Below are positions 1 to 39,559 of a DNA stretch of 39,559 nt, piece after piece. The position numbers and the translations under genes are program-made. Source of the DNA: Bacteroidota bacterium (GTDB taxonomy: Bacteria; Bacteroidota; Bacteroidia; UKL13-3); contig JAZKBU010000014.1 of assembly GCA_040388375.1 (NCBI GenBank), forward strand, positions 1 through 39,559, read 5' to 3'. Each line of letters starts with the position of its first letter. The stretch's first letter is position 1. The notes beneath the pieces were generated by a model. It made no database searches, had not been told where the DNA came from, and saw only the letters and a program-made list of their open reading frames with translations.

Positions 1-424
1 AATTCCAAGAGCCCGAATTCCTATAGCCCGAATTACTATCGCCCGAATTCCTATCGCCCGAATTACTATCGCCCGAATTCCTATCGCCCGAATTACTATC
101 GCCCGAATTACTATCGCCCGAATTCCTATAGCCCGAATTACTATCGCCCGAATTCCTATAGCCCGAATTAACCAATCCTGTATTTTCTTTACCGGTATTA
201 GCAATACCAGATTTAATATATAAATCCTGGTCAAATCCTAAAAAGTATTCGTTTGAAATTACTTTATGATTTATGCACCATTGCAAATTATCATAAATAC
301 ACAAAAGCAATTCAGCTTCATCTTTTACTGTTTTAACTCTACGAAAAGCACTACACGAATCACCCGTATGATTTGATGCTAATTCGATTATTTTGTTTTT
401 TAAATCTTCAAATGTTTGTTTCAT
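1..424 (-). CDS. Pentapeptide-repeat protein, N-terminal part (runs off window)
   Basis: Reading leftward from the ATG at 424-422, the frame stays open to base 1 (141 codons plus one base). About 80 non-repetitive residues (starting MKQTFEDLKNK) lead through IKSGIANTGKENTG into five-residue repeats of the form NSG-YR and NSG-DS. Such NxGxx repeats belong to the pentapeptide-repeat superfamily, which folds into a right-handed quadrilateral beta helix. The gene has no stop in the window; it continues in frame in 39559-39026 if the ends are joined with a 4-bp AATT overlap. A blunt join would put TAA in the frame. It follows the 434-628 gene by 9 bp, so it is the last gene of the leftward early operon. 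The function is unknown; proteins with this plan occur in other phages. Confidence 0.88.
   Translation of the reverse strand, partial: MKQTFEDLKNKIIELASNHTGDSCSAFRRVKTVKDEAELLLCIYDNLQWCINHKVISNEYFLGFDQDLYIKSGIANTGKENTGLVNSGYRNSGDSNSGYRNSGDSNSGDSNSGDRNSGDSNSGDRNSGDSNSGYRNSGSWN
11..170. repeat. 15-bp minisatellite, left array (10 full units plus one partial)
   Basis: Tandem units gcccgaattNctatM, where N is c or a and M is a or c, begin at 11 and repeat every 15 bp until 160. A partial unit covers 161-170, and bases 1-10 are the tail of a variant unit ending ccaaga. The two main forms tend to alternate, giving a 30-bp super-period; one form contains GAATTC. Because 15 is divisible by three, the array adds whole pentapeptides to the minus-strand gene. 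Units are almost identical at DNA level, which points to recent expansion. Confidence 0.97.
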
Positions 425-433
425 CTTGTTTAT

Positions 434-628
434 TTATTTTTTTAGTTTATTAATTTTATTTACTTCCCTACATACAACCCTCTCAATCCTATCGACTAAG
501 CCCTGATTATTTGGTATTAACGATTGAATGGTAACGGTTAAACTAAGTTCTTCGTGTTTATAGTCGACGTCAATTGTTATTGTGGAGGTTAGGGGTGTTT
601 GAGTATGTAATGAATTTGTTTTAAGCAC
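434..628 (-). CDS. Hypothetical protein, 64 aa
   Basis: Short minus-strand gene with a GTG start at 628, ending 9 bp before the pentapeptide-repeat gene and just downstream of the Gp157-like gene, so it is part of the leftward operon. The protein has a Thr-rich N-terminal half and a basic C terminus (VNKINKLKK). No motif is recognised. The GTG start and small size make the exact start uncertain, though tight packing with both neighbours supports a real gene. Confidence 0.6.
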   Translation of the reverse strand: MLKTNSLHTQTPLTSTITIDVDYKHEELSLTVTIQSLIPNNQGLVDRIERVVCREVNKINKLKK

Positions 629-630
629 GC

Positions 631-1131
631 TTATTTTATTTGAATGTTTTTGTTATAACTGATAGTGGCACCAACAACAGTTCCACCATCTTTTATAGTG
701 TTTTTTATCTTTACTTTGTCGGCCGTTACCGTTGTTTTAGTAACCTTATAGGCATCATTCAATAAACTTAAATCTTCAATTTCTATACTTTCAGATTTTC
801 TAAAGTTGATTTTTATTAAAGGCGTTTCGAGTTGTTCAATTTCAAAAACCTGCATAGCAGTTGAAAGATTAGTTTTAAGTCTATCAATTGCATTGGTGCG
901 AGATTTTTTAAAGTTATTCAATCGTTCAATTTCAAAATCAATCGCTTTGTTTTCAGCCTCTAAATCTTTAATAATAAAACCATAACAAACACCTTTTGTT
1001 TGCAATTGATCTTTGTTTATTTTTATTTCAGTTTCGAGTTCAGGGGTTAATTCACCACCGTTTTCGATTAATGATTCTACTATTTGTAGATACTCGTTTT
1101 GGATATTGTAAAGACTAACTTTCATTTTCAT
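631..1131 (-). CDS. Siphovirus Gp157-family protein
   Basis: The protein matches the plan of the Sipho_Gp157 family (PF05565): an N-terminal LYNIQNEYLQIVE segment, a long central coiled coil (about residues 35-100, rich in E, K, N and Q), then a small beta domain with TPLIKINFRKSESIEI and a GTVVGATI ending. The family is found in phages beside single-strand annealing recombinases, as here; a direct role is not firmly established, although a related streptococcal phage protein has been linked to phage resistance. I chose the ATG at 1131 (MKMKVSLYN); a second ATG lies at 1125, and a longer GTG start at 1167 would add residues not typical of the family. Its start overlaps the end of the RecT-like gene by 17 bp, suggesting translational coupling. 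Confidence 0.85.
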   Translation of the reverse strand: MKMKVSLYNIQNEYLQIVESLIENGGELTPELETEIKINKDQLQTKGVCYGFIIKDLEAENKAIDFEIERLNNFKKSRTNAIDRLKTNLSTAMQVFEIEQLETPLIKINFRKSESIEIEDLSLLNDAYKVTKTTVTADKVKIKNTIKDGGTVVGATISYNKNIQIK

Positions 1132-1846
1132 TATTATTACTGGTAAAGTGCATTTTAATCTCAGCACATAAATTGATTATTGTTTTGTCTTTCTTAACGT
1201 CTTTGTCGAGTGATTTATATTTATCTGTCATTTCTTCAATTGAACTACTGTCAGATAAAAGTTGTTCAGCATCTTTGATACGCTCATCAAGTGTTTTGAA
1301 TATTTCGGGAACGATTGGAGTAACGTCAACATGAGTGGTTTCGATAGTTTTATTTGGCTCATTAAAATCCATTTCTTCAGGAGTGTAAACGGGACCACTA
1401 AACACATCGGGACAATACCACTTAACGCCATTTGAAACCGCACGAGCAAATAACATATTACGAGGGAATTTATCAATATTTTTAGTTAAGGCTTTTTTAG
1501 CATCATCAATTGTAAAAGTGCTATTACCTAATTTTTCTTTACCCTGGTAAAAATCTAATGAGCAAATAGTATCATCTTGCTTAATTACTTTGTAATCGTA
1601 CTTACCACTACCTTTAACTCTACTAGCAATAACGCCAGCGCCAATAGTAACTTTGCCTTGTATAATATGAATGCCCGACATTGATTGAAAAGGCGGTATT
1701 CCTATTTCCTGACCGGCTTGTATTTTTACAAATGCCTGAGCCGCTTGTTTTGTATCGGCAAACATTCCGCTTTCAGCAAAAACTTTTGCCATGTTCATAA
1801 CGTCGTTGGTTGACATTTGATGAATTGTTGTTAGTTGTTGTTCCAT
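1115..1846 (-). CDS. recT: RecT-family single-strand annealing recombinase
   Basis: A 243-residue protein with the hallmarks of phage RecT-type annealing proteins: residues about 40-65 carry AFVKIQAGQEIGIPPFQSM followed by IHIIQGKVTIGAG, then a central beta-rich DNA-binding core, and near residue 145 an NMLFARAVSNGVKWYCPDVF segment with PVYTPEE. The C-terminal 60 residues are acidic and helical. RecT proteins anneal complementary single strands during phage recombination and replication. No partner exonuclease is recognisable nearby. It is followed, with 17 bp overlap, by the Gp157-family gene. Confidence 0.85.
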   Translation of the reverse strand: MEQQLTTIHQMSTNDVMNMAKVFAESGMFADTKQAAQAFVKIQAGQEIGIPPFQSMSGIHIIQGKVTIGAGVIASRVKGSGKYDYKVIKQDDTICSLDFYQGKEKLGNSTFTIDDAKKALTKNIDKFPRNMLFARAVSNGVKWYCPDVFSGPVYTPEEMDFNEPNKTIETTHVDVTPIVPEIFKTLDERIKDAEQLLSDSSSIEEMTDKYKSLDKDVKKDKTIINLCAEIKMHFTSNNNENES

Positions 1847-1879
1847 TTTTTCTTTATATTTGTTTTGGTTTATAATTAG

Positions 1880-1907
1880 GCTCGGTCAGTTTGATCGGGC
1901 TTTTTTT
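1880..1907 (+). terminator. Rho-independent terminator on the plus strand
   Basis: GCTCGGTC (1880-1887), loop AGTTT, GATCGGGC (1893-1900) form an 8-bp stem with two G-T wobbles, followed by seven T. On the minus strand the wobbles become A-C mismatches and there is no T run after the stem, so the signal works only rightward. All genes here are leftward, so it would stop antisense transcription. It sits in the 63-bp gap between the RecT gene and the gene before it. Confidence 0.65.
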
Positions 1908-1909
1908 AA

Positions 1910-2311
1910 TTATAGTGATTTAAATAAAACCGTTAATAGTTCATTAAGTTCTTCGGTTCTTTTAGTAACTGTTTGAGAATTAGTTAACATATTTCCAATA
2001 AACCCTTCTTCAACTTTAACACCGAAATCTTTTGAAATAATGGACTGCCCCGTTAGTTGACAAATCCTTTCTGTAATAGAATTATTTAAATTATATAAAT
2101 TCTCATTTGATTTTAATAGTTCGCTATTAATAGAATTTAGGTTTACTTCTGAATTGCCTTGCTTACAATCTGGCTTAACAGTGGAGTTTAATTTTTCCAT
2201 TAATTCCTGGTTAACAACTCTTTGAAAATTTAATTCAGATACGAGTTTTTTAATAGAATCATTTACTTTTTTAGTAGGGGTTTTGCCGACTGCTTTTTTA
2301 GTTGTTTTCAT
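1910..2311 (-). CDS. Hypothetical coiled-coil protein, 133 aa
   Basis: Lysine-rich N terminus (MKTTKKAVGKTPTKKV) followed by helical stretches rich in N, E, L and S, which look like coiled coil around residues 18-80. There is no transmembrane segment and no recognised domain. It sits upstream of the RecT-like gene in the leftward operon. The basic tail could bind nucleic acid, but that is inference only. Confidence 0.65.
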   Translation of the reverse strand: MKTTKKAVGKTPTKKVNDSIKKLVSELNFQRVVNQELMEKLNSTVKPDCKQGNSEVNLNSINSELLKSNENLYNLNNSITERICQLTGQSIISKDFGVKVEEGFIGNMLTNSQTVTKRTEELNELLTVLFKSL

Positions 2312-2357
2312 ACTCTTTATTGACTTTACCTATTCAGTCGAGGTTTTAGGTTAATTG

Positions 2358-2720
2358 TTAACTTGTTAATTGTTTGTAAATCATTTTTTGTTCATCTACT
2401 ATTTGATTCTTTTTATCGGGATGAATTAGTTTATACTCGTCAGATCCTATTAGGCTTAATAAACCGTTGTAATAAATAGTAGCTTTGTCTTTGTCGAATA
2501 TCCCATCTTTATTAAATGTAGTAATCTGCTCATTTAATTTCCAATATGCAAACGCTTCAATTATGCTAGCGAACTTTTTACTTGAACATTCTAAACGACC
2601 AGATAATAAATTTGTTATAACTCCGGGATAAGTATATCCCATTCTTTTAGCTATAAATCTATACGCTTCTAACGGTACATCTTTATATAATTGTGATATT
2701 TCCGATTTACTTGGTTTCAT
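2358..2720 (-). CDS. Possible HTH protein, 120 aa
   Basis: Residues about 18-50 (AYRFIAKRMGYTYPGVITNL then LSGR) have the spacing of a helix-turn-helix of the Cro/LacI kind: a helix, a Gly turn, then a second helix ending in a basic residue. The remainder is helical and unrecognised. Its ATG overlaps the TGA of the upstream 55-aa gene, indicating translational coupling. A regulatory or DNA-binding role in the early operon is plausible but unproven. Confidence 0.6.
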   Translation of the reverse strand: MKPSKSEISQLYKDVPLEAYRFIAKRMGYTYPGVITNLLSGRLECSSKKFASIIEAFAYWKLNEQITTFNKDGIFDKDKATIYYNGLLSLIGSDEYKLIHPDKKNQIVDEQKMIYKQLTS

Positions 2721-2884
2721 CTCTTATTATTTTGTCTGGTTAAACTTCCTTGATAGCTACTAATAACTCGTTTCAACCTATCAACTTCATTTTGTAGTCT
2801 TGTGTTTTGAGCCAGTAAACTTTCTTTGTTGTTAGCTACGAATACTGATTTTGAAAAGACTTTGGTTAGTTGGAGTTGTTTCAT
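2717..2884 (-). CDS. Small coiled-coil protein, 55 aa
   Basis: Short gene with ATG at 2884-2882, whose start overlaps the TAA of the upstream HNH-domain gene by one base and whose TGA overlaps the ATG of the next gene. This coupling at both ends is the best evidence that it is real. Residues about 19-42 (SLLAQNTRLQNEVDRLKRVI) show a heptad-like leucine/valine pattern typical of a short coiled coil. Function unknown. Confidence 0.7.
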   Translation of the reverse strand: MKQLQLTKVFSKSVFVANNKESLLAQNTRLQNEVDRLKRVISSYQGSLTRQNNKR

Positions 2885-3765
2885 TAGGCTTTGGTTATTT
2901 TGAGGTTGTTGTCTTTAAACCATTGTTTGTAAAACTTATCAGGATCGGTACTTGAACAATTACAATAGTCGTTTCTCATATCGCTAATCCAATCCTCAGT
3001 AGTTTTCTCTTTAGGAATAATCGTAGCCCATTTGCCGTCTTGAAATACGCTATATCCACTAGCTAACAATTTATTACAATATGAAACATAATGAAAAGTT
3101 TCATAACACAAAACACTATTATCTCCATTAGTAGGAATAAATCTAACACCTTGTACAAAACCCCTCTTAATAGCCTCTTTAGTTAAAGCCTCTTTTACTT
3201 CTGATTCGGTGGCTAAACGATTCATACAGTTTATATGATGAAATGCAAAGCTTTCAGAATCATTTGAAATGTGTTTACATTTAATTGTGCCTCCATGCAA
3301 TTTAGTTACCTCAAAAATTAAAACTAATTCTCCAGTATTGTGAAACCAAAATTGATTTTCTTTAAATAAATCCAATTTATAATCAAAACTTTTTTTAGTG
3401 TTTTCTTGTTTAGTTATAATTTGAAGATTACTTAATTTGTTGTTTGTTCTATCTTCATCAATATGGTCAACACACATAAAATCACTTCTATTTGTATGTG
3501 ATAAAAAAGATTCAGAAACTAAATGATGAACTAAATGAGTTTTTTTTAATCCGAGTGCAGAAAGTCTAACTTTAAAATAACCTTGTGGGTTTAAGCTTTG
3601 AGACAACACGCATCCAAAAATTTGTTTTTTAAATTCAGGATTTCTACTATGAGAAACTTCTCTGCTTAAACTTCTAACATTTCCTAAATTAGAAACCTCA
3701 TAAAATCCAAGGTAATTGTATACTGGTAGCCATAATTCGTTAATCAATTTTTCTGTGTTTTCCAT
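2884..3765 (-). CDS. NUMOD4/HNH homing endonuclease domain fused to a phage C-terminal domain
   Basis: Residues about 10-50 (WLPVYNYLGFYEVSNLGNVR) form a NUMOD4 motif, and about 70-125 form an HNH domain: HLVHHLVSESFL, then CVDHIDEDRTNNKLSNLQII. NUMOD4-HNH proteins are site-specific homing endonucleases common in phages. The C-terminal half (about 130-293) is different: EALTKEAIKRGFVQGVRF, then a beta-rich part with YSVFQDGKWATII, resembling a small phage protein of unknown role. I infer that the nuclease either invaded such a gene or was fused to it. The full catalytic set (H, N, H) appears intact. It is co-directional in the early operon, 15 bp from its upstream neighbour. Confidence 0.8.
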   Translation of the reverse strand: MENTEKLINELWLPVYNYLGFYEVSNLGNVRSLSREVSHSRNPEFKKQIFGCVLSQSLNPQGYFKVRLSALGLKKTHLVHHLVSESFLSHTNRSDFMCVDHIDEDRTNNKLSNLQIITKQENTKKSFDYKLDLFKENQFWFHNTGELVLIFEVTKLHGGTIKCKHISNDSESFAFHHINCMNRLATESEVKEALTKEAIKRGFVQGVRFIPTNGDNSVLCYETFHYVSYCNKLLASGYSVFQDGKWATIIPKEKTTEDWISDMRNDYCNCSSTDPDKFYKQWFKDNNLKITKA

Positions 3766-3780
3766 TTTGTTTTGTTTTAA

Positions 3781-3993
3781 TTATTGTTTTAAATTCATAT
3801 TATCAATTAAACTTTGATTGGCAGTATTCAAATGATCTACTTTATTCTGCAATTCTTTACGTTGCTCAATGACTACGAATAGGCAGATACATAATATAAA
3901 TACTATTGACATTGATGCCATCATAATCCACTGGTATAAATTACGCTCGTTAATCACATCTTCAATCGGTTGGTTAAGTAGTTGGGATTTCAT
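3781..3993 (-). CDS. Single-pass membrane protein with coiled coil, 70 aa
   Basis: About 20 polar residues, then a membrane segment (about 22-44, WIMMASMSIVFILCICLFVV), then a charged helical tail with coiled-coil character (EQRKELQNKVDHLN). The topology is one helix with the C-terminal coil on one side. Its place in the early operon argues against a role in lysis; a role at the host membrane is possible, but no family is recognised. Confidence 0.7.
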   Translation of the reverse strand: MKSQLLNQPIEDVINERNLYQWIMMASMSIVFILCICLFVVIEQRKELQNKVDHLNTANQSLIDNMNLKQ

Positions 3994-4004
3994 AGGGTTA
4001 TGGT

Positions 4005-4352
4005 TTAAGGGTTAAATGTTTCTAAAGTTTCTTCTATCATTTCACTAAAACAAGTTCCTCCATTATAAAACGAAGTAACATAACTAATACTTCCATCTTC
4101 ATTTTTATTTAATTCACAAAAGGCATCACCTGAATCGTGCGGCTCTGTATCTTCTGCGTAGTATAATTCTCCTTTAAATACAAAATATTTATCGTAAAAA
4201 TTATCTTTTAAAATATCAAACAAAGATTCTTCTAAATCATGGTAATCTATTTTTTCATTGTTTAATATTCTAATGATAACCATTTCAATTGTATCATCAT
4301 CTAATTTTTCAACTTTCTTTAATATTCCAATATGCAATTCATTATCACTCAT
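4005..4352 (-). CDS. Hypothetical acidic protein, 115 aa
   Basis: A strongly acidic protein (many D and E, especially residues 15-75 and the C terminus EMIEETLETF). There is no membrane segment, signal peptide or known motif. Small acidic early proteins are common in phages and sometimes act as DNA mimics or inhibitors, but nothing in the sequence settles this. It lies in the middle of the leftward operon with short gaps to both neighbours. Confidence 0.65.
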   Translation of the reverse strand: MSDNELHIGILKKVEKLDDDTIEMVIIRILNNEKIDYHDLEESLFDILKDNFYDKYFVFKGELYYAEDTEPHDSGDAFCELNKNEDGSISYVTSFYNGGTCFSEMIEETLETFNP

Positions 4353-4375
4353 CTCGTTTTAGTTTTAAGTTATTA

Positions 4376-4555
4376 TTAATCTTCTATTTCTATTTGGCCG
4401 GAGCCGTGACATTTAGGGCAATCTATTTTATGAGTATCTAAAAGCGTATCTGACCACCAATTGTTATAGATCCAACCATCGCCTTCGCAAAACTCACACT
4501 CAGTGTATTTAACCTCCTTGTCATCGGGCGGTTGTAAGTTTGGACTCTCGTACAT
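4376..4555 (-). CDS. DnaJ-like zinc-finger protein, 59 aa
   Basis: Two CxxCxGxG-type motifs (CEFCEGDG and CPKCHGSG) separated by about 20 residues would bind one zinc ion, as in the DnaJ cysteine-rich region. The J domain is absent, so this is a stand-alone zinc ribbon. I chose the ATG at 4555 (MYESPNLQ), which overlaps the TAA of the upstream gene; a longer start at 4639 would add 28 hydrophobic residues that are out-of-frame coding for the upstream gene. Confidence 0.75.
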   Translation of the reverse strand: MYESPNLQPPDDKEVKYTECEFCEGDGWIYNNWWSDTLLDTHKIDCPKCHGSGQIEIED

Positions 4556-4794
4556 TATCTTATTGATATAGTTATTAATGTTAAAATTGATGCCAACGCT
4601 ATTGATGATGTAAACATAAGTAATCCTATTAGTAGCCAATATCTGTTATAGCGTTTTACAATTTCGATAGAGGTTTCTTTAACATTAAATGGTTTTTCTA
4701 AATTCAAACTCATTCCAAATACTAAAGAATCGTTTTCATCTGTTACATATAGTTTTGATGGGCTATCGTGTTTTAATGTTTCGGGTATATTCAT
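4555..4794 (-). CDS. Small membrane protein, 79 aa
   Basis: A hydrophilic N-terminal half is followed by one strong membrane segment near the C terminus (about 52-75, YWLLIGLLMFTSSIALASIL). This gives a tail-anchored layout. Its ATG overlaps the stop of the HTH gene upstream and its stop overlaps the next start, so the three genes are translationally coupled. No family recognised. Confidence 0.7.
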   Translation of the reverse strand: MNIPETLKHDSPSKLYVTDENDSLVFGMSLNLEKPFNVKETSIEIVKRYNRYWLLIGLLMFTSSIALASILTLITISIR

Positions 4795-4970
4795 TATTTC
4801 GCTAATTTTAAAGATTTATAATAACTTTCAATCGCCAATACTGTTTTACGAGTTCCATATTTTAATTTGAATGCTAGCGTAATTGTTGGCCTGCTAATTT
4901 TACTTTGTTTAGATATGGCAACCAAATCCCCACGCTCTTTTTTTAATAATGTTTTTTCTGATATTTTCAT
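4794..4970 (-). CDS. Small HTH regulator, 58 aa (Cro-like)
   Basis: First gene of the leftward operon, directly beside the divergent control region. Residues about 15-40 (GDLVAISKQSKISRPTITLA) have the arrangement of a helix-turn-helix: LVAISKQSKIS, then the recognition helix RPTITLAFKL. The whole protein is little more than this motif plus a C-terminal helix with basic residues. By position and size it is the best candidate to bind the TGTAAA sites at 4984-5080 and to switch between early leftward and late rightward transcription. That assignment is inference. Confidence 0.72.
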   Translation of the reverse strand: MKISEKTLLKKERGDLVAISKQSKISRPTITLAFKLKYGTRKTVLAIESYYKSLKLAK

Positions 4971-4983
4971 ATAATTTAGTTTT

Positions 4984-5080
4984 AATGTAAAGCAAATGTA
5001 AAGTTTATTTCAATACGAAATGTAAAATTTTTGTAAAGTCAATGATAAAAAACATAACTCATTGAAAATCAAATGTAAAA
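4984..5080. promoter_or_regulatory. Candidate operator cluster: five TGTAAA sites
   Basis: TGTAAA occurs with its G at 4987, 4998, 5022, 5033 and 5075, usually within the wider core AAATGTAAAR. The first two and the next two are each exactly 11 bp apart (one helical turn), and the two pairs lie 35 bp apart. One site overlaps the -7 element of the leftward promoter. A second direct repeat, TAAAGTCAAT, is at 5034-5043 and 5127-5136. The pattern suits cooperative binding of a small repressor. The rest of 4971-5283 holds no gene. Confidence 0.6.
4993..5020 (-). promoter_or_regulatory. Leftward early promoter (P-left)
   Basis: On the minus strand, TACATTTG (5000-4993) is an exact match to the Bacteroidetes -7 consensus TAnnTTTG. 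TTTC at 5020-5017, 16 bp upstream, is a one-mismatch -33 element with short spacing. Transcription would start near 4986, giving a leader of about 16 bases before the HTH gene. The -7 element overlaps a TGTAAA site. Confidence 0.55.
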
Positions 5081-5160
5081 TCTTATATCGTTTCATGCCC
5101 AATATCATTTACTTTTGCAAATTGAGTAAAGTCAATTAATAATATCACTTTTTATTGTGA

Positions 5161-5187
5161 TTGTTTGGGTAGGATTTGTTATATTTG
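5161..5187 (+). promoter_or_regulatory. Rightward late promoter (P-right)
   Basis: TATATTTG at 5180-5187 is an exact TAnnTTTG element; a TTG at 5161-5163 lies 16 bp upstream and another (5155-5157) 22 bp upstream. Transcription would begin about 90 bases before the small terminase gene. A second -7-like element, TACTTTTG, lies at 5110-5117 without a clear partner. Confidence 0.55.
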
Positions 5188-5283
5188 TGTTGAATGAAAT
5201 CATTTGAGATTCTTTATATCGAACCGATTATAGAACGAATTGAAAGTGAATCTAGATTTTATATAATATTTTGTAATTAAGTT

Positions 5284-5787
5284 ATGGCTGCAACAAAAGG
5301 CAATAAATGGTGGATGCTTCGTGCAAAACACGGTAGAGATAAATTATTTAAAACTTCCGATCTATTGTGGGATGCTGCATTGGAGTATTTTAACCATACA
5401 GATAGTCGTAAATGGACTAAAAAAGATTGGGTAGGTAAAGATGCGCACGAAGTAGAAAGGGAAACGGAAACGCCATATACTATTAGCGGATTGTGTCTTT
5501 ATTTGGATTGCTCCCGTAGTTTTTTTGCAGAATTTAAGAAGGCTTTGAATGAAAAAAACGACAAAGAGTCAAAAGATTTTTTGTTAGTCATTACACGTAT
5601 AGAGAATATTATTTTCACTCAAAAGATTGAGGGAGCTGCTGTTGGGGCTTTTAATGCAAATATTGTGGCTATGGAATTAGGATTAAAGCAACAAACCGAA
5701 ACAACTACAACCGCTATTAACTACAACGCCGAACTTTCAAAAGACGAAATAAAAGCTATTTCTAAGGGCTTGGATGAAAAATATTAA
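5284..5787 (+). CDS. terS: Terminase small subunit (GP3_package-like)
   Basis: 167 residues with the pattern of the P22 gp3-type packaging protein family (PF16677): KWWMLRAKHGRDKLF near the N terminus, LWDAALEYF, a TISGLCLYLDCSRSFFAEFK helix-turn region around residues 67-86, and FTQKIEGAAVGAFNANIVAM around 110-130 with LGLKQQ after it. Small terminase recognises the packaging site and hands the DNA to the large subunit. Its TAA overlaps the ATG of terL by one base. It is the first gene of the rightward region, behind a good promoter. Confidence 0.88.
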   Translation: MAATKGNKWWMLRAKHGRDKLFKTSDLLWDAALEYFNHTDSRKWTKKDWVGKDAHEVERETETPYTISGLCLYLDCSRSFFAEFKKALNEKNDKESKDFLLVITRIENIIFTQKIEGAAVGAFNANIVAMELGLKQQTETTTTAINYNAELSKDEIKAISKGLDEKY

Positions 5788-7250
5788 TGACTCCAGAATA
5801 CATAAAAGAACTTAAGATAGCAAAATATCGCTGCCTAACCTCAACACTATTTTTTTCCCGGTACTTCTTTAAAAAACGATTCAGTCGTAAATTTGTCTTA
5901 AATAAACATCATGTAATTATTTGTGATGTACTGGATCGGGTTATTAAAGGTGAATTAAAAAAAGTAATTTTCAACATAGCTCCCAGGTACAGTAAAACTG
6001 AAATAGCAGTTAAAAACTTTATCGCAAATGGACTTGGAGTAAATCCATCGGCCAGGTTTATCCATTTATCTTATTCGGATGATTTAGCACTCGATAATAG
6101 TGATGAGGTCAGAGAATTAGTAAAGAGTCCTGAATATCAGGAAATGTTTCCGAAGGTAAAAGTAAAGCCAAATTCTGACAGCAAAAAGAAATGGTACACA
6201 ACTGAAAGCGGCGGTGTTTACGCTACAAGCGCAGCCGGTCAAGTAACGGGTTTTGGAGCCGGTAAAGTTGATGATGAAGATTCTGAAGATTTAGATAATT
6301 GGTTAGTTGGTAGTGACGGCCAATTATTTGGCGGCGCTTTAATTATTGATGATCCAATTAAGCCAGATGATGCAGATAGCGAATTAATAAGGGAACGCGT
6401 AAACGAAAAATATACAAGTACTTTAAAAAACCGTGTAAATAGTAGGAATACGCCAATAATTATTATCATGCAGCGATTACATGATAACGATTTATCTGGT
6501 TATTTAATGGCGAATGAACCGGGCGAATGGACTGTAATAAGTTTGCCTTGTATTGAAAATTATGGTTTAGAAAATGAATGTGCTTTATGGGAATTTAAAC
6601 ACACGTTAACTGAATTAAAAGCAATGGAGAAAGTGGCAGAAAAAGCCAATAGTCCATCGTTTTTAAGACAGTATATGCAAAACCCACAACCATTAAAGGG
6701 CTTTATGTTTCCTTCAAATATGTTGAGGTATTATAAGCCGATTGACACCATAACAGCTAAATTTGAAACAAGTATAGGTTATGCGGATATAGCAGACGAA
6801 GGCGAAGATAATTTAAGCGCGCCAATCGGCAGGAATATTGGTAAAGATATTTATATTACTGATGTTGTTTTTCGTAGAGATAATACAACTATTACGCTGC
6901 CATTGGTTGCCGATATGATTAAGCGAAATAGAACTACTTACATGCGAGTTGAAAGTAATAACATGGGCGCAATGTTTAACCGGGATTTAACTAAATTGGT
7001 ACCAAATACAAAATGTGTGCCAGCTCATTCAAGTACCAATAAATTTACCCGTATTTTTAACGATGCAGGATTTATAATTAACAATTGTGTATTTATCCAT
7101 CCCGACTATCAAAGTGAGGAATATAAAACGTTTATGAAGGAATTAACGAGTTATTTATCTAATGGCAAAACTAAGCGAGACGATGCCCCTGATAGTATGA
7201 GTGGTTTAGTGATGTTTATTCGTGCAATGTTGCCAAAGTATTATATTTAA
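5787..7250 (+). CDS. terL: Terminase large subunit
   Basis: 487 residues, a normal length. The ATPase part has a divergent Walker A (APRYSKTE, about 65-72; the usual G-K pair is S-K), the GQVTGFGAG motif (about 151-159), Walker B ALIIDD (184-189) and the coupling segment IIIIMQRLHDNDL (about 224-235). The nuclease part has an RNase H-like set: GYADIADEG (about D334 and D337), RVESNNMG (E389) and DDAP (about D466). It cuts concatemeric DNA and drives it into the prohead through the portal. Coupled to terS by a one-base overlap. Confidence 0.93.
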   Translation: MTPEYIKELKIAKYRCLTSTLFFSRYFFKKRFSRKFVLNKHHVIICDVLDRVIKGELKKVIFNIAPRYSKTEIAVKNFIANGLGVNPSARFIHLSYSDDLALDNSDEVRELVKSPEYQEMFPKVKVKPNSDSKKKWYTTESGGVYATSAAGQVTGFGAGKVDDEDSEDLDNWLVGSDGQLFGGALIIDDPIKPDDADSELIRERVNEKYTSTLKNRVNSRNTPIIIIMQRLHDNDLSGYLMANEPGEWTVISLPCIENYGLENECALWEFKHTLTELKAMEKVAEKANSPSFLRQYMQNPQPLKGFMFPSNMLRYYKPIDTITAKFETSIGYADIADEGEDNLSAPIGRNIGKDIYITDVVFRRDNTTITLPLVADMIKRNRTTYMRVESNNMGAMFNRDLTKLVPNTKCVPAHSSTNKFTRIFNDAGFIINNCVFIHPDYQSEEYKTFMKELTSYLSNGKTKRDDAPDSMSGLVMFIRAMLPKYYI

Positions 7251-7325
7251 TTCCTATATTTTGCTTGTTAGTTAAAATTATATTCGTATATTGCAACGCT
7301 TATTCGATTATGAAAAACTTAAAAT

Positions 7326-7396
7326 CCCATTTTTTACAATGCCAATTGCTAACACTTAGCTGTCGGATAAGCCTTTGTAATTAATGGGTATTTTTA
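7326..7396 (+). other. Long imperfect stem-loop before the HNH gene
   Basis: 7326-7339 (CCCATTTTTTACAA) pairs with 7375-7388 at 12 of 14 positions. Inside the loop a perfect small hairpin, GCTAA-CAC-TTAGC, lies at 7348-7360. TATTTTTATTT follows, so it may act as a terminator after terL or as a structure shielding the start of the HNH gene at 7401. The rest of 7251-7400 has only weak promoter-like matches and a 24-codon ORF that I do not call. Confidence 0.5.
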
Positions 7397-7400
7397 TTTA

Positions 7401-7853
7401 ATGAAAGTTATAAAATCAGAAACTATATTCTACACATCAATTCAAATAAAACAAATAGTTGAATATAAAATAAGAAGTAAGGTAAATACGGCAAATAGAA
7501 GGTTTCAAGAGTCAAGAATAAGTATACATGATATAATTGTTTTATTAGAGAAATATAAGTTTAGGTGTATTTACTGTGATGATGTTTTAAAACCTAATAC
7601 ATGGCAATTAGATCATTTTTATTCGAAAGCAACAGGAGGAAGAAATAAGCATGATAATTTAGCGCCATCCTGTAAATGGTGTAATATGATGAAGGGAGCG
7701 TTGGATGGTTATGCTTTTATAAATAAGTGTAAATTGGTATCAGAAAATAACTTTTTTAAGAAAATATTAAATCAAGACGTATTTAATCATAAAGAAAAAA
7801 CAGAAAAACAATTAATTGACATGGAAAAAAGATATAATAAAATTTACAAATAA
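7401..7853 (+). CDS. HNH endonuclease, 150 aa
   Basis: Residues about 52-100 form a zinc-stabilised HNH domain: KYKFRCIYCDDVL (first CxxC), WQLDHFYSKATGGR (catalytic DH), then HDNLAPSCKWCNMMKG (Asn and second CxxC). The N-terminal 50 residues are basic and helical. HNH proteins beside terminase can assist packaging cleavage, as HK97 gp74 does, but free-standing homing nucleases look similar. The separate position behind a stem-loop, and the loose spacing compared with its neighbours, slightly favour a homing origin. Confidence 0.85.
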   Translation: MKVIKSETIFYTSIQIKQIVEYKIRSKVNTANRRFQESRISIHDIIVLLEKYKFRCIYCDDVLKPNTWQLDHFYSKATGGRNKHDNLAPSCKWCNMMKGALDGYAFINKCKLVSENNFFKKILNQDVFNHKEKTEKQLIDMEKRYNKIYK

Positions 7854-7860
7854 TTTAATT

Positions 7861-8304
7861 ATGATAAGCTCAAACGAATTAAGGATAGGGAATATCGTTT
7901 TAGGGAGCGCTAAAATTATCTCTAGAGATTTAATACAAATTAATACAGAAGCTATTAAAACACCATTTGTATTGAGTAAAATACCGCTTGGAATACTGTT
8001 TAAAGACAGTAAATGCGAAAAGTATTTTGATCCAATCCCATTAACCGAATCAATATTATTGCAAATAGGAACTAAAAGCAAGCAATTTTCGTCATATGAA
8101 AATGAATATAAATGGATTATTGAATTAAACAATCAACAAGCATTAGTGGCTTGTAATAACGATAATTCAATAAGTTTTTATTCAGAGGGCGCAATTTATG
8201 GTCATTGTGTAGTAATCAAATATTTACATGATTTACAAAATCAATATTATTTTAATAACGAAAAAACAGAACTACCAATAAACATTAATACTTTGAAGAT
8301 ATGA
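7861..8304 (+). CDS. Bacteroidetes phage protein of unknown function, 147 aa
   Basis: Starts SSNELRIGNIV and contains FDPIPLTESILLQIG and, near the C terminus, VVIKYLHDLQNQYYF. This layout (LRIGN... PIPLTEEIL... YLHxLQNxYF) is familiar from many small proteins of Bacteroidetes phages and prophages, all of unknown function. I use the ATG at 7861; an upstream ATG at 7816 would overlap the HNH gene. Its TGA overlaps the ATG of the next gene. Confidence 0.75.
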   Translation: MISSNELRIGNIVLGSAKIISRDLIQINTEAIKTPFVLSKIPLGILFKDSKCEKYFDPIPLTESILLQIGTKSKQFSSYENEYKWIIELNNQQALVACNNDNSISFYSEGAIYGHCVVIKYLHDLQNQYYFNNEKTELPININTLKI

Positions 8305-8480
8305 TTTTGTGGATAAAAGAAAAATTAAGCGATTTATTGTTTTTCGGCGAAATGGTATTAACTATAATTAGCGCATTAATGTTAGTCGGAATAGTAATCG
8401 CTTTTATTTACGCTATAATATTGGGCGTTCCTGTAGCTATTTTTATTTGGTTATGCGATTCACTAGCAAAGATGTTTTAA
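8301..8480 (+). CDS. Small membrane protein with two helices, 59 aa
   Basis: Short ORF coupled to the gene before it by an ATGA overlap. Two hydrophobic segments (about 17-40, TIISALMLVGIVIAFIYAII, and 41-52) suggest a helical hairpin in the membrane. No family is recognised. It begins a run of four tiny genes between terminase and portal. Confidence 0.65.
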   Translation: MILWIKEKLSDLLFFGEMVLTIISALMLVGIVIAFIYAIILGVPVAIFIWLCDSLAKMF

Positions 8481-8481
8481 A

Positions 8482-8598
8482 ATGAGTAAAATGGTAATCA
8501 TAGCAATAATATTAAAGATAGTTTTATTGACTACTTTATTGGTTGCATCAGGTTATTTTATAGCAAGAATTATTAAATTTTTAATTAAGTTTTTATGA
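8482..8598 (+). CDS. Membrane mini-protein, 38 aa
   Basis: A single hydrophobic helix (about 4-27, MVIIAIILKIVLLTTLLVA) with a basic C terminus. It starts one base after the preceding stop, and its TGA overlaps the ATG of the next gene, which supports translation. Function unknown. Confidence 0.5.
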   Translation: MSKMVIIAIILKIVLLTTLLVASGYFIARIIKFLIKFL

Positions 8599-8762
8599 AT
8601 AACGAATTTGAATGCCGGTTTACTTTTGATTTAAAGCCATACGCTGAGCCAATTTATGAAGTATTTAGCGATGGTAGTAGGATTCCGATTAACTTCGAAT
8701 TATCAAAAGAGGCTTATAGTGACAACGAAGAAAATATAATTAAGTTTGATAATGTCAAATAA
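8595..8762 (+). CDS. Small hypothetical protein, 55 aa
   Basis: Soluble, mildly acidic protein beginning MNNEFECRFTFDLKPY. The start overlaps the previous stop by four bases and the end overlaps the next start. The repeated coupling suggests a real gene. No motif is recognised. Confidence 0.6.
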   Translation: MNNEFECRFTFDLKPYAEPIYEVFSDGSRIPINFELSKEAYSDNEENIIKFDNVK

Positions 8763-8829
8763 ATTTAAACTCGATTTATTAAGCCTTTTAATTTCAATAA
8801 TAGCTTTAATTATCGCTATTATTCTTTGA
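8752..8829 (+). CDS. Possible 25-aa membrane peptide antisense to portal 3' end
   Basis: ATG at 8752 overlaps the end of the 55-aa gene. The peptide is a short basic head followed by one hydrophobic helix (LLSLLISIIALIIAIIL). Its last 11 bases overlap the 3' end of the convergent portal gene. It may be a real single-helix peptide or chance in AT-rich DNA. Confidence 0.35.
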   Translation: MSNKFKLDLLSLLISIIALIIAIIL

Positions 8830-10057
8830 TTTTACCAAACTGATTCTCTAATCTTTGTTTTGCCTCGGCTGGCAATATAATCAATCCGTCAACTAACACT
8901 TTTAATGCAGCGCTTACACTCGCAAACGTAGCCGCCTCAGCAACTTTATCCGGTTGTAAATATGGTAAATGGGTGTAATCTAAAATTAACCGTTTGCCTT
9001 TAGGAATACTGAAATCTTTATCAGAAGTTAATTTCTGACATAATCCATCGGCATACGGCACAACCGTGTCGTTATGAGTTTGCAATAACCCGCTTTTTAA
9101 ATTCTCATAAGTAGAATTAATAAATAGATTCACATTAACTCCAAATGCGCTTAATATCCGGGAAAAATTATCTGTTATTTGCTCTCTTAATTGTAATTTA
9201 TCAGTAGGATAGCTAAAAGGCGACCAACTAACTTTATTTGAAGTGATTAATATTTTACTTTGACCTTCCTCAACTCCATGTATTTGGCGGTGCAATCTTT
9301 CAGCCTCTATTTTTTCTTCAGGAGTAGTTGGTAATTCACCCATTGAATCTTTACTCGGTTCTTTACTTAGCGCTCCAATAGCTCCCTTTTCGCCACTAAT
9401 CGAGTTAAGATATTGATAAGCTACGTCCGTATTTGATATCGGCCACTTCAAAGATTTTAACTTTGATTTACCTACTAATGGGCTATTTGCATCACCTATT
9501 TTAGACCAGATAATAACATTTGTATCAATGTTTCGTGTTTTATTATCTTCGTCAAGTTCATAATGTTTAATAATCCCTGACAATTCAACTTGATCGTAAA
9601 TCTTACCGGTTAATACTGGCTTTAAACTTGACGGATCAATATTAAATAAAGCCTTTGGAACACTAAGTAAATCACTTGGTTTGTTTTTATAAATAAATTG
9701 ATTGCCGTGCAATTGCAACTGAACAGCGTATTGTTTAAGCCATTCGTTTTGAGATTGTAATATATTAGGCTGTTTTAATAGTATTTCTAATTCTTTTGGC
9801 AACGATTCTTTAACCAAAGTCTTTTCATCTTCAAGCATAAACACACCATTTGAAAGCATTGAAGCCACTTTATCAATAGGGATATTTACTTCAGATAGCG
9901 AATTGTAAACCTCGTATGGAACCTGGGTATTTATGTATAAAGAACCTTTATTTACCTGGCTATAATTCTCGTTAAACCAGTTTTTCCATCTGTTTTTTTT
10001 ACCAAACAGCCTCGAAAAACTATTAGAAATCTGACTTAAAAGGCTATTTTCGTTCAT
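8819..10057 (-). CDS. Portal protein (HK97 family), inverted in the late region
   Basis: 412 residues with the features of HK97-type portals (PF04860): an N-terminal YEVYNSLSEVNIPIDKVASM wing, WLKQYAVQLQLHGNQFIYK, a central LKWPISNTDVAYQYLNSISG, and the downstream QLREQITDNFSRILSAFGVN then FINSTYENLKSGLLQ stem region. The dodecameric portal is the DNA entry channel and binds terminase. It is the only leftward gene between terminase and the lysis genes, and its 3' end meets the small rightward genes tail to tail. Upstream (10058-10259) is a bidirectional promoter region, so it has its own leftward transcription. No truncation is seen. Confidence 0.9.
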   Translation of the reverse strand: MNENSLLSQISNSFSRLFGKKNRWKNWFNENYSQVNKGSLYINTQVPYEVYNSLSEVNIPIDKVASMLSNGVFMLEDEKTLVKESLPKELEILLKQPNILQSQNEWLKQYAVQLQLHGNQFIYKNKPSDLLSVPKALFNIDPSSLKPVLTGKIYDQVELSGIIKHYELDEDNKTRNIDTNVIIWSKIGDANSPLVGKSKLKSLKWPISNTDVAYQYLNSISGEKGAIGALSKEPSKDSMGELPTTPEEKIEAERLHRQIHGVEEGQSKILITSNKVSWSPFSYPTDKLQLREQITDNFSRILSAFGVNVNLFINSTYENLKSGLLQTHNDTVVPYADGLCQKLTSDKDFSIPKGKRLILDYTHLPYLQPDKVAEAATFASVSAALKVLVDGLIILPAEAKQRLENQFGKIKE

Positions 10058-10076
10058 TAGATTTTAGTATTTATTG

Positions 10077-10084
10077 CAAATATA
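10077..10084 (-). promoter_or_regulatory. Leftward -7 element for the portal gene
   Basis: TATATTTG on the minus strand (10084-10077) matches TAnnTTTG exactly, about 20 bp before the portal ATG. No clear TTTG lies at the right distance; TTTC at 10101-10098 is 13 bp away. The leader would be only about a dozen bases. Confidence 0.45.
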
Positions 10085-10103
10085 AAAATATTTATTAGAA
10101 ATG

Positions 10104-10135
10104 TTTGCATATATCACAAATACGATTTATATTTG
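10104..10135 (+). promoter_or_regulatory. Rightward promoter for protease and capsid operon
   Basis: TTTG at 10104-10107 and TATATTTG at 10128-10135 are separated by 20 bp, an ideal Bacteroidetes promoter. Start of transcription is expected near 10142, about 30 bases before the 29-aa ORF. This promoter compensates for the inverted portal gene, which cuts the capsid genes off from the terminase transcript. Confidence 0.7.
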
Positions 10136-10173
10136 ACCAAAGTTTTTGCGATAAATACGTAACACTTTATAAA

Positions 10174-10263
10174 ATGGCAACTAAATTAACTGCATCTGAA
10201 ATTAAAAAATTGAAGTCTGTTAAGGCTATCAAGGTTACTACACAGGAGGTGGTTAACAAATGA
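10174..10263 (+). CDS. Possible 29-aa leader peptide
   Basis: ATG at 10174, basic peptide (MATKLTASEIKKLKSVKAIK...), ending with a TGA that overlaps the ATG of the protease gene. The strong ribosome binding site for the protease lies inside it. It could be a leader ORF coupling translation to the protease. Codons are sensible, but the short length keeps confidence moderate. Confidence 0.5.
   Translation: MATKLTASEIKKLKSVKAIKVTTQEVVNK
10244..10250 (+). promoter_or_regulatory. Strong Shine-Dalgarno AGGAGGT before the protease
   Basis: A textbook AGGAGGT lies 9 bases before the protease ATG at 10260. Most genes in this window lack any such sequence, as is usual in Bacteroidetes, so this fixes the protease start and marks it as unusual. 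Confidence 0.7.
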
Positions 10264-11069
10264 TAGATAAATCTAAGTTCGCCAATAAGCAAGATTTAAT
10301 TAAGCATGTTGTTGCTAATAAATCAGAATTAACCTCACTAAAAAAATCAGTAACAAAATTTTCAGATTGTATTTTACATGATGATACTTTTAAAATTGAG
10401 GCAAATAAAGTTATTTCTAATTTTTCAAGTGATGACCTGGTAAATGGAATTATCAAACGTACAATTGTAGGTAACACTTATGGATGGATGGATTCACATG
10501 ATGACGTTCATATTAAAGGTATTTTTACTAAATCTATTTCTGAAAATAAAGACAGTCAATTTCATTTGCATGATCATTTATATCAATTAGCCGCAAAAGT
10601 TGGTACTCCCATTAAAATCTATGAGCAAAATATAAATGTTACTGATTTAGGTTTAAATAAAATAGGTTTTGCAACTTGTTTACTAATGGATACCGAGATC
10701 AAGAAGTCATACAATGCTATGATTTTTGAAGAGTATTTGACTAAGCAAATTAATCAGCATTCGGTAGGAATGGTATACGTAAAATTATATTTATGTGTAA
10801 ATGATGCTGAATATAAAGAAGAGTTTGCGAACTGGAATACTTACAAAGGCTCTGTTATTAATTTAGATAAAGCTGAAGAAAATGGTTATTTCTGGGCAGT
10901 TACAGAGGCTAAGTTAAAAGAAATTAGCTGCGTATTATTGGGTAGTAACGAGCTTACGCCTACATTAAATGGAAAATCTGAGCCGCTAACAAGCACTCAT
11001 AAAAATAACGAGCCGGATAAAGCCACTCAACAAAAGCAAAAATTATCAATCAATCAATCAATTTACTAA
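10260..11069 (+). CDS. HK97-family prohead protease
   Basis: 269 residues. The core (about 63-210) has the order of HK97 prohead proteases: IIKRTIVGNTYGWMDSHDDV, HLHDH (about 102-106, catalytic His), QHSVGMVYVK (Ser168 expected nucleophile), and LKEISCVLLGSNELTPTL. The enzyme removes the delta domain of the capsid protein and itself during maturation. Here it is a separate gene directly before the capsid, with a 60-residue N-terminal extension and a polar Gln/Lys-rich tail. It has an exceptional Shine-Dalgarno sequence. Confidence 0.87.
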   Translation: MIDKSKFANKQDLIKHVVANKSELTSLKKSVTKFSDCILHDDTFKIEANKVISNFSSDDLVNGIIKRTIVGNTYGWMDSHDDVHIKGIFTKSISENKDSQFHLHDHLYQLAAKVGTPIKIYEQNINVTDLGLNKIGFATCLLMDTEIKKSYNAMIFEEYLTKQINQHSVGMVYVKLYLCVNDAEYKEEFANWNTYKGSVINLDKAEENGYFWAVTEAKLKEISCVLLGSNELTPTLNGKSEPLTSTHKNNEPDKATQQKQKLSINQSIY

Positions 11070-11083
11070 CAAAAACAACTATA

Positions 11084-12520
11084 ATGAAAAAGAACCCTAA
11101 CATTCGTTTTAAAGATGTAAAACGTCACAACAAAATCAAATTAAACGGCTATTTTGCCTTATCAATCGTATTTGCGATATTATGTGTAGGTATTTATAAT
11201 GCTGATTTTTCTAACATTCAAATATCTGATGCCGCTGGTGTTTCTATGGCAATTTTACCGGTATTTATGGTAGGGACTACATTTAAAGAATTAACTGGAG
11301 CTGATTTAGTAACGTTTAAAGCAGAGGCAACGGCTGAGCAATTAGGTGAATACTACGAAGCCTTAAATAAATTCAATCGTAATAAATTAGAAGAGTTAAT
11401 TAAAGCTAATGCTTCAAAAGAAGATATTGATAAATTAATTGAAGCCTTAAAAGGAACTCCTGATGAGAATTTACAGAAAATGAAGGATGAAGTTGTTCGT
11501 ATCGCAACTGAGTTAAAGGCCCTTAAAGAAAACGGAATCACTCTATCTAAAGACGCCACTTCTCAAATTAAGGCATGGACAAAAGAAAACGAAAATGCCA
11601 TTAAACAAATTAGATCAGGACAAAAGGCAGGATTAACGCCAATGGTTATTAAGTTAAATAGCCCTATGACTCCTTCAAATACCTATAACGGATCAGCTTA
11701 TTTACCTCAACCAGAGTTTCAGTCAGAAGTAAATGAAATCGTTAGAGTTCAGCCAACTTTTTGGGATTACATCAAAAAAGGCCGCACTATGTCTGCAGCT
11801 TATGTTTGGGTTAATAAAAAGAATCCTGAAGGAGCTGCAGGATTTATTGCACCAGGCGTTATTAAGCCAGGTATATCTTTTGAAATTGCAACAGAAATAT
11901 CTAATGCAAAAAAAATTGCAGTATCTGAAAAATGTTCTACGGAATTATTAGAAGATATTGCTGGTATGCAATCTTGGATTGAACAAGAATTGACATACCA
12001 ATTGAAGCAAGAAATGAATAGTAAATTAATGACCGGTACAGTTTCTTCAACGGTTCCGGCTGGTATTCAAACTATTTCAACAACATATTCACTAACAACT
12101 GTAAAAACTACTAATCCTAATAACTGGGATGCGATTAGAGCTTCAGTAGCTCAATTACGTTCTGGGAATTTACAAGGAACAGTAACGGCTTTTGTGAATC
12201 CAATTGATAACGCTAACATGGCTTTAACAAAAGCACAATCGCAAGGTCAATTATTTGTACCAGGTGATTCAGGTGCTGTTATTGTTGAAGATAACAATGT
12301 ACCAGTTGGATATGTTCAAATTGCTTTATTAGATTATTACAAAGTTTTAATCTATAAAGATTTAACATTAACTTTTGGTTTAGATGGCGAAGATTTTTCT
12401 CACAATTTAATTACCGGTATTGCTGAAATGCGTATTCACCAATTCTTTAGCGAGAATCACACAGGAGCGTTTATTTACGATACTTTTGCGAATATCAAAA
12501 CTGCAATTAACCAAGCATAA
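11084..12520 (+). CDS. Major capsid protein (HK97 fold) with hydrophobic N terminus
   Basis: 478 residues. The C-terminal two thirds fit an HK97-fold capsid: LPQPEFQSEVNEIVRVQPTF, an E-loop-like YVWVNKKNPEGAAGFIAPG, an ISNAKKIAVSEKCSTELLEDI helix region, and a P-domain with IVEDNNVPVGYVQIALLDYY. Residues about 75-165 are a helical delta-like domain that the protease would remove. Before it, residues 22-40 (GYFALSIVFAILCVGIYNA) are a good transmembrane helix with basic residues in front and a second hydrophobic patch at 52-64. That N terminus is atypical for a capsid protein and may tether assembling shells to the membrane. Confidence 0.9.
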   Translation: MKKNPNIRFKDVKRHNKIKLNGYFALSIVFAILCVGIYNADFSNIQISDAAGVSMAILPVFMVGTTFKELTGADLVTFKAEATAEQLGEYYEALNKFNRNKLEELIKANASKEDIDKLIEALKGTPDENLQKMKDEVVRIATELKALKENGITLSKDATSQIKAWTKENENAIKQIRSGQKAGLTPMVIKLNSPMTPSNTYNGSAYLPQPEFQSEVNEIVRVQPTFWDYIKKGRTMSAAYVWVNKKNPEGAAGFIAPGVIKPGISFEIATEISNAKKIAVSEKCSTELLEDIAGMQSWIEQELTYQLKQEMNSKLMTGTVSSTVPAGIQTISTTYSLTTVKTTNPNNWDAIRASVAQLRSGNLQGTVTAFVNPIDNANMALTKAQSQGQLFVPGDSGAVIVEDNNVPVGYVQIALLDYYKVLIYKDLTLTFGLDGEDFSHNLITGIAEMRIHQFFSENHTGAFIYDTFANIKTAINQA

Positions 12521-12526
12521 TTTAAT

Positions 12527-12555
12527 AAACTCCCTTCTTAATTGAGGGGAGTTTT
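12527..12555 (+). terminator. Hairpin after capsid gene, partial terminator
   Basis: AAACTCCC (12527-12534) pairs perfectly with GGGAGTTT (12547-12554) over a 12-base loop, followed by T and A. The T run is mostly inside the stem, so it is likely leaky or a 3'-end stabiliser, letting capsid mRNA accumulate over the genes downstream. Confidence 0.6.
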
Positions 12556-12571
12556 AAATAAAACCAAATCA

Positions 12572-12760
12572 ATGAAAGTTATTATAACAAAACAAGGAGC
12601 TGCATTAGAGTGCAACCATTGGACAGAAGGACAAGAAATAGATTGTCATGAAAATGTAGGTAATCATTTCATTGATCAAGGTTATGCGGTTATGCCAGGT
12701 GATGAAGTTGAAGTTAAAAAAGAAGATGAAGTTAAACAACCTAAAACAAAAAAGAAATAA
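12572..12760 (+). CDS. Small capsid-adjacent protein, 62 aa
   Basis: Starts MKVIITKQGAALECNHWTEG and continues EIDCHENVGNHFIDQGYAVM, then a highly charged KKEDEVKQPKTKKK tail. This layout (short beta region, GxEID...HFIDQGYA) is like small proteins often encoded just after the capsid gene in HK97-type phages. I prefer the ATG at 12572; a TTG at 12542 lies inside the hairpin. Its TAA overlaps the ATG of the next gene. Confidence 0.7.
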   Translation: MKVIITKQGAALECNHWTEGQEIDCHENVGNHFIDQGYAVMPGDEVEVKKEDEVKQPKTKKK

Positions 12761-13524
12761 TGAAAAAAATATTAGCAATATCGTGTATTTTATCGTTTGG
12801 CTTAAATGCTCAATCGGTTAGTACAATGATAAAAAGCGCTGTTACTATGACAAATAGCACGGCAACGACGGCAACATTACAAACGATTGTAGCGCATCAA
12901 AATGTTTGCTTACAGGCAGTAGTAACTAAATCAACTGGTACAATTGCGGGAACTGTTACCGTGGCAGGATCAATTGATGGGACAAATTACATAACTTTTG
13001 GCGATTCAGCTTATTTAGCTGACGTTACAACTAATACTCATTTATGGGCATTAACCAACAACGATTATTTGTATTATAAAATGACTTTTTTAGGAACTGG
13101 CACAATGGTAGCTACTCCTGTTGGAAAAGTTTATACAAATGGATCGGGAAGTAACCATTATGTAACAAATATGCTTAGTCCGTTTAGTGCAGTAAAAGAT
13201 ACGACTGACAATACAAGTACGAGCTATGTTAGTCTTGAAGTAACTAAATGGTATGATGATATTGCAATTCAATCAGTAGTTACTAAAATATCAGGAACAG
13301 TTGCTGGCACAGTAACGTTACAAGGTTCATTAGATGGAACAAATTACAATACGGTTAATTCGTCTTATGCAAACGTAACGAGCTATGTGCCAACAAACGT
13401 TACAGCTAATACTAAAATATTTGTTGTAACAGGTTCACCTTATCGTTATTATAGATTAAGTTATGCCGGTGCTGGTACAATGTCAGCATCACATAGAGGT
13501 TATGTATTGCCAAATAAAAAGTAA
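12760..13524 (+). CDS. Secreted-type structural protein with internal duplication, 254 aa
   Basis: Begins with a clear Sec signal peptide (MKKILAISCILSFGLNAQS, cut expected after NA or AQS). The rest is a duplicated beta domain: copy one about 50-125 with VVTKSTGTIAGTVTVAGSID, copy two about 170-250 with VVTKISGTVAGTVTLQGSLD, both followed by a GTNY motif and ending in TPVGKVY or SHRGYV. Such domains suit capsid decoration or fibre proteins, but a signal peptide would send the protein to the periplasm or outer surface. It is coupled to the gene before it by one base. Confidence 0.72.
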   Translation: MKKILAISCILSFGLNAQSVSTMIKSAVTMTNSTATTATLQTIVAHQNVCLQAVVTKSTGTIAGTVTVAGSIDGTNYITFGDSAYLADVTTNTHLWALTNNDYLYYKMTFLGTGTMVATPVGKVYTNGSGSNHYVTNMLSPFSAVKDTTDNTSTSYVSLEVTKWYDDIAIQSVVTKISGTVAGTVTLQGSLDGTNYNTVNSSYANVTSYVPTNVTANTKIFVVTGSPYRYYRLSYAGAGTMSASHRGYVLPNKK

Positions 13525-13532
13525 TTAAATAT

Positions 13533-13604
13533 TGCGCCTTGGAGAAGAGGTATCTCGCTAGACTCATTATCTAGAGGTGACTGGGTCGGTACCAGTAGGC
13601 GCTA
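13533..13604 (+). tRNA. tRNA-like cloverleaf, anticodon CAU
   Basis: 72 bases fold into a full cloverleaf. Acceptor GCGCCT (13534-13539) pairs with AGGCGC (13597-13602), with a T-T at the end. D stem GAGA/TCTC has loop AGAGGTA containing GG. Anticodon stem CTAGA/TCTAG has loop CTCATTA, anticodon CAT at 13565-13567, with U before it. T stem ACTGG/CCAGT has loop GTCGGTA. All four stems are perfect and U8 is present, but the T loop lacks TTC and A58, and base 37 is U instead of a purine. CCA is not encoded. It could be a divergent tRNA-Met/Ile2 or a tRNA mimic; it ends 12 bases before an HNH gene. Confidence 0.6.
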
Positions 13605-13616
13605 CAAAGAAATACA

Positions 13617-14000
13617 ATGTATAAAAAAGTTAGAATAGATAAATACACAACAATTGATGAGCATAGAAACATTATGCAAAATCATTTAGGTAGAAAACTT
13701 TCTTTTAATGAAATAGTGCGTCATAAGGATAACGATAAAAGTAATAACGATTTATCTAATTTAGAGGTAATTACAAGGGCTAATCACATAAGGCACCATA
13801 TAAAAAATGGAGATATGCCATATGTTCCAATGTCAAAAGAAAAAAGAGTAAGGGCAAATTATAAATTAACAAAACTAAAACCGTGTGAAGTAATTTACAT
13901 AAAATATAGTGATAAAAAGCCTAAAGAGTTGATGCAAGAATTTAATATATCAAAATTCTGTGTAAGCAGAATAAGATTAAATAAAAGTTTTGCAAATTAA
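13617..14000 (+). CDS. Free-standing HNH homing endonuclease, 127 aa
   Basis: Residues about 15-65 form an HNH_3-type domain: HRNIMQNHLGRKLSFNEIVR, then HKDNDKSNNDLSNLEVITRA and NHIRHH. The C-terminal part (about 85-125, KLKPCEVIYIKY... ELMQEFNISKFCVSRIRL) looks like a helix-turn-helix for DNA binding, as in phage homing nucleases. It interrupts the head-to-neck gene order between the duplicated structural gene and the adaptor, and it follows the tRNA-like element closely, suggesting the two moved as a cassette. Confidence 0.87.
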   Translation: MYKKVRIDKYTTIDEHRNIMQNHLGRKLSFNEIVRHKDNDKSNNDLSNLEVITRANHIRHHIKNGDMPYVPMSKEKRVRANYKLTKLKPCEVIYIKYSDKKPKELMQEFNISKFCVSRIRLNKSFAN

Positions 14001-14011
14001 GAAAAACGTAA

Positions 14012-14527
14012 ATGGGAAAGATAGTTAAAACGACTGATTTTATTGGTAAATATTCAATAAGTCAAAATCAATTTAACGAAACCGATTTGCAAGCGTTCAT
14101 TGACAAATATGAGAAAGTCTACTTAAGAGATTTGCTAGGTTTAGTACTTGGTGATTTGTTTTATGCTGATATTGCTATAACTACTTTTGTAGAGCCAGTA
14201 AATCCTATCTATAAAACGTTATTTAATCCAATTGCTGAAGTAATTAATAATTGCGAAGTTATTAGTGATGGTGTAAAAGAAATGCTTTTAGGCTTTATTT
14301 ATTGGGAATTTGTAAGATCGCAGTCAGTTGCAAATGTTTTATCTGGAAATGTTACTCAGGAAAATGAAACAAGTGTACAAGCCGATTGGAATCAGACAGA
14401 AATTTACAACAACTACAATGAAGCCGTAAAAAGCTACCGAGCTATTCAAATTTACATTAATAACAACAACTCTGTTTATCCTGATTTTAACGGCAAAATG
14501 AAAAGTTTTGCACATTGGTGTAACTAA
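14012..14527 (+). CDS. Head-tail adaptor (DUF6712-like), 171 aa
   Basis: Starts with TTDFIGKYSISQNQFNETDL, then a helical LQAFIDKYEKVYLRDLLG segment and VKEMLLGFIYWEFVRSQSVA. This resembles the helical gp6-type connector proteins annotated in Bacteroidetes phages as DUF6712. Connectors dock under the portal and link the head to the tail. It is followed with a one-base overlap by another neck protein, consistent with the usual order. Confidence 0.7.
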   Translation: MGKIVKTTDFIGKYSISQNQFNETDLQAFIDKYEKVYLRDLLGLVLGDLFYADIAITTFVEPVNPIYKTLFNPIAEVINNCEVISDGVKEMLLGFIYWEFVRSQSVANVLSGNVTQENETSVQADWNQTEIYNNYNEAVKSYRAIQIYINNNNSVYPDFNGKMKSFAHWCN

Positions 14528-15471
14528 TGAGTTTAAAGCAGATATACAATAAGTTAAAGCCAGTAGTTGCATTGATTGATAAGTCAGTTACTTGTCAAAC
14601 ATTGGTTACAAATACTGATGGTACATTTACATTTACTTCAAACTACACTAATTATGCGGTGGCCGGATATACAATCACGATTGGATTATCTGATTACCTA
14701 ATTACAAATGTAGAATGTAACGAAACAATAACGGTTAGTGGTGCAGGTTTGCCAACTCAATTAACTTTTGATTTATACCCTATCTTTTTTAAGCATGGTA
14801 GTATAAAAGTAGTTGCCGGGGAATTAAATAAAACACCTCACTTTACTAACAAATTGCCGTTAATATTTTTACACGAAGTAGCTGATGAAAGTTTGCATTT
14901 TGATAGCTTAGATTCAATTAATATTGATGCTGATTGTCGGTTATATTTTTTAACTCCATGCGATTTTAAAAATTGGGATCAGGAAAGTACAGATACTTTA
15001 GCAACACAACCGATGCGAAATTTAGCAAAGGAATTTGTTAAAGTTGTTGCCGATAATCAATACATAGCGCAATTAACAGGAACAGGAAGCGTAAAAAACT
15101 ATTCAAAATTTGGAGCATATACTGATAATGGAGTTGCTAAAAATTACTTCAATGAATCATTAAGTGGCGTAGGTTTAAAAATAACAATACCGTTTTTAAA
15201 AACATGTGAGTGTTGTGGTATTTCAGATTTAGATACAAGGCCTGCGCCAGGATATGTTTACGATATGCTTGGAAATGTTTTAGCAGTTCTTTACAGTAAT
15301 CAAACATACACAACCGGAACACCATGTGCGCCAGTAACAATACAAAACATTGAAACTTTAGTAACAATAACAACCGTTAATAGCGGTGGAACTTACCAAG
15401 TAGAACAACTTACTCATATTACAGATACAATTACAAACAATACAGTAACAATAATAGACCCAATAATTTAA
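14527..15471 (+). CDS. Neck or tail-completion structural protein, 314 aa
   Basis: Mixed beta protein in the neck position. It contains FFKHGSIKVVAGELNKTPHF, LPLIFLHEV, and SLSGVGLKITIPFLKTCECC, a cysteine cluster near residue 225 (CECC). Proteins with this plan follow the adaptor in Bacteroidetes siphoviruses. The last 70 residues are Thr/Asn-rich beta repeats. Exact role not resolved; tail terminator or completion protein are the main options. Confidence 0.6.
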   Translation: MSLKQIYNKLKPVVALIDKSVTCQTLVTNTDGTFTFTSNYTNYAVAGYTITIGLSDYLITNVECNETITVSGAGLPTQLTFDLYPIFFKHGSIKVVAGELNKTPHFTNKLPLIFLHEVADESLHFDSLDSINIDADCRLYFLTPCDFKNWDQESTDTLATQPMRNLAKEFVKVVADNQYIAQLTGTGSVKNYSKFGAYTDNGVAKNYFNESLSGVGLKITIPFLKTCECCGISDLDTRPAPGYVYDMLGNVLAVLYSNQTYTTGTPCAPVTIQNIETLVTITTVNSGGTYQVEQLTHITDTITNNTVTIIDPII

Positions 15472-15490
15472 CCTTTTAAAACTTAAAACA

Positions 15491-16450
15491 ATGGCAGGTG
15501 CTTGTTCATGCGACGTTTCATTTAATAATACCGGTGTACCCAATTGCGTACCCGCTTATTTAGTATGGAAAAAATTTATCGTAGTCCCTTTAGTGGCAAA
15601 CGACGGTACAGACAATAAAATATTATCATCTGATACATTAAATTCGGCTTTTTTTACAGCCTTAATTAATCATGCAGATGCTTCAAAACGTTGGTATCCA
15701 TTACCAAATATGAAGAATATTGAAAGCACAAAAGCTGAAAATATTACAGAAACATTTAATGATCAATCGGTTATTTTTGTAGCTGAAGGAGTTCGTGGAA
15801 TTAATGCTTTATTAGTTGGTCATGGTGCTACATTAGCAGGGCAATTAAAGGCGGCTCGTTGCTCACAATTTGGCGTTTATCCTATTGATGGCAATGGCTC
15901 ATTATACGGTTATACGAATAACGAAACAGGTGCACTTTACCCGATTCCTATTGATAATAACACGTGGGCACCGGTTTGGCAAATGGCCTCTGATACAACT
16001 GTACAGAAAATACAATTAACATTCCAATTCGATGCTAATTTACAAGATGAGTATATCGCTCAAATTGTAAATAGCGATATTACTGGCATTAATTTATTGA
16101 GTACTTCCGGATTAGTTGATATTTTATCAACTGACGTTTCAGGATCAGTAACAACAATTGTTATCGACATGTATAATCGTTATGGTAGCAACTTTAATAA
16201 GCTTCCGATGGAAGGTTTGGTTATTACTGACTTTTACGATGTTGCCGGCGGTGCAGCTTCTAAAGTTTATGATACTACAAGTTCAACAGCATTAGCTTTA
16301 ACCTCAGTAACAGAAAGTACAACTATTCCTGGTCGTTACACTTTAGTAATGACCGTATCGCAAACAATTGGTGACGTAATCAGAATTACACCGGTTAAAA
16401 CCGGATATGACTTTACGGCGGTTATTGCAAATACAGTAACATTAGCTTAA
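15491..16450 (+). CDS. Major tail (tube) protein candidate, 319 aa
   Basis: Position between neck proteins and tape measure and a strong terminator directly behind it suit a highly expressed tube protein. The sequence is beta-rich, with QFDANLQDEYIAQIVNSDIT and a C-terminal Ig-like or extra domain (about 235-319, YDVAGGAASKVYD... VIRITPVKTGYDFT). The N terminus has an unusual cluster of cysteines (CSCDVSFNN and NCVP). No direct family match is recognised, so the role rests mainly on context. Confidence 0.6.
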   Translation: MAGACSCDVSFNNTGVPNCVPAYLVWKKFIVVPLVANDGTDNKILSSDTLNSAFFTALINHADASKRWYPLPNMKNIESTKAENITETFNDQSVIFVAEGVRGINALLVGHGATLAGQLKAARCSQFGVYPIDGNGSLYGYTNNETGALYPIPIDNNTWAPVWQMASDTTVQKIQLTFQFDANLQDEYIAQIVNSDITGINLLSTSGLVDILSTDVSGSVTTIVIDMYNRYGSNFNKLPMEGLVITDFYDVAGGAASKVYDTTSSTALALTSVTESTTIPGRYTLVMTVSQTIGDVIRITPVKTGYDFTAVIANTVTLA

Positions 16451-16472
16451 TTTTTTAAATTTAATTACAAAT

Positions 16473-16508
16473 AAAAAAGCCTATCTAATAATTTAGGTAG
16501 GCTTTTTT
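16473..16508 (+). terminator. Strong rho-independent terminator after tail tube gene
   Basis: A-run, GCCTATCTAA (16479-16488), short loop, TTAGGTAGGC (16493-16502), then seven or more T. The 10-bp stem has one G-T wobble and the A/T flanks extend it. No obvious promoter follows before 16523, so downstream tail genes depend on read-through. Confidence 0.85.
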
Positions 16509-16522
16509 TAATACAAAATAAA

Positions 16523-17275
16523 ATGAGTGATATTTCAGTAGAAAAAGGAACGTTTACAAAACAAGTTGATTTTGCGTTAGGAACCGCCATTAATTCGGCT
16601 GCAACTATTGATTTAGGGGCATCTGATGGGAATACTATTTATATTTTAGGAACAACCCCAATATCAAGTTTAGGAACACCGCCACAGATTGGAGTTAAAA
16701 GAACTTGTATTTTTGTCGATGCATTAACATTAACTCATAGCGTTGGATTGGTGTTATTTGGCGCTGCAAATATTGTAACGGTTGCCGGTGATCGAATTAC
16801 ATTTGTGGCCACTAGTTTAACGGTTTGGGAACAGGAATCAATGGATCGGCAATCCGGTTATACCAATGGTCAATTAAATGCTAATGGATTGGCTAACGGA
16901 TCGGTTACAGCTTTAAAATTAGGTGATGCCGCAGTTATTCCAAGTAAAATGGCGACTAATACTGCATTTGCCATGACTGATGCTACAGAAACTTTAACGG
17001 CATCCGATTTTGTGACTAAAAAAATATTTACGTTGGCCAGTACGGCCGATAGAGCAAAAACAACACCAACCGCCGTGGCTATTATTGCATTATTAACGTC
17101 ATACCAAGTGGGCACCTCATTTGAAGTTGTATTTGTTCAAACGGCAAATTTTGTAATGACATTAGCGCCGGGGGTAGGCGTTACAATAGTTGGAAAAGAT
17201 ACGGTTGGTTTTAGTTCAGGGACATTTTTAGCAGTAGTAACAGCACCAACAACATTAACACTTTATAGAAAATAA
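16523..17275 (+). CDS. Fibre-like virion protein, 250 aa
   Basis: The N-terminal half is beta-rich with VDFALGTAINSAATIDLGAS and TLTHSVGLVLFGAANIVTVA. A middle linker, LANGSVTALKLGDAAVIPSK, is of a type common in tail fibres, and the C-terminal domain has TASDFVTKKIFTL, LAPGVGVTIVGKD and LTLYRK. No signal peptide. Being located between the tube and tape-measure genes, it may decorate the tail or head; enzyme motifs are absent. Confidence 0.6.
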   Translation: MSDISVEKGTFTKQVDFALGTAINSAATIDLGASDGNTIYILGTTPISSLGTPPQIGVKRTCIFVDALTLTHSVGLVLFGAANIVTVAGDRITFVATSLTVWEQESMDRQSGYTNGQLNANGLANGSVTALKLGDAAVIPSKMATNTAFAMTDATETLTASDFVTKKIFTLASTADRAKTTPTAVAIIALLTSYQVGTSFEVVFVQTANFVMTLAPGVGVTIVGKDTVGFSSGTFLAVVTAPTTLTLYRK

Positions 17276-17279
17276 AATT

Positions 17280-17516
17280 ATGGTACAATCAGGAAACGTA
17301 TCTATTAATCCGGAAGGATATAAGGATAAAACAAAGGAACAATTTATTGAAGATTTTAAGGGCAAAGTGGCTCATGACATTAATATTTTGTGGGATCAAG
17401 TTTGTCAATGTAATGCTAATAAAGCTAAGTTAGAAAATGAAAGTAATAGTACAACTAGCGGAGAGGTTAAAGAGCCTAAAAATAAGCGGATTATTAAAAG
17501 TTCTGGCATCGAATAA
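17280..17516 (+). CDS. Small hypothetical protein, 78 aa
   Basis: Hydrophilic protein with a helical middle (KTKEQFIEDFKGKVAHDINI) and a lysine-rich tail. Its last 80 bases overlap the start of the next gene in the +1 frame. The layout suggested a tail-chaperone frameshift, but that would need a +1 shift, and I see no slippery site. Function unknown. Confidence 0.6.
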   Translation: MVQSGNVSINPEGYKDKTKEQFIEDFKGKVAHDINILWDQVCQCNANKAKLENESNSTTSGEVKEPKNKRIIKSSGIE

Positions 17517-17910
17517 AGAATTTACGGATTTAATCATTGAATTAAACACACGTAAACAATTATTTGACGAAGGGATTGATAGTACCGGTCGCTTATTGTC
17601 TGATATTGGAGGTAATTATAGCCCAAATACAATAGAGGGAACGAGTCAATACAAAGGTAAAAAAGCAAAAGGATTACCATATGATCACATTACTTTATTT
17701 GATACTGGTCAATTTTATCAGTCATTTGAGGTTTTTTTAAGAGGGACTGAATTTGTAATTAGCGCAAATACTCTAAAAGATACAACGGATTTAGTAAGTG
17801 AATGGGGCGCTAATATTTTAGGATTAACAGAAAAAAGTTTAAGTATTTTAAGAGAAAAAGCCAAAGATATTTTAATACCATACATTAGAAAAAAACTATT
17901 AACCAGGTAA
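17437..17910 (+). CDS. Tail-completion-like protein, 157 aa
   Basis: Contains the features of a common Bacteroidetes phage protein: LIIELNTRKQLFDEGIDSTG, NYSPNTIEG, GLPYDHITLFDTGQFYQSF, and LGLTEKSL. The DTGxFYxSF stretch is also seen in proteins of the HK97 gp10 neighbourhood, suggesting a role in tail completion or tail-end capping. The first ATG at 17437 gives an 80-bp overlap with the previous gene; no later ATG precedes the conserved part, so I keep it. Confidence 0.65.
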   Translation: MKVIVQLAERLKSLKISGLLKVLASNKEFTDLIIELNTRKQLFDEGIDSTGRLLSDIGGNYSPNTIEGTSQYKGKKAKGLPYDHITLFDTGQFYQSFEVFLRGTEFVISANTLKDTTDLVSEWGANILGLTEKSLSILREKAKDILIPYIRKKLLTR

Positions 17911-17911
17911 C

Positions 17912-18373
17912 GTGGAACTTTATACCGACATAAGCGATTTTCCTATTTTCAATTGGTTTAAATGCATTGATTTAAAAGACTACACTTATTGTTTAGTTAA
18001 GCAAAAAGAATGCAACGACAAGCAAACAAATGAGTGCATGGAGGCTTTTGGTAATATGTATGCTCAGTACATTGATACTTTTGGAATAAGTGAGAATTTA
18101 CGGGATATTTTAGAACTGCAAAATCAAATATTAGTACATAAAGTTGATATGACATTAACTAATGATCGCTCACATCAAATGTTTATCAGTATAAAAGAAT
18201 TGGATTTAGCTAAATTAATGGTTGTTAAAGAAACCAAAGGAAATACGGCAAAAGTAGCGATTGAAAAGTATTTAGGATTCAAGATTAACGAGCGTACAAC
18301 AAGTGTAAAAGAATATTACGAGTATTTACAAGCAATAAAAGAAGATAATGGCAGAGAAACCGATACAAAGTAA
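17912..18373 (+). CDS. Possible tail assembly chaperone, 153 aa
   Basis: GTG start two bases after the previous gene. A mainly helical protein (MYAQYIDTFGISENLRDILE, KVDMTLTNDRSHQ) ending just inside the tape measure gene (26-bp overlap). Its place directly before the tape measure is that of the tail assembly chaperone in siphoviruses. No frameshift signal is evident, and the family is not recognised, so the call rests on position. Confidence 0.5.
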   Translation: MELYTDISDFPIFNWFKCIDLKDYTYCLVKQKECNDKQTNECMEAFGNMYAQYIDTFGISENLRDILELQNQILVHKVDMTLTNDRSHQMFISIKELDLAKLMVVKETKGNTAKVAIEKYLGFKINERTTSVKEYYEYLQAIKEDNGRETDTK

Positions 18374-21203
18374 CGAAGTCATTGATCCGGCGTTTTTGGT
18401 TGAAGCATTGGCAAAAGCTAATGAATTAGTTTCTGTATTTAAAGAATTACGAAAAGTATCTGAAGATAATTTAAAGGTTTCTCGTGATGCGATTTCGGTT
18501 GTAAAATTTAATAATTCAAAAGATTTAAAGGATGAAATAGTTTTAAGGCAGGCGGTCAATAAAGAAATATTGCAATTAAATGCGATAAAAAAATCTGAAA
18601 TAACAGTTGAGGCTGAACGTTCAAAATTAAGAAACATTGCAAATAAAGAATTATCTCAGCAATTAAAAACTGAGGCTGAATTTGCAAAAGCATTACAAAA
18701 TGAAGGTAAATCAGTAAATCAATTAACGTCTGTTTATGATGTTTTAAGAAAAAAATATAACGATTTATCGCGCTCACAAATAGAGTTAGCGGTTCGTGGC
18801 CGGGAAAGTGGTAAAGTTTTTAGAGGTATAAAAGATGAAGCAGCCGCTTTACGTTTAGAATTAGATAAGGCAGAACAGGGTGCTGGACGTTTCCAAAGAA
18901 ATGTAGGAAATTATAAAAGTGGCTTTGATGGATTAGGAAACTCGGTAAATCAATTAACCCGGGAGTTTCCGGCTTTTGCGGTTTCGGCTCAAACAGGATT
19001 TTTAGCGATATCAAATAACTTACCAATATTTTTTGATCAGATACAGAAAATAAGAGAAGCGAATGAGGCTTTAGTTGCTGAAGGAAAACAAGGAGTTAGT
19101 GTTTTAAAACAATTAGGTAGTGCCGTCTTTTCGGTTGGTAGTATTTTATCAATCGGAGTCACATTGTTGACATTATACGGTAAAGAAATAGTAGAATGGA
19201 CGGTTGCATTATTTAAAGGTGATGAGGCTTTAAAGTCCATTACTGAAGCCAATAATTCATTCAATAAAAGTATAAATGCAACCCGTGAAGAAATAAACAA
19301 TTTAAAAGTTGATTTAAAGGTACAAATGGGATTGTTAACTAAATTACAAGGTGATCAGATTAAAAATGAAGGTGCTAGGAATAAAGAATTAAAGGGAGCT
19401 GAAACATTAAGGCGTGAAAAATTAAAAGCATTACGGGAAGAGCTTAAATTATCAAAAGATTTAACGTATTCGAATACTACTTTACAATTAGTAAATACCG
19501 ATTTGTATAACGCATCAAAATTAAAAGCTCAACAAAAATATAAAGATGGGTTAGCTGAAATAAATAAATTAACCAGGACTGATATTGATGCTATTAATGA
19601 AAAATATAATTTACAAGGCTTAATTCGCAAAGTTGAAGGTGATGGAAGTGGAAAAACAAAATTAGTTGAAAAAGAAACCAAAGAAGAACTTATAATTCAA
19701 AAACACGCTTTAGATGAAATACGCCAATTGGATATTGATGCTATGACTGATGAACGTGGGCGCCGTGAGCAGCAAGCTATTTTCAATAGGGATAAAATTT
19801 TATCTCAAATTGAATTAGAAAACATGATCACTGATCAAAAGTTAAAAGTTGAAGAGAAAAATTACGGAATATCACTTGATTTAGCAGAAAAAAATAGTAA
19901 AAAAACTACCGCAGGAGCTAAACAATTATCTATTGATTTGGGCAAAATTGAAACTGACCATTTACAGAAAATTGCAAAAATTAAAGCCGAAAATATACCG
20001 AAATCTGAACAGGATGAATTAATAAGATTAAGCACTATTAAGGCAAATAACGAATTATTAGCCATTGATAAGGAATTTTACGATAAACAAAATGAGCTTA
20101 ATAAAATTAATGCTCAAAAAACCCAATCAGCCCGATTAAAAATACAAGATGACAACGCAAAAGCAGAAATTGAAATACTTGAAAAAGATTACAATGAGCG
20201 TCAAAAGAAATTAGACGGATTTGATTTACAGGAAATAAACAACAAAGAACGTGCAATATCTGCAAAAAAAGTAGCATTAATACAAGCGCATGCTGACGAG
20301 AAAAAAGCAATAACCGATAATGAAGCTGAAAAACTTGCTATTCAAAATGAGGCTAATATTGCAATTGAAAAGGAAAGTGTAGCGGCTCAGGATAAAATAA
20401 AAGCCAATCAAAAAATAGCTTTAAATCAGGCCTTAGAATTTGAACAGCAATTAATTGATGCCGTTGCAAAAGCTGAGGCAGAAAAAAGCAGAAAGCGGAT
20501 TGAAGGGTACGACAATCAGTTAAAAGATGCTGATCAAAACATTGCAACCCAAAGAAGATTAGCAGAAAAAGGAGCAAAAAATACATTAGCTGAAGAAGAG
20601 GCGAATAAAATTAAAATTCAACAAGAAAAAGAGAAAGAAAAACAAGCTGAAATAAAACGACAAAAGGCATTGGCATTCTTTAAACTATTTGCGAGTTATG
20701 CTGAGAAAGACCCAAATACCGCCTTACAAAAAGCGTTAAGAGATACAGTATTAGCGGAGGCGGTTAGTGCTGCCTTTATTGATGGTACCGAAAACGTTGG
20801 TAAGGATAAGCAATTTGCAAAGAATAAATTTAGTAATGATCAGGATGGATATATCGCAAAATTTGATGGTGATGAGCGTATTTTAAACCCGGAGCAAAAT
20901 AAAAAGATTGGTAATTTATCAAATGAAGCATTAGCGGATCTGGCGTATAAAAGTAATAACGGATTATTAGATAACGTAAAATATGCGGTTGTACAAAATA
21001 CGGACTTTGCAAAGAATGTACATGATTCTGCGTTATTGCACCAAATGGCAAACATGAATAAAGAAATCCAAACACTCCAAACTATTATAAAAGACCGTCC
21101 TACTTCAAACTATTCATTTAATGGTTATGAGTTTGTTACCGAAACTATTGCAAATAATAATAAATCAGTTAAACGACAAATATTAAAACGTCCGAGAATA
21201 TAA
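18348..21203 (+). CDS. Tail tape measure protein, 951 aa
   Basis: Long helical protein with extensive coiled coil (about 20-180 and 430-770), rich in K, E, A and Q. A hydrophobic middle near residues 195-290 includes NQLTREFPAFAVSAQTGFLA, the motif seen in Bacteroidetes phage tape measures, and a membrane-like SVGSILSIGVTLLTLYG. The C-terminal part has FIDGTENV and DGDERIL with a SNEALADLAYK segment. Tape measures set tail length and may enter the cell with DNA. The length of about 950 residues predicts a tail of roughly 140 nm by the usual 1.5 angstrom-per-residue rule. Confidence 0.9.
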   Translation: MAEKPIQSNEVIDPAFLVEALAKANELVSVFKELRKVSEDNLKVSRDAISVVKFNNSKDLKDEIVLRQAVNKEILQLNAIKKSEITVEAERSKLRNIANKELSQQLKTEAEFAKALQNEGKSVNQLTSVYDVLRKKYNDLSRSQIELAVRGRESGKVFRGIKDEAAALRLELDKAEQGAGRFQRNVGNYKSGFDGLGNSVNQLTREFPAFAVSAQTGFLAISNNLPIFFDQIQKIREANEALVAEGKQGVSVLKQLGSAVFSVGSILSIGVTLLTLYGKEIVEWTVALFKGDEALKSITEANNSFNKSINATREEINNLKVDLKVQMGLLTKLQGDQIKNEGARNKELKGAETLRREKLKALREELKLSKDLTYSNTTLQLVNTDLYNASKLKAQQKYKDGLAEINKLTRTDIDAINEKYNLQGLIRKVEGDGSGKTKLVEKETKEELIIQKHALDEIRQLDIDAMTDERGRREQQAIFNRDKILSQIELENMITDQKLKVEEKNYGISLDLAEKNSKKTTAGAKQLSIDLGKIETDHLQKIAKIKAENIPKSEQDELIRLSTIKANNELLAIDKEFYDKQNELNKINAQKTQSARLKIQDDNAKAEIEILEKDYNERQKKLDGFDLQEINNKERAISAKKVALIQAHADEKKAITDNEAEKLAIQNEANIAIEKESVAAQDKIKANQKIALNQALEFEQQLIDAVAKAEAEKSRKRIEGYDNQLKDADQNIATQRRLAEKGAKNTLAEEEANKIKIQQEKEKEKQAEIKRQKALAFFKLFASYAEKDPNTALQKALRDTVLAEAVSAAFIDGTENVGKDKQFAKNKFSNDQDGYIAKFDGDERILNPEQNKKIGNLSNEALADLAYKSNNGLLDNVKYAVVQNTDFAKNVHDSALLHQMANMNKEIQTLQTIIKDRPTSNYSFNGYEFVTETIANNNKSVKRQILKRPRI

Positions 21204-21204
21204 T

Positions 21205-23082
21205 ATGGCTACTAAAATTAATTTTTATCTAAACGAAACTTATACAAAATTTCCTCCTAAAAACTGGAAAGAACTTGGATTGGAATTGAATTTCGATAAG
21301 GATAAAGAAAATGTGACAAGCCAAGTTTCAATAACTGATTTTGAGTTCGTGCGTGAAAATTCGGACATTATAAATGAATGGATTATCAAAGGACTAACTA
21401 CCGGAGTAGGAGTATTTGAAGGCATTCCATTTAGAATTGAAGTTGCAAGAAATGGAGTTATAGAAGTGCCATTTAAAGGCTATTTAGATTTAACTCAGCA
21501 AGGTAAATTATCTAAAAACCGTTGTACTGTTCGGGCGGTTGAAGAAAATGGCATTGATTCATTTAATGATAAAGCAGACGGATTTAGTTATCAATTTTTA
21601 TATGATAATGGCCGAATTACTGATACGGATTTTATATGGGTACCGTATGTTTTAAACTCGGTACCAAATTATGTAGAGGCTTGCGTTTCTGTTGTTGGCG
21701 TATACGTCATGGTAAAGGAAATAAAAGAGGTTATACAAAAATTAATTGAATTTGTTTCCGATATGCCGGTTTATTATGTTTTTTCAACATATATCAAACT
21801 GATACTTTATATTATTTACCTGATTTTACTTATCATAGCTTTGATTAAGCTAGTTAAAGCGGTTGTTTTATTAATCATTCAGCCAGTAAAATATCATGCA
21901 GCTATGGGCTTAAAAAAGCACTTAGAAAAGGGAGCTGAATATTTGGGAATGACTTTTAGTAGCCCTATTTTAAATCAAGATCCATTCGATAAAGCTTATA
22001 TTATTCCAGAAAAATATTTTAACGAGCCGAATAAAAAAGAAAAACAAATTTTAGGATTTACCGAACCGTCAATTACTCAACATGGATTTTATAAAGGAAC
22101 TTTTGGCGACTTAATCCGGGAATGTAAAAAAATATTTAAAGCAAAGATAATTGTAAAAGATAATGTAATTTATATGTACCGTGAAGATCATATTGTATCA
22201 AGCCCACAATTTACATTACCCGATATTTATAATCCTTATTTTGAATTAAATACCGATGAATTTAGGGCAAATACTTTAATAAGTTTTCAAACGGATAGTG
22301 TTGATAAAAATACTATGCAGGATTATTTAGGGACTTCTTTTCAGGTGTGCACCGAGCCGCCACGAATTAACAACCTGAATATGGTGTTAATGAAGGGTTT
22401 TGAAGAAACTAGGATAAATTTTGCATTAGCTAAAACCAAAACAGGATTAACCACGCCTGAAGAAATAATGTCTACTTTTTTAGAGTTGTTCAATACAATT
22501 GCAGGGGCAGTAATTACGGCTGTTAATGCTATTATTGAGGTTTTAAATACAGTTATAGGAATTGTTAACGGAATATTGAGCAAATTAGCAGCAATTGGAA
22601 TTAAATTAAACTTTCAATTACCCGAAATACCGACAGTTGATACGCCTGATTTTAGCAATAAATATAAAAATCGAGTAGGTATGCTAAAACTAGAAAAGGA
22701 TATAATTAGCGTAAATAAAATTTGCATACTTGATGTAAGTCAGGATCCAAAATATACGAAAATTCATGATGTAAATGATTTGGCTTTTAGCGCTCATTAC
22801 TTATGGGACACGTTCCATTTTATAAACTCATTTATACCAAGTGACGACAAGCCAAATGCAAACCAGTACTATAAATACTCATACGATAAAGTTCCATTTA
22901 CTTTTGATGACTATGAAAAAGTAAAAAATAATAATAGTATATTTATGCCAAATGGAGAAGATGCCTTAATTGACTCAATCAAATGGAATATTTGGAATCA
23001 ATGGGCACAAATGGATGTAAGAGTAAATCGTTTATATACTAACAATTTAAAAGCAACTTTTAGCGAACCGGATGGAAAATAA
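21205..23082 (+). CDS. Tail-tip / baseplate protein with membrane-like helices, 625 aa
   Basis: Directly behind the tape measure, the usual site of distal tail or hub genes. N-terminal 150 residues are beta-rich (VTSQVSITDFEFVRENSDII, VPFKGYLDLTQQGKL). Residues about 190-226 are very hydrophobic (YIKLILYIIYLILLIIALIK) and could span a membrane twice. A second apolar helical stretch is at about 424-466 (AGAVITAVNAIIEVLNTVIG). The latter part includes HDVNDLAFSAHYLWDTFHFI. The apolar parts suggest that the tip inserts into the host membrane during DNA delivery; this is inference. Confidence 0.68.
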   Translation: MATKINFYLNETYTKFPPKNWKELGLELNFDKDKENVTSQVSITDFEFVRENSDIINEWIIKGLTTGVGVFEGIPFRIEVARNGVIEVPFKGYLDLTQQGKLSKNRCTVRAVEENGIDSFNDKADGFSYQFLYDNGRITDTDFIWVPYVLNSVPNYVEACVSVVGVYVMVKEIKEVIQKLIEFVSDMPVYYVFSTYIKLILYIIYLILLIIALIKLVKAVVLLIIQPVKYHAAMGLKKHLEKGAEYLGMTFSSPILNQDPFDKAYIIPEKYFNEPNKKEKQILGFTEPSITQHGFYKGTFGDLIRECKKIFKAKIIVKDNVIYMYREDHIVSSPQFTLPDIYNPYFELNTDEFRANTLISFQTDSVDKNTMQDYLGTSFQVCTEPPRINNLNMVLMKGFEETRINFALAKTKTGLTTPEEIMSTFLELFNTIAGAVITAVNAIIEVLNTVIGIVNGILSKLAAIGIKLNFQLPEIPTVDTPDFSNKYKNRVGMLKLEKDIISVNKICILDVSQDPKYTKIHDVNDLAFSAHYLWDTFHFINSFIPSDDKPNANQYYKYSYDKVPFTFDDYEKVKNNNSIFMPNGEDALIDSIKWNIWNQWAQMDVRVNRLYTNNLKATFSEPDGK

Positions 23083-23293
23083 CGAAAGTAAAATACACGT
23101 TAATAAATTAATGGAAGGGCTAAACGGATTAGTTTCCATGTTAGATACTAATATGAAGGAATCTTTAAAAGGAATGACTCCAGAACAAGCTATGGAGTTT
23201 GCGCGCGGAATGAATAAAGCAGATGTTCCTAGTAAAGTTGAAGAAATAAAAGACGCTCATAATAAATTAAAACAAGAATTTAATATTGATTAA
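23072..23293 (+). CDS. Small tail-region protein, 73 aa
   Basis: Helical, charged protein (ESKIHVNKLMEGLNGLVSML, KGMTPEQAMEFARGMNKADV). It overlaps the previous gene by 11 bases and the next by one, so it is translated with the tail genes. No family recognised; it could be an assembly factor. Confidence 0.65.
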   Translation: MENNESKIHVNKLMEGLNGLVSMLDTNMKESLKGMTPEQAMEFARGMNKADVPSKVEEIKDAHNKLKQEFNID

Positions 23294-26200
23294 TGCCAGT
23301 ATTTTTAGATAGCATAAGTTTTGAAAATCCATTAGATGGAACACCTGTAAATTGGGGTTTGCTAAATGTTGGTGATCCCGTAAAAATTACACAAAACATA
23401 AGTGTAAAGACTTTTGAAATACAAGGCTCATCGGAAGCATGGTATATAAATAGCACTGATGGAGTAATTGGCGGCGGTTGGATGGTAGGAGGTGATTTTT
23501 CTAAATTCAATATCGGCGATCAGGTTACAGTAAATAATTATGTGTTAAATTCTAATTTAGGCACAGCTTTTATTATTGATAAATTAAGTAATAGTGCAAT
23601 ACAGTTAAATTCAAGTTTTGGCTACCCTGACAATACACTACTTGACACGTATGTAATCTCGTTAATGAAACCAATAACGGCTTTAACTTATAAATGGAAT
23701 TTTATTGAAAATGCCGAAGCTTTAAATTTTTATTCAAAAGTAGATGGTAGTGTTCAGATTGCTTCAATTACGAATTTAAATCCAGCAGGAGGCGGGACAA
23801 ATAAACCGATGAATATGTTAGGATTAAAGCCCTATCAAATCGGGATAATAACCGTTAATGAAATTGCGTTAGCGTTAATGCCTGTTTACGCTTCTAAATT
23901 TGAGATAGTTCACAATACGTTTGTTACTCCATTAATGTTAGATACACAATGGAGTGACATACAGGCCGGAATATCACCAAGCTATTTTTTTAATTTAAAA
24001 TGTTTGAAGCCTGTATTTTATTATGAGGCTCGTTACTTTGTAAATGACCCGAATAATCCTCAAACATTACAAAAGGAAAATATTTTAGGCAATACTGGCT
24101 ATTTTGATGAAAATTGGAACGGTAATCCGACAAATTATTTTATTTCTAATAAAAACTATGCTGTACAATTTACTGGTTTGCCTATCCCCGGAATATTGCT
24201 TGACCCATTATACACAACCGATTTTAGTTTTCTTATTAATAATCCAATAGACAACCCTTTTGTTTCTGGATCAACTAAATTAATATTAAACTTAAATAAA
24301 GCTCCAAACGACGATACTGAATATACTGGAAATACCAGAGATATGAGGCATAATTTTGTTTGGGACTCAGTTACATTGACTGTTAATACTTCGCCGGCCG
24401 GAGTAGATGGAGACTTTTTATCAGACCCTAAAATAAGTTCTTTTAGAAATGTAAAAGCGTATTATGTAAGTGCTGATAAAATAAAAATAGTTGGATCATT
24501 TACATTTGATCAACAAGCTATTGATGTATTTGAGGAAAGCGACTCACCAAATTACATGTTATGGTGTTCTATTCAAGATCATACAAAGCAAGGCGCTATT
24601 AGTGACCGGGTAACATTAATGGTTGACGCTAAAGAAATTTATTATCAGACATTATTCCCGGATTTAATTGCAATGTCAAGCAAATTAATACCTCATGACG
24701 TTGCGAATTATACCGATACATATACTGATAGACAAAAATTTACTGAAGATGAATTAGTGGGTTATACGTCGATGACAATAGTTAAGCCGTCCCCGTTAAT
24801 TAACACTATTGATTTTGTAAAATTTATAGCTAAAATAGTCGTAATAAATACAGTTACTTATGCTGAATTTATAGTTGAGCAAAAAACTGTTTTAGCCCCA
24901 CCTGGTAATTTTTTAAACTATCCATTTTTAAATATTGTACAAGCGAAACCGATTATACATGTACCAGCAAACGAAATAAGAAAAAATATTGTTGCAAGAC
25001 AAGCATTAGGGATAGGCTTATCCTCTTATGAATTTGCATATCCGTTCTTAAATCGTTGGGAATATTGGGAGGCATTATCCACGGTATCTTCTAATTTTTT
25101 CAATAGTGCACAACCAAACAACGGATTAAATGAAGATTGGCAGCATTACACAGGTGGCAATTACACAATGCAATATCGTTTTGAATTACACACTAAAATA
25201 AATTCGGTGCCTCAAATTTATCTCGATAAGGTTAATTTTCCAATTTATGATAGAAATTTGGCGGGTGAAAATACAATAGGTCAAATAGATACATATGATG
25301 GCGCTACTCAATTAATTGACGGATCAGGAAATAAATATATTTTAGGTTACAAAAGCACATTAGTACAAGCTATATTTCGAAATACAGTTGATGCATTTGA
25401 TCCAACCGATACCGTTGTTGTAATTGGTATTGAAGTTTTTGAAGGTGGCATTGGAGCTGGTGGCGTTAACGGAAAACGTCGAATGTCCAGTAAATACGTT
25501 AGCGATTCTGATACATTTTTTATACCATTAACTGGGGAAACAAAAGTAAAATTAACTTTTTCGGCAACTGACACTATTTGCACGGCTGAAACTGAAATAG
25601 ATTTTAATAGCTTGAATTTATCGACTTTAAAATGGAAATTAACGGCTCGTATTTATGGTGATGGAGTAAGTGGAACGCACGGAACAATTATACATGGCCG
25701 TAATTATTTAGGTGATCAAAACGTTACTTTAATTCCAACAAATCCAATCGATGAAACTACTATTGTTTTACCAGCCGAACGATTAAATTGTTGTTCTGAT
25801 TTAGTTTGGCGCGTACTAGCAGACGTAAATACAAATGAAGAACTAAAAAACGACGTTAATAGTTTTATAAAATGGTACAATAAAGACATTGTAGATACTG
25901 CAATTGTTTCATTAGTTCAATCTGACGGTACAATAATTCCATTAACAGGAGATTCAACTTATGGTACTCCTTATGATTATGGTTTTGAAATTATACCAGG
26001 CGTTACGAAAAATGGATATAATGAATCTGCAGTTGCCTATGTAATTGATTGGAAAAAAATATTAACCGAACTAGGCGAAGATACTTATTACATACAGTTT
26101 GATGCGACAACTATATTTGGAGGAACGGACAGTAAACAATCGGAAACATATTGCTTAAAACAATATACTTTAGAGCGTGCAAATGGAACGGTTAGAATCG

Positions 26201-26634
26201 AATACTATACAAACGGATTACTTGGGCGTAATGATAACGATAAAAAACTTAACGATTATTTAAGTGCAAATTGGTACAACCAGCATAGATTTGATGGTGT
26301 TTTTCATTATGTAAATTCAGCTTATAAGACTGATGAAATTGTTTATTCAAATGGACTAAGTGAGTTTGTGGAATTGGAACAAACGCCAGAATATACATTG
26401 AAATTAAAACCTATTCCTGTATTTAAACATGATATTTTACGAACTGATATTTTAATGTCAGATCAAAAATTAATTACAGATTACAATACCAGAAATATTG
26501 ATAATTATTTTCAGAAACAAGTAATAAATACAGGCGGTTATGAGCCTCAATGGCACCCATTACAATCAAAATTAGCTAGTGTTGAGTTGAAATTCAAACA
26601 AGCATTTAATAATTTACAAAAATTTAGAAGTTAA
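23293..26634 (+). CDS. Large tail protein, probable receptor-side baseplate component, 1113 aa
   Basis: A long beta-rich protein with no enzyme motif, between the tail-tip protein and the tropism-domain protein. It begins MPVFLDSISFENPLDGTPVN. It holds repeated beta-sandwich-like stretches; a GGIGAGGVNGKRRMSSKYVS loop lies in the middle, and LNCCSDLVWRVLADVNTN near residue 835 carries a CC pair. The C-terminal 150 residues look like a distinct domain (FEFVELEQTPEYTLKL type) with DYNTRNIDNYFQKQVIN. Probably part of the host-contact structure. Confidence 0.65.
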   Translation: MPVFLDSISFENPLDGTPVNWGLLNVGDPVKITQNISVKTFEIQGSSEAWYINSTDGVIGGGWMVGGDFSKFNIGDQVTVNNYVLNSNLGTAFIIDKLSNSAIQLNSSFGYPDNTLLDTYVISLMKPITALTYKWNFIENAEALNFYSKVDGSVQIASITNLNPAGGGTNKPMNMLGLKPYQIGIITVNEIALALMPVYASKFEIVHNTFVTPLMLDTQWSDIQAGISPSYFFNLKCLKPVFYYEARYFVNDPNNPQTLQKENILGNTGYFDENWNGNPTNYFISNKNYAVQFTGLPIPGILLDPLYTTDFSFLINNPIDNPFVSGSTKLILNLNKAPNDDTEYTGNTRDMRHNFVWDSVTLTVNTSPAGVDGDFLSDPKISSFRNVKAYYVSADKIKIVGSFTFDQQAIDVFEESDSPNYMLWCSIQDHTKQGAISDRVTLMVDAKEIYYQTLFPDLIAMSSKLIPHDVANYTDTYTDRQKFTEDELVGYTSMTIVKPSPLINTIDFVKFIAKIVVINTVTYAEFIVEQKTVLAPPGNFLNYPFLNIVQAKPIIHVPANEIRKNIVARQALGIGLSSYEFAYPFLNRWEYWEALSTVSSNFFNSAQPNNGLNEDWQHYTGGNYTMQYRFELHTKINSVPQIYLDKVNFPIYDRNLAGENTIGQIDTYDGATQLIDGSGNKYILGYKSTLVQAIFRNTVDAFDPTDTVVVIGIEVFEGGIGAGGVNGKRRMSSKYVSDSDTFFIPLTGETKVKLTFSATDTICTAETEIDFNSLNLSTLKWKLTARIYGDGVSGTHGTIIHGRNYLGDQNVTLIPTNPIDETTIVLPAERLNCCSDLVWRVLADVNTNEELKNDVNSFIKWYNKDIVDTAIVSLVQSDGTIIPLTGDSTYGTPYDYGFEIIPGVTKNGYNESAVAYVIDWKKILTELGEDTYYIQFDATTIFGGTDSKQSETYCLKQYTLERANGTVRIEYYTNGLLGRNDNDKKLNDYLSANWYNQHRFDGVFHYVNSAYKTDEIVYSNGLSEFVELEQTPEYTLKLKPIPVFKHDILRTDILMSDQKLITDYNTRNIDNYFQKQVINTGGYEPQWHPLQSKLASVELKFKQAFNNLQKFRS

Positions 26635-27029
26635 TGGCACAGGCAATTGTACAATTAGGCGGCAAAGATTTAGCTTTTTTCAATGCTAATCCGACATTAG
26701 TTTTAGAATTAAATCAACATTTATATTTATTAGATGGGGCAGCTCCTTATGAATCAGCCTTTGTTATTGGAGATGGAGTGACCGCGTTGGCAGTTTTGCC
26801 GTGGCGCGGGGTTGTTTCTGCCTTAACTACTCCGTTTGAATTAATGTCAACAATATCAGGAACAACACTAAATTTAGCTCATACTCCGATATCAAGACAA
26901 AATTATTACTTAAATGGTCAAAGGTGCGGAATAGGTGCGGGTAAAATAATTTTGTCAATAGTTGGAACTTTAGTAACTTTCGACCAAGATTATACGGGTT
27001 CAGATTTCGAAGAAACATATGACTATTAA
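26634..27029 (+). CDS. Short protein with tropism-determinant N-terminal domain, 131 aa
   Basis: The first 60 residues resemble the Mtd N-terminal / head-fibre domain: FFNANPTLVLELNQHLYLLD, then FVIGDGVTALAVLPWRG, corresponding to the usual NPVL...GEIG...KIGDG-T-W--LP pattern. The rest is a small beta domain. Such domains anchor receptor-binding proteins to the virion. There is no variable-repeat C-lectin domain and no reverse transcriptase in the window, so this is not a DGR target. It overlaps both neighbours. Confidence 0.7.
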   Translation: MAQAIVQLGGKDLAFFNANPTLVLELNQHLYLLDGAAPYESAFVIGDGVTALAVLPWRGVVSALTTPFELMSTISGTTLNLAHTPISRQNYYLNGQRCGIGAGKIILSIVGTLVTFDQDYTGSDFEETYDY

Positions 27030-27039
27030 AATTAAAACA

Positions 27040-29007
27040 ATGAAAAAAATAACATTATTACTTGTATTTATTAGTTCAACTATATTTGGACAAGGTATTT
27101 TATTAACTCAATTACAGAAAATAACACCAGGGAATGTGCTTATAGGAGTTGGAACTGGAACAAATGGAGTTATTACTCAAACTAACACTATTCCATTTTC
27201 AATGATTACTGGAACAACTTCATTAATAACAACAACAAATTCAATCACAATAAATGGAGTATCTAAACCATACGGAGCGACTACTCCAACATTCACGGTA
27301 GGAGACTTATTCAGCACATCATCCTACACTAACCCCTCATGGCTATCTTCGTTAGCATGGTCTAAAATAACAGGGACGCCTACAACTATAAGCGGTTATG
27401 GAATTACAGACCCTTTGATTAACGGCAATTTAACAACATATAAAATACCTGTTGCTGTAAGTTCAAATAGCTTAATAAACGGAACAATTAAAGACAGTTC
27501 CGGTATAGTTTCAATAGGCAATACTACTGATTTAGGAGTATCGGAATCGTTTAGGGTTAAGGGACATTCGGTATTCCAAAACCTAACAAGCACTTTTGTC
27601 GGAATGTATTTTCAAAATCAAGGTGGTTATGGCGGTGTTATTAGGAATTATGTAGACCGGACTCATTATGATTTTGACAGGCATATATTTGAAAAAATAG
27701 ACATGACTACTTTACTTGATATAAACGCCTACGGAAACAATGAAGCTAGTTTTAAATACAAGGTCGGAATAGGTGGAAATTTTGATCCGGCTGAGGCGTT
27801 ACACGTTAACGGAAATGTAAGGATAAATAATTTAACGGCTAGTAAATTAATATATTCTGATGCTTCAAAAAACATAGCTGATTTAAATATAGGTAGCGGA
27901 TTAAGTTTGACGGGATCAACTTTATCAGCAACAGGAACAAGTAGCACAACAATATTAACAGCTTCAACAAATATTACAATAAGCGGTTCAGCCCCAAATT
28001 ATACAATAAGCACTCCAACTCAAACAACGGGATTAATTGGCTTAACAAATTTATTAGCAACAAGTCCGATTAACTACAATAATAGTACGGGTGTTTTTAC
28101 TATTCAACCAAGTTCAACAAGTCAAAGCGGTGCATTAAGCTCAACTGATTGGAATACATTTAATGGAAAACAAGCCGCTATAAATGGAACAGGTTTTATA
28201 AAGGCAACGGGCACAACTATCAGTTATGATAATTCAACTTATTTAACGGCTGCAGGTGATGTTTCGGTTAGTGCAACTCAAACATTAACTAATAAAACTT
28301 TAACAGCTCCTTCAATTTCATCAGCTACATTAACGGGTATTACAACCCAGTCAACAACAAATTATACAGGAGCTGTAAACGATTTTAAAGGAGCTGATAT
28401 TGCTAGTTCTGCAACCGTAGCAATCGGAGCAGCTACGGGTAATTATGTTCATATTACAGGAACGGTTACAATTACAAACTTTGACGCGGCTCAGGCCGGC
28501 ACAATGAGAACAACTGTTTTTGATAATACGCTAACAGTTACAACGTCAACAAATATAATTTTACCAAATAGTTTAAGCGTAGCAACTTCTACAAATGACG
28601 TTGCGATATGGCGAAGCGAAGGGTCGGGAGTTTGGAGGTTAATAAATTATCAAAAAAACAGCGATACGTATTTAACATGGTCACCATCGTTTACGGGATT
28701 TAGTGCAGACCCTAGCGCTGTAACCGCAAGGTATACGGTAATAGGGAAAACGGTTACTTGTTATTTTGTAGCGGCCGCAGGAACAAGTAATGCCGCTGGC
28801 TTTACTATGACTCTACCTTTTACTGCCGCTAATACAAATGTGCAGCCTAGTTTTGCAATAGTTACAGACAACGGAACAACAACAACCGGCTATATTAGAA
28901 CGGCTGCAAATAGCAACATAGCTACTGTATTTAAAGGAGTTTCAGCAACATTTACAACCTCCGGGTCTAAAAACACAAATTTTACAATGGTTTATGAAAT
29001 GCAATAA
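27040..29007 (+). CDS. Tail fibre-like protein with signal peptide, about 655 aa
   Basis: Using the ATG at 27040, the protein starts with MKKITLLLVFISSTIFGQG, a strong Sec signal ending in a Bacteroidetes-type FGQ cut region. An ATG at 27019 would add seven residues. The body is rich in Thr, Ser, Asn and Gly, with fibre motifs SALSSTDWNTFNGKQAA-like, SATQTLTNKTLTAPSI, and a domain with GNYVHITGTVTITNFDAAQ, DVAIWRSEGSGVWRLINYQK also found in tail fibres. A signal peptide on such a protein is unusual; it may be secreted, or the hydrophobic start may be used in assembly. Confidence 0.72.
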   Translation: MKKITLLLVFISSTIFGQGILLTQLQKITPGNVLIGVGTGTNGVITQTNTIPFSMITGTTSLITTTNSITINGVSKPYGATTPTFTVGDLFSTSSYTNPSWLSSLAWSKITGTPTTISGYGITDPLINGNLTTYKIPVAVSSNSLINGTIKDSSGIVSIGNTTDLGVSESFRVKGHSVFQNLTSTFVGMYFQNQGGYGGVIRNYVDRTHYDFDRHIFEKIDMTTLLDINAYGNNEASFKYKVGIGGNFDPAEALHVNGNVRINNLTASKLIYSDASKNIADLNIGSGLSLTGSTLSATGTSSTTILTASTNITISGSAPNYTISTPTQTTGLIGLTNLLATSPINYNNSTGVFTIQPSSTSQSGALSSTDWNTFNGKQAAINGTGFIKATGTTISYDNSTYLTAAGDVSVSATQTLTNKTLTAPSISSATLTGITTQSTTNYTGAVNDFKGADIASSATVAIGAATGNYVHITGTVTITNFDAAQAGTMRTTVFDNTLTVTTSTNIILPNSLSVATSTNDVAIWRSEGSGVWRLINYQKNSDTYLTWSPSFTGFSADPSAVTARYTVIGKTVTCYFVAAAGTSNAAGFTMTLPFTAANTNVQPSFAIVTDNGTTTTGYIRTAANSNIATVFKGVSATFTTSGSKNTNFTMVYEMQ

Positions 29008-29008
29008 A

Positions 29009-29662
29009 ATGAAAAAAGTATTGTTATTTATCATATTATGTTCGATTGGTTCTTTTGCGCAAAGAACTATCGTTAACTCATTTCAGAAGCAATTAGTTTT
29101 TGACGGGAATAGCTTATTTAATAGATCAACATCCAATACTACTAGCGGATTCGGTGCGCCGTTAGCTTGTTATTCGGCTATGACCGGAACAAAACCACCT
29201 ATTAGTTATTACGCATTAGGAGGCAGAACGGTCGCTCAATTGATTACTGAATTTGGTACAAAAATAGCGCCCTATATTCATCCAAATGATATTGTTGTTT
29301 TTAATGAAGCGACAAATTCATTACAAGGATTACAAAATCCCGACTCTGTTTATAACCAAATTATTAGGTATAGAAATTTAGTAAGAGCTAAAGGTGCAAA
29401 GATTATAGTCTTAACATTGACCGCAAGAACAACCGCGGCTGGATATGCTAATTTCGAAATAGATAGATTATATTTAAATAATTTAATTAATACGGGTGGG
29501 GCATTTGATGGAATATGTGACACTGGAAATGATAGTCATTTTAATAGTCCAGTTGCTGCATTAAGTGCTACTTATTATGATCCTGACGGGCTTCATTTTA
29601 CGAGTACCGGATATACGTTATACGGACAATTAATACAAGCGACTATACAATCATTTTTTTAA
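29009..29662 (+). CDS. Secreted SGNH-family hydrolase, 217 aa
   Basis: With the ATG at 29009, it opens with a Sec signal (MKKVLLFIILCSIGSFAQ). The SGNH blocks are in order: block I FDGNSL (Ser35; GNS instead of GDS), block II ALGGRTV (Gly about 71-72), block III VVFNEATN (Asn), and block V DPDGLHFTSTGY (Asp193 and His196). These enzymes are esterases or deacetylases, in phages often acting on surface polysaccharide. Placed right after the fibre gene, it probably trims the host's acylated surface sugars. An ATG at 28994 would overlap the fibre gene. Confidence 0.85.
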   Translation: MKKVLLFIILCSIGSFAQRTIVNSFQKQLVFDGNSLFNRSTSNTTSGFGAPLACYSAMTGTKPPISYYALGGRTVAQLITEFGTKIAPYIHPNDIVVFNEATNSLQGLQNPDSVYNQIIRYRNLVRAKGAKIIVLTLTARTTAAGYANFEIDRLYLNNLINTGGAFDGICDTGNDSHFNSPVAALSATYYDPDGLHFTSTGYTLYGQLIQATIQSFF

Positions 29663-29697
29663 TAAAGAACACGAATATTTAAAAGCAGCTTAGAATT

Positions 29698-29913
29698 ATG
29701 AATCCGCAACAAGAAAAAAAACTAAACGAAGTTCACGATGCCATTGTCGGGAACGAATCTATTGGTCATAAAGGAATTATTACCAGACTGATTGAAGTTG
29801 AAGTTGAAATGGAAAAAAACAAGCAGATTAAAAACAAAGTAATTGGAGGCGTGGTTACTGGTGGTTTTTTTGGTAGCGGAATTGCAACATTAATACATTA
29901 TTTATTTAAATAA
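29698..29913 (+). CDS. XhlA-like lysis accessory protein, 71 aa
   Basis: N-terminal amphipathic helix (MNPQQEKKLNEVHDAIVGNE), a short coiled coil with acidic residues, and one C-terminal membrane helix (GGVVTGGFFGSGIATLIHYL). This layout, and the place before the muramidase and holin, match XhlA-type proteins that assist holins. Transcription is shared with the lysis genes. Confidence 0.7.
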   Translation: MNPQQEKKLNEVHDAIVGNESIGHKGIITRLIEVEVEMEKNKQIKNKVIGGVVTGGFFGSGIATLIHYLFK

Positions 29914-29919
29914 AACAGA

Positions 29920-30474
29920 ATGGCATCATTTGAAAAAGCAATTGCAAATACATTTAAGGCTGAGGGAGGGTTTCAGAGCGATCCAACTGACACGGCCAAC
30001 TACGTTAACGGAATTTGTATTGGCACTAATCGAGGGATTTCTGCTTCTGGCTATTATGCTTATTTTAAGCAGATACCGACAGTTGAAGTAATGAAAAACA
30101 TATCTATTGAAGATGCTAAAAGAATTTTCAAAGGGAATTATTGGGATAAGGTTGGTGGTGATTTTATAATAAATCAATCGGTTGCCGAATTAATGTTTCA
30201 GTTTATTATAGGTTCAGGAGCTTCACAAATTAGCGACATTAAAGATATTGCTAATGGCATAGACGATAAGGATTTAATCATAATGGAAAATGATAATCCA
30301 ATTATACAACGTGAAATTATTATTATTAATGCATTGGATCAGGCTAAATTTCACGCCGCCTTATGGAAATGGCGGTTAGCTTTTTATGACTTGGTTGTAT
30401 TGAAAAATCCTAAAAAAGAAAAGTTTTTAAAAGGGTGGCAAAATAGATTATTAACACATAAATTTATAGCATAA
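29920..30474 (+). CDS. Endolysin, GH108 N-acetylmuramidase, 184 aa
   Basis: The KAEGGF motif places the catalytic Glu at residue 15, as in glycoside hydrolase family 108 (PF05838). TNRGISASGYYAYF is the second typical segment. The C-terminal half (AELMFQFIIGSGASQ, ALDQAKFHAALWKWRLAFYD, KGWQNRLL) corresponds to the PG_binding_3 part (PF09374). It cuts the glycan chains of peptidoglycan at the end of infection. It has no signal peptide, so release depends on the holin downstream. Confidence 0.9.
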   Translation: MASFEKAIANTFKAEGGFQSDPTDTANYVNGICIGTNRGISASGYYAYFKQIPTVEVMKNISIEDAKRIFKGNYWDKVGGDFIINQSVAELMFQFIIGSGASQISDIKDIANGIDDKDLIIMENDNPIIQREIIIINALDQAKFHAALWKWRLAFYDLVVLKNPKKEKFLKGWQNRLLTHKFIA

Positions 30475-30499
30475 AATAAACTCTTAAAAACTCAAAACA

Positions 30500-30760
30500 A
30501 TGGCACAAATCAAAACATCAAAACAGTTCGCTATCAATTGGCTAGACATTGCAAAGGCTTCATTAATGGCTGCTTTAACTCCAATGCTTGTATTAATTCA
30601 AAACAGCTTAGATGCAGGTATATTTGTATTTAATTGGAAAGCATTAACAATGGCTGCTATCGGTGGCTTTGTAGCTTATTTACTTAAGAACTTTTTTACT
30701 CCGAGTAAAATTATTTTAAAGGGTGAGGATGTTGATAAGGCAGTTGAAGATATAAAATAA
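30500..30760 (+). CDS. Holin, 86 aa
   Basis: Two hydrophobic segments (about 17-37, AKASLMAALTPMLVLI, and 46-64, ALTMAAIGGFVAYLL) with a charged tail (EDVDKAVEDIK). Size, topology and place behind the endolysin fit a holin. A strong terminator follows immediately, so it ends the main late transcript. Confidence 0.78.
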   Translation: MAQIKTSKQFAINWLDIAKASLMAALTPMLVLIQNSLDAGIFVFNWKALTMAAIGGFVAYLLKNFFTPSKIILKGEDVDKAVEDIK

Positions 30761-30788
30761 AAAAGCCCCGAATTACTAAGGGGCTTTT
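30761..30788 (+). terminator. Strong terminator at end of main late operon
   Basis: AAAAGCCCC (30761-30769) pairs with GGGGCTTTT (30780-30788). The 10-base loop GAATTACTAA, with the stem C's, shares the 12-mer CCCGAATTACTA with the minisatellite. The next 120 bases (30789-30908) hold no clear gene; a minus-strand frame of 28 codons from a TTG ends inside the terminator, and I do not call it. Confidence 0.9.
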
Positions 30789-30908
30789 GATCTATATTTT
30801 CTTCCGTCTGCTTCGGCGGCCTTACAATTGGCAAGGTTATCGGCTTTTAAATACTCACATAACAAACTCTTATTAGTTTAATTTTTCAGAGATTCAAATA
30901 TAAACATT

Positions 30909-31541
30909 ATGAACGACAACGACAAAGAAAACAAACATTTGCACCGAGATTTAATTCTTTGGTCATTAGGAGTAATTGCATTCCTAATTGTAATCGTTTG
31001 CATTACTTTTAATTGTGGTGGTAAAGTTGAGCCGAAACCAACATTCTACAAAACAACCGATACAACCACGCCAAAGATAATTCAAAACAAAGCCGATATA
31101 AAAGTTTTAAATGATAGCGTACCAATTTACCGGGCAATGCTTCAAAATGCCACTAACAGCAAAAACTATTATAAGCGGCTACATAAAACTACCTCTGATA
31201 GCCTTTATGACCTATCAGACAGTATCGGGAAAATTAGACTATCAATACTCAACTCTATTAAATTGAAGCAAGACAGCGCACACGAAGCTGAAAATCAAGC
31301 TAATTTATTAACCATTGTAAATGCTTTTAATCAGATCGGTGAGTATCAGGAAAATGTTAGTTTATTAGAATCTCAGCATGTAATTGATACTACTAAAATA
31401 AATTACCTATTAAACGATTCAATCCCTAAAGTTAAAGCCTCCGAATTTAAACGAGGTAAAAAAGTTGGCAGAAAGCAGGGTTTTGTTGCCGGGGTTATTG
31501 TAACTGAGGGAGTGAATGTTGGGGCTAAATTGATTCCTTAG
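30909..31541 (+). CDS. Spanin-like membrane protein, 210 aa
   Basis: One membrane helix (about 18-36, WSLGVIAFLIVIVCITF) precedes a Cys, then a long, mostly helical periplasmic part with coiled-coil character (about 70-150). A basic stretch and a GFVAGVIVTEGVNVGAKLIP end follow. An N-terminal anchor and periplasmic coil fit an inner-membrane spanin (Rz-like). No overlapping o-spanin lipoprotein was found. It lies behind the late terminator, so it may have reduced or separate expression. Its stop overlaps the stop of the convergent gene by four bases. Confidence 0.55.
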   Translation: MNDNDKENKHLHRDLILWSLGVIAFLIVIVCITFNCGGKVEPKPTFYKTTDTTTPKIIQNKADIKVLNDSVPIYRAMLQNATNSKNYYKRLHKTTSDSLYDLSDSIGKIRLSILNSIKLKQDSAHEAENQANLLTIVNAFNQIGEYQENVSLLESQHVIDTTKINYLLNDSIPKVKASEFKRGKKVGRKQGFVAGVIVTEGVNVGAKLIP

Positions 31542-31825
31542 CTTAACTCTATTTTATTTATTAAATCAGGATGAAACGGACTATCTTCGTGAGCTAAAAC
31601 AATGGCTAATTCATATCCACATAAAACGTTTATTCCTCTATATTTTAATGTTTCGTTTTTAAATTCAGTTAAATTTAATCTATTGATTTTATTTATTAAA
31701 TGTTGAATCGCAAATTTAGGAATATACAAAACGCACTTATTTGAATCTTTATAAATCATTATAGGATTAGCTGTATCAATACATTCATTTATCTTTCTCT
31801 CAATAGTGTTTTCTATATCGGTCAT
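31538..31825 (-). CDS. Hypothetical protein, 95 aa (last gene of replication operon)
   Basis: Leftmost gene of the second leftward operon, meeting the spanin candidate tail to tail with a 4-bp overlap. No terminator is seen between them, so transcripts from both sides would run into each other. Soluble, mixed sequence (KFAIQHLINKINRLNLTEFK). No motif is recognised. Confidence 0.6.
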   Translation of the reverse strand: MTDIENTIERKINECIDTANPIMIYKDSNKCVLYIPKFAIQHLINKINRLNLTEFKNETLKYRGINVLCGYELAIVLAHEDSPFHPDLINKIELS

Positions 31826-31880
31826 ATCTCTTTATTAATAGTTATTTTGTTGGAGGTGGGGATAAGGGTTAAAATAGATT

Positions 31881-32165
31881 TTAATTAATTCGCCATTTTT
31901 TATTAAAAAAATCTACACCATAAACATTATTTATTTTATAAAACAACCTTAACTTGTTGTGCAATTTTACCGCAGATGATTTTGATTTGCAAAAAAAACA
32001 AAATTGTAGTATTGTGTTTCCGGAGATATTAAAACCTATTATTTTTATATTAAATGGATAGCTATAATTATCTTCTACTTTTTCAATTGATAAATGGACT
32101 GATTTTAAACTAGGCGACAAAAATAAATCAAATACAATTAATTCTACTTTCTCCATCTTTTCCAT
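31881..32165 (-). CDS. Hypothetical protein, 94 aa
   Basis: Start overlaps the upstream stop (TAATG), so it is coupled. Predicted beta-rich start (VELIVFDLFLSPSL) with two CxxC-like cysteines (QFCFFCKSKS) and a basic end (FFNKKWRIN). No family recognised. An inner ATG at residue 4 is possible. Confidence 0.6.
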   Translation of the reverse strand: MEKMEKVELIVFDLFLSPSLKSVHLSIEKVEDNYSYPFNIKIIGFNISGNTILQFCFFCKSKSSAVKLHNKLRLFYKINNVYGVDFFNKKWRIN

Positions 32166-32446
32166 TAAAGGCTAGTGCCATTTAGTTTAATTAAATAATT
32201 AGTAATATCAAGATCAATTCCTGCCATATGGTTATATTCTGGAGCGTGAAATCTTTTTAATAGCTCAATAGACTCTTTCAGTTGAAGCTTAAGTTCCGTT
32301 ATCTCTTTCTCATTCAACTCTTGGCAGGATTGGAAGCCTTCAAATATTTCTTTAGCAGCGTCATTTTGACCATAAACAGTATTATGACTACAATCAACAT
32401 GCTTGTCTATTATTGCTTCAATCTCTTCTATTTTCATCTTACTCAT
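32165..32446 (-). CDS. Hypothetical helical protein, 93 aa
   Basis: Acidic, helical protein (IEEIEAIIDKHV, ELNEKEITELKLQLKESIEL) with a possible coiled coil around residues 42-65. Such MKIEEIEAIIDKH starts recur in small phage proteins of unknown role. Coupled to the next gene by TAATG. Confidence 0.62.
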   Translation of the reverse strand: MSKMKIEEIEAIIDKHVDCSHNTVYGQNDAAKEIFEGFQSCQELNEKEITELKLQLKESIELLKRFHAPEYNHMAGIDLDITNYLIKLNGTSL

Positions 32447-32480
32447 TTCGTGTCGGTTTTAAATTGTTTGAAAAGTTCGG

Positions 32481-33005
32481 TTATTTATTTAAAAATAGTT
32501 GATAAAGCTGAAATGAATCATATTTTTCATTTATGTTAGAAAATCTAATCCACACATCTGGTTTCGTTTCGTGAGGGAAATAAGTAGTGTTAATCCATTT
32601 AGCAAACTCAACCCCATCACTAATTGCTTTTGGAGTGGATTGAATGTATAACTTGTACCCTACTTTTATAACATCTTCTAAATAATCAAATTTATCTCTA
32701 TTTAAACAATCTTGTCCTTGAGATAATATTAATCTATTATTTTTCAATTCTATTATGCCGCAAATTTCGCCAGTTGTATCAACCATTTCGTCACCAACTT
32801 TTAATTCGTTTCCGTCTAAATCCACCGACTTGTTATCGGGTTGGTGGTATTGTTTGCTAAACTCAATCATAGCATCAATCAAGTAAACATTTTCACTTTC
32901 TATTGCTTCTTTTGAAATATCTTGAGTGCAATGATTCCAATATAAATCTTTTAATATTTGTTCAGCTAAAAGCCTTTGCTCTTTATCTGTTAGTTCGTTT
33001 TTCAT
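32481..33005 (-). CDS. Hypothetical Bacteroidetes phage protein, 174 aa
   Basis: Helical N terminus, then a small beta region with GNELKVGDEMVDTTGEICGI and, near the end, AISDGVEFAKWINTTYF with WIRFSN and YDSFQLYQLFLNK. The last part follows a pattern (EFAxWI...W....Y....LYQxFL) common in short Bacteroidetes phage proteins of unknown function. No enzyme residues evident. Confidence 0.65.
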   Translation of the reverse strand: MKNELTDKEQRLLAEQILKDLYWNHCTQDISKEAIESENVYLIDAMIEFSKQYHQPDNKSVDLDGNELKVGDEMVDTTGEICGIIELKNNRLILSQGQDCLNRDKFDYLEDVIKVGYKLYIQSTPKAISDGVEFAKWINTTYFPHETKPDVWIRFSNINEKYDSFQLYQLFLNK

Positions 33006-33008
33006 GCG

Positions 33009-33173
33009 TTAGGGGGTTTTGGTTAGTAGTTTTAATTCATTAGCCTTTGAAAAATATCTCGTATTAAACCTTTCGTTATGAGAATACATTCCGTCTCTTT
33101 TATAGGCTAAATCTTCAAGTTCTTTTAACTCTCTTTTTAATTTCTGAACTTTTTTTATGTCTTTTTTTCTCAT
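33009..33173 (-). CDS. Small basic coiled-coil protein, 54 aa
   Basis: ATG at 33173. Very basic N-terminal half with heptad-like Leu/Val (KKVQKLKRELKELEDLAYKR), then a Tyr/Arg-rich part. It ends four bases before the ATG of the next gene. Its position and packing support a real gene; function unknown. Confidence 0.6.
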   Translation of the reverse strand: MRKKDIKKVQKLKRELKELEDLAYKRDGMYSHNERFNTRYFSKANELKLLTKTP

Positions 33174-33214
33174 CTCTTTTCTTTCCTTAAATTAATTACT
33201 ACTACAATTGGGGG

Positions 33215-33529
33215 TTAATCTTCATAATCTACAACGCTTTGACAATTTGGTGAAGCGCAATGAATGTTGTGTAATTGGCATCCATTAGGCTTTAATGTTT
33301 CTTCACAAACTTTTCTAACTTGAAATGTACCAATCAAAGGCATCCAAGACGATTGACATACATTATTAGTCCCTCCTGAATAGTCTCCTTGAAGCTCTAA
33401 TTCATTTTTGCGTATTCCGATAATTTCCATTGACTCCTTACCTTTATAAATGGTTTCGTGGAATACTCTCATTCCTAATTCTGGTCTTATTACTTGTTCT
33501 CGCTTTGTCATATTTAGTATTTGTTTCAT
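33215..33529 (-). CDS. Hypothetical protein with C-terminal Cys cluster, 104 aa
   Basis: Begins MKQILNMTKREQVIRPELGM; the second ATG (residue 7) may be the true start. Beta-like core (MEIIGIRKNELELQGDYSGG) and a C-terminal run of cysteines and histidines (NGCQLHNIHCASPNCQ) that could bind a metal. No known family. Confidence 0.6.
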   Translation of the reverse strand: MKQILNMTKREQVIRPELGMRVFHETIYKGKESMEIIGIRKNELELQGDYSGGTNNVCQSSWMPLIGTFQVRKVCEETLKPNGCQLHNIHCASPNCQSVVDYED

Positions 33530-33546
33530 TGGGTTATAAATTAAAG

Positions 33547-33744
33547 TTAAGGGGTGGGTTGTTTAAAGTTATCCGTTTTGTCTTTTATGTGTTCAAATAA
33601 ATCCATTATTTCATTTGCGAATTTTTTGCGTTTTTTTCTTATCCATACACTACAAGCGTAATAACTTGCATGATCTTCTGGTCTTGAAGTAATATGTTTA
33701 ATTGCAAATAATTCTATTTCTCGTGGTACTTCTCTATTTTTCAT
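33547..33744 (-). CDS. Hypothetical basic protein, 65 aa
   Basis: Short basic protein with a helical IELFAIKHITSRPEDHASYY part, followed by an SVWIRKKRKKFANEIMDLFE stretch rich in Lys/Arg that could bind nucleic acid. It is packed 1 bp from the upstream gene. Unknown function. Confidence 0.58.
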   Translation of the reverse strand: MKNREVPREIELFAIKHITSRPEDHASYYACSVWIRKKRKKFANEIMDLFEHIKDKTDNFKQPTP

Positions 33745-33745
33745 T

Positions 33746-34147
33746 TTATTTGTTTTTAAATTTATCTAATTCATTATTTAATTCTTTTTTTACATTTAAC
33801 CAAAAGCCATATTGTACTGAAAATGGATTATTCATAAAATCTAAAAATATACTAACTGTAATTAACGAGTGTTCTATTGCTATTATTTTTTCATTAACAT
33901 AAACTGATTCATCTAATTGTGATGCAATAGGATTTTCACATCTATAATGTAAATCAATTAATTCATTAACTTTTTCAGTTATATTCATTATATTTTCTAA
34001 TTTTATATTTATAGATTTTAGGCTATTAATTGTTAGTTGATGCGAAAAGTTATTAGGTTCTATTTCTTTTAATTTTTCATATTTTTCTAATTCTTTTATA
34101 AAATTAAATGATGCATTAAACTCATCGGCAGTTATTCCATTTTCCAC
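33746..34147 (-). CDS. Hypothetical helical protein, 133 aa
   Basis: GTG start at 34147, directly after the upstream TAA. Mostly helical (EFNASFNFIKELEKYEKLKE, KVNELIDLHYRCENP, IIAIEHSLITVSIFLDFMNN). The amphipathic pattern fits a helical bundle; no family recognised. Confidence 0.58.
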   Translation of the reverse strand: MENGITADEFNASFNFIKELEKYEKLKEIEPNNFSHQLTINSLKSINIKLENIMNITEKVNELIDLHYRCENPIASQLDESVYVNEKIIAIEHSLITVSIFLDFMNNPFSVQYGFWLNVKKELNNELDKFKNK

Positions 34148-34369
34148 TTAATGTAAAGTAAATTTCTGATTAATAGCAACTTCTTTTCTTAAACTTAAAA
34201 CAAAATTAATAGCTAAATCAACTGTTTTTTCTAAATCTTCTGATTCGATTCTCATTGATTTATTATTAAATTGAATGTAATATTTTTGCCTTGTTGTTGA
34301 AAATCCTAGTGTAAAGGTTGCTCCTGATGTTTCTTTTTGTAACTCAACTAATTTTTTTATCTTTTCCAT
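34148..34369 (-). CDS. Hypothetical protein, 73 aa
   Basis: A helical start (MEKIKKLVELQKETSG), a beta hairpin (ATFTLGFSTTRQKYYIQF) and a C-terminal helix (LEKTVDLAINFVLSLRKE). Compact alpha-beta protein of unknown function, contiguous with the next gene. Confidence 0.6.
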   Translation of the reverse strand: MEKIKKLVELQKETSGATFTLGFSTTRQKYYIQFNNKSMRIESEDLEKTVDLAINFVLSLRKEVAINQKFTLH

Positions 34370-34377
34370 TCTTACTG

Positions 34378-34671
34378 TTAGTTTTTTAGGTGGTTAATTA
34401 ATGTATGCTTTCCGTTGATTGAAAACAATTTATCTGTTACAATTGTGAAAAAATCCATAAATTTCTTTGATGTATTTATTTTATTATCAAGCCAAATAAT
34501 ATCATCTATTTGACTAGTATTTTCATACGCTAAATGCCATTCGTCCTTTCCTTCATTAAAACTATTATCATTTGAAATAAATCTATGATTTTCAAATAGT
34601 AGCTCATACCAATAGTAATCATCTAAAACATACTTTTTAAATCCCATAAATATTAATTCACTTTCCTTCAT
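34378..34671 (-). CDS. Hypothetical protein, 97 aa
   Basis: Opens MKESELIFMGFKKYVLDDYY, a start pattern (xxLxxxGFKKY...) familiar in small phage proteins of unknown function. The rest is aromatic and acidic (WYELLFENHRFI, DEWHLAYENTSQ). No motif that suggests an activity. Confidence 0.6.
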   Translation of the reverse strand: MKESELIFMGFKKYVLDDYYWYELLFENHRFISNDNSFNEGKDEWHLAYENTSQIDDIIWLDNKINTSKKFMDFFTIVTDKLFSINGKHTLINHLKN

Positions 34672-34690
34672 CTCGTTATTATTTTTTAGT

Positions 34691-34831
34691 TTAAATTATA
34701 CTTTTTAATTCCCATTCTTTTGAGTACTTAACTACAATGTCAAGTAGTGCATTAGCCTCATTCTCATCAATTGCCTTAATTGATATTTTTATATTGTCGT
34801 TTTCTGATAGAATAAAAGTGTATGTTTTCAT
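34691..34831 (-). CDS. Small hypothetical protein, 46 aa
   Basis: ATG at 34831. Begins MKTYTFILSENDNIKISIKA and ends in a helix (ANALLDIVVKYSKEWELK): a beta-strand pair plus helix. Gaps of about 20 bases on both sides fit the operon. Function unknown. Confidence 0.6.
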   Translation of the reverse strand: MKTYTFILSENDNIKISIKAIDENEANALLDIVVKYSKEWELKSII

Positions 34832-34855
34832 GTTAGAATAGGTTTAGTTGTGGGT

Positions 34856-35257
34856 TTAAAATGGATCGTTGTCGTTATTTACAATGAGTGATTTGTAAAT
34901 TTTATAATCAAACGGTTTACCGTATTTGTCATAATTATAAGTGAGGTACTTTTTAATATTATCTGTATTTTCTTTAGCCTGAATATTGCCAGGAACATAT
35001 CCTAAATGTTCTTTTATTCTGTCAATGTGCAATCCGTGTTTTGTTATTCCTTTGCCGGCAATGTAATTTGTCTTTACGCAAAATTTTAAAAAGTATTCAA
35101 ATGAAATAGTGAACGGTTTACCTCTACGCTTTGCGTTATTTTTAGTAACCGAATAAGCATATCTTTCAGGGTGTTTTGCTTTATACTTTCTCTTTATACA
35201 CGTATAGCAATACTTTCCTTGTTTTGGTTTACGGTTACATTTTTTAGTTTCACACAT
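34856..35257 (-). CDS. HNH-like endonuclease with Cys cluster, 133 aa
   Basis: N-terminal zinc-type cluster (CETKKCNRKPKQGKYCYTC) followed by a basic YAYSVTKNNAKRRGKPFTIS and then GLHIDRIKEHLGYVPGNIQ and KENTDNIKKY. The LHIDRI...GYxxGNIQ...N pattern occurs in phage HNH/endonuclease VII-like proteins and holds the probable active-site His and Asp plus Asn. Its start overlaps the upstream stop (TAATG). Likely a free-standing nuclease. Confidence 0.68.
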   Translation of the reverse strand: MCETKKCNRKPKQGKYCYTCIKRKYKAKHPERYAYSVTKNNAKRRGKPFTISFEYFLKFCVKTNYIAGKGITKHGLHIDRIKEHLGYVPGNIQAKENTDNIKKYLTYNYDKYGKPFDYKIYKSLIVNNDNDPF

Positions 35258-35529
35258 TATGCTGAAAAATCTTTAATTAAACGAGAAAACTTTTTAAACT
35301 TATTATTTACAGATACCAACCACCTATTATATTTAACTTCATAAAACAACATATATTTTTTATCCTTTGCTTTTTTATATTGACGACAAAACGTTATAGG
35401 TAGTTCTTTAAAATAAATTACATCTTTCTGAACAGTTTTAGTGCAAATAACAGAATCGAATAATTTAGTTTTTTCTCGTTGTATCTCAAAAATACTATCT
35501 ATTAAATCCACTTGTTTACCCCCCCCCAT
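35257..35529 (-). CDS. Hypothetical protein with G9 tract at its start, 90 aa
   Basis: From the ATG at 35529 the protein begins MGGGKQVDLIDSIFEI, the three glycines coming from a run of nine G. A GTG at the VDLID position would put the G run upstream as a strong Shine-Dalgarno-like site. The rest is basic with aromatic residues (KYMLFYEVKYNRWLVSVNNK). Changes in G-run length would shift the frame if the ATG is used. Function unknown. Confidence 0.58.
   Translation of the reverse strand: MGGGKQVDLIDSIFEIQREKTKLFDSVICTKTVQKDVIYFKELPITFCRQYKKAKDKKYMLFYEVKYNRWLVSVNNKFKKFSRLIKDFSA
35519..35527 (-). repeat. Homopolymer G9 (C9 on plus strand) at a start codon
   Basis: Nine G on the minus strand, the first being the G of the ATG. 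In such AT-rich DNA a run of nine G is striking, and it lies where slippage would alter translation of the 90-aa gene. Confidence 0.85.
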
Positions 35530-35546
35530 AACGCTTAGCCATCCCC

Positions 35547-35690
35547 TTACTTTTTAACTGGTTTAACTTTCTTGACTTGGTATTTTTTGAGAATATCCTT
35601 AAATTTTTTATCTATTTCATTGAACTTACTTACTGGCATTCTATACGACATAGTCATACTTTCTTCAGGATATTTTGGTGGTCTGGCCAT
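35547..35690 (-). CDS. Ribbon-helix-helix-like protein, 47 aa
   Basis: ATG at 35690. MARPPKYPEE, then a short strand SMTMSYRMPV and helices FNEIDKKFKDILKKY, with a Lys-rich end. A strand followed by two helices fits a small ribbon-helix-helix DNA-binding protein (CopG/Arc type), but the second helix is short. It could regulate the operon. Confidence 0.55.
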   Translation of the reverse strand: MARPPKYPEESMTMSYRMPVSKFNEIDKKFKDILKKYQVKKVKPVKK

Positions 35691-35695
35691 ATATT

Positions 35696-35938
35696 TTATT
35701 TAGTTAATTTAATAAAATCGTTTAAAAATGTTTGAGCTGTCTCTTCGCTAATAGTGTCAAAATACTTATCTCTATCCGTTTCATTATCGTAACCCATTTT
35801 TACACTCATTATTAACCCGTCTAAATTAAACGTTAAAACCAATAAAGGTTTATCGTTTTCGTCTTGATCGAAATCTTTTGATACAAGTACCTGATGTGTT
35901 GGTAATTCTATAATTCTAAATGATATTTGTTTTTTCAT
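35696..35938 (-). CDS. Hypothetical protein, 80 aa
   Basis: Beta-rich start (ISFRIIELPTHQVLVSKDFD), then LLVLTFNLDGLIMSVKMGYD and a C-terminal helix (ETAQTFLNDFIKLTK). The design (KKxxFRIIELPxHQVLxxKDFD...) is one I associate with small Bacteroidetes phage proteins of unknown role. It follows a 110-bp gap (35939-36048). Confidence 0.65.
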   Translation of the reverse strand: MKKQISFRIIELPTHQVLVSKDFDQDENDKPLLVLTFNLDGLIMSVKMGYDNETDRDKYFDTISEETAQTFLNDFIKLTK

Positions 35939-36048
35939 ATTATTAATTTTCTGTAAAATTATGTAAACTTTATTAATTACGCAAACTTTATCCTCACTTC
36001 AACCCATTAAATTTCGTAAGTTGTTGGGGGTTAGGGGGATAAAGTTAG

Positions 36049-36342
36049 TTAACTTTTCTTTTTAGGTTTAATATTTTTCACTTCTCCAGTTGTTGTATTT
36101 CTTAATTGAATATTTTTTAATTCGTTTTTGCCGTCATCAATCCAAATAAACTTAACTTTTGCAATATCAGAATTTAACTTATCTTTATATTCGGGACGTT
36201 CTTTTAATTTAGCAAAAGTTTGATTAATATGATTTAGCCACAGTAAAAAATCTATTCCTAATCTTTCATAATTTTCAGTAGTTGAAATATTTACCAACTG
36301 TTCAATTGTTTCAATCTCGTATCTTTTAGGTTCTTTTTTCAT
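36049..36342 (-). CDS. Hypothetical protein, 97 aa
   Basis: Helical and charged (RYEIETIEQLVNISTTENYE, FLLWLNHINQTFAKLKERPE), then a short beta part (VKFIWIDDGKNELKNIQLRN) and a Lys-rich tail. No motif recognised. Directly downstream is a gap with two C5 runs on the coding strand. Confidence 0.6.
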   Translation of the reverse strand: MKKEPKRYEIETIEQLVNISTTENYERLGIDFLLWLNHINQTFAKLKERPEYKDKLNSDIAKVKFIWIDDGKNELKNIQLRNTTTGEVKNIKPKKKS

Positions 36343-36347
36343 TTTAT

Positions 36348-36584
36348 TTATCTTAAATTAATTATTTTTTTAGTATCTTTTTTATAAATTGCACAATGCT
36401 TAATGTTTGCTACAAACTTTTCGCTTCTATGATATGGGTCGTCAATAGGAATAAGTTCCAGTATTATTTCAGTAAAATTAACATACGAAACGCTACATAA
36501 TATTGGTGGATATTTATCGGTATAAGTATAATTTATTAATGTGTTTTTATTAAACTTAATCTTATCAAATTCTAATTCATCCAT
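36348..36584 (-). CDS. Hypothetical protein, 78 aa
   Basis: Compact beta-rich protein (KYPPILCSVSYVNFTEIILE, EKFVANIKHCAIYKKDTKKI). Located one base after the XRE regulator gene, so likely translated with it. Function unknown. Confidence 0.6.
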   Translation of the reverse strand: MDELEFDKIKFNKNTLINYTYTDKYPPILCSVSYVNFTEIILELIPIDDPYHRSEKFVANIKHCAIYKKDTKKIINLR

Positions 36585-36585
36585 T

Positions 36586-36822
36586 TTATATTAATTTAAA
36601 TTCAAAATGCAACAACTCATCAACACTAACCCCATAAAAACTAGCGTAAATAGTTAGCCATAAAATAGAGGGGTCGTTATATCCTCGTTCATGGTGGCTG
36701 TATGTAGTTCTTAATGGAGTGTAACCGGTTTTCTTTTTAATCTTATCGCATAACTTCTCCTGAGTTAATCCGCTTCTTTGCCGTAATGCTTTGAGGTTTT
36801 GGGTTAGTCTTATGGGTTGCAT
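36586..36822 (-). CDS. XRE-family HTH regulator, 78 aa
   Basis: Typical Cro/CI-type helix-turn-helix: LTQNLKALRQRSGLTQEKLC, then TPLRTTYSHHERGYNDPS and ASFYGVSVDELLHFEFKLI. The five-helix plan is complete, including the VSVDELL ending. It lacks a C-terminal cleavage domain, so it is a simple repressor or Cro-like protein. Its start is overlapped by 13 bases by the end of the upstream gene. The second DNA-binding regulator of the genome besides the one at 4794. Confidence 0.87.
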   Translation of the reverse strand: MQPIRLTQNLKALRQRSGLTQEKLCDKIKKKTGYTPLRTTYSHHERGYNDPSILWLTIYASFYGVSVDELLHFEFKLI

Positions 36823-36986
36823 GGATATATTCTTTTTTTTCTAGGTAATAATAAAATAGCTGCTTTGTAAGATTCTATTTTTATATTTAATTCGATTATC
36901 TTTTCAGGATTACAATACTTTGATAAAGTTTCGCATTCTCTGATTTTATCTCTTAAATGTTTTCGGGCTGTTTTATTTGGATTCAT
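36810..36986 (-). CDS. Small basic helical protein, 58 aa
   Basis: ATG at 36986. Helical and basic (NKTARKHLRDKIRECETLSK, EKIIELNIKIESYKAAILLL). Overlaps the XRE gene by 13 bases in another frame and lies 10 bp after the replication gene. Function unknown. Confidence 0.62.
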   Translation of the reverse strand: MNPNKTARKHLRDKIRECETLSKYCNPEKIIELNIKIESYKAAILLLPRKKRIYPCNP

Positions 36987-36996
36987 AAATTAAGTC

Positions 36997-37797
36997 TTAT
37001 AATTTCTTAATTAATACAATTTTCATAACCTTGTCATGTTGCATTAACTTAAATTCGACATATTCGTTTGCATTCATTTCACGGCCATACATAAAAATAA
37101 AACGATAAGAGTCATCTAACGAACGTTTATTATTTCCACAAACTATTTTAGTAAATTGTAAATGAAATCGTTGTATTAACTTTTCGTAAGTCGATTTTTC
37201 TCGTACTGGTTTTTCTTTTACAATTAAACCAGTTGATGTAATTGCAGATTTTAAAGCCTCAACTACCTTTTTTTGCCCTTCAATATTAATATCAAATTTA
37301 TTTAAAGGAACATTTAAGGCCTGTTTTTCGTTAAAATCCTTAATCCTTAAAAACTCATTTGTCCTATCTGTTGAATATTGGTATATCCAACTAAATATAA
37401 TTTGCCCATCTACACGATCAAAAGTTACCCCGTAAGCTCCTTTCTTTGCAAATTCAAACATTACCTTATAATCTTCAAATGAGAGATTTAAAGCTACCGT
37501 ATCGTTTAAAATTAAATCAATGGTTGTATTTATTTGTTGAGGGGTCATATTTTTTCCCACATTGAAATAAACAGACGTTTCTGAAATGGCTACAAATAAC
37601 AAATCTGTTAAAACTTCTTTTTGTTCGGCCTTTAATAACAACCCTAAACAATGGGATTTAAAGTAAATTGCTTGTTTGATCGTTCTGGCTGGACAAGTTT
37701 GCCAAGCGATTAAAGGCTTGAGTAGCCACATCGATGACTTCATTTCGTTTGTCATCAACTGATTTTCTGATAGGGTAATTTGTTTGTTTGTTTCCAT
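36997..37797 (-). CDS. Replication-region protein, possible helicase loader, 266 aa
   Basis: Central part (about 60-140) has TDLLFVAISETSVYFNVGKN, MTPQQINTTIDLIL and FEFAKKGAYGVTFDRVDGQI then IFSWIYQY. This pattern (NVGKxMxxxQI...L...F..AxxGxYGxxxDRxDGQxIxxWxxxY) recurs in Bacteroidetes phage and mobile-element replication regions, so I suggest a loader or accessory replication role. Its first 140 bases overlap the previous gene in another frame; a later start would lose part of the protein but not the conserved core. The tail is basic. Confidence 0.6.
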   Translation of the reverse strand: METNKQITLSENQLMTNEMKSSMWLLKPLIAWQTCPARTIKQAIYFKSHCLGLLLKAEQKEVLTDLLFVAISETSVYFNVGKNMTPQQINTTIDLILNDTVALNLSFEDYKVMFEFAKKGAYGVTFDRVDGQIIFSWIYQYSTDRTNEFLRIKDFNEKQALNVPLNKFDINIEGQKKVVEALKSAITSTGLIVKEKPVREKSTYEKLIQRFHLQFTKIVCGNNKRSLDDSYRFIFMYGREMNANEYVEFKLMQHDKVMKIVLIKKL

Positions 37798-38491
37798 TTT
37801 GATTATTATTTGTTTTATTTACTGCATCAATTACCCATCTTTTTATAGTGAGATAATCACTTTTTGTCGTATAACCTTTTTCTATTTTATAATCAGATAA
37901 AAAATTAATAGAATCTAAGGTTGTTTTTTCAGAGTGTTCTTTTACTAATTTTTCATATTCAATAATTGTTAAAAAAATATTTTCTTTATATTCTTTTTTA
38001 ATATCCTTTTCTTTTATTTGCTTTGGTTTAGTTTCCTTTACTATACTTTGTGTATTAATGTCACCTTTAAGTGGTAATAAACTTAGTTTACGTACCCCTA
38101 AACTAATTAAAAGGAGTAATAAATCGGGATAAGTAATACATTTACTTTTTCTCTTAATGTAAGCATCTTCGATACTATCGACAAAATCCTGGCACCACAC
38201 TATTTTATTTTCACTCCAAAGCACTTTGTCAAATTTTCCTAAGTCAACTAAATCAGATATAATTGATTGTAAAATCTCTTTAGAAACTTTACATTTTGCG
38301 CTCAAAAACATTAAAGTAGATGGTTTAGATAAATCTAAATAATGGTAATTTGTTTTTGCTAGTTCTCGGAGTAATTTAACGAAAGTCGCAAAACCATCAT
38401 TTCCGTATGTTTCTTCAATGTAAAACATTTTATTCCCATCTTCACAAATAAAAGGGAAATAGTCAACATTGTTTCGTTCAGGTCTGGCCAT
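37658..38491 (-). CDS. Replication initiation protein, DUF4373-type N terminus, 277 aa
   Basis: N terminus MARPERNNVDYFPFICEDGN, then FYIEETYGNDGFATFVKLLREL and NYHYLD is the Lin1244/Lin1753-like domain (DUF4373, PF14297), a winged-helix-type fold common in Bacteroidetes replication proteins. The second domain (about 180-230; LTIIEYEKLVKEHSEKTTLD, LSDYKIEKGYTTKSDYLTIK, RWVIDAV) is the usual C-terminal partner. It probably binds the origin. The Asn/Gln-rich tail overlaps the next gene by 140 bases. It is coupled to the zinc-protein gene by a one-base overlap. Confidence 0.83.
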   Translation of the reverse strand: MARPERNNVDYFPFICEDGNKMFYIEETYGNDGFATFVKLLRELAKTNYHYLDLSKPSTLMFLSAKCKVSKEILQSIISDLVDLGKFDKVLWSENKIVWCQDFVDSIEDAYIKRKSKCITYPDLLLLLISLGVRKLSLLPLKGDINTQSIVKETKPKQIKEKDIKKEYKENIFLTIIEYEKLVKEHSEKTTLDSINFLSDYKIEKGYTTKSDYLTIKRWVIDAVNKTNNNQNGNKQTNYPIRKSVDDKRNEVIDVATQAFNRLANLSSQNDQTSNLL

Positions 38492-38847
38492 TAAATAAAA
38501 TATTTTTCAGGTTTAAAAAATTCACAAGTAACCGGCATTTGTATTTGATCTTCGAAAGTTTCAGGGTGCTTGTCTAAAATACCAGTCCTAACAACTTTAT
38601 ACGGATAAACTCCTTTTTGTAATTTATCGCAAAAGAATGAGTTACAACTTATTGAATGTTCACCATCAAACATATCATAATAAACAGTTGTTTTTGTTGA
38701 TTTTATAAAATCACATCCTTGACAAGCAGCGAAATTTTTAGGATTTTTAGTACAATCAAATTCATGCTGAATGCAAAAATTCTCTTTTTGATACTTCTTT
38801 CTGCAATGTTCACAAATATAAAGAGTAACGTTTTCTTTAATTTTCAT
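38491..38847 (-). CDS. Zinc-binding phage protein, 118 aa
   Basis: First gene of the second leftward operon. It holds several metal-ligand groups: YICEHCRKKYQKENFCIQHE with a following C (C2H2-like), then FAACQGCDFI, and later ISCNSFFCDKL and CEFFKP. This arrangement is common in small proteins of Bacteroidetes phages next to replication genes, function unknown. Two zinc sites are likely. It follows a structured leader and its own promoter. Confidence 0.78.
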   Translation of the reverse strand: MKIKENVTLYICEHCRKKYQKENFCIQHEFDCTKNPKNFAACQGCDFIKSTKTTVYYDMFDGEHSISCNSFFCDKLQKGVYPYKVVRTGILDKHPETFEDQIQMPVTCEFFKPEKYFI

Positions 38848-38850
38848 ATA

Positions 38851-38942
38851 ATTATTTAAAAGGAAAAACCCCTAAAGTTCGGGGTCGAAGTCCCTTACAA
38901 TAGAGGTTTTTAAATAATGTGAATTAACATCGCTTCGACTCG
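38851..38942 (-). promoter_or_regulatory. Structured 5' leader of the replication operon, possible attenuator
   Basis: Between the promoter (start near 38942) and the ATG at 38847 lies a leader of about 95 bases with competing pairings. Plus-strand 38851-38861 pairs perfectly with 38908-38918 (11 bp). 38864-38874 pairs with 38901-38911 with one mismatch in DNA that is a G-U pair in the leftward RNA. GTCGAAG (38884-38890) pairs with CTTCGAC (38933-38939). These exclude the terminator at 38864-38885. The outermost stem ends a few bases before the start codon. Confidence 0.6.
38864..38885 (-). terminator. Intrinsic terminator inside the leader
   Basis: On the minus strand, ACCCC, loop GAACTTTA, GGGGT, followed by T's forms a hairpin plus a run of five T. 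Located between promoter and first gene, so it can only reduce or gate transcription of the operon. Confidence 0.65.
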
Positions 38943-38948
38943 ATTTCA

Positions 38949-38980
38949 CAAATTTAACATATTCCCCCTTACCCTAACAA
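38949..38980 (-). promoter_or_regulatory. Promoter of the replication operon
   Basis: Minus strand TTG (38980-38978), 21 bp, TAAATTTG (38956-38949): an exact TAnnTTTG element at normal distance. The expected start is near 38942, ahead of the leader. The rest of 38848-39025 has no gene. Confidence 0.65.
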
Positions 38981-39025
38981 CTATTCTTTATTAGTTATTA
39001 ACATTGTGAGGGAGGGCATTGTGGG

Positions 39026-39559
39026 TTAGTTTATTTTAATCCCGGTTATTTCCTCGAATTTAATTGGACAAAAATTAGGTAGTGCTGTAAATACTAATTT
39101 ATTTTCATCAGTAAAATTATGCCATGCGTTTTTCCAAGCCTCTTTAATTGGAATGGTTTTTAAATAACCATCCGTAGTTTCTGCTTTTGGATTGTTTAAT
39201 TTTTCTTCATCATTCATCATTGAAAACTGAATCCAAATAGTTGGATCAATGTTATTCATAATTTGACAAGCTTTGTGGTTTTCCCATTCTCGTACACTTA
39301 GGTCTGTGAGAGAATCGAACAGATATATTTTCGGATTTTTTTCGGTGCAAAATGCGCCCGAATTCCTATAGCCCGAATTACTATCGCCCGAATTCCTATC
39401 GCCCGAATTCCAAGAGCCCGAATTACTATCGCCCGAATTCCTATAGCCCGAATTACTATCGCCCGAATTCCTATAGCCCGAATTACTATCGCCCGAATTC
39501 CTATAGCCCGAATTACTATCGCCCGAATTCCTATAGCCCGAATTACTATCGCCCGAATT
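39026..39559 (-). CDS. Pentapeptide-repeat protein, C-terminal part (enters from window edge)
   Basis: The frame is open from base 39559 to the TAA at 39028-39026 (177 codons). The first 68 residues are NSG-DS, NSG-YR and one NSG-SW pentapeptide; then comes AFCTEKNPKIYLFD, a segment LTDLSVREWENHKACQIMNN, and a compact end domain with TIWIQFSMMNDEEKLNNP, TTDGYLKTIPIKEAWKNAWH and LPNFCPIKFEEITGIKIN. This end domain (WI...M...EK....T-GY.K....KEAW...W... LPNF...F.EITGI) is the usual cap of phage pentapeptide-repeat proteins. The true N terminus is at 424 across the junction; the inner ATG at 39259 is not the start. Confidence 0.88.
   Translation of the reverse strand, partial: NSGDSNSGYRNSGDSNSGYRNSGDSNSGYRNSGDSNSGYRNSGDSNSGSWNSGDRNSGDSNSGYRNSGAFCTEKNPKIYLFDSLTDLSVREWENHKACQIMNNIDPTIWIQFSMMNDEEKLNNPKAETTDGYLKTIPIKEAWKNAWHNFTDENKLVFTALPNFCPIKFEEITGIKIN
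39356..39559. repeat. 15-bp minisatellite, right array (13 full units plus one partial)
   Basis: Same units as the left array and in the same phase relative to the gene; full units run from 39356 to 39550, and GCCCGAATT ends the window. Eleven units follow the alternating pattern, while 39401-39415 is the rarer variant ending CCAAGA. The same variant is cut at the left end of the window (1-10), so the array is probably continuous through the join, with at least 23 units in total. Confidence 0.97.

Follow-up and report, generated by a model that had tools for sequence, protein, structure and literature searches.

The window (the whole stretch of DNA that was analysed, 39,559 bp) is the entire contig C14 of a draft bacterial assembly, G000, which comprises 34 contigs and 3.97 Mb. 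It carries the gene set of a tailed phage, including terminases, a portal, a capsid, a tape-measure-like candidate, an endolysin, RecT-like and Gp157/Gam-like proteins and a replication initiator, and each of its two ends lies inside a reading frame built from pentapeptide repeats. The main features are as follows:

1..424, minus strand: 5' half of the repeat gene, with an ATG at 424, an N-terminal domain of about 75 aa (424-200) and an NTG/NSG array that runs off the left end
434..4794, minus strand: early arm upstream of the repeat gene, with Gp157/Gam-like (631-1167), RecT-like (1115-1846), HNH (2884-3765) and other genes
5284..31541, plus strand: late arm, with small and large terminase, capsid, tape-measure-like candidate and endolysin
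5284..5787, plus strand: small terminase, matching PDB 3p9a (DNA-packaging protein gp3)
8819-10057, minus strand: portal, inside the otherwise plus-strand late arm
31538..38847, minus strand: early arm downstream of the repeat gene, across the junction, with ORF118 (38491-38847), the replication initiator (37658-38491) and others
39026..39559, minus strand: 3' half of the repeat gene, with an NSGxx array (39355-39559) followed by a 109-aa C-terminal domain (39026-39355) of PHROG 14105

The small terminase matches 3p9a at 1.1e-19 and PF16677 at 6.2e-22. The gp3 protein of 3p9a is one that we take to be the pac-recognition subunit of P22, and relatedness to it suggests headful packaging, with DNA that would be permuted and terminally redundant. 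The reversed portal has a counterpart in G058, where the portal homologue is likewise reversed relative to the large terminase, TerL. The contig also contains four HNH or other endonuclease candidates in 39 kb (2884-3765, 7401-7853, 13617-14000 and 34856-35257), a GDSL-type esterase or lipase (PF13472) at 28994-29662 that adjoins the tail and lysis genes, and a tRNA-Met (CAT) called by ARAGORN at 13533-13605, for which Rfam gave no tRNA at its gathering score. A search of 58 related genomes for the window TerL returned only its own copy, and the late-region DNA had zero matches in phage records.

On the minus strand, the frame 424..2 runs from its ATG through the N-terminal domain into NSGxx repeats and is still open at the left end, and the frame 39559..39026 begins within NSGxx repeats and reaches a stop. 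At both ends the array consists of near-identical 15-bp units that encode NSGxx pentapeptides on this strand, with best Tandem Repeats Finder scores of 262 (left) and 359 (right), and PF01469 (Pentapeptide_2) is matched in both halves (6.8e-15 and 6.6e-15; 55.1 and 55.2 bits against a cut-off of 26.4). Across the whole assembly, a 24-base pattern for the array, allowing at most 3 mismatches, had 23 matches (22 exact, one with 2 mismatches), all of them on the minus strand of C14 within 11-169 and 39356-39559; the reversed pattern, used as a control, had none, and every one of the three PF01469 matches in the assembly is on C14. An earlier reading of the sequence only had placed the two end frames in the same repeat phase, and reading the two minus frames bears this out. 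It had also described a separate 77-residue ORF (39026-39259) and edge fragments, which are present.

That sequence-only reading further claimed that direct joining of the ends creates an immediate stop, which it does, and that a 4-bp AATT overlap gives a gene of 318 codons. The arithmetic of the latter is correct (954 nt, that is, 317 aa plus a stop), and such a join keeps both frame and register; the exact length, however, is a minimum or an arbitrary choice, and it is unlikely that the ends overlap by exactly 4 bp in a gene of just 317 aa that retains all its units. Wherever an array of 15-bp units is cut twice, an overlap somewhere between 0 and 14 bp will bring the repeats back into register, so the 4-bp overlap is not evidence of the exact join. 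An overlap of 1 bp likewise leaves an open frame (957 nt), yet it breaks the five-residue register. Moreover, the right end halts within a 145-bp tract of perfect 30-bp periodicity, one similarly split contig (G090, described below) lacks some 101 bp of array that its sister, which is an assembly too, contains, and the sole end overlap of another (G059), of 3 bp, yields the out-of-register sequence NLNSG. The repeat gene has at least 26 NxGxx units, and the true array is probably longer.

Two stretches of the array bear on why the contig ends where it does:

101..170, minus strand: left-array stretch with 55-mers (starts 101-116) that recur in the right array (16 shared 55-mers)
39415..39559, minus strand: perfect 30-bp periodic tract of 145 bp, from repeat analysis, where the contig stops

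At k=55 there are 30 distinct repeated k-mers in C14, with starts only at 101-116 or 39415-39505, which is to say only in the array, and 16 of these are common to both contig ends. The repeats at k=33 are likewise confined to the array, and those at k=77 and k=99 to the right tract. A value of 55 is a likely assembler setting, because a second phage contig of the same assembly (C17, 42,372 bp) overlaps itself by exactly 55 bp at its ends and contains no further repeated 55-mer, as would be expected of a closed circle in a k=55 de Bruijn assembly. The ends of C14 overlap by only 4 bp, as opposed to 55 bp in C17, which by itself does not establish closure, and the array offers a reason for the difference. 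At the left end the longest repeated prefix is 19 bp, so the stop there is not explained by the visible repeats, and unseen array units must be assumed.

By far the most likely sequence of events is that the map is circular, either as permuted DNA from headful packaging or as a phage that persists as a circle, and that the assembler opened this circle inside a gene whose centre is a near-identical 15-bp tandem array. Shared stretches longer than the k-mer would tangle the assembly graph and end the contig at that point, probably with the loss of some array units at the break. PMC9238414 reports that long reads exceed assembled data sets 26 times in pentapeptide repeats; loss of repeats on assembly is, to that extent, already known as a general effect, and the case of C14 agrees with it.

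The organisation of the genome can be followed across the junction. The minus-strand early arms (434-4794 and 31538-38847) unite only if the ends join, and then face the plus-strand late arm, and the GC skew, mostly positive in the late arm, has a negative sign to either side of the junction; a single circular map is supported by this continuity of base skew and of coding strand. A tblastn search with early-arm proteins against the loci around TerL and the C-terminal-domain relatives did not bring the two sides of the junction together, and neither did one with window ORFs on 18 replication-initiator loci. Sipho_Gp157 was matched in 0 of 15 records, and the control genomes gave no match either. 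In the relative G058 (large terminase 77%) the initiator is 3.4 kb upstream of TerL, in the opposite orientation relative to TerL from that in the window, which makes for a weak comparison; G058 has neither a PF01469 match nor an end overlap. The phage on C17 has a replication initiator that is 51% identical to that of the window (37658-38491) over 148 aa, and its genes include an integrase-like PHROG, a ParB-like protein and a helicase/DNA-methyltransferase-like protein. Upstream of the C17 initiator are ParB-like and helicase/methyltransferase genes and one of a PHROG without an assigned function, and not RecT.

Tandem or concatemeric prophage copies in the chromosome would be expected to give the same contig, since the graph would look circular without a free circle, and the host genome does encode tyrosine integrases on other contigs. 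This origin is nevertheless very unlikely. The tyrosine integrase family PF00589 was not matched on C14, and a scan of 35 other ORFs with PHROGs contained no integrase, the ORFs outside that scan being mostly shorter ones. A host flank is not apparent on C14, and two end-proximal stretches, searched as DNA, are without a second near-identical copy in G000 (one 66% match, on C17).

The same signature occurs in other phages. A search with an alignment of five C-terminal domains gave at least 73 viral loci and 15 genome loci; some of the 73 listed viral loci are near-duplicates, so that they do not represent independent events. Among the matches listed, the frame extends past the array-side contig edge in 23 of the 73 viral loci, and likewise in three of the 15 genome loci. 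The C-terminal domain lies within 500 bp of the array-side contig end in 25 of the 73 listed viral loci, and within 500 bp of the other end in one, where about 2.4 would be expected under uniform placement. Loci without run-off and with at least three units account for 48 of the 73 among the matches listed.

A check of both contig ends by PF01469 search was made on 24 IMG/VR contigs, namely those of the 23 run-off viral loci and L136, and 15 of the 24 records had a match. Three contigs match PF01469 at each of their ends, on a single strand (G059, 43,593 bp; G090, 141,367 bp; G096, 40,496 bp). A fourth (G103, 33,524 bp) has PF01469 at one end, and its other end opens directly with the C-terminal domain, on the same strand. 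The same gene is thus split over both ends in four of the 24, and in all four the N-terminal half at the opposite end was read directly. G059 was a biased draw, as it was found via the C-terminal domain and then put in the alignment. The two-ended signature is absent in 20 of the 24, including five of the nine contigs longer than 20 kb, which may be fragments. Seven contigs (G091, G092, G093, G094, G099, G101 and G104) were without an array in the opposite 3 kb, and the remaining 13 were judged from the PF01469 search alone.

One of the four split contigs has an intact counterpart. The ends of G090 are 99.98% identical over 4721 bp and 99.95% identical over 5499 bp to a sister locus, L129, in which the gene is whole, and they meet L129 at 4721 and 4823, though lower-identity placements are also present within the 75-bp periodicity. 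Because the ends of G090 meet within the intact gene, they are adjacent in a near-identical genome, and it is at this break that the approximately 101 bp of array are missing.

In G103 (L159, 679-1470 and 4801-5025) there are two pentapeptide gene copies, of which one is intact and the other is divided between the contig ends. Paralogues within one phage therefore exist, and the second, intact copy lies near a contig end; C14 might similarly be a linear piece whose halves belong to two paralogous repeat genes, each running into unassembled DNA, a reading to which the end overlap of just 4 bp also lends itself. However, the array is found on no other contig of the assembly, there is a single start half and a single C-terminal half, both on the same strand and with common 55-mers, and the pattern is repeated in four other contigs, all of which makes two separate genes highly improbable. 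It is barely credible that the gene marks a physical terminus of the virion DNA, with a fixed end or packaging start within the array, even though several contigs end within it, since the repeats themselves account for the breaks, most loci do not run off (the 48 of 73 listed above), and the gene is unbroken in the sister of G090.

C14 is thus very probably a tailed-phage genome, complete or almost so, within a draft bacterial assembly, with a circular map that was opened inside the repeat gene. That one gene spans both ends, as first proposed, agrees with the lack of the array anywhere else in the assembly, the 16 shared 55-mers, the four further two-ended contigs and the intact sister of one of these. 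The accompanying proposal of a circular or permuted map draws on the same evidence together with the continuity of strand and skew and the gp3-like small terminase; the junction itself is one that we infer.

The gene family consists of a variable N-terminus, an NxGxx array and the C-terminal domain of PHROG 14105, and is known but uncharacterised. PHROG 14105 matches the right half over profile positions 104-279 of 297 (3.9e-50) and the left array from position 102 (1.7e-13), and is not matched by the N-terminal part of the window protein. The sole match of the N-terminal 75 aa is a weak one to phrog_1720 (0.016), and relatives of this domain were found in no phage record and, in IMG/VR, only in G059. 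In 64 host-family genomes, the only phrog_14105 was the window's own. A DUF7666-like motif, detected with a crude pattern, is present in 35 of 59 homologues that do not run off and have at least eight units, and most of the others have a very short N-terminus; PF24703 was found in both of the two homologues scanned with Pfam.

A start, a repeat body and a known C-terminal cap domain had been predicted for the joined gene. All three are present, but the last is known only as part of a PHROG that has no assigned function and was without a significant Pfam, NCBIfam or PDB match in the searches made. Pfam searches of 56 members of the C-terminal domain gave nothing convincing (best 0.0044). Modelled alone, this domain reaches a pLDDT of 93.2; a PDB search with its model gave nothing at or below E 0.001 (best 2.8), and none of the 241 chains aligned had a Z of 2 or more. 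A longer model likewise matched nothing in PDB at the same E threshold; two chains aligned to it at Z 2.6 and 2.1, and its strongest BFVD match had an E of 0.0049. The absence of structural matches does not establish a new fold.

The array itself was modelled with low confidence in a test for a square solenoid (a right-handed quadrilateral beta-helix), with a pLDDT under 50 for most residues. Its charge, calculated from the residues alone, is -3 over 26 units in the window, and 68 arrays have a mean of -0.11 per unit (range -0.75 to 0.4). DNA mimicry by the array is not favoured, because it is nearly neutral. As a guess, which is tenable if rather more apt to be wrong than right, the gene may encode an early phage protein in which a putative pentapeptide solenoid holds two end domains apart, as a rigid spacer whose length can be adjusted. 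Among the literature matches listed, judged by title and the start of the abstract, nothing concerned the gene family except PMC9238414, which treats repeats generally; DUF7666 was absent from the literature searched, and searches for phage with 'pentapeptide repeat' and NTG, and for phage with 'right-handed quadrilateral', gave no match.

At the DNA level the array is highly uniform. The Asn-Ser-Gly codons are identical in 25 of 25 NSG units of the window (AAT-TCG-GGC), and in 24 other genes TCG accounts for 8.9% of 595 serine codons and GGC for 17.8% of 500 glycine codons. Across 70 arrays of relatives, the triplet entropy within an array averages 0.87 bits, compared with 3.17 for randomly dealt units, a contrast that may be affected by related arrays among the 70. 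Such low entropy suggests that arrays would grow by duplicating their own units. In 11 pairs of loci with identical flanks (300 bp upstream and 400 bp downstream), the number of units differs in four and is equal in seven; the counts include 11 and 39 units in L142 and L144, and 21, 14 and 15 in L081, L084 and L085. Assembly collapse may be part of the cause of these differences. It is possible, but doubtful, that the array is a length-hypervariable, frame-safe coding minisatellite, and that such heterogeneity, and not just the use of short reads, blocks closure of the contig. Repeat expansion and contraction within one population would in that case alter the number of solenoid turns between the folded ends.

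The observation that contigs often break in this array is ordinary in kind, and provides a useful rule for spotting complete phage genomes. When the ends of a contig hold the two parts of a single tandem-repeat gene on the same strand, the contig can represent a whole circular phage genome, even without a usable overlap, and G059, G090, G096 and G103 are candidates for re-examination as possibly complete. Such arrays also split one gene into separately annotated pieces, which masks the true length of the protein, and in this case the protein includes a conserved, folded C-terminal domain that is unnamed and has been assigned no role in the libraries searched.

The window protein resembles Qnr and MfpA in having five-residue repeats. 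Qnr and MfpA belong to PF00805 and are DNA mimics, and DNA-mimic pentapeptide proteins of this kind have a strongly acidic surface. The window protein, in contrast, has NxGxx repeats of PF01469, an array that is nearly neutral and, by sequence charge, not acidic as in the DNA mimics, and an extra folded C-terminal domain. Another comparison is with G059 (IMGVR_UViG_3300023106_000016), which is like the window in both its N-terminal and C-terminal domains and is split at both contig ends. The 5' half of its gene is 59% identical to that of the window with the array included and 43% for the N-terminal domain alone. It differs in the serine codon of the array (AGC, as opposed to TCG in the window), and has no tblastn match to the window terminase, portal or capsid (E 1e-4), with six weak matches to other ORFs. 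Homologues with PHROG 14105 often have a DUF7666-like N-terminus, whereas the 75-aa N-terminal domain of the window protein is of another kind. One of these is WMU95219.1 of Clostridioides phage AR1086-1, which has a DUF7666-like N-terminus (by eye) and a C-terminal domain about 42% identical to that of the window, and in which the N-terminal domain, NxGxx array and C-terminal domain form a single intact ORF in a record marked circular.
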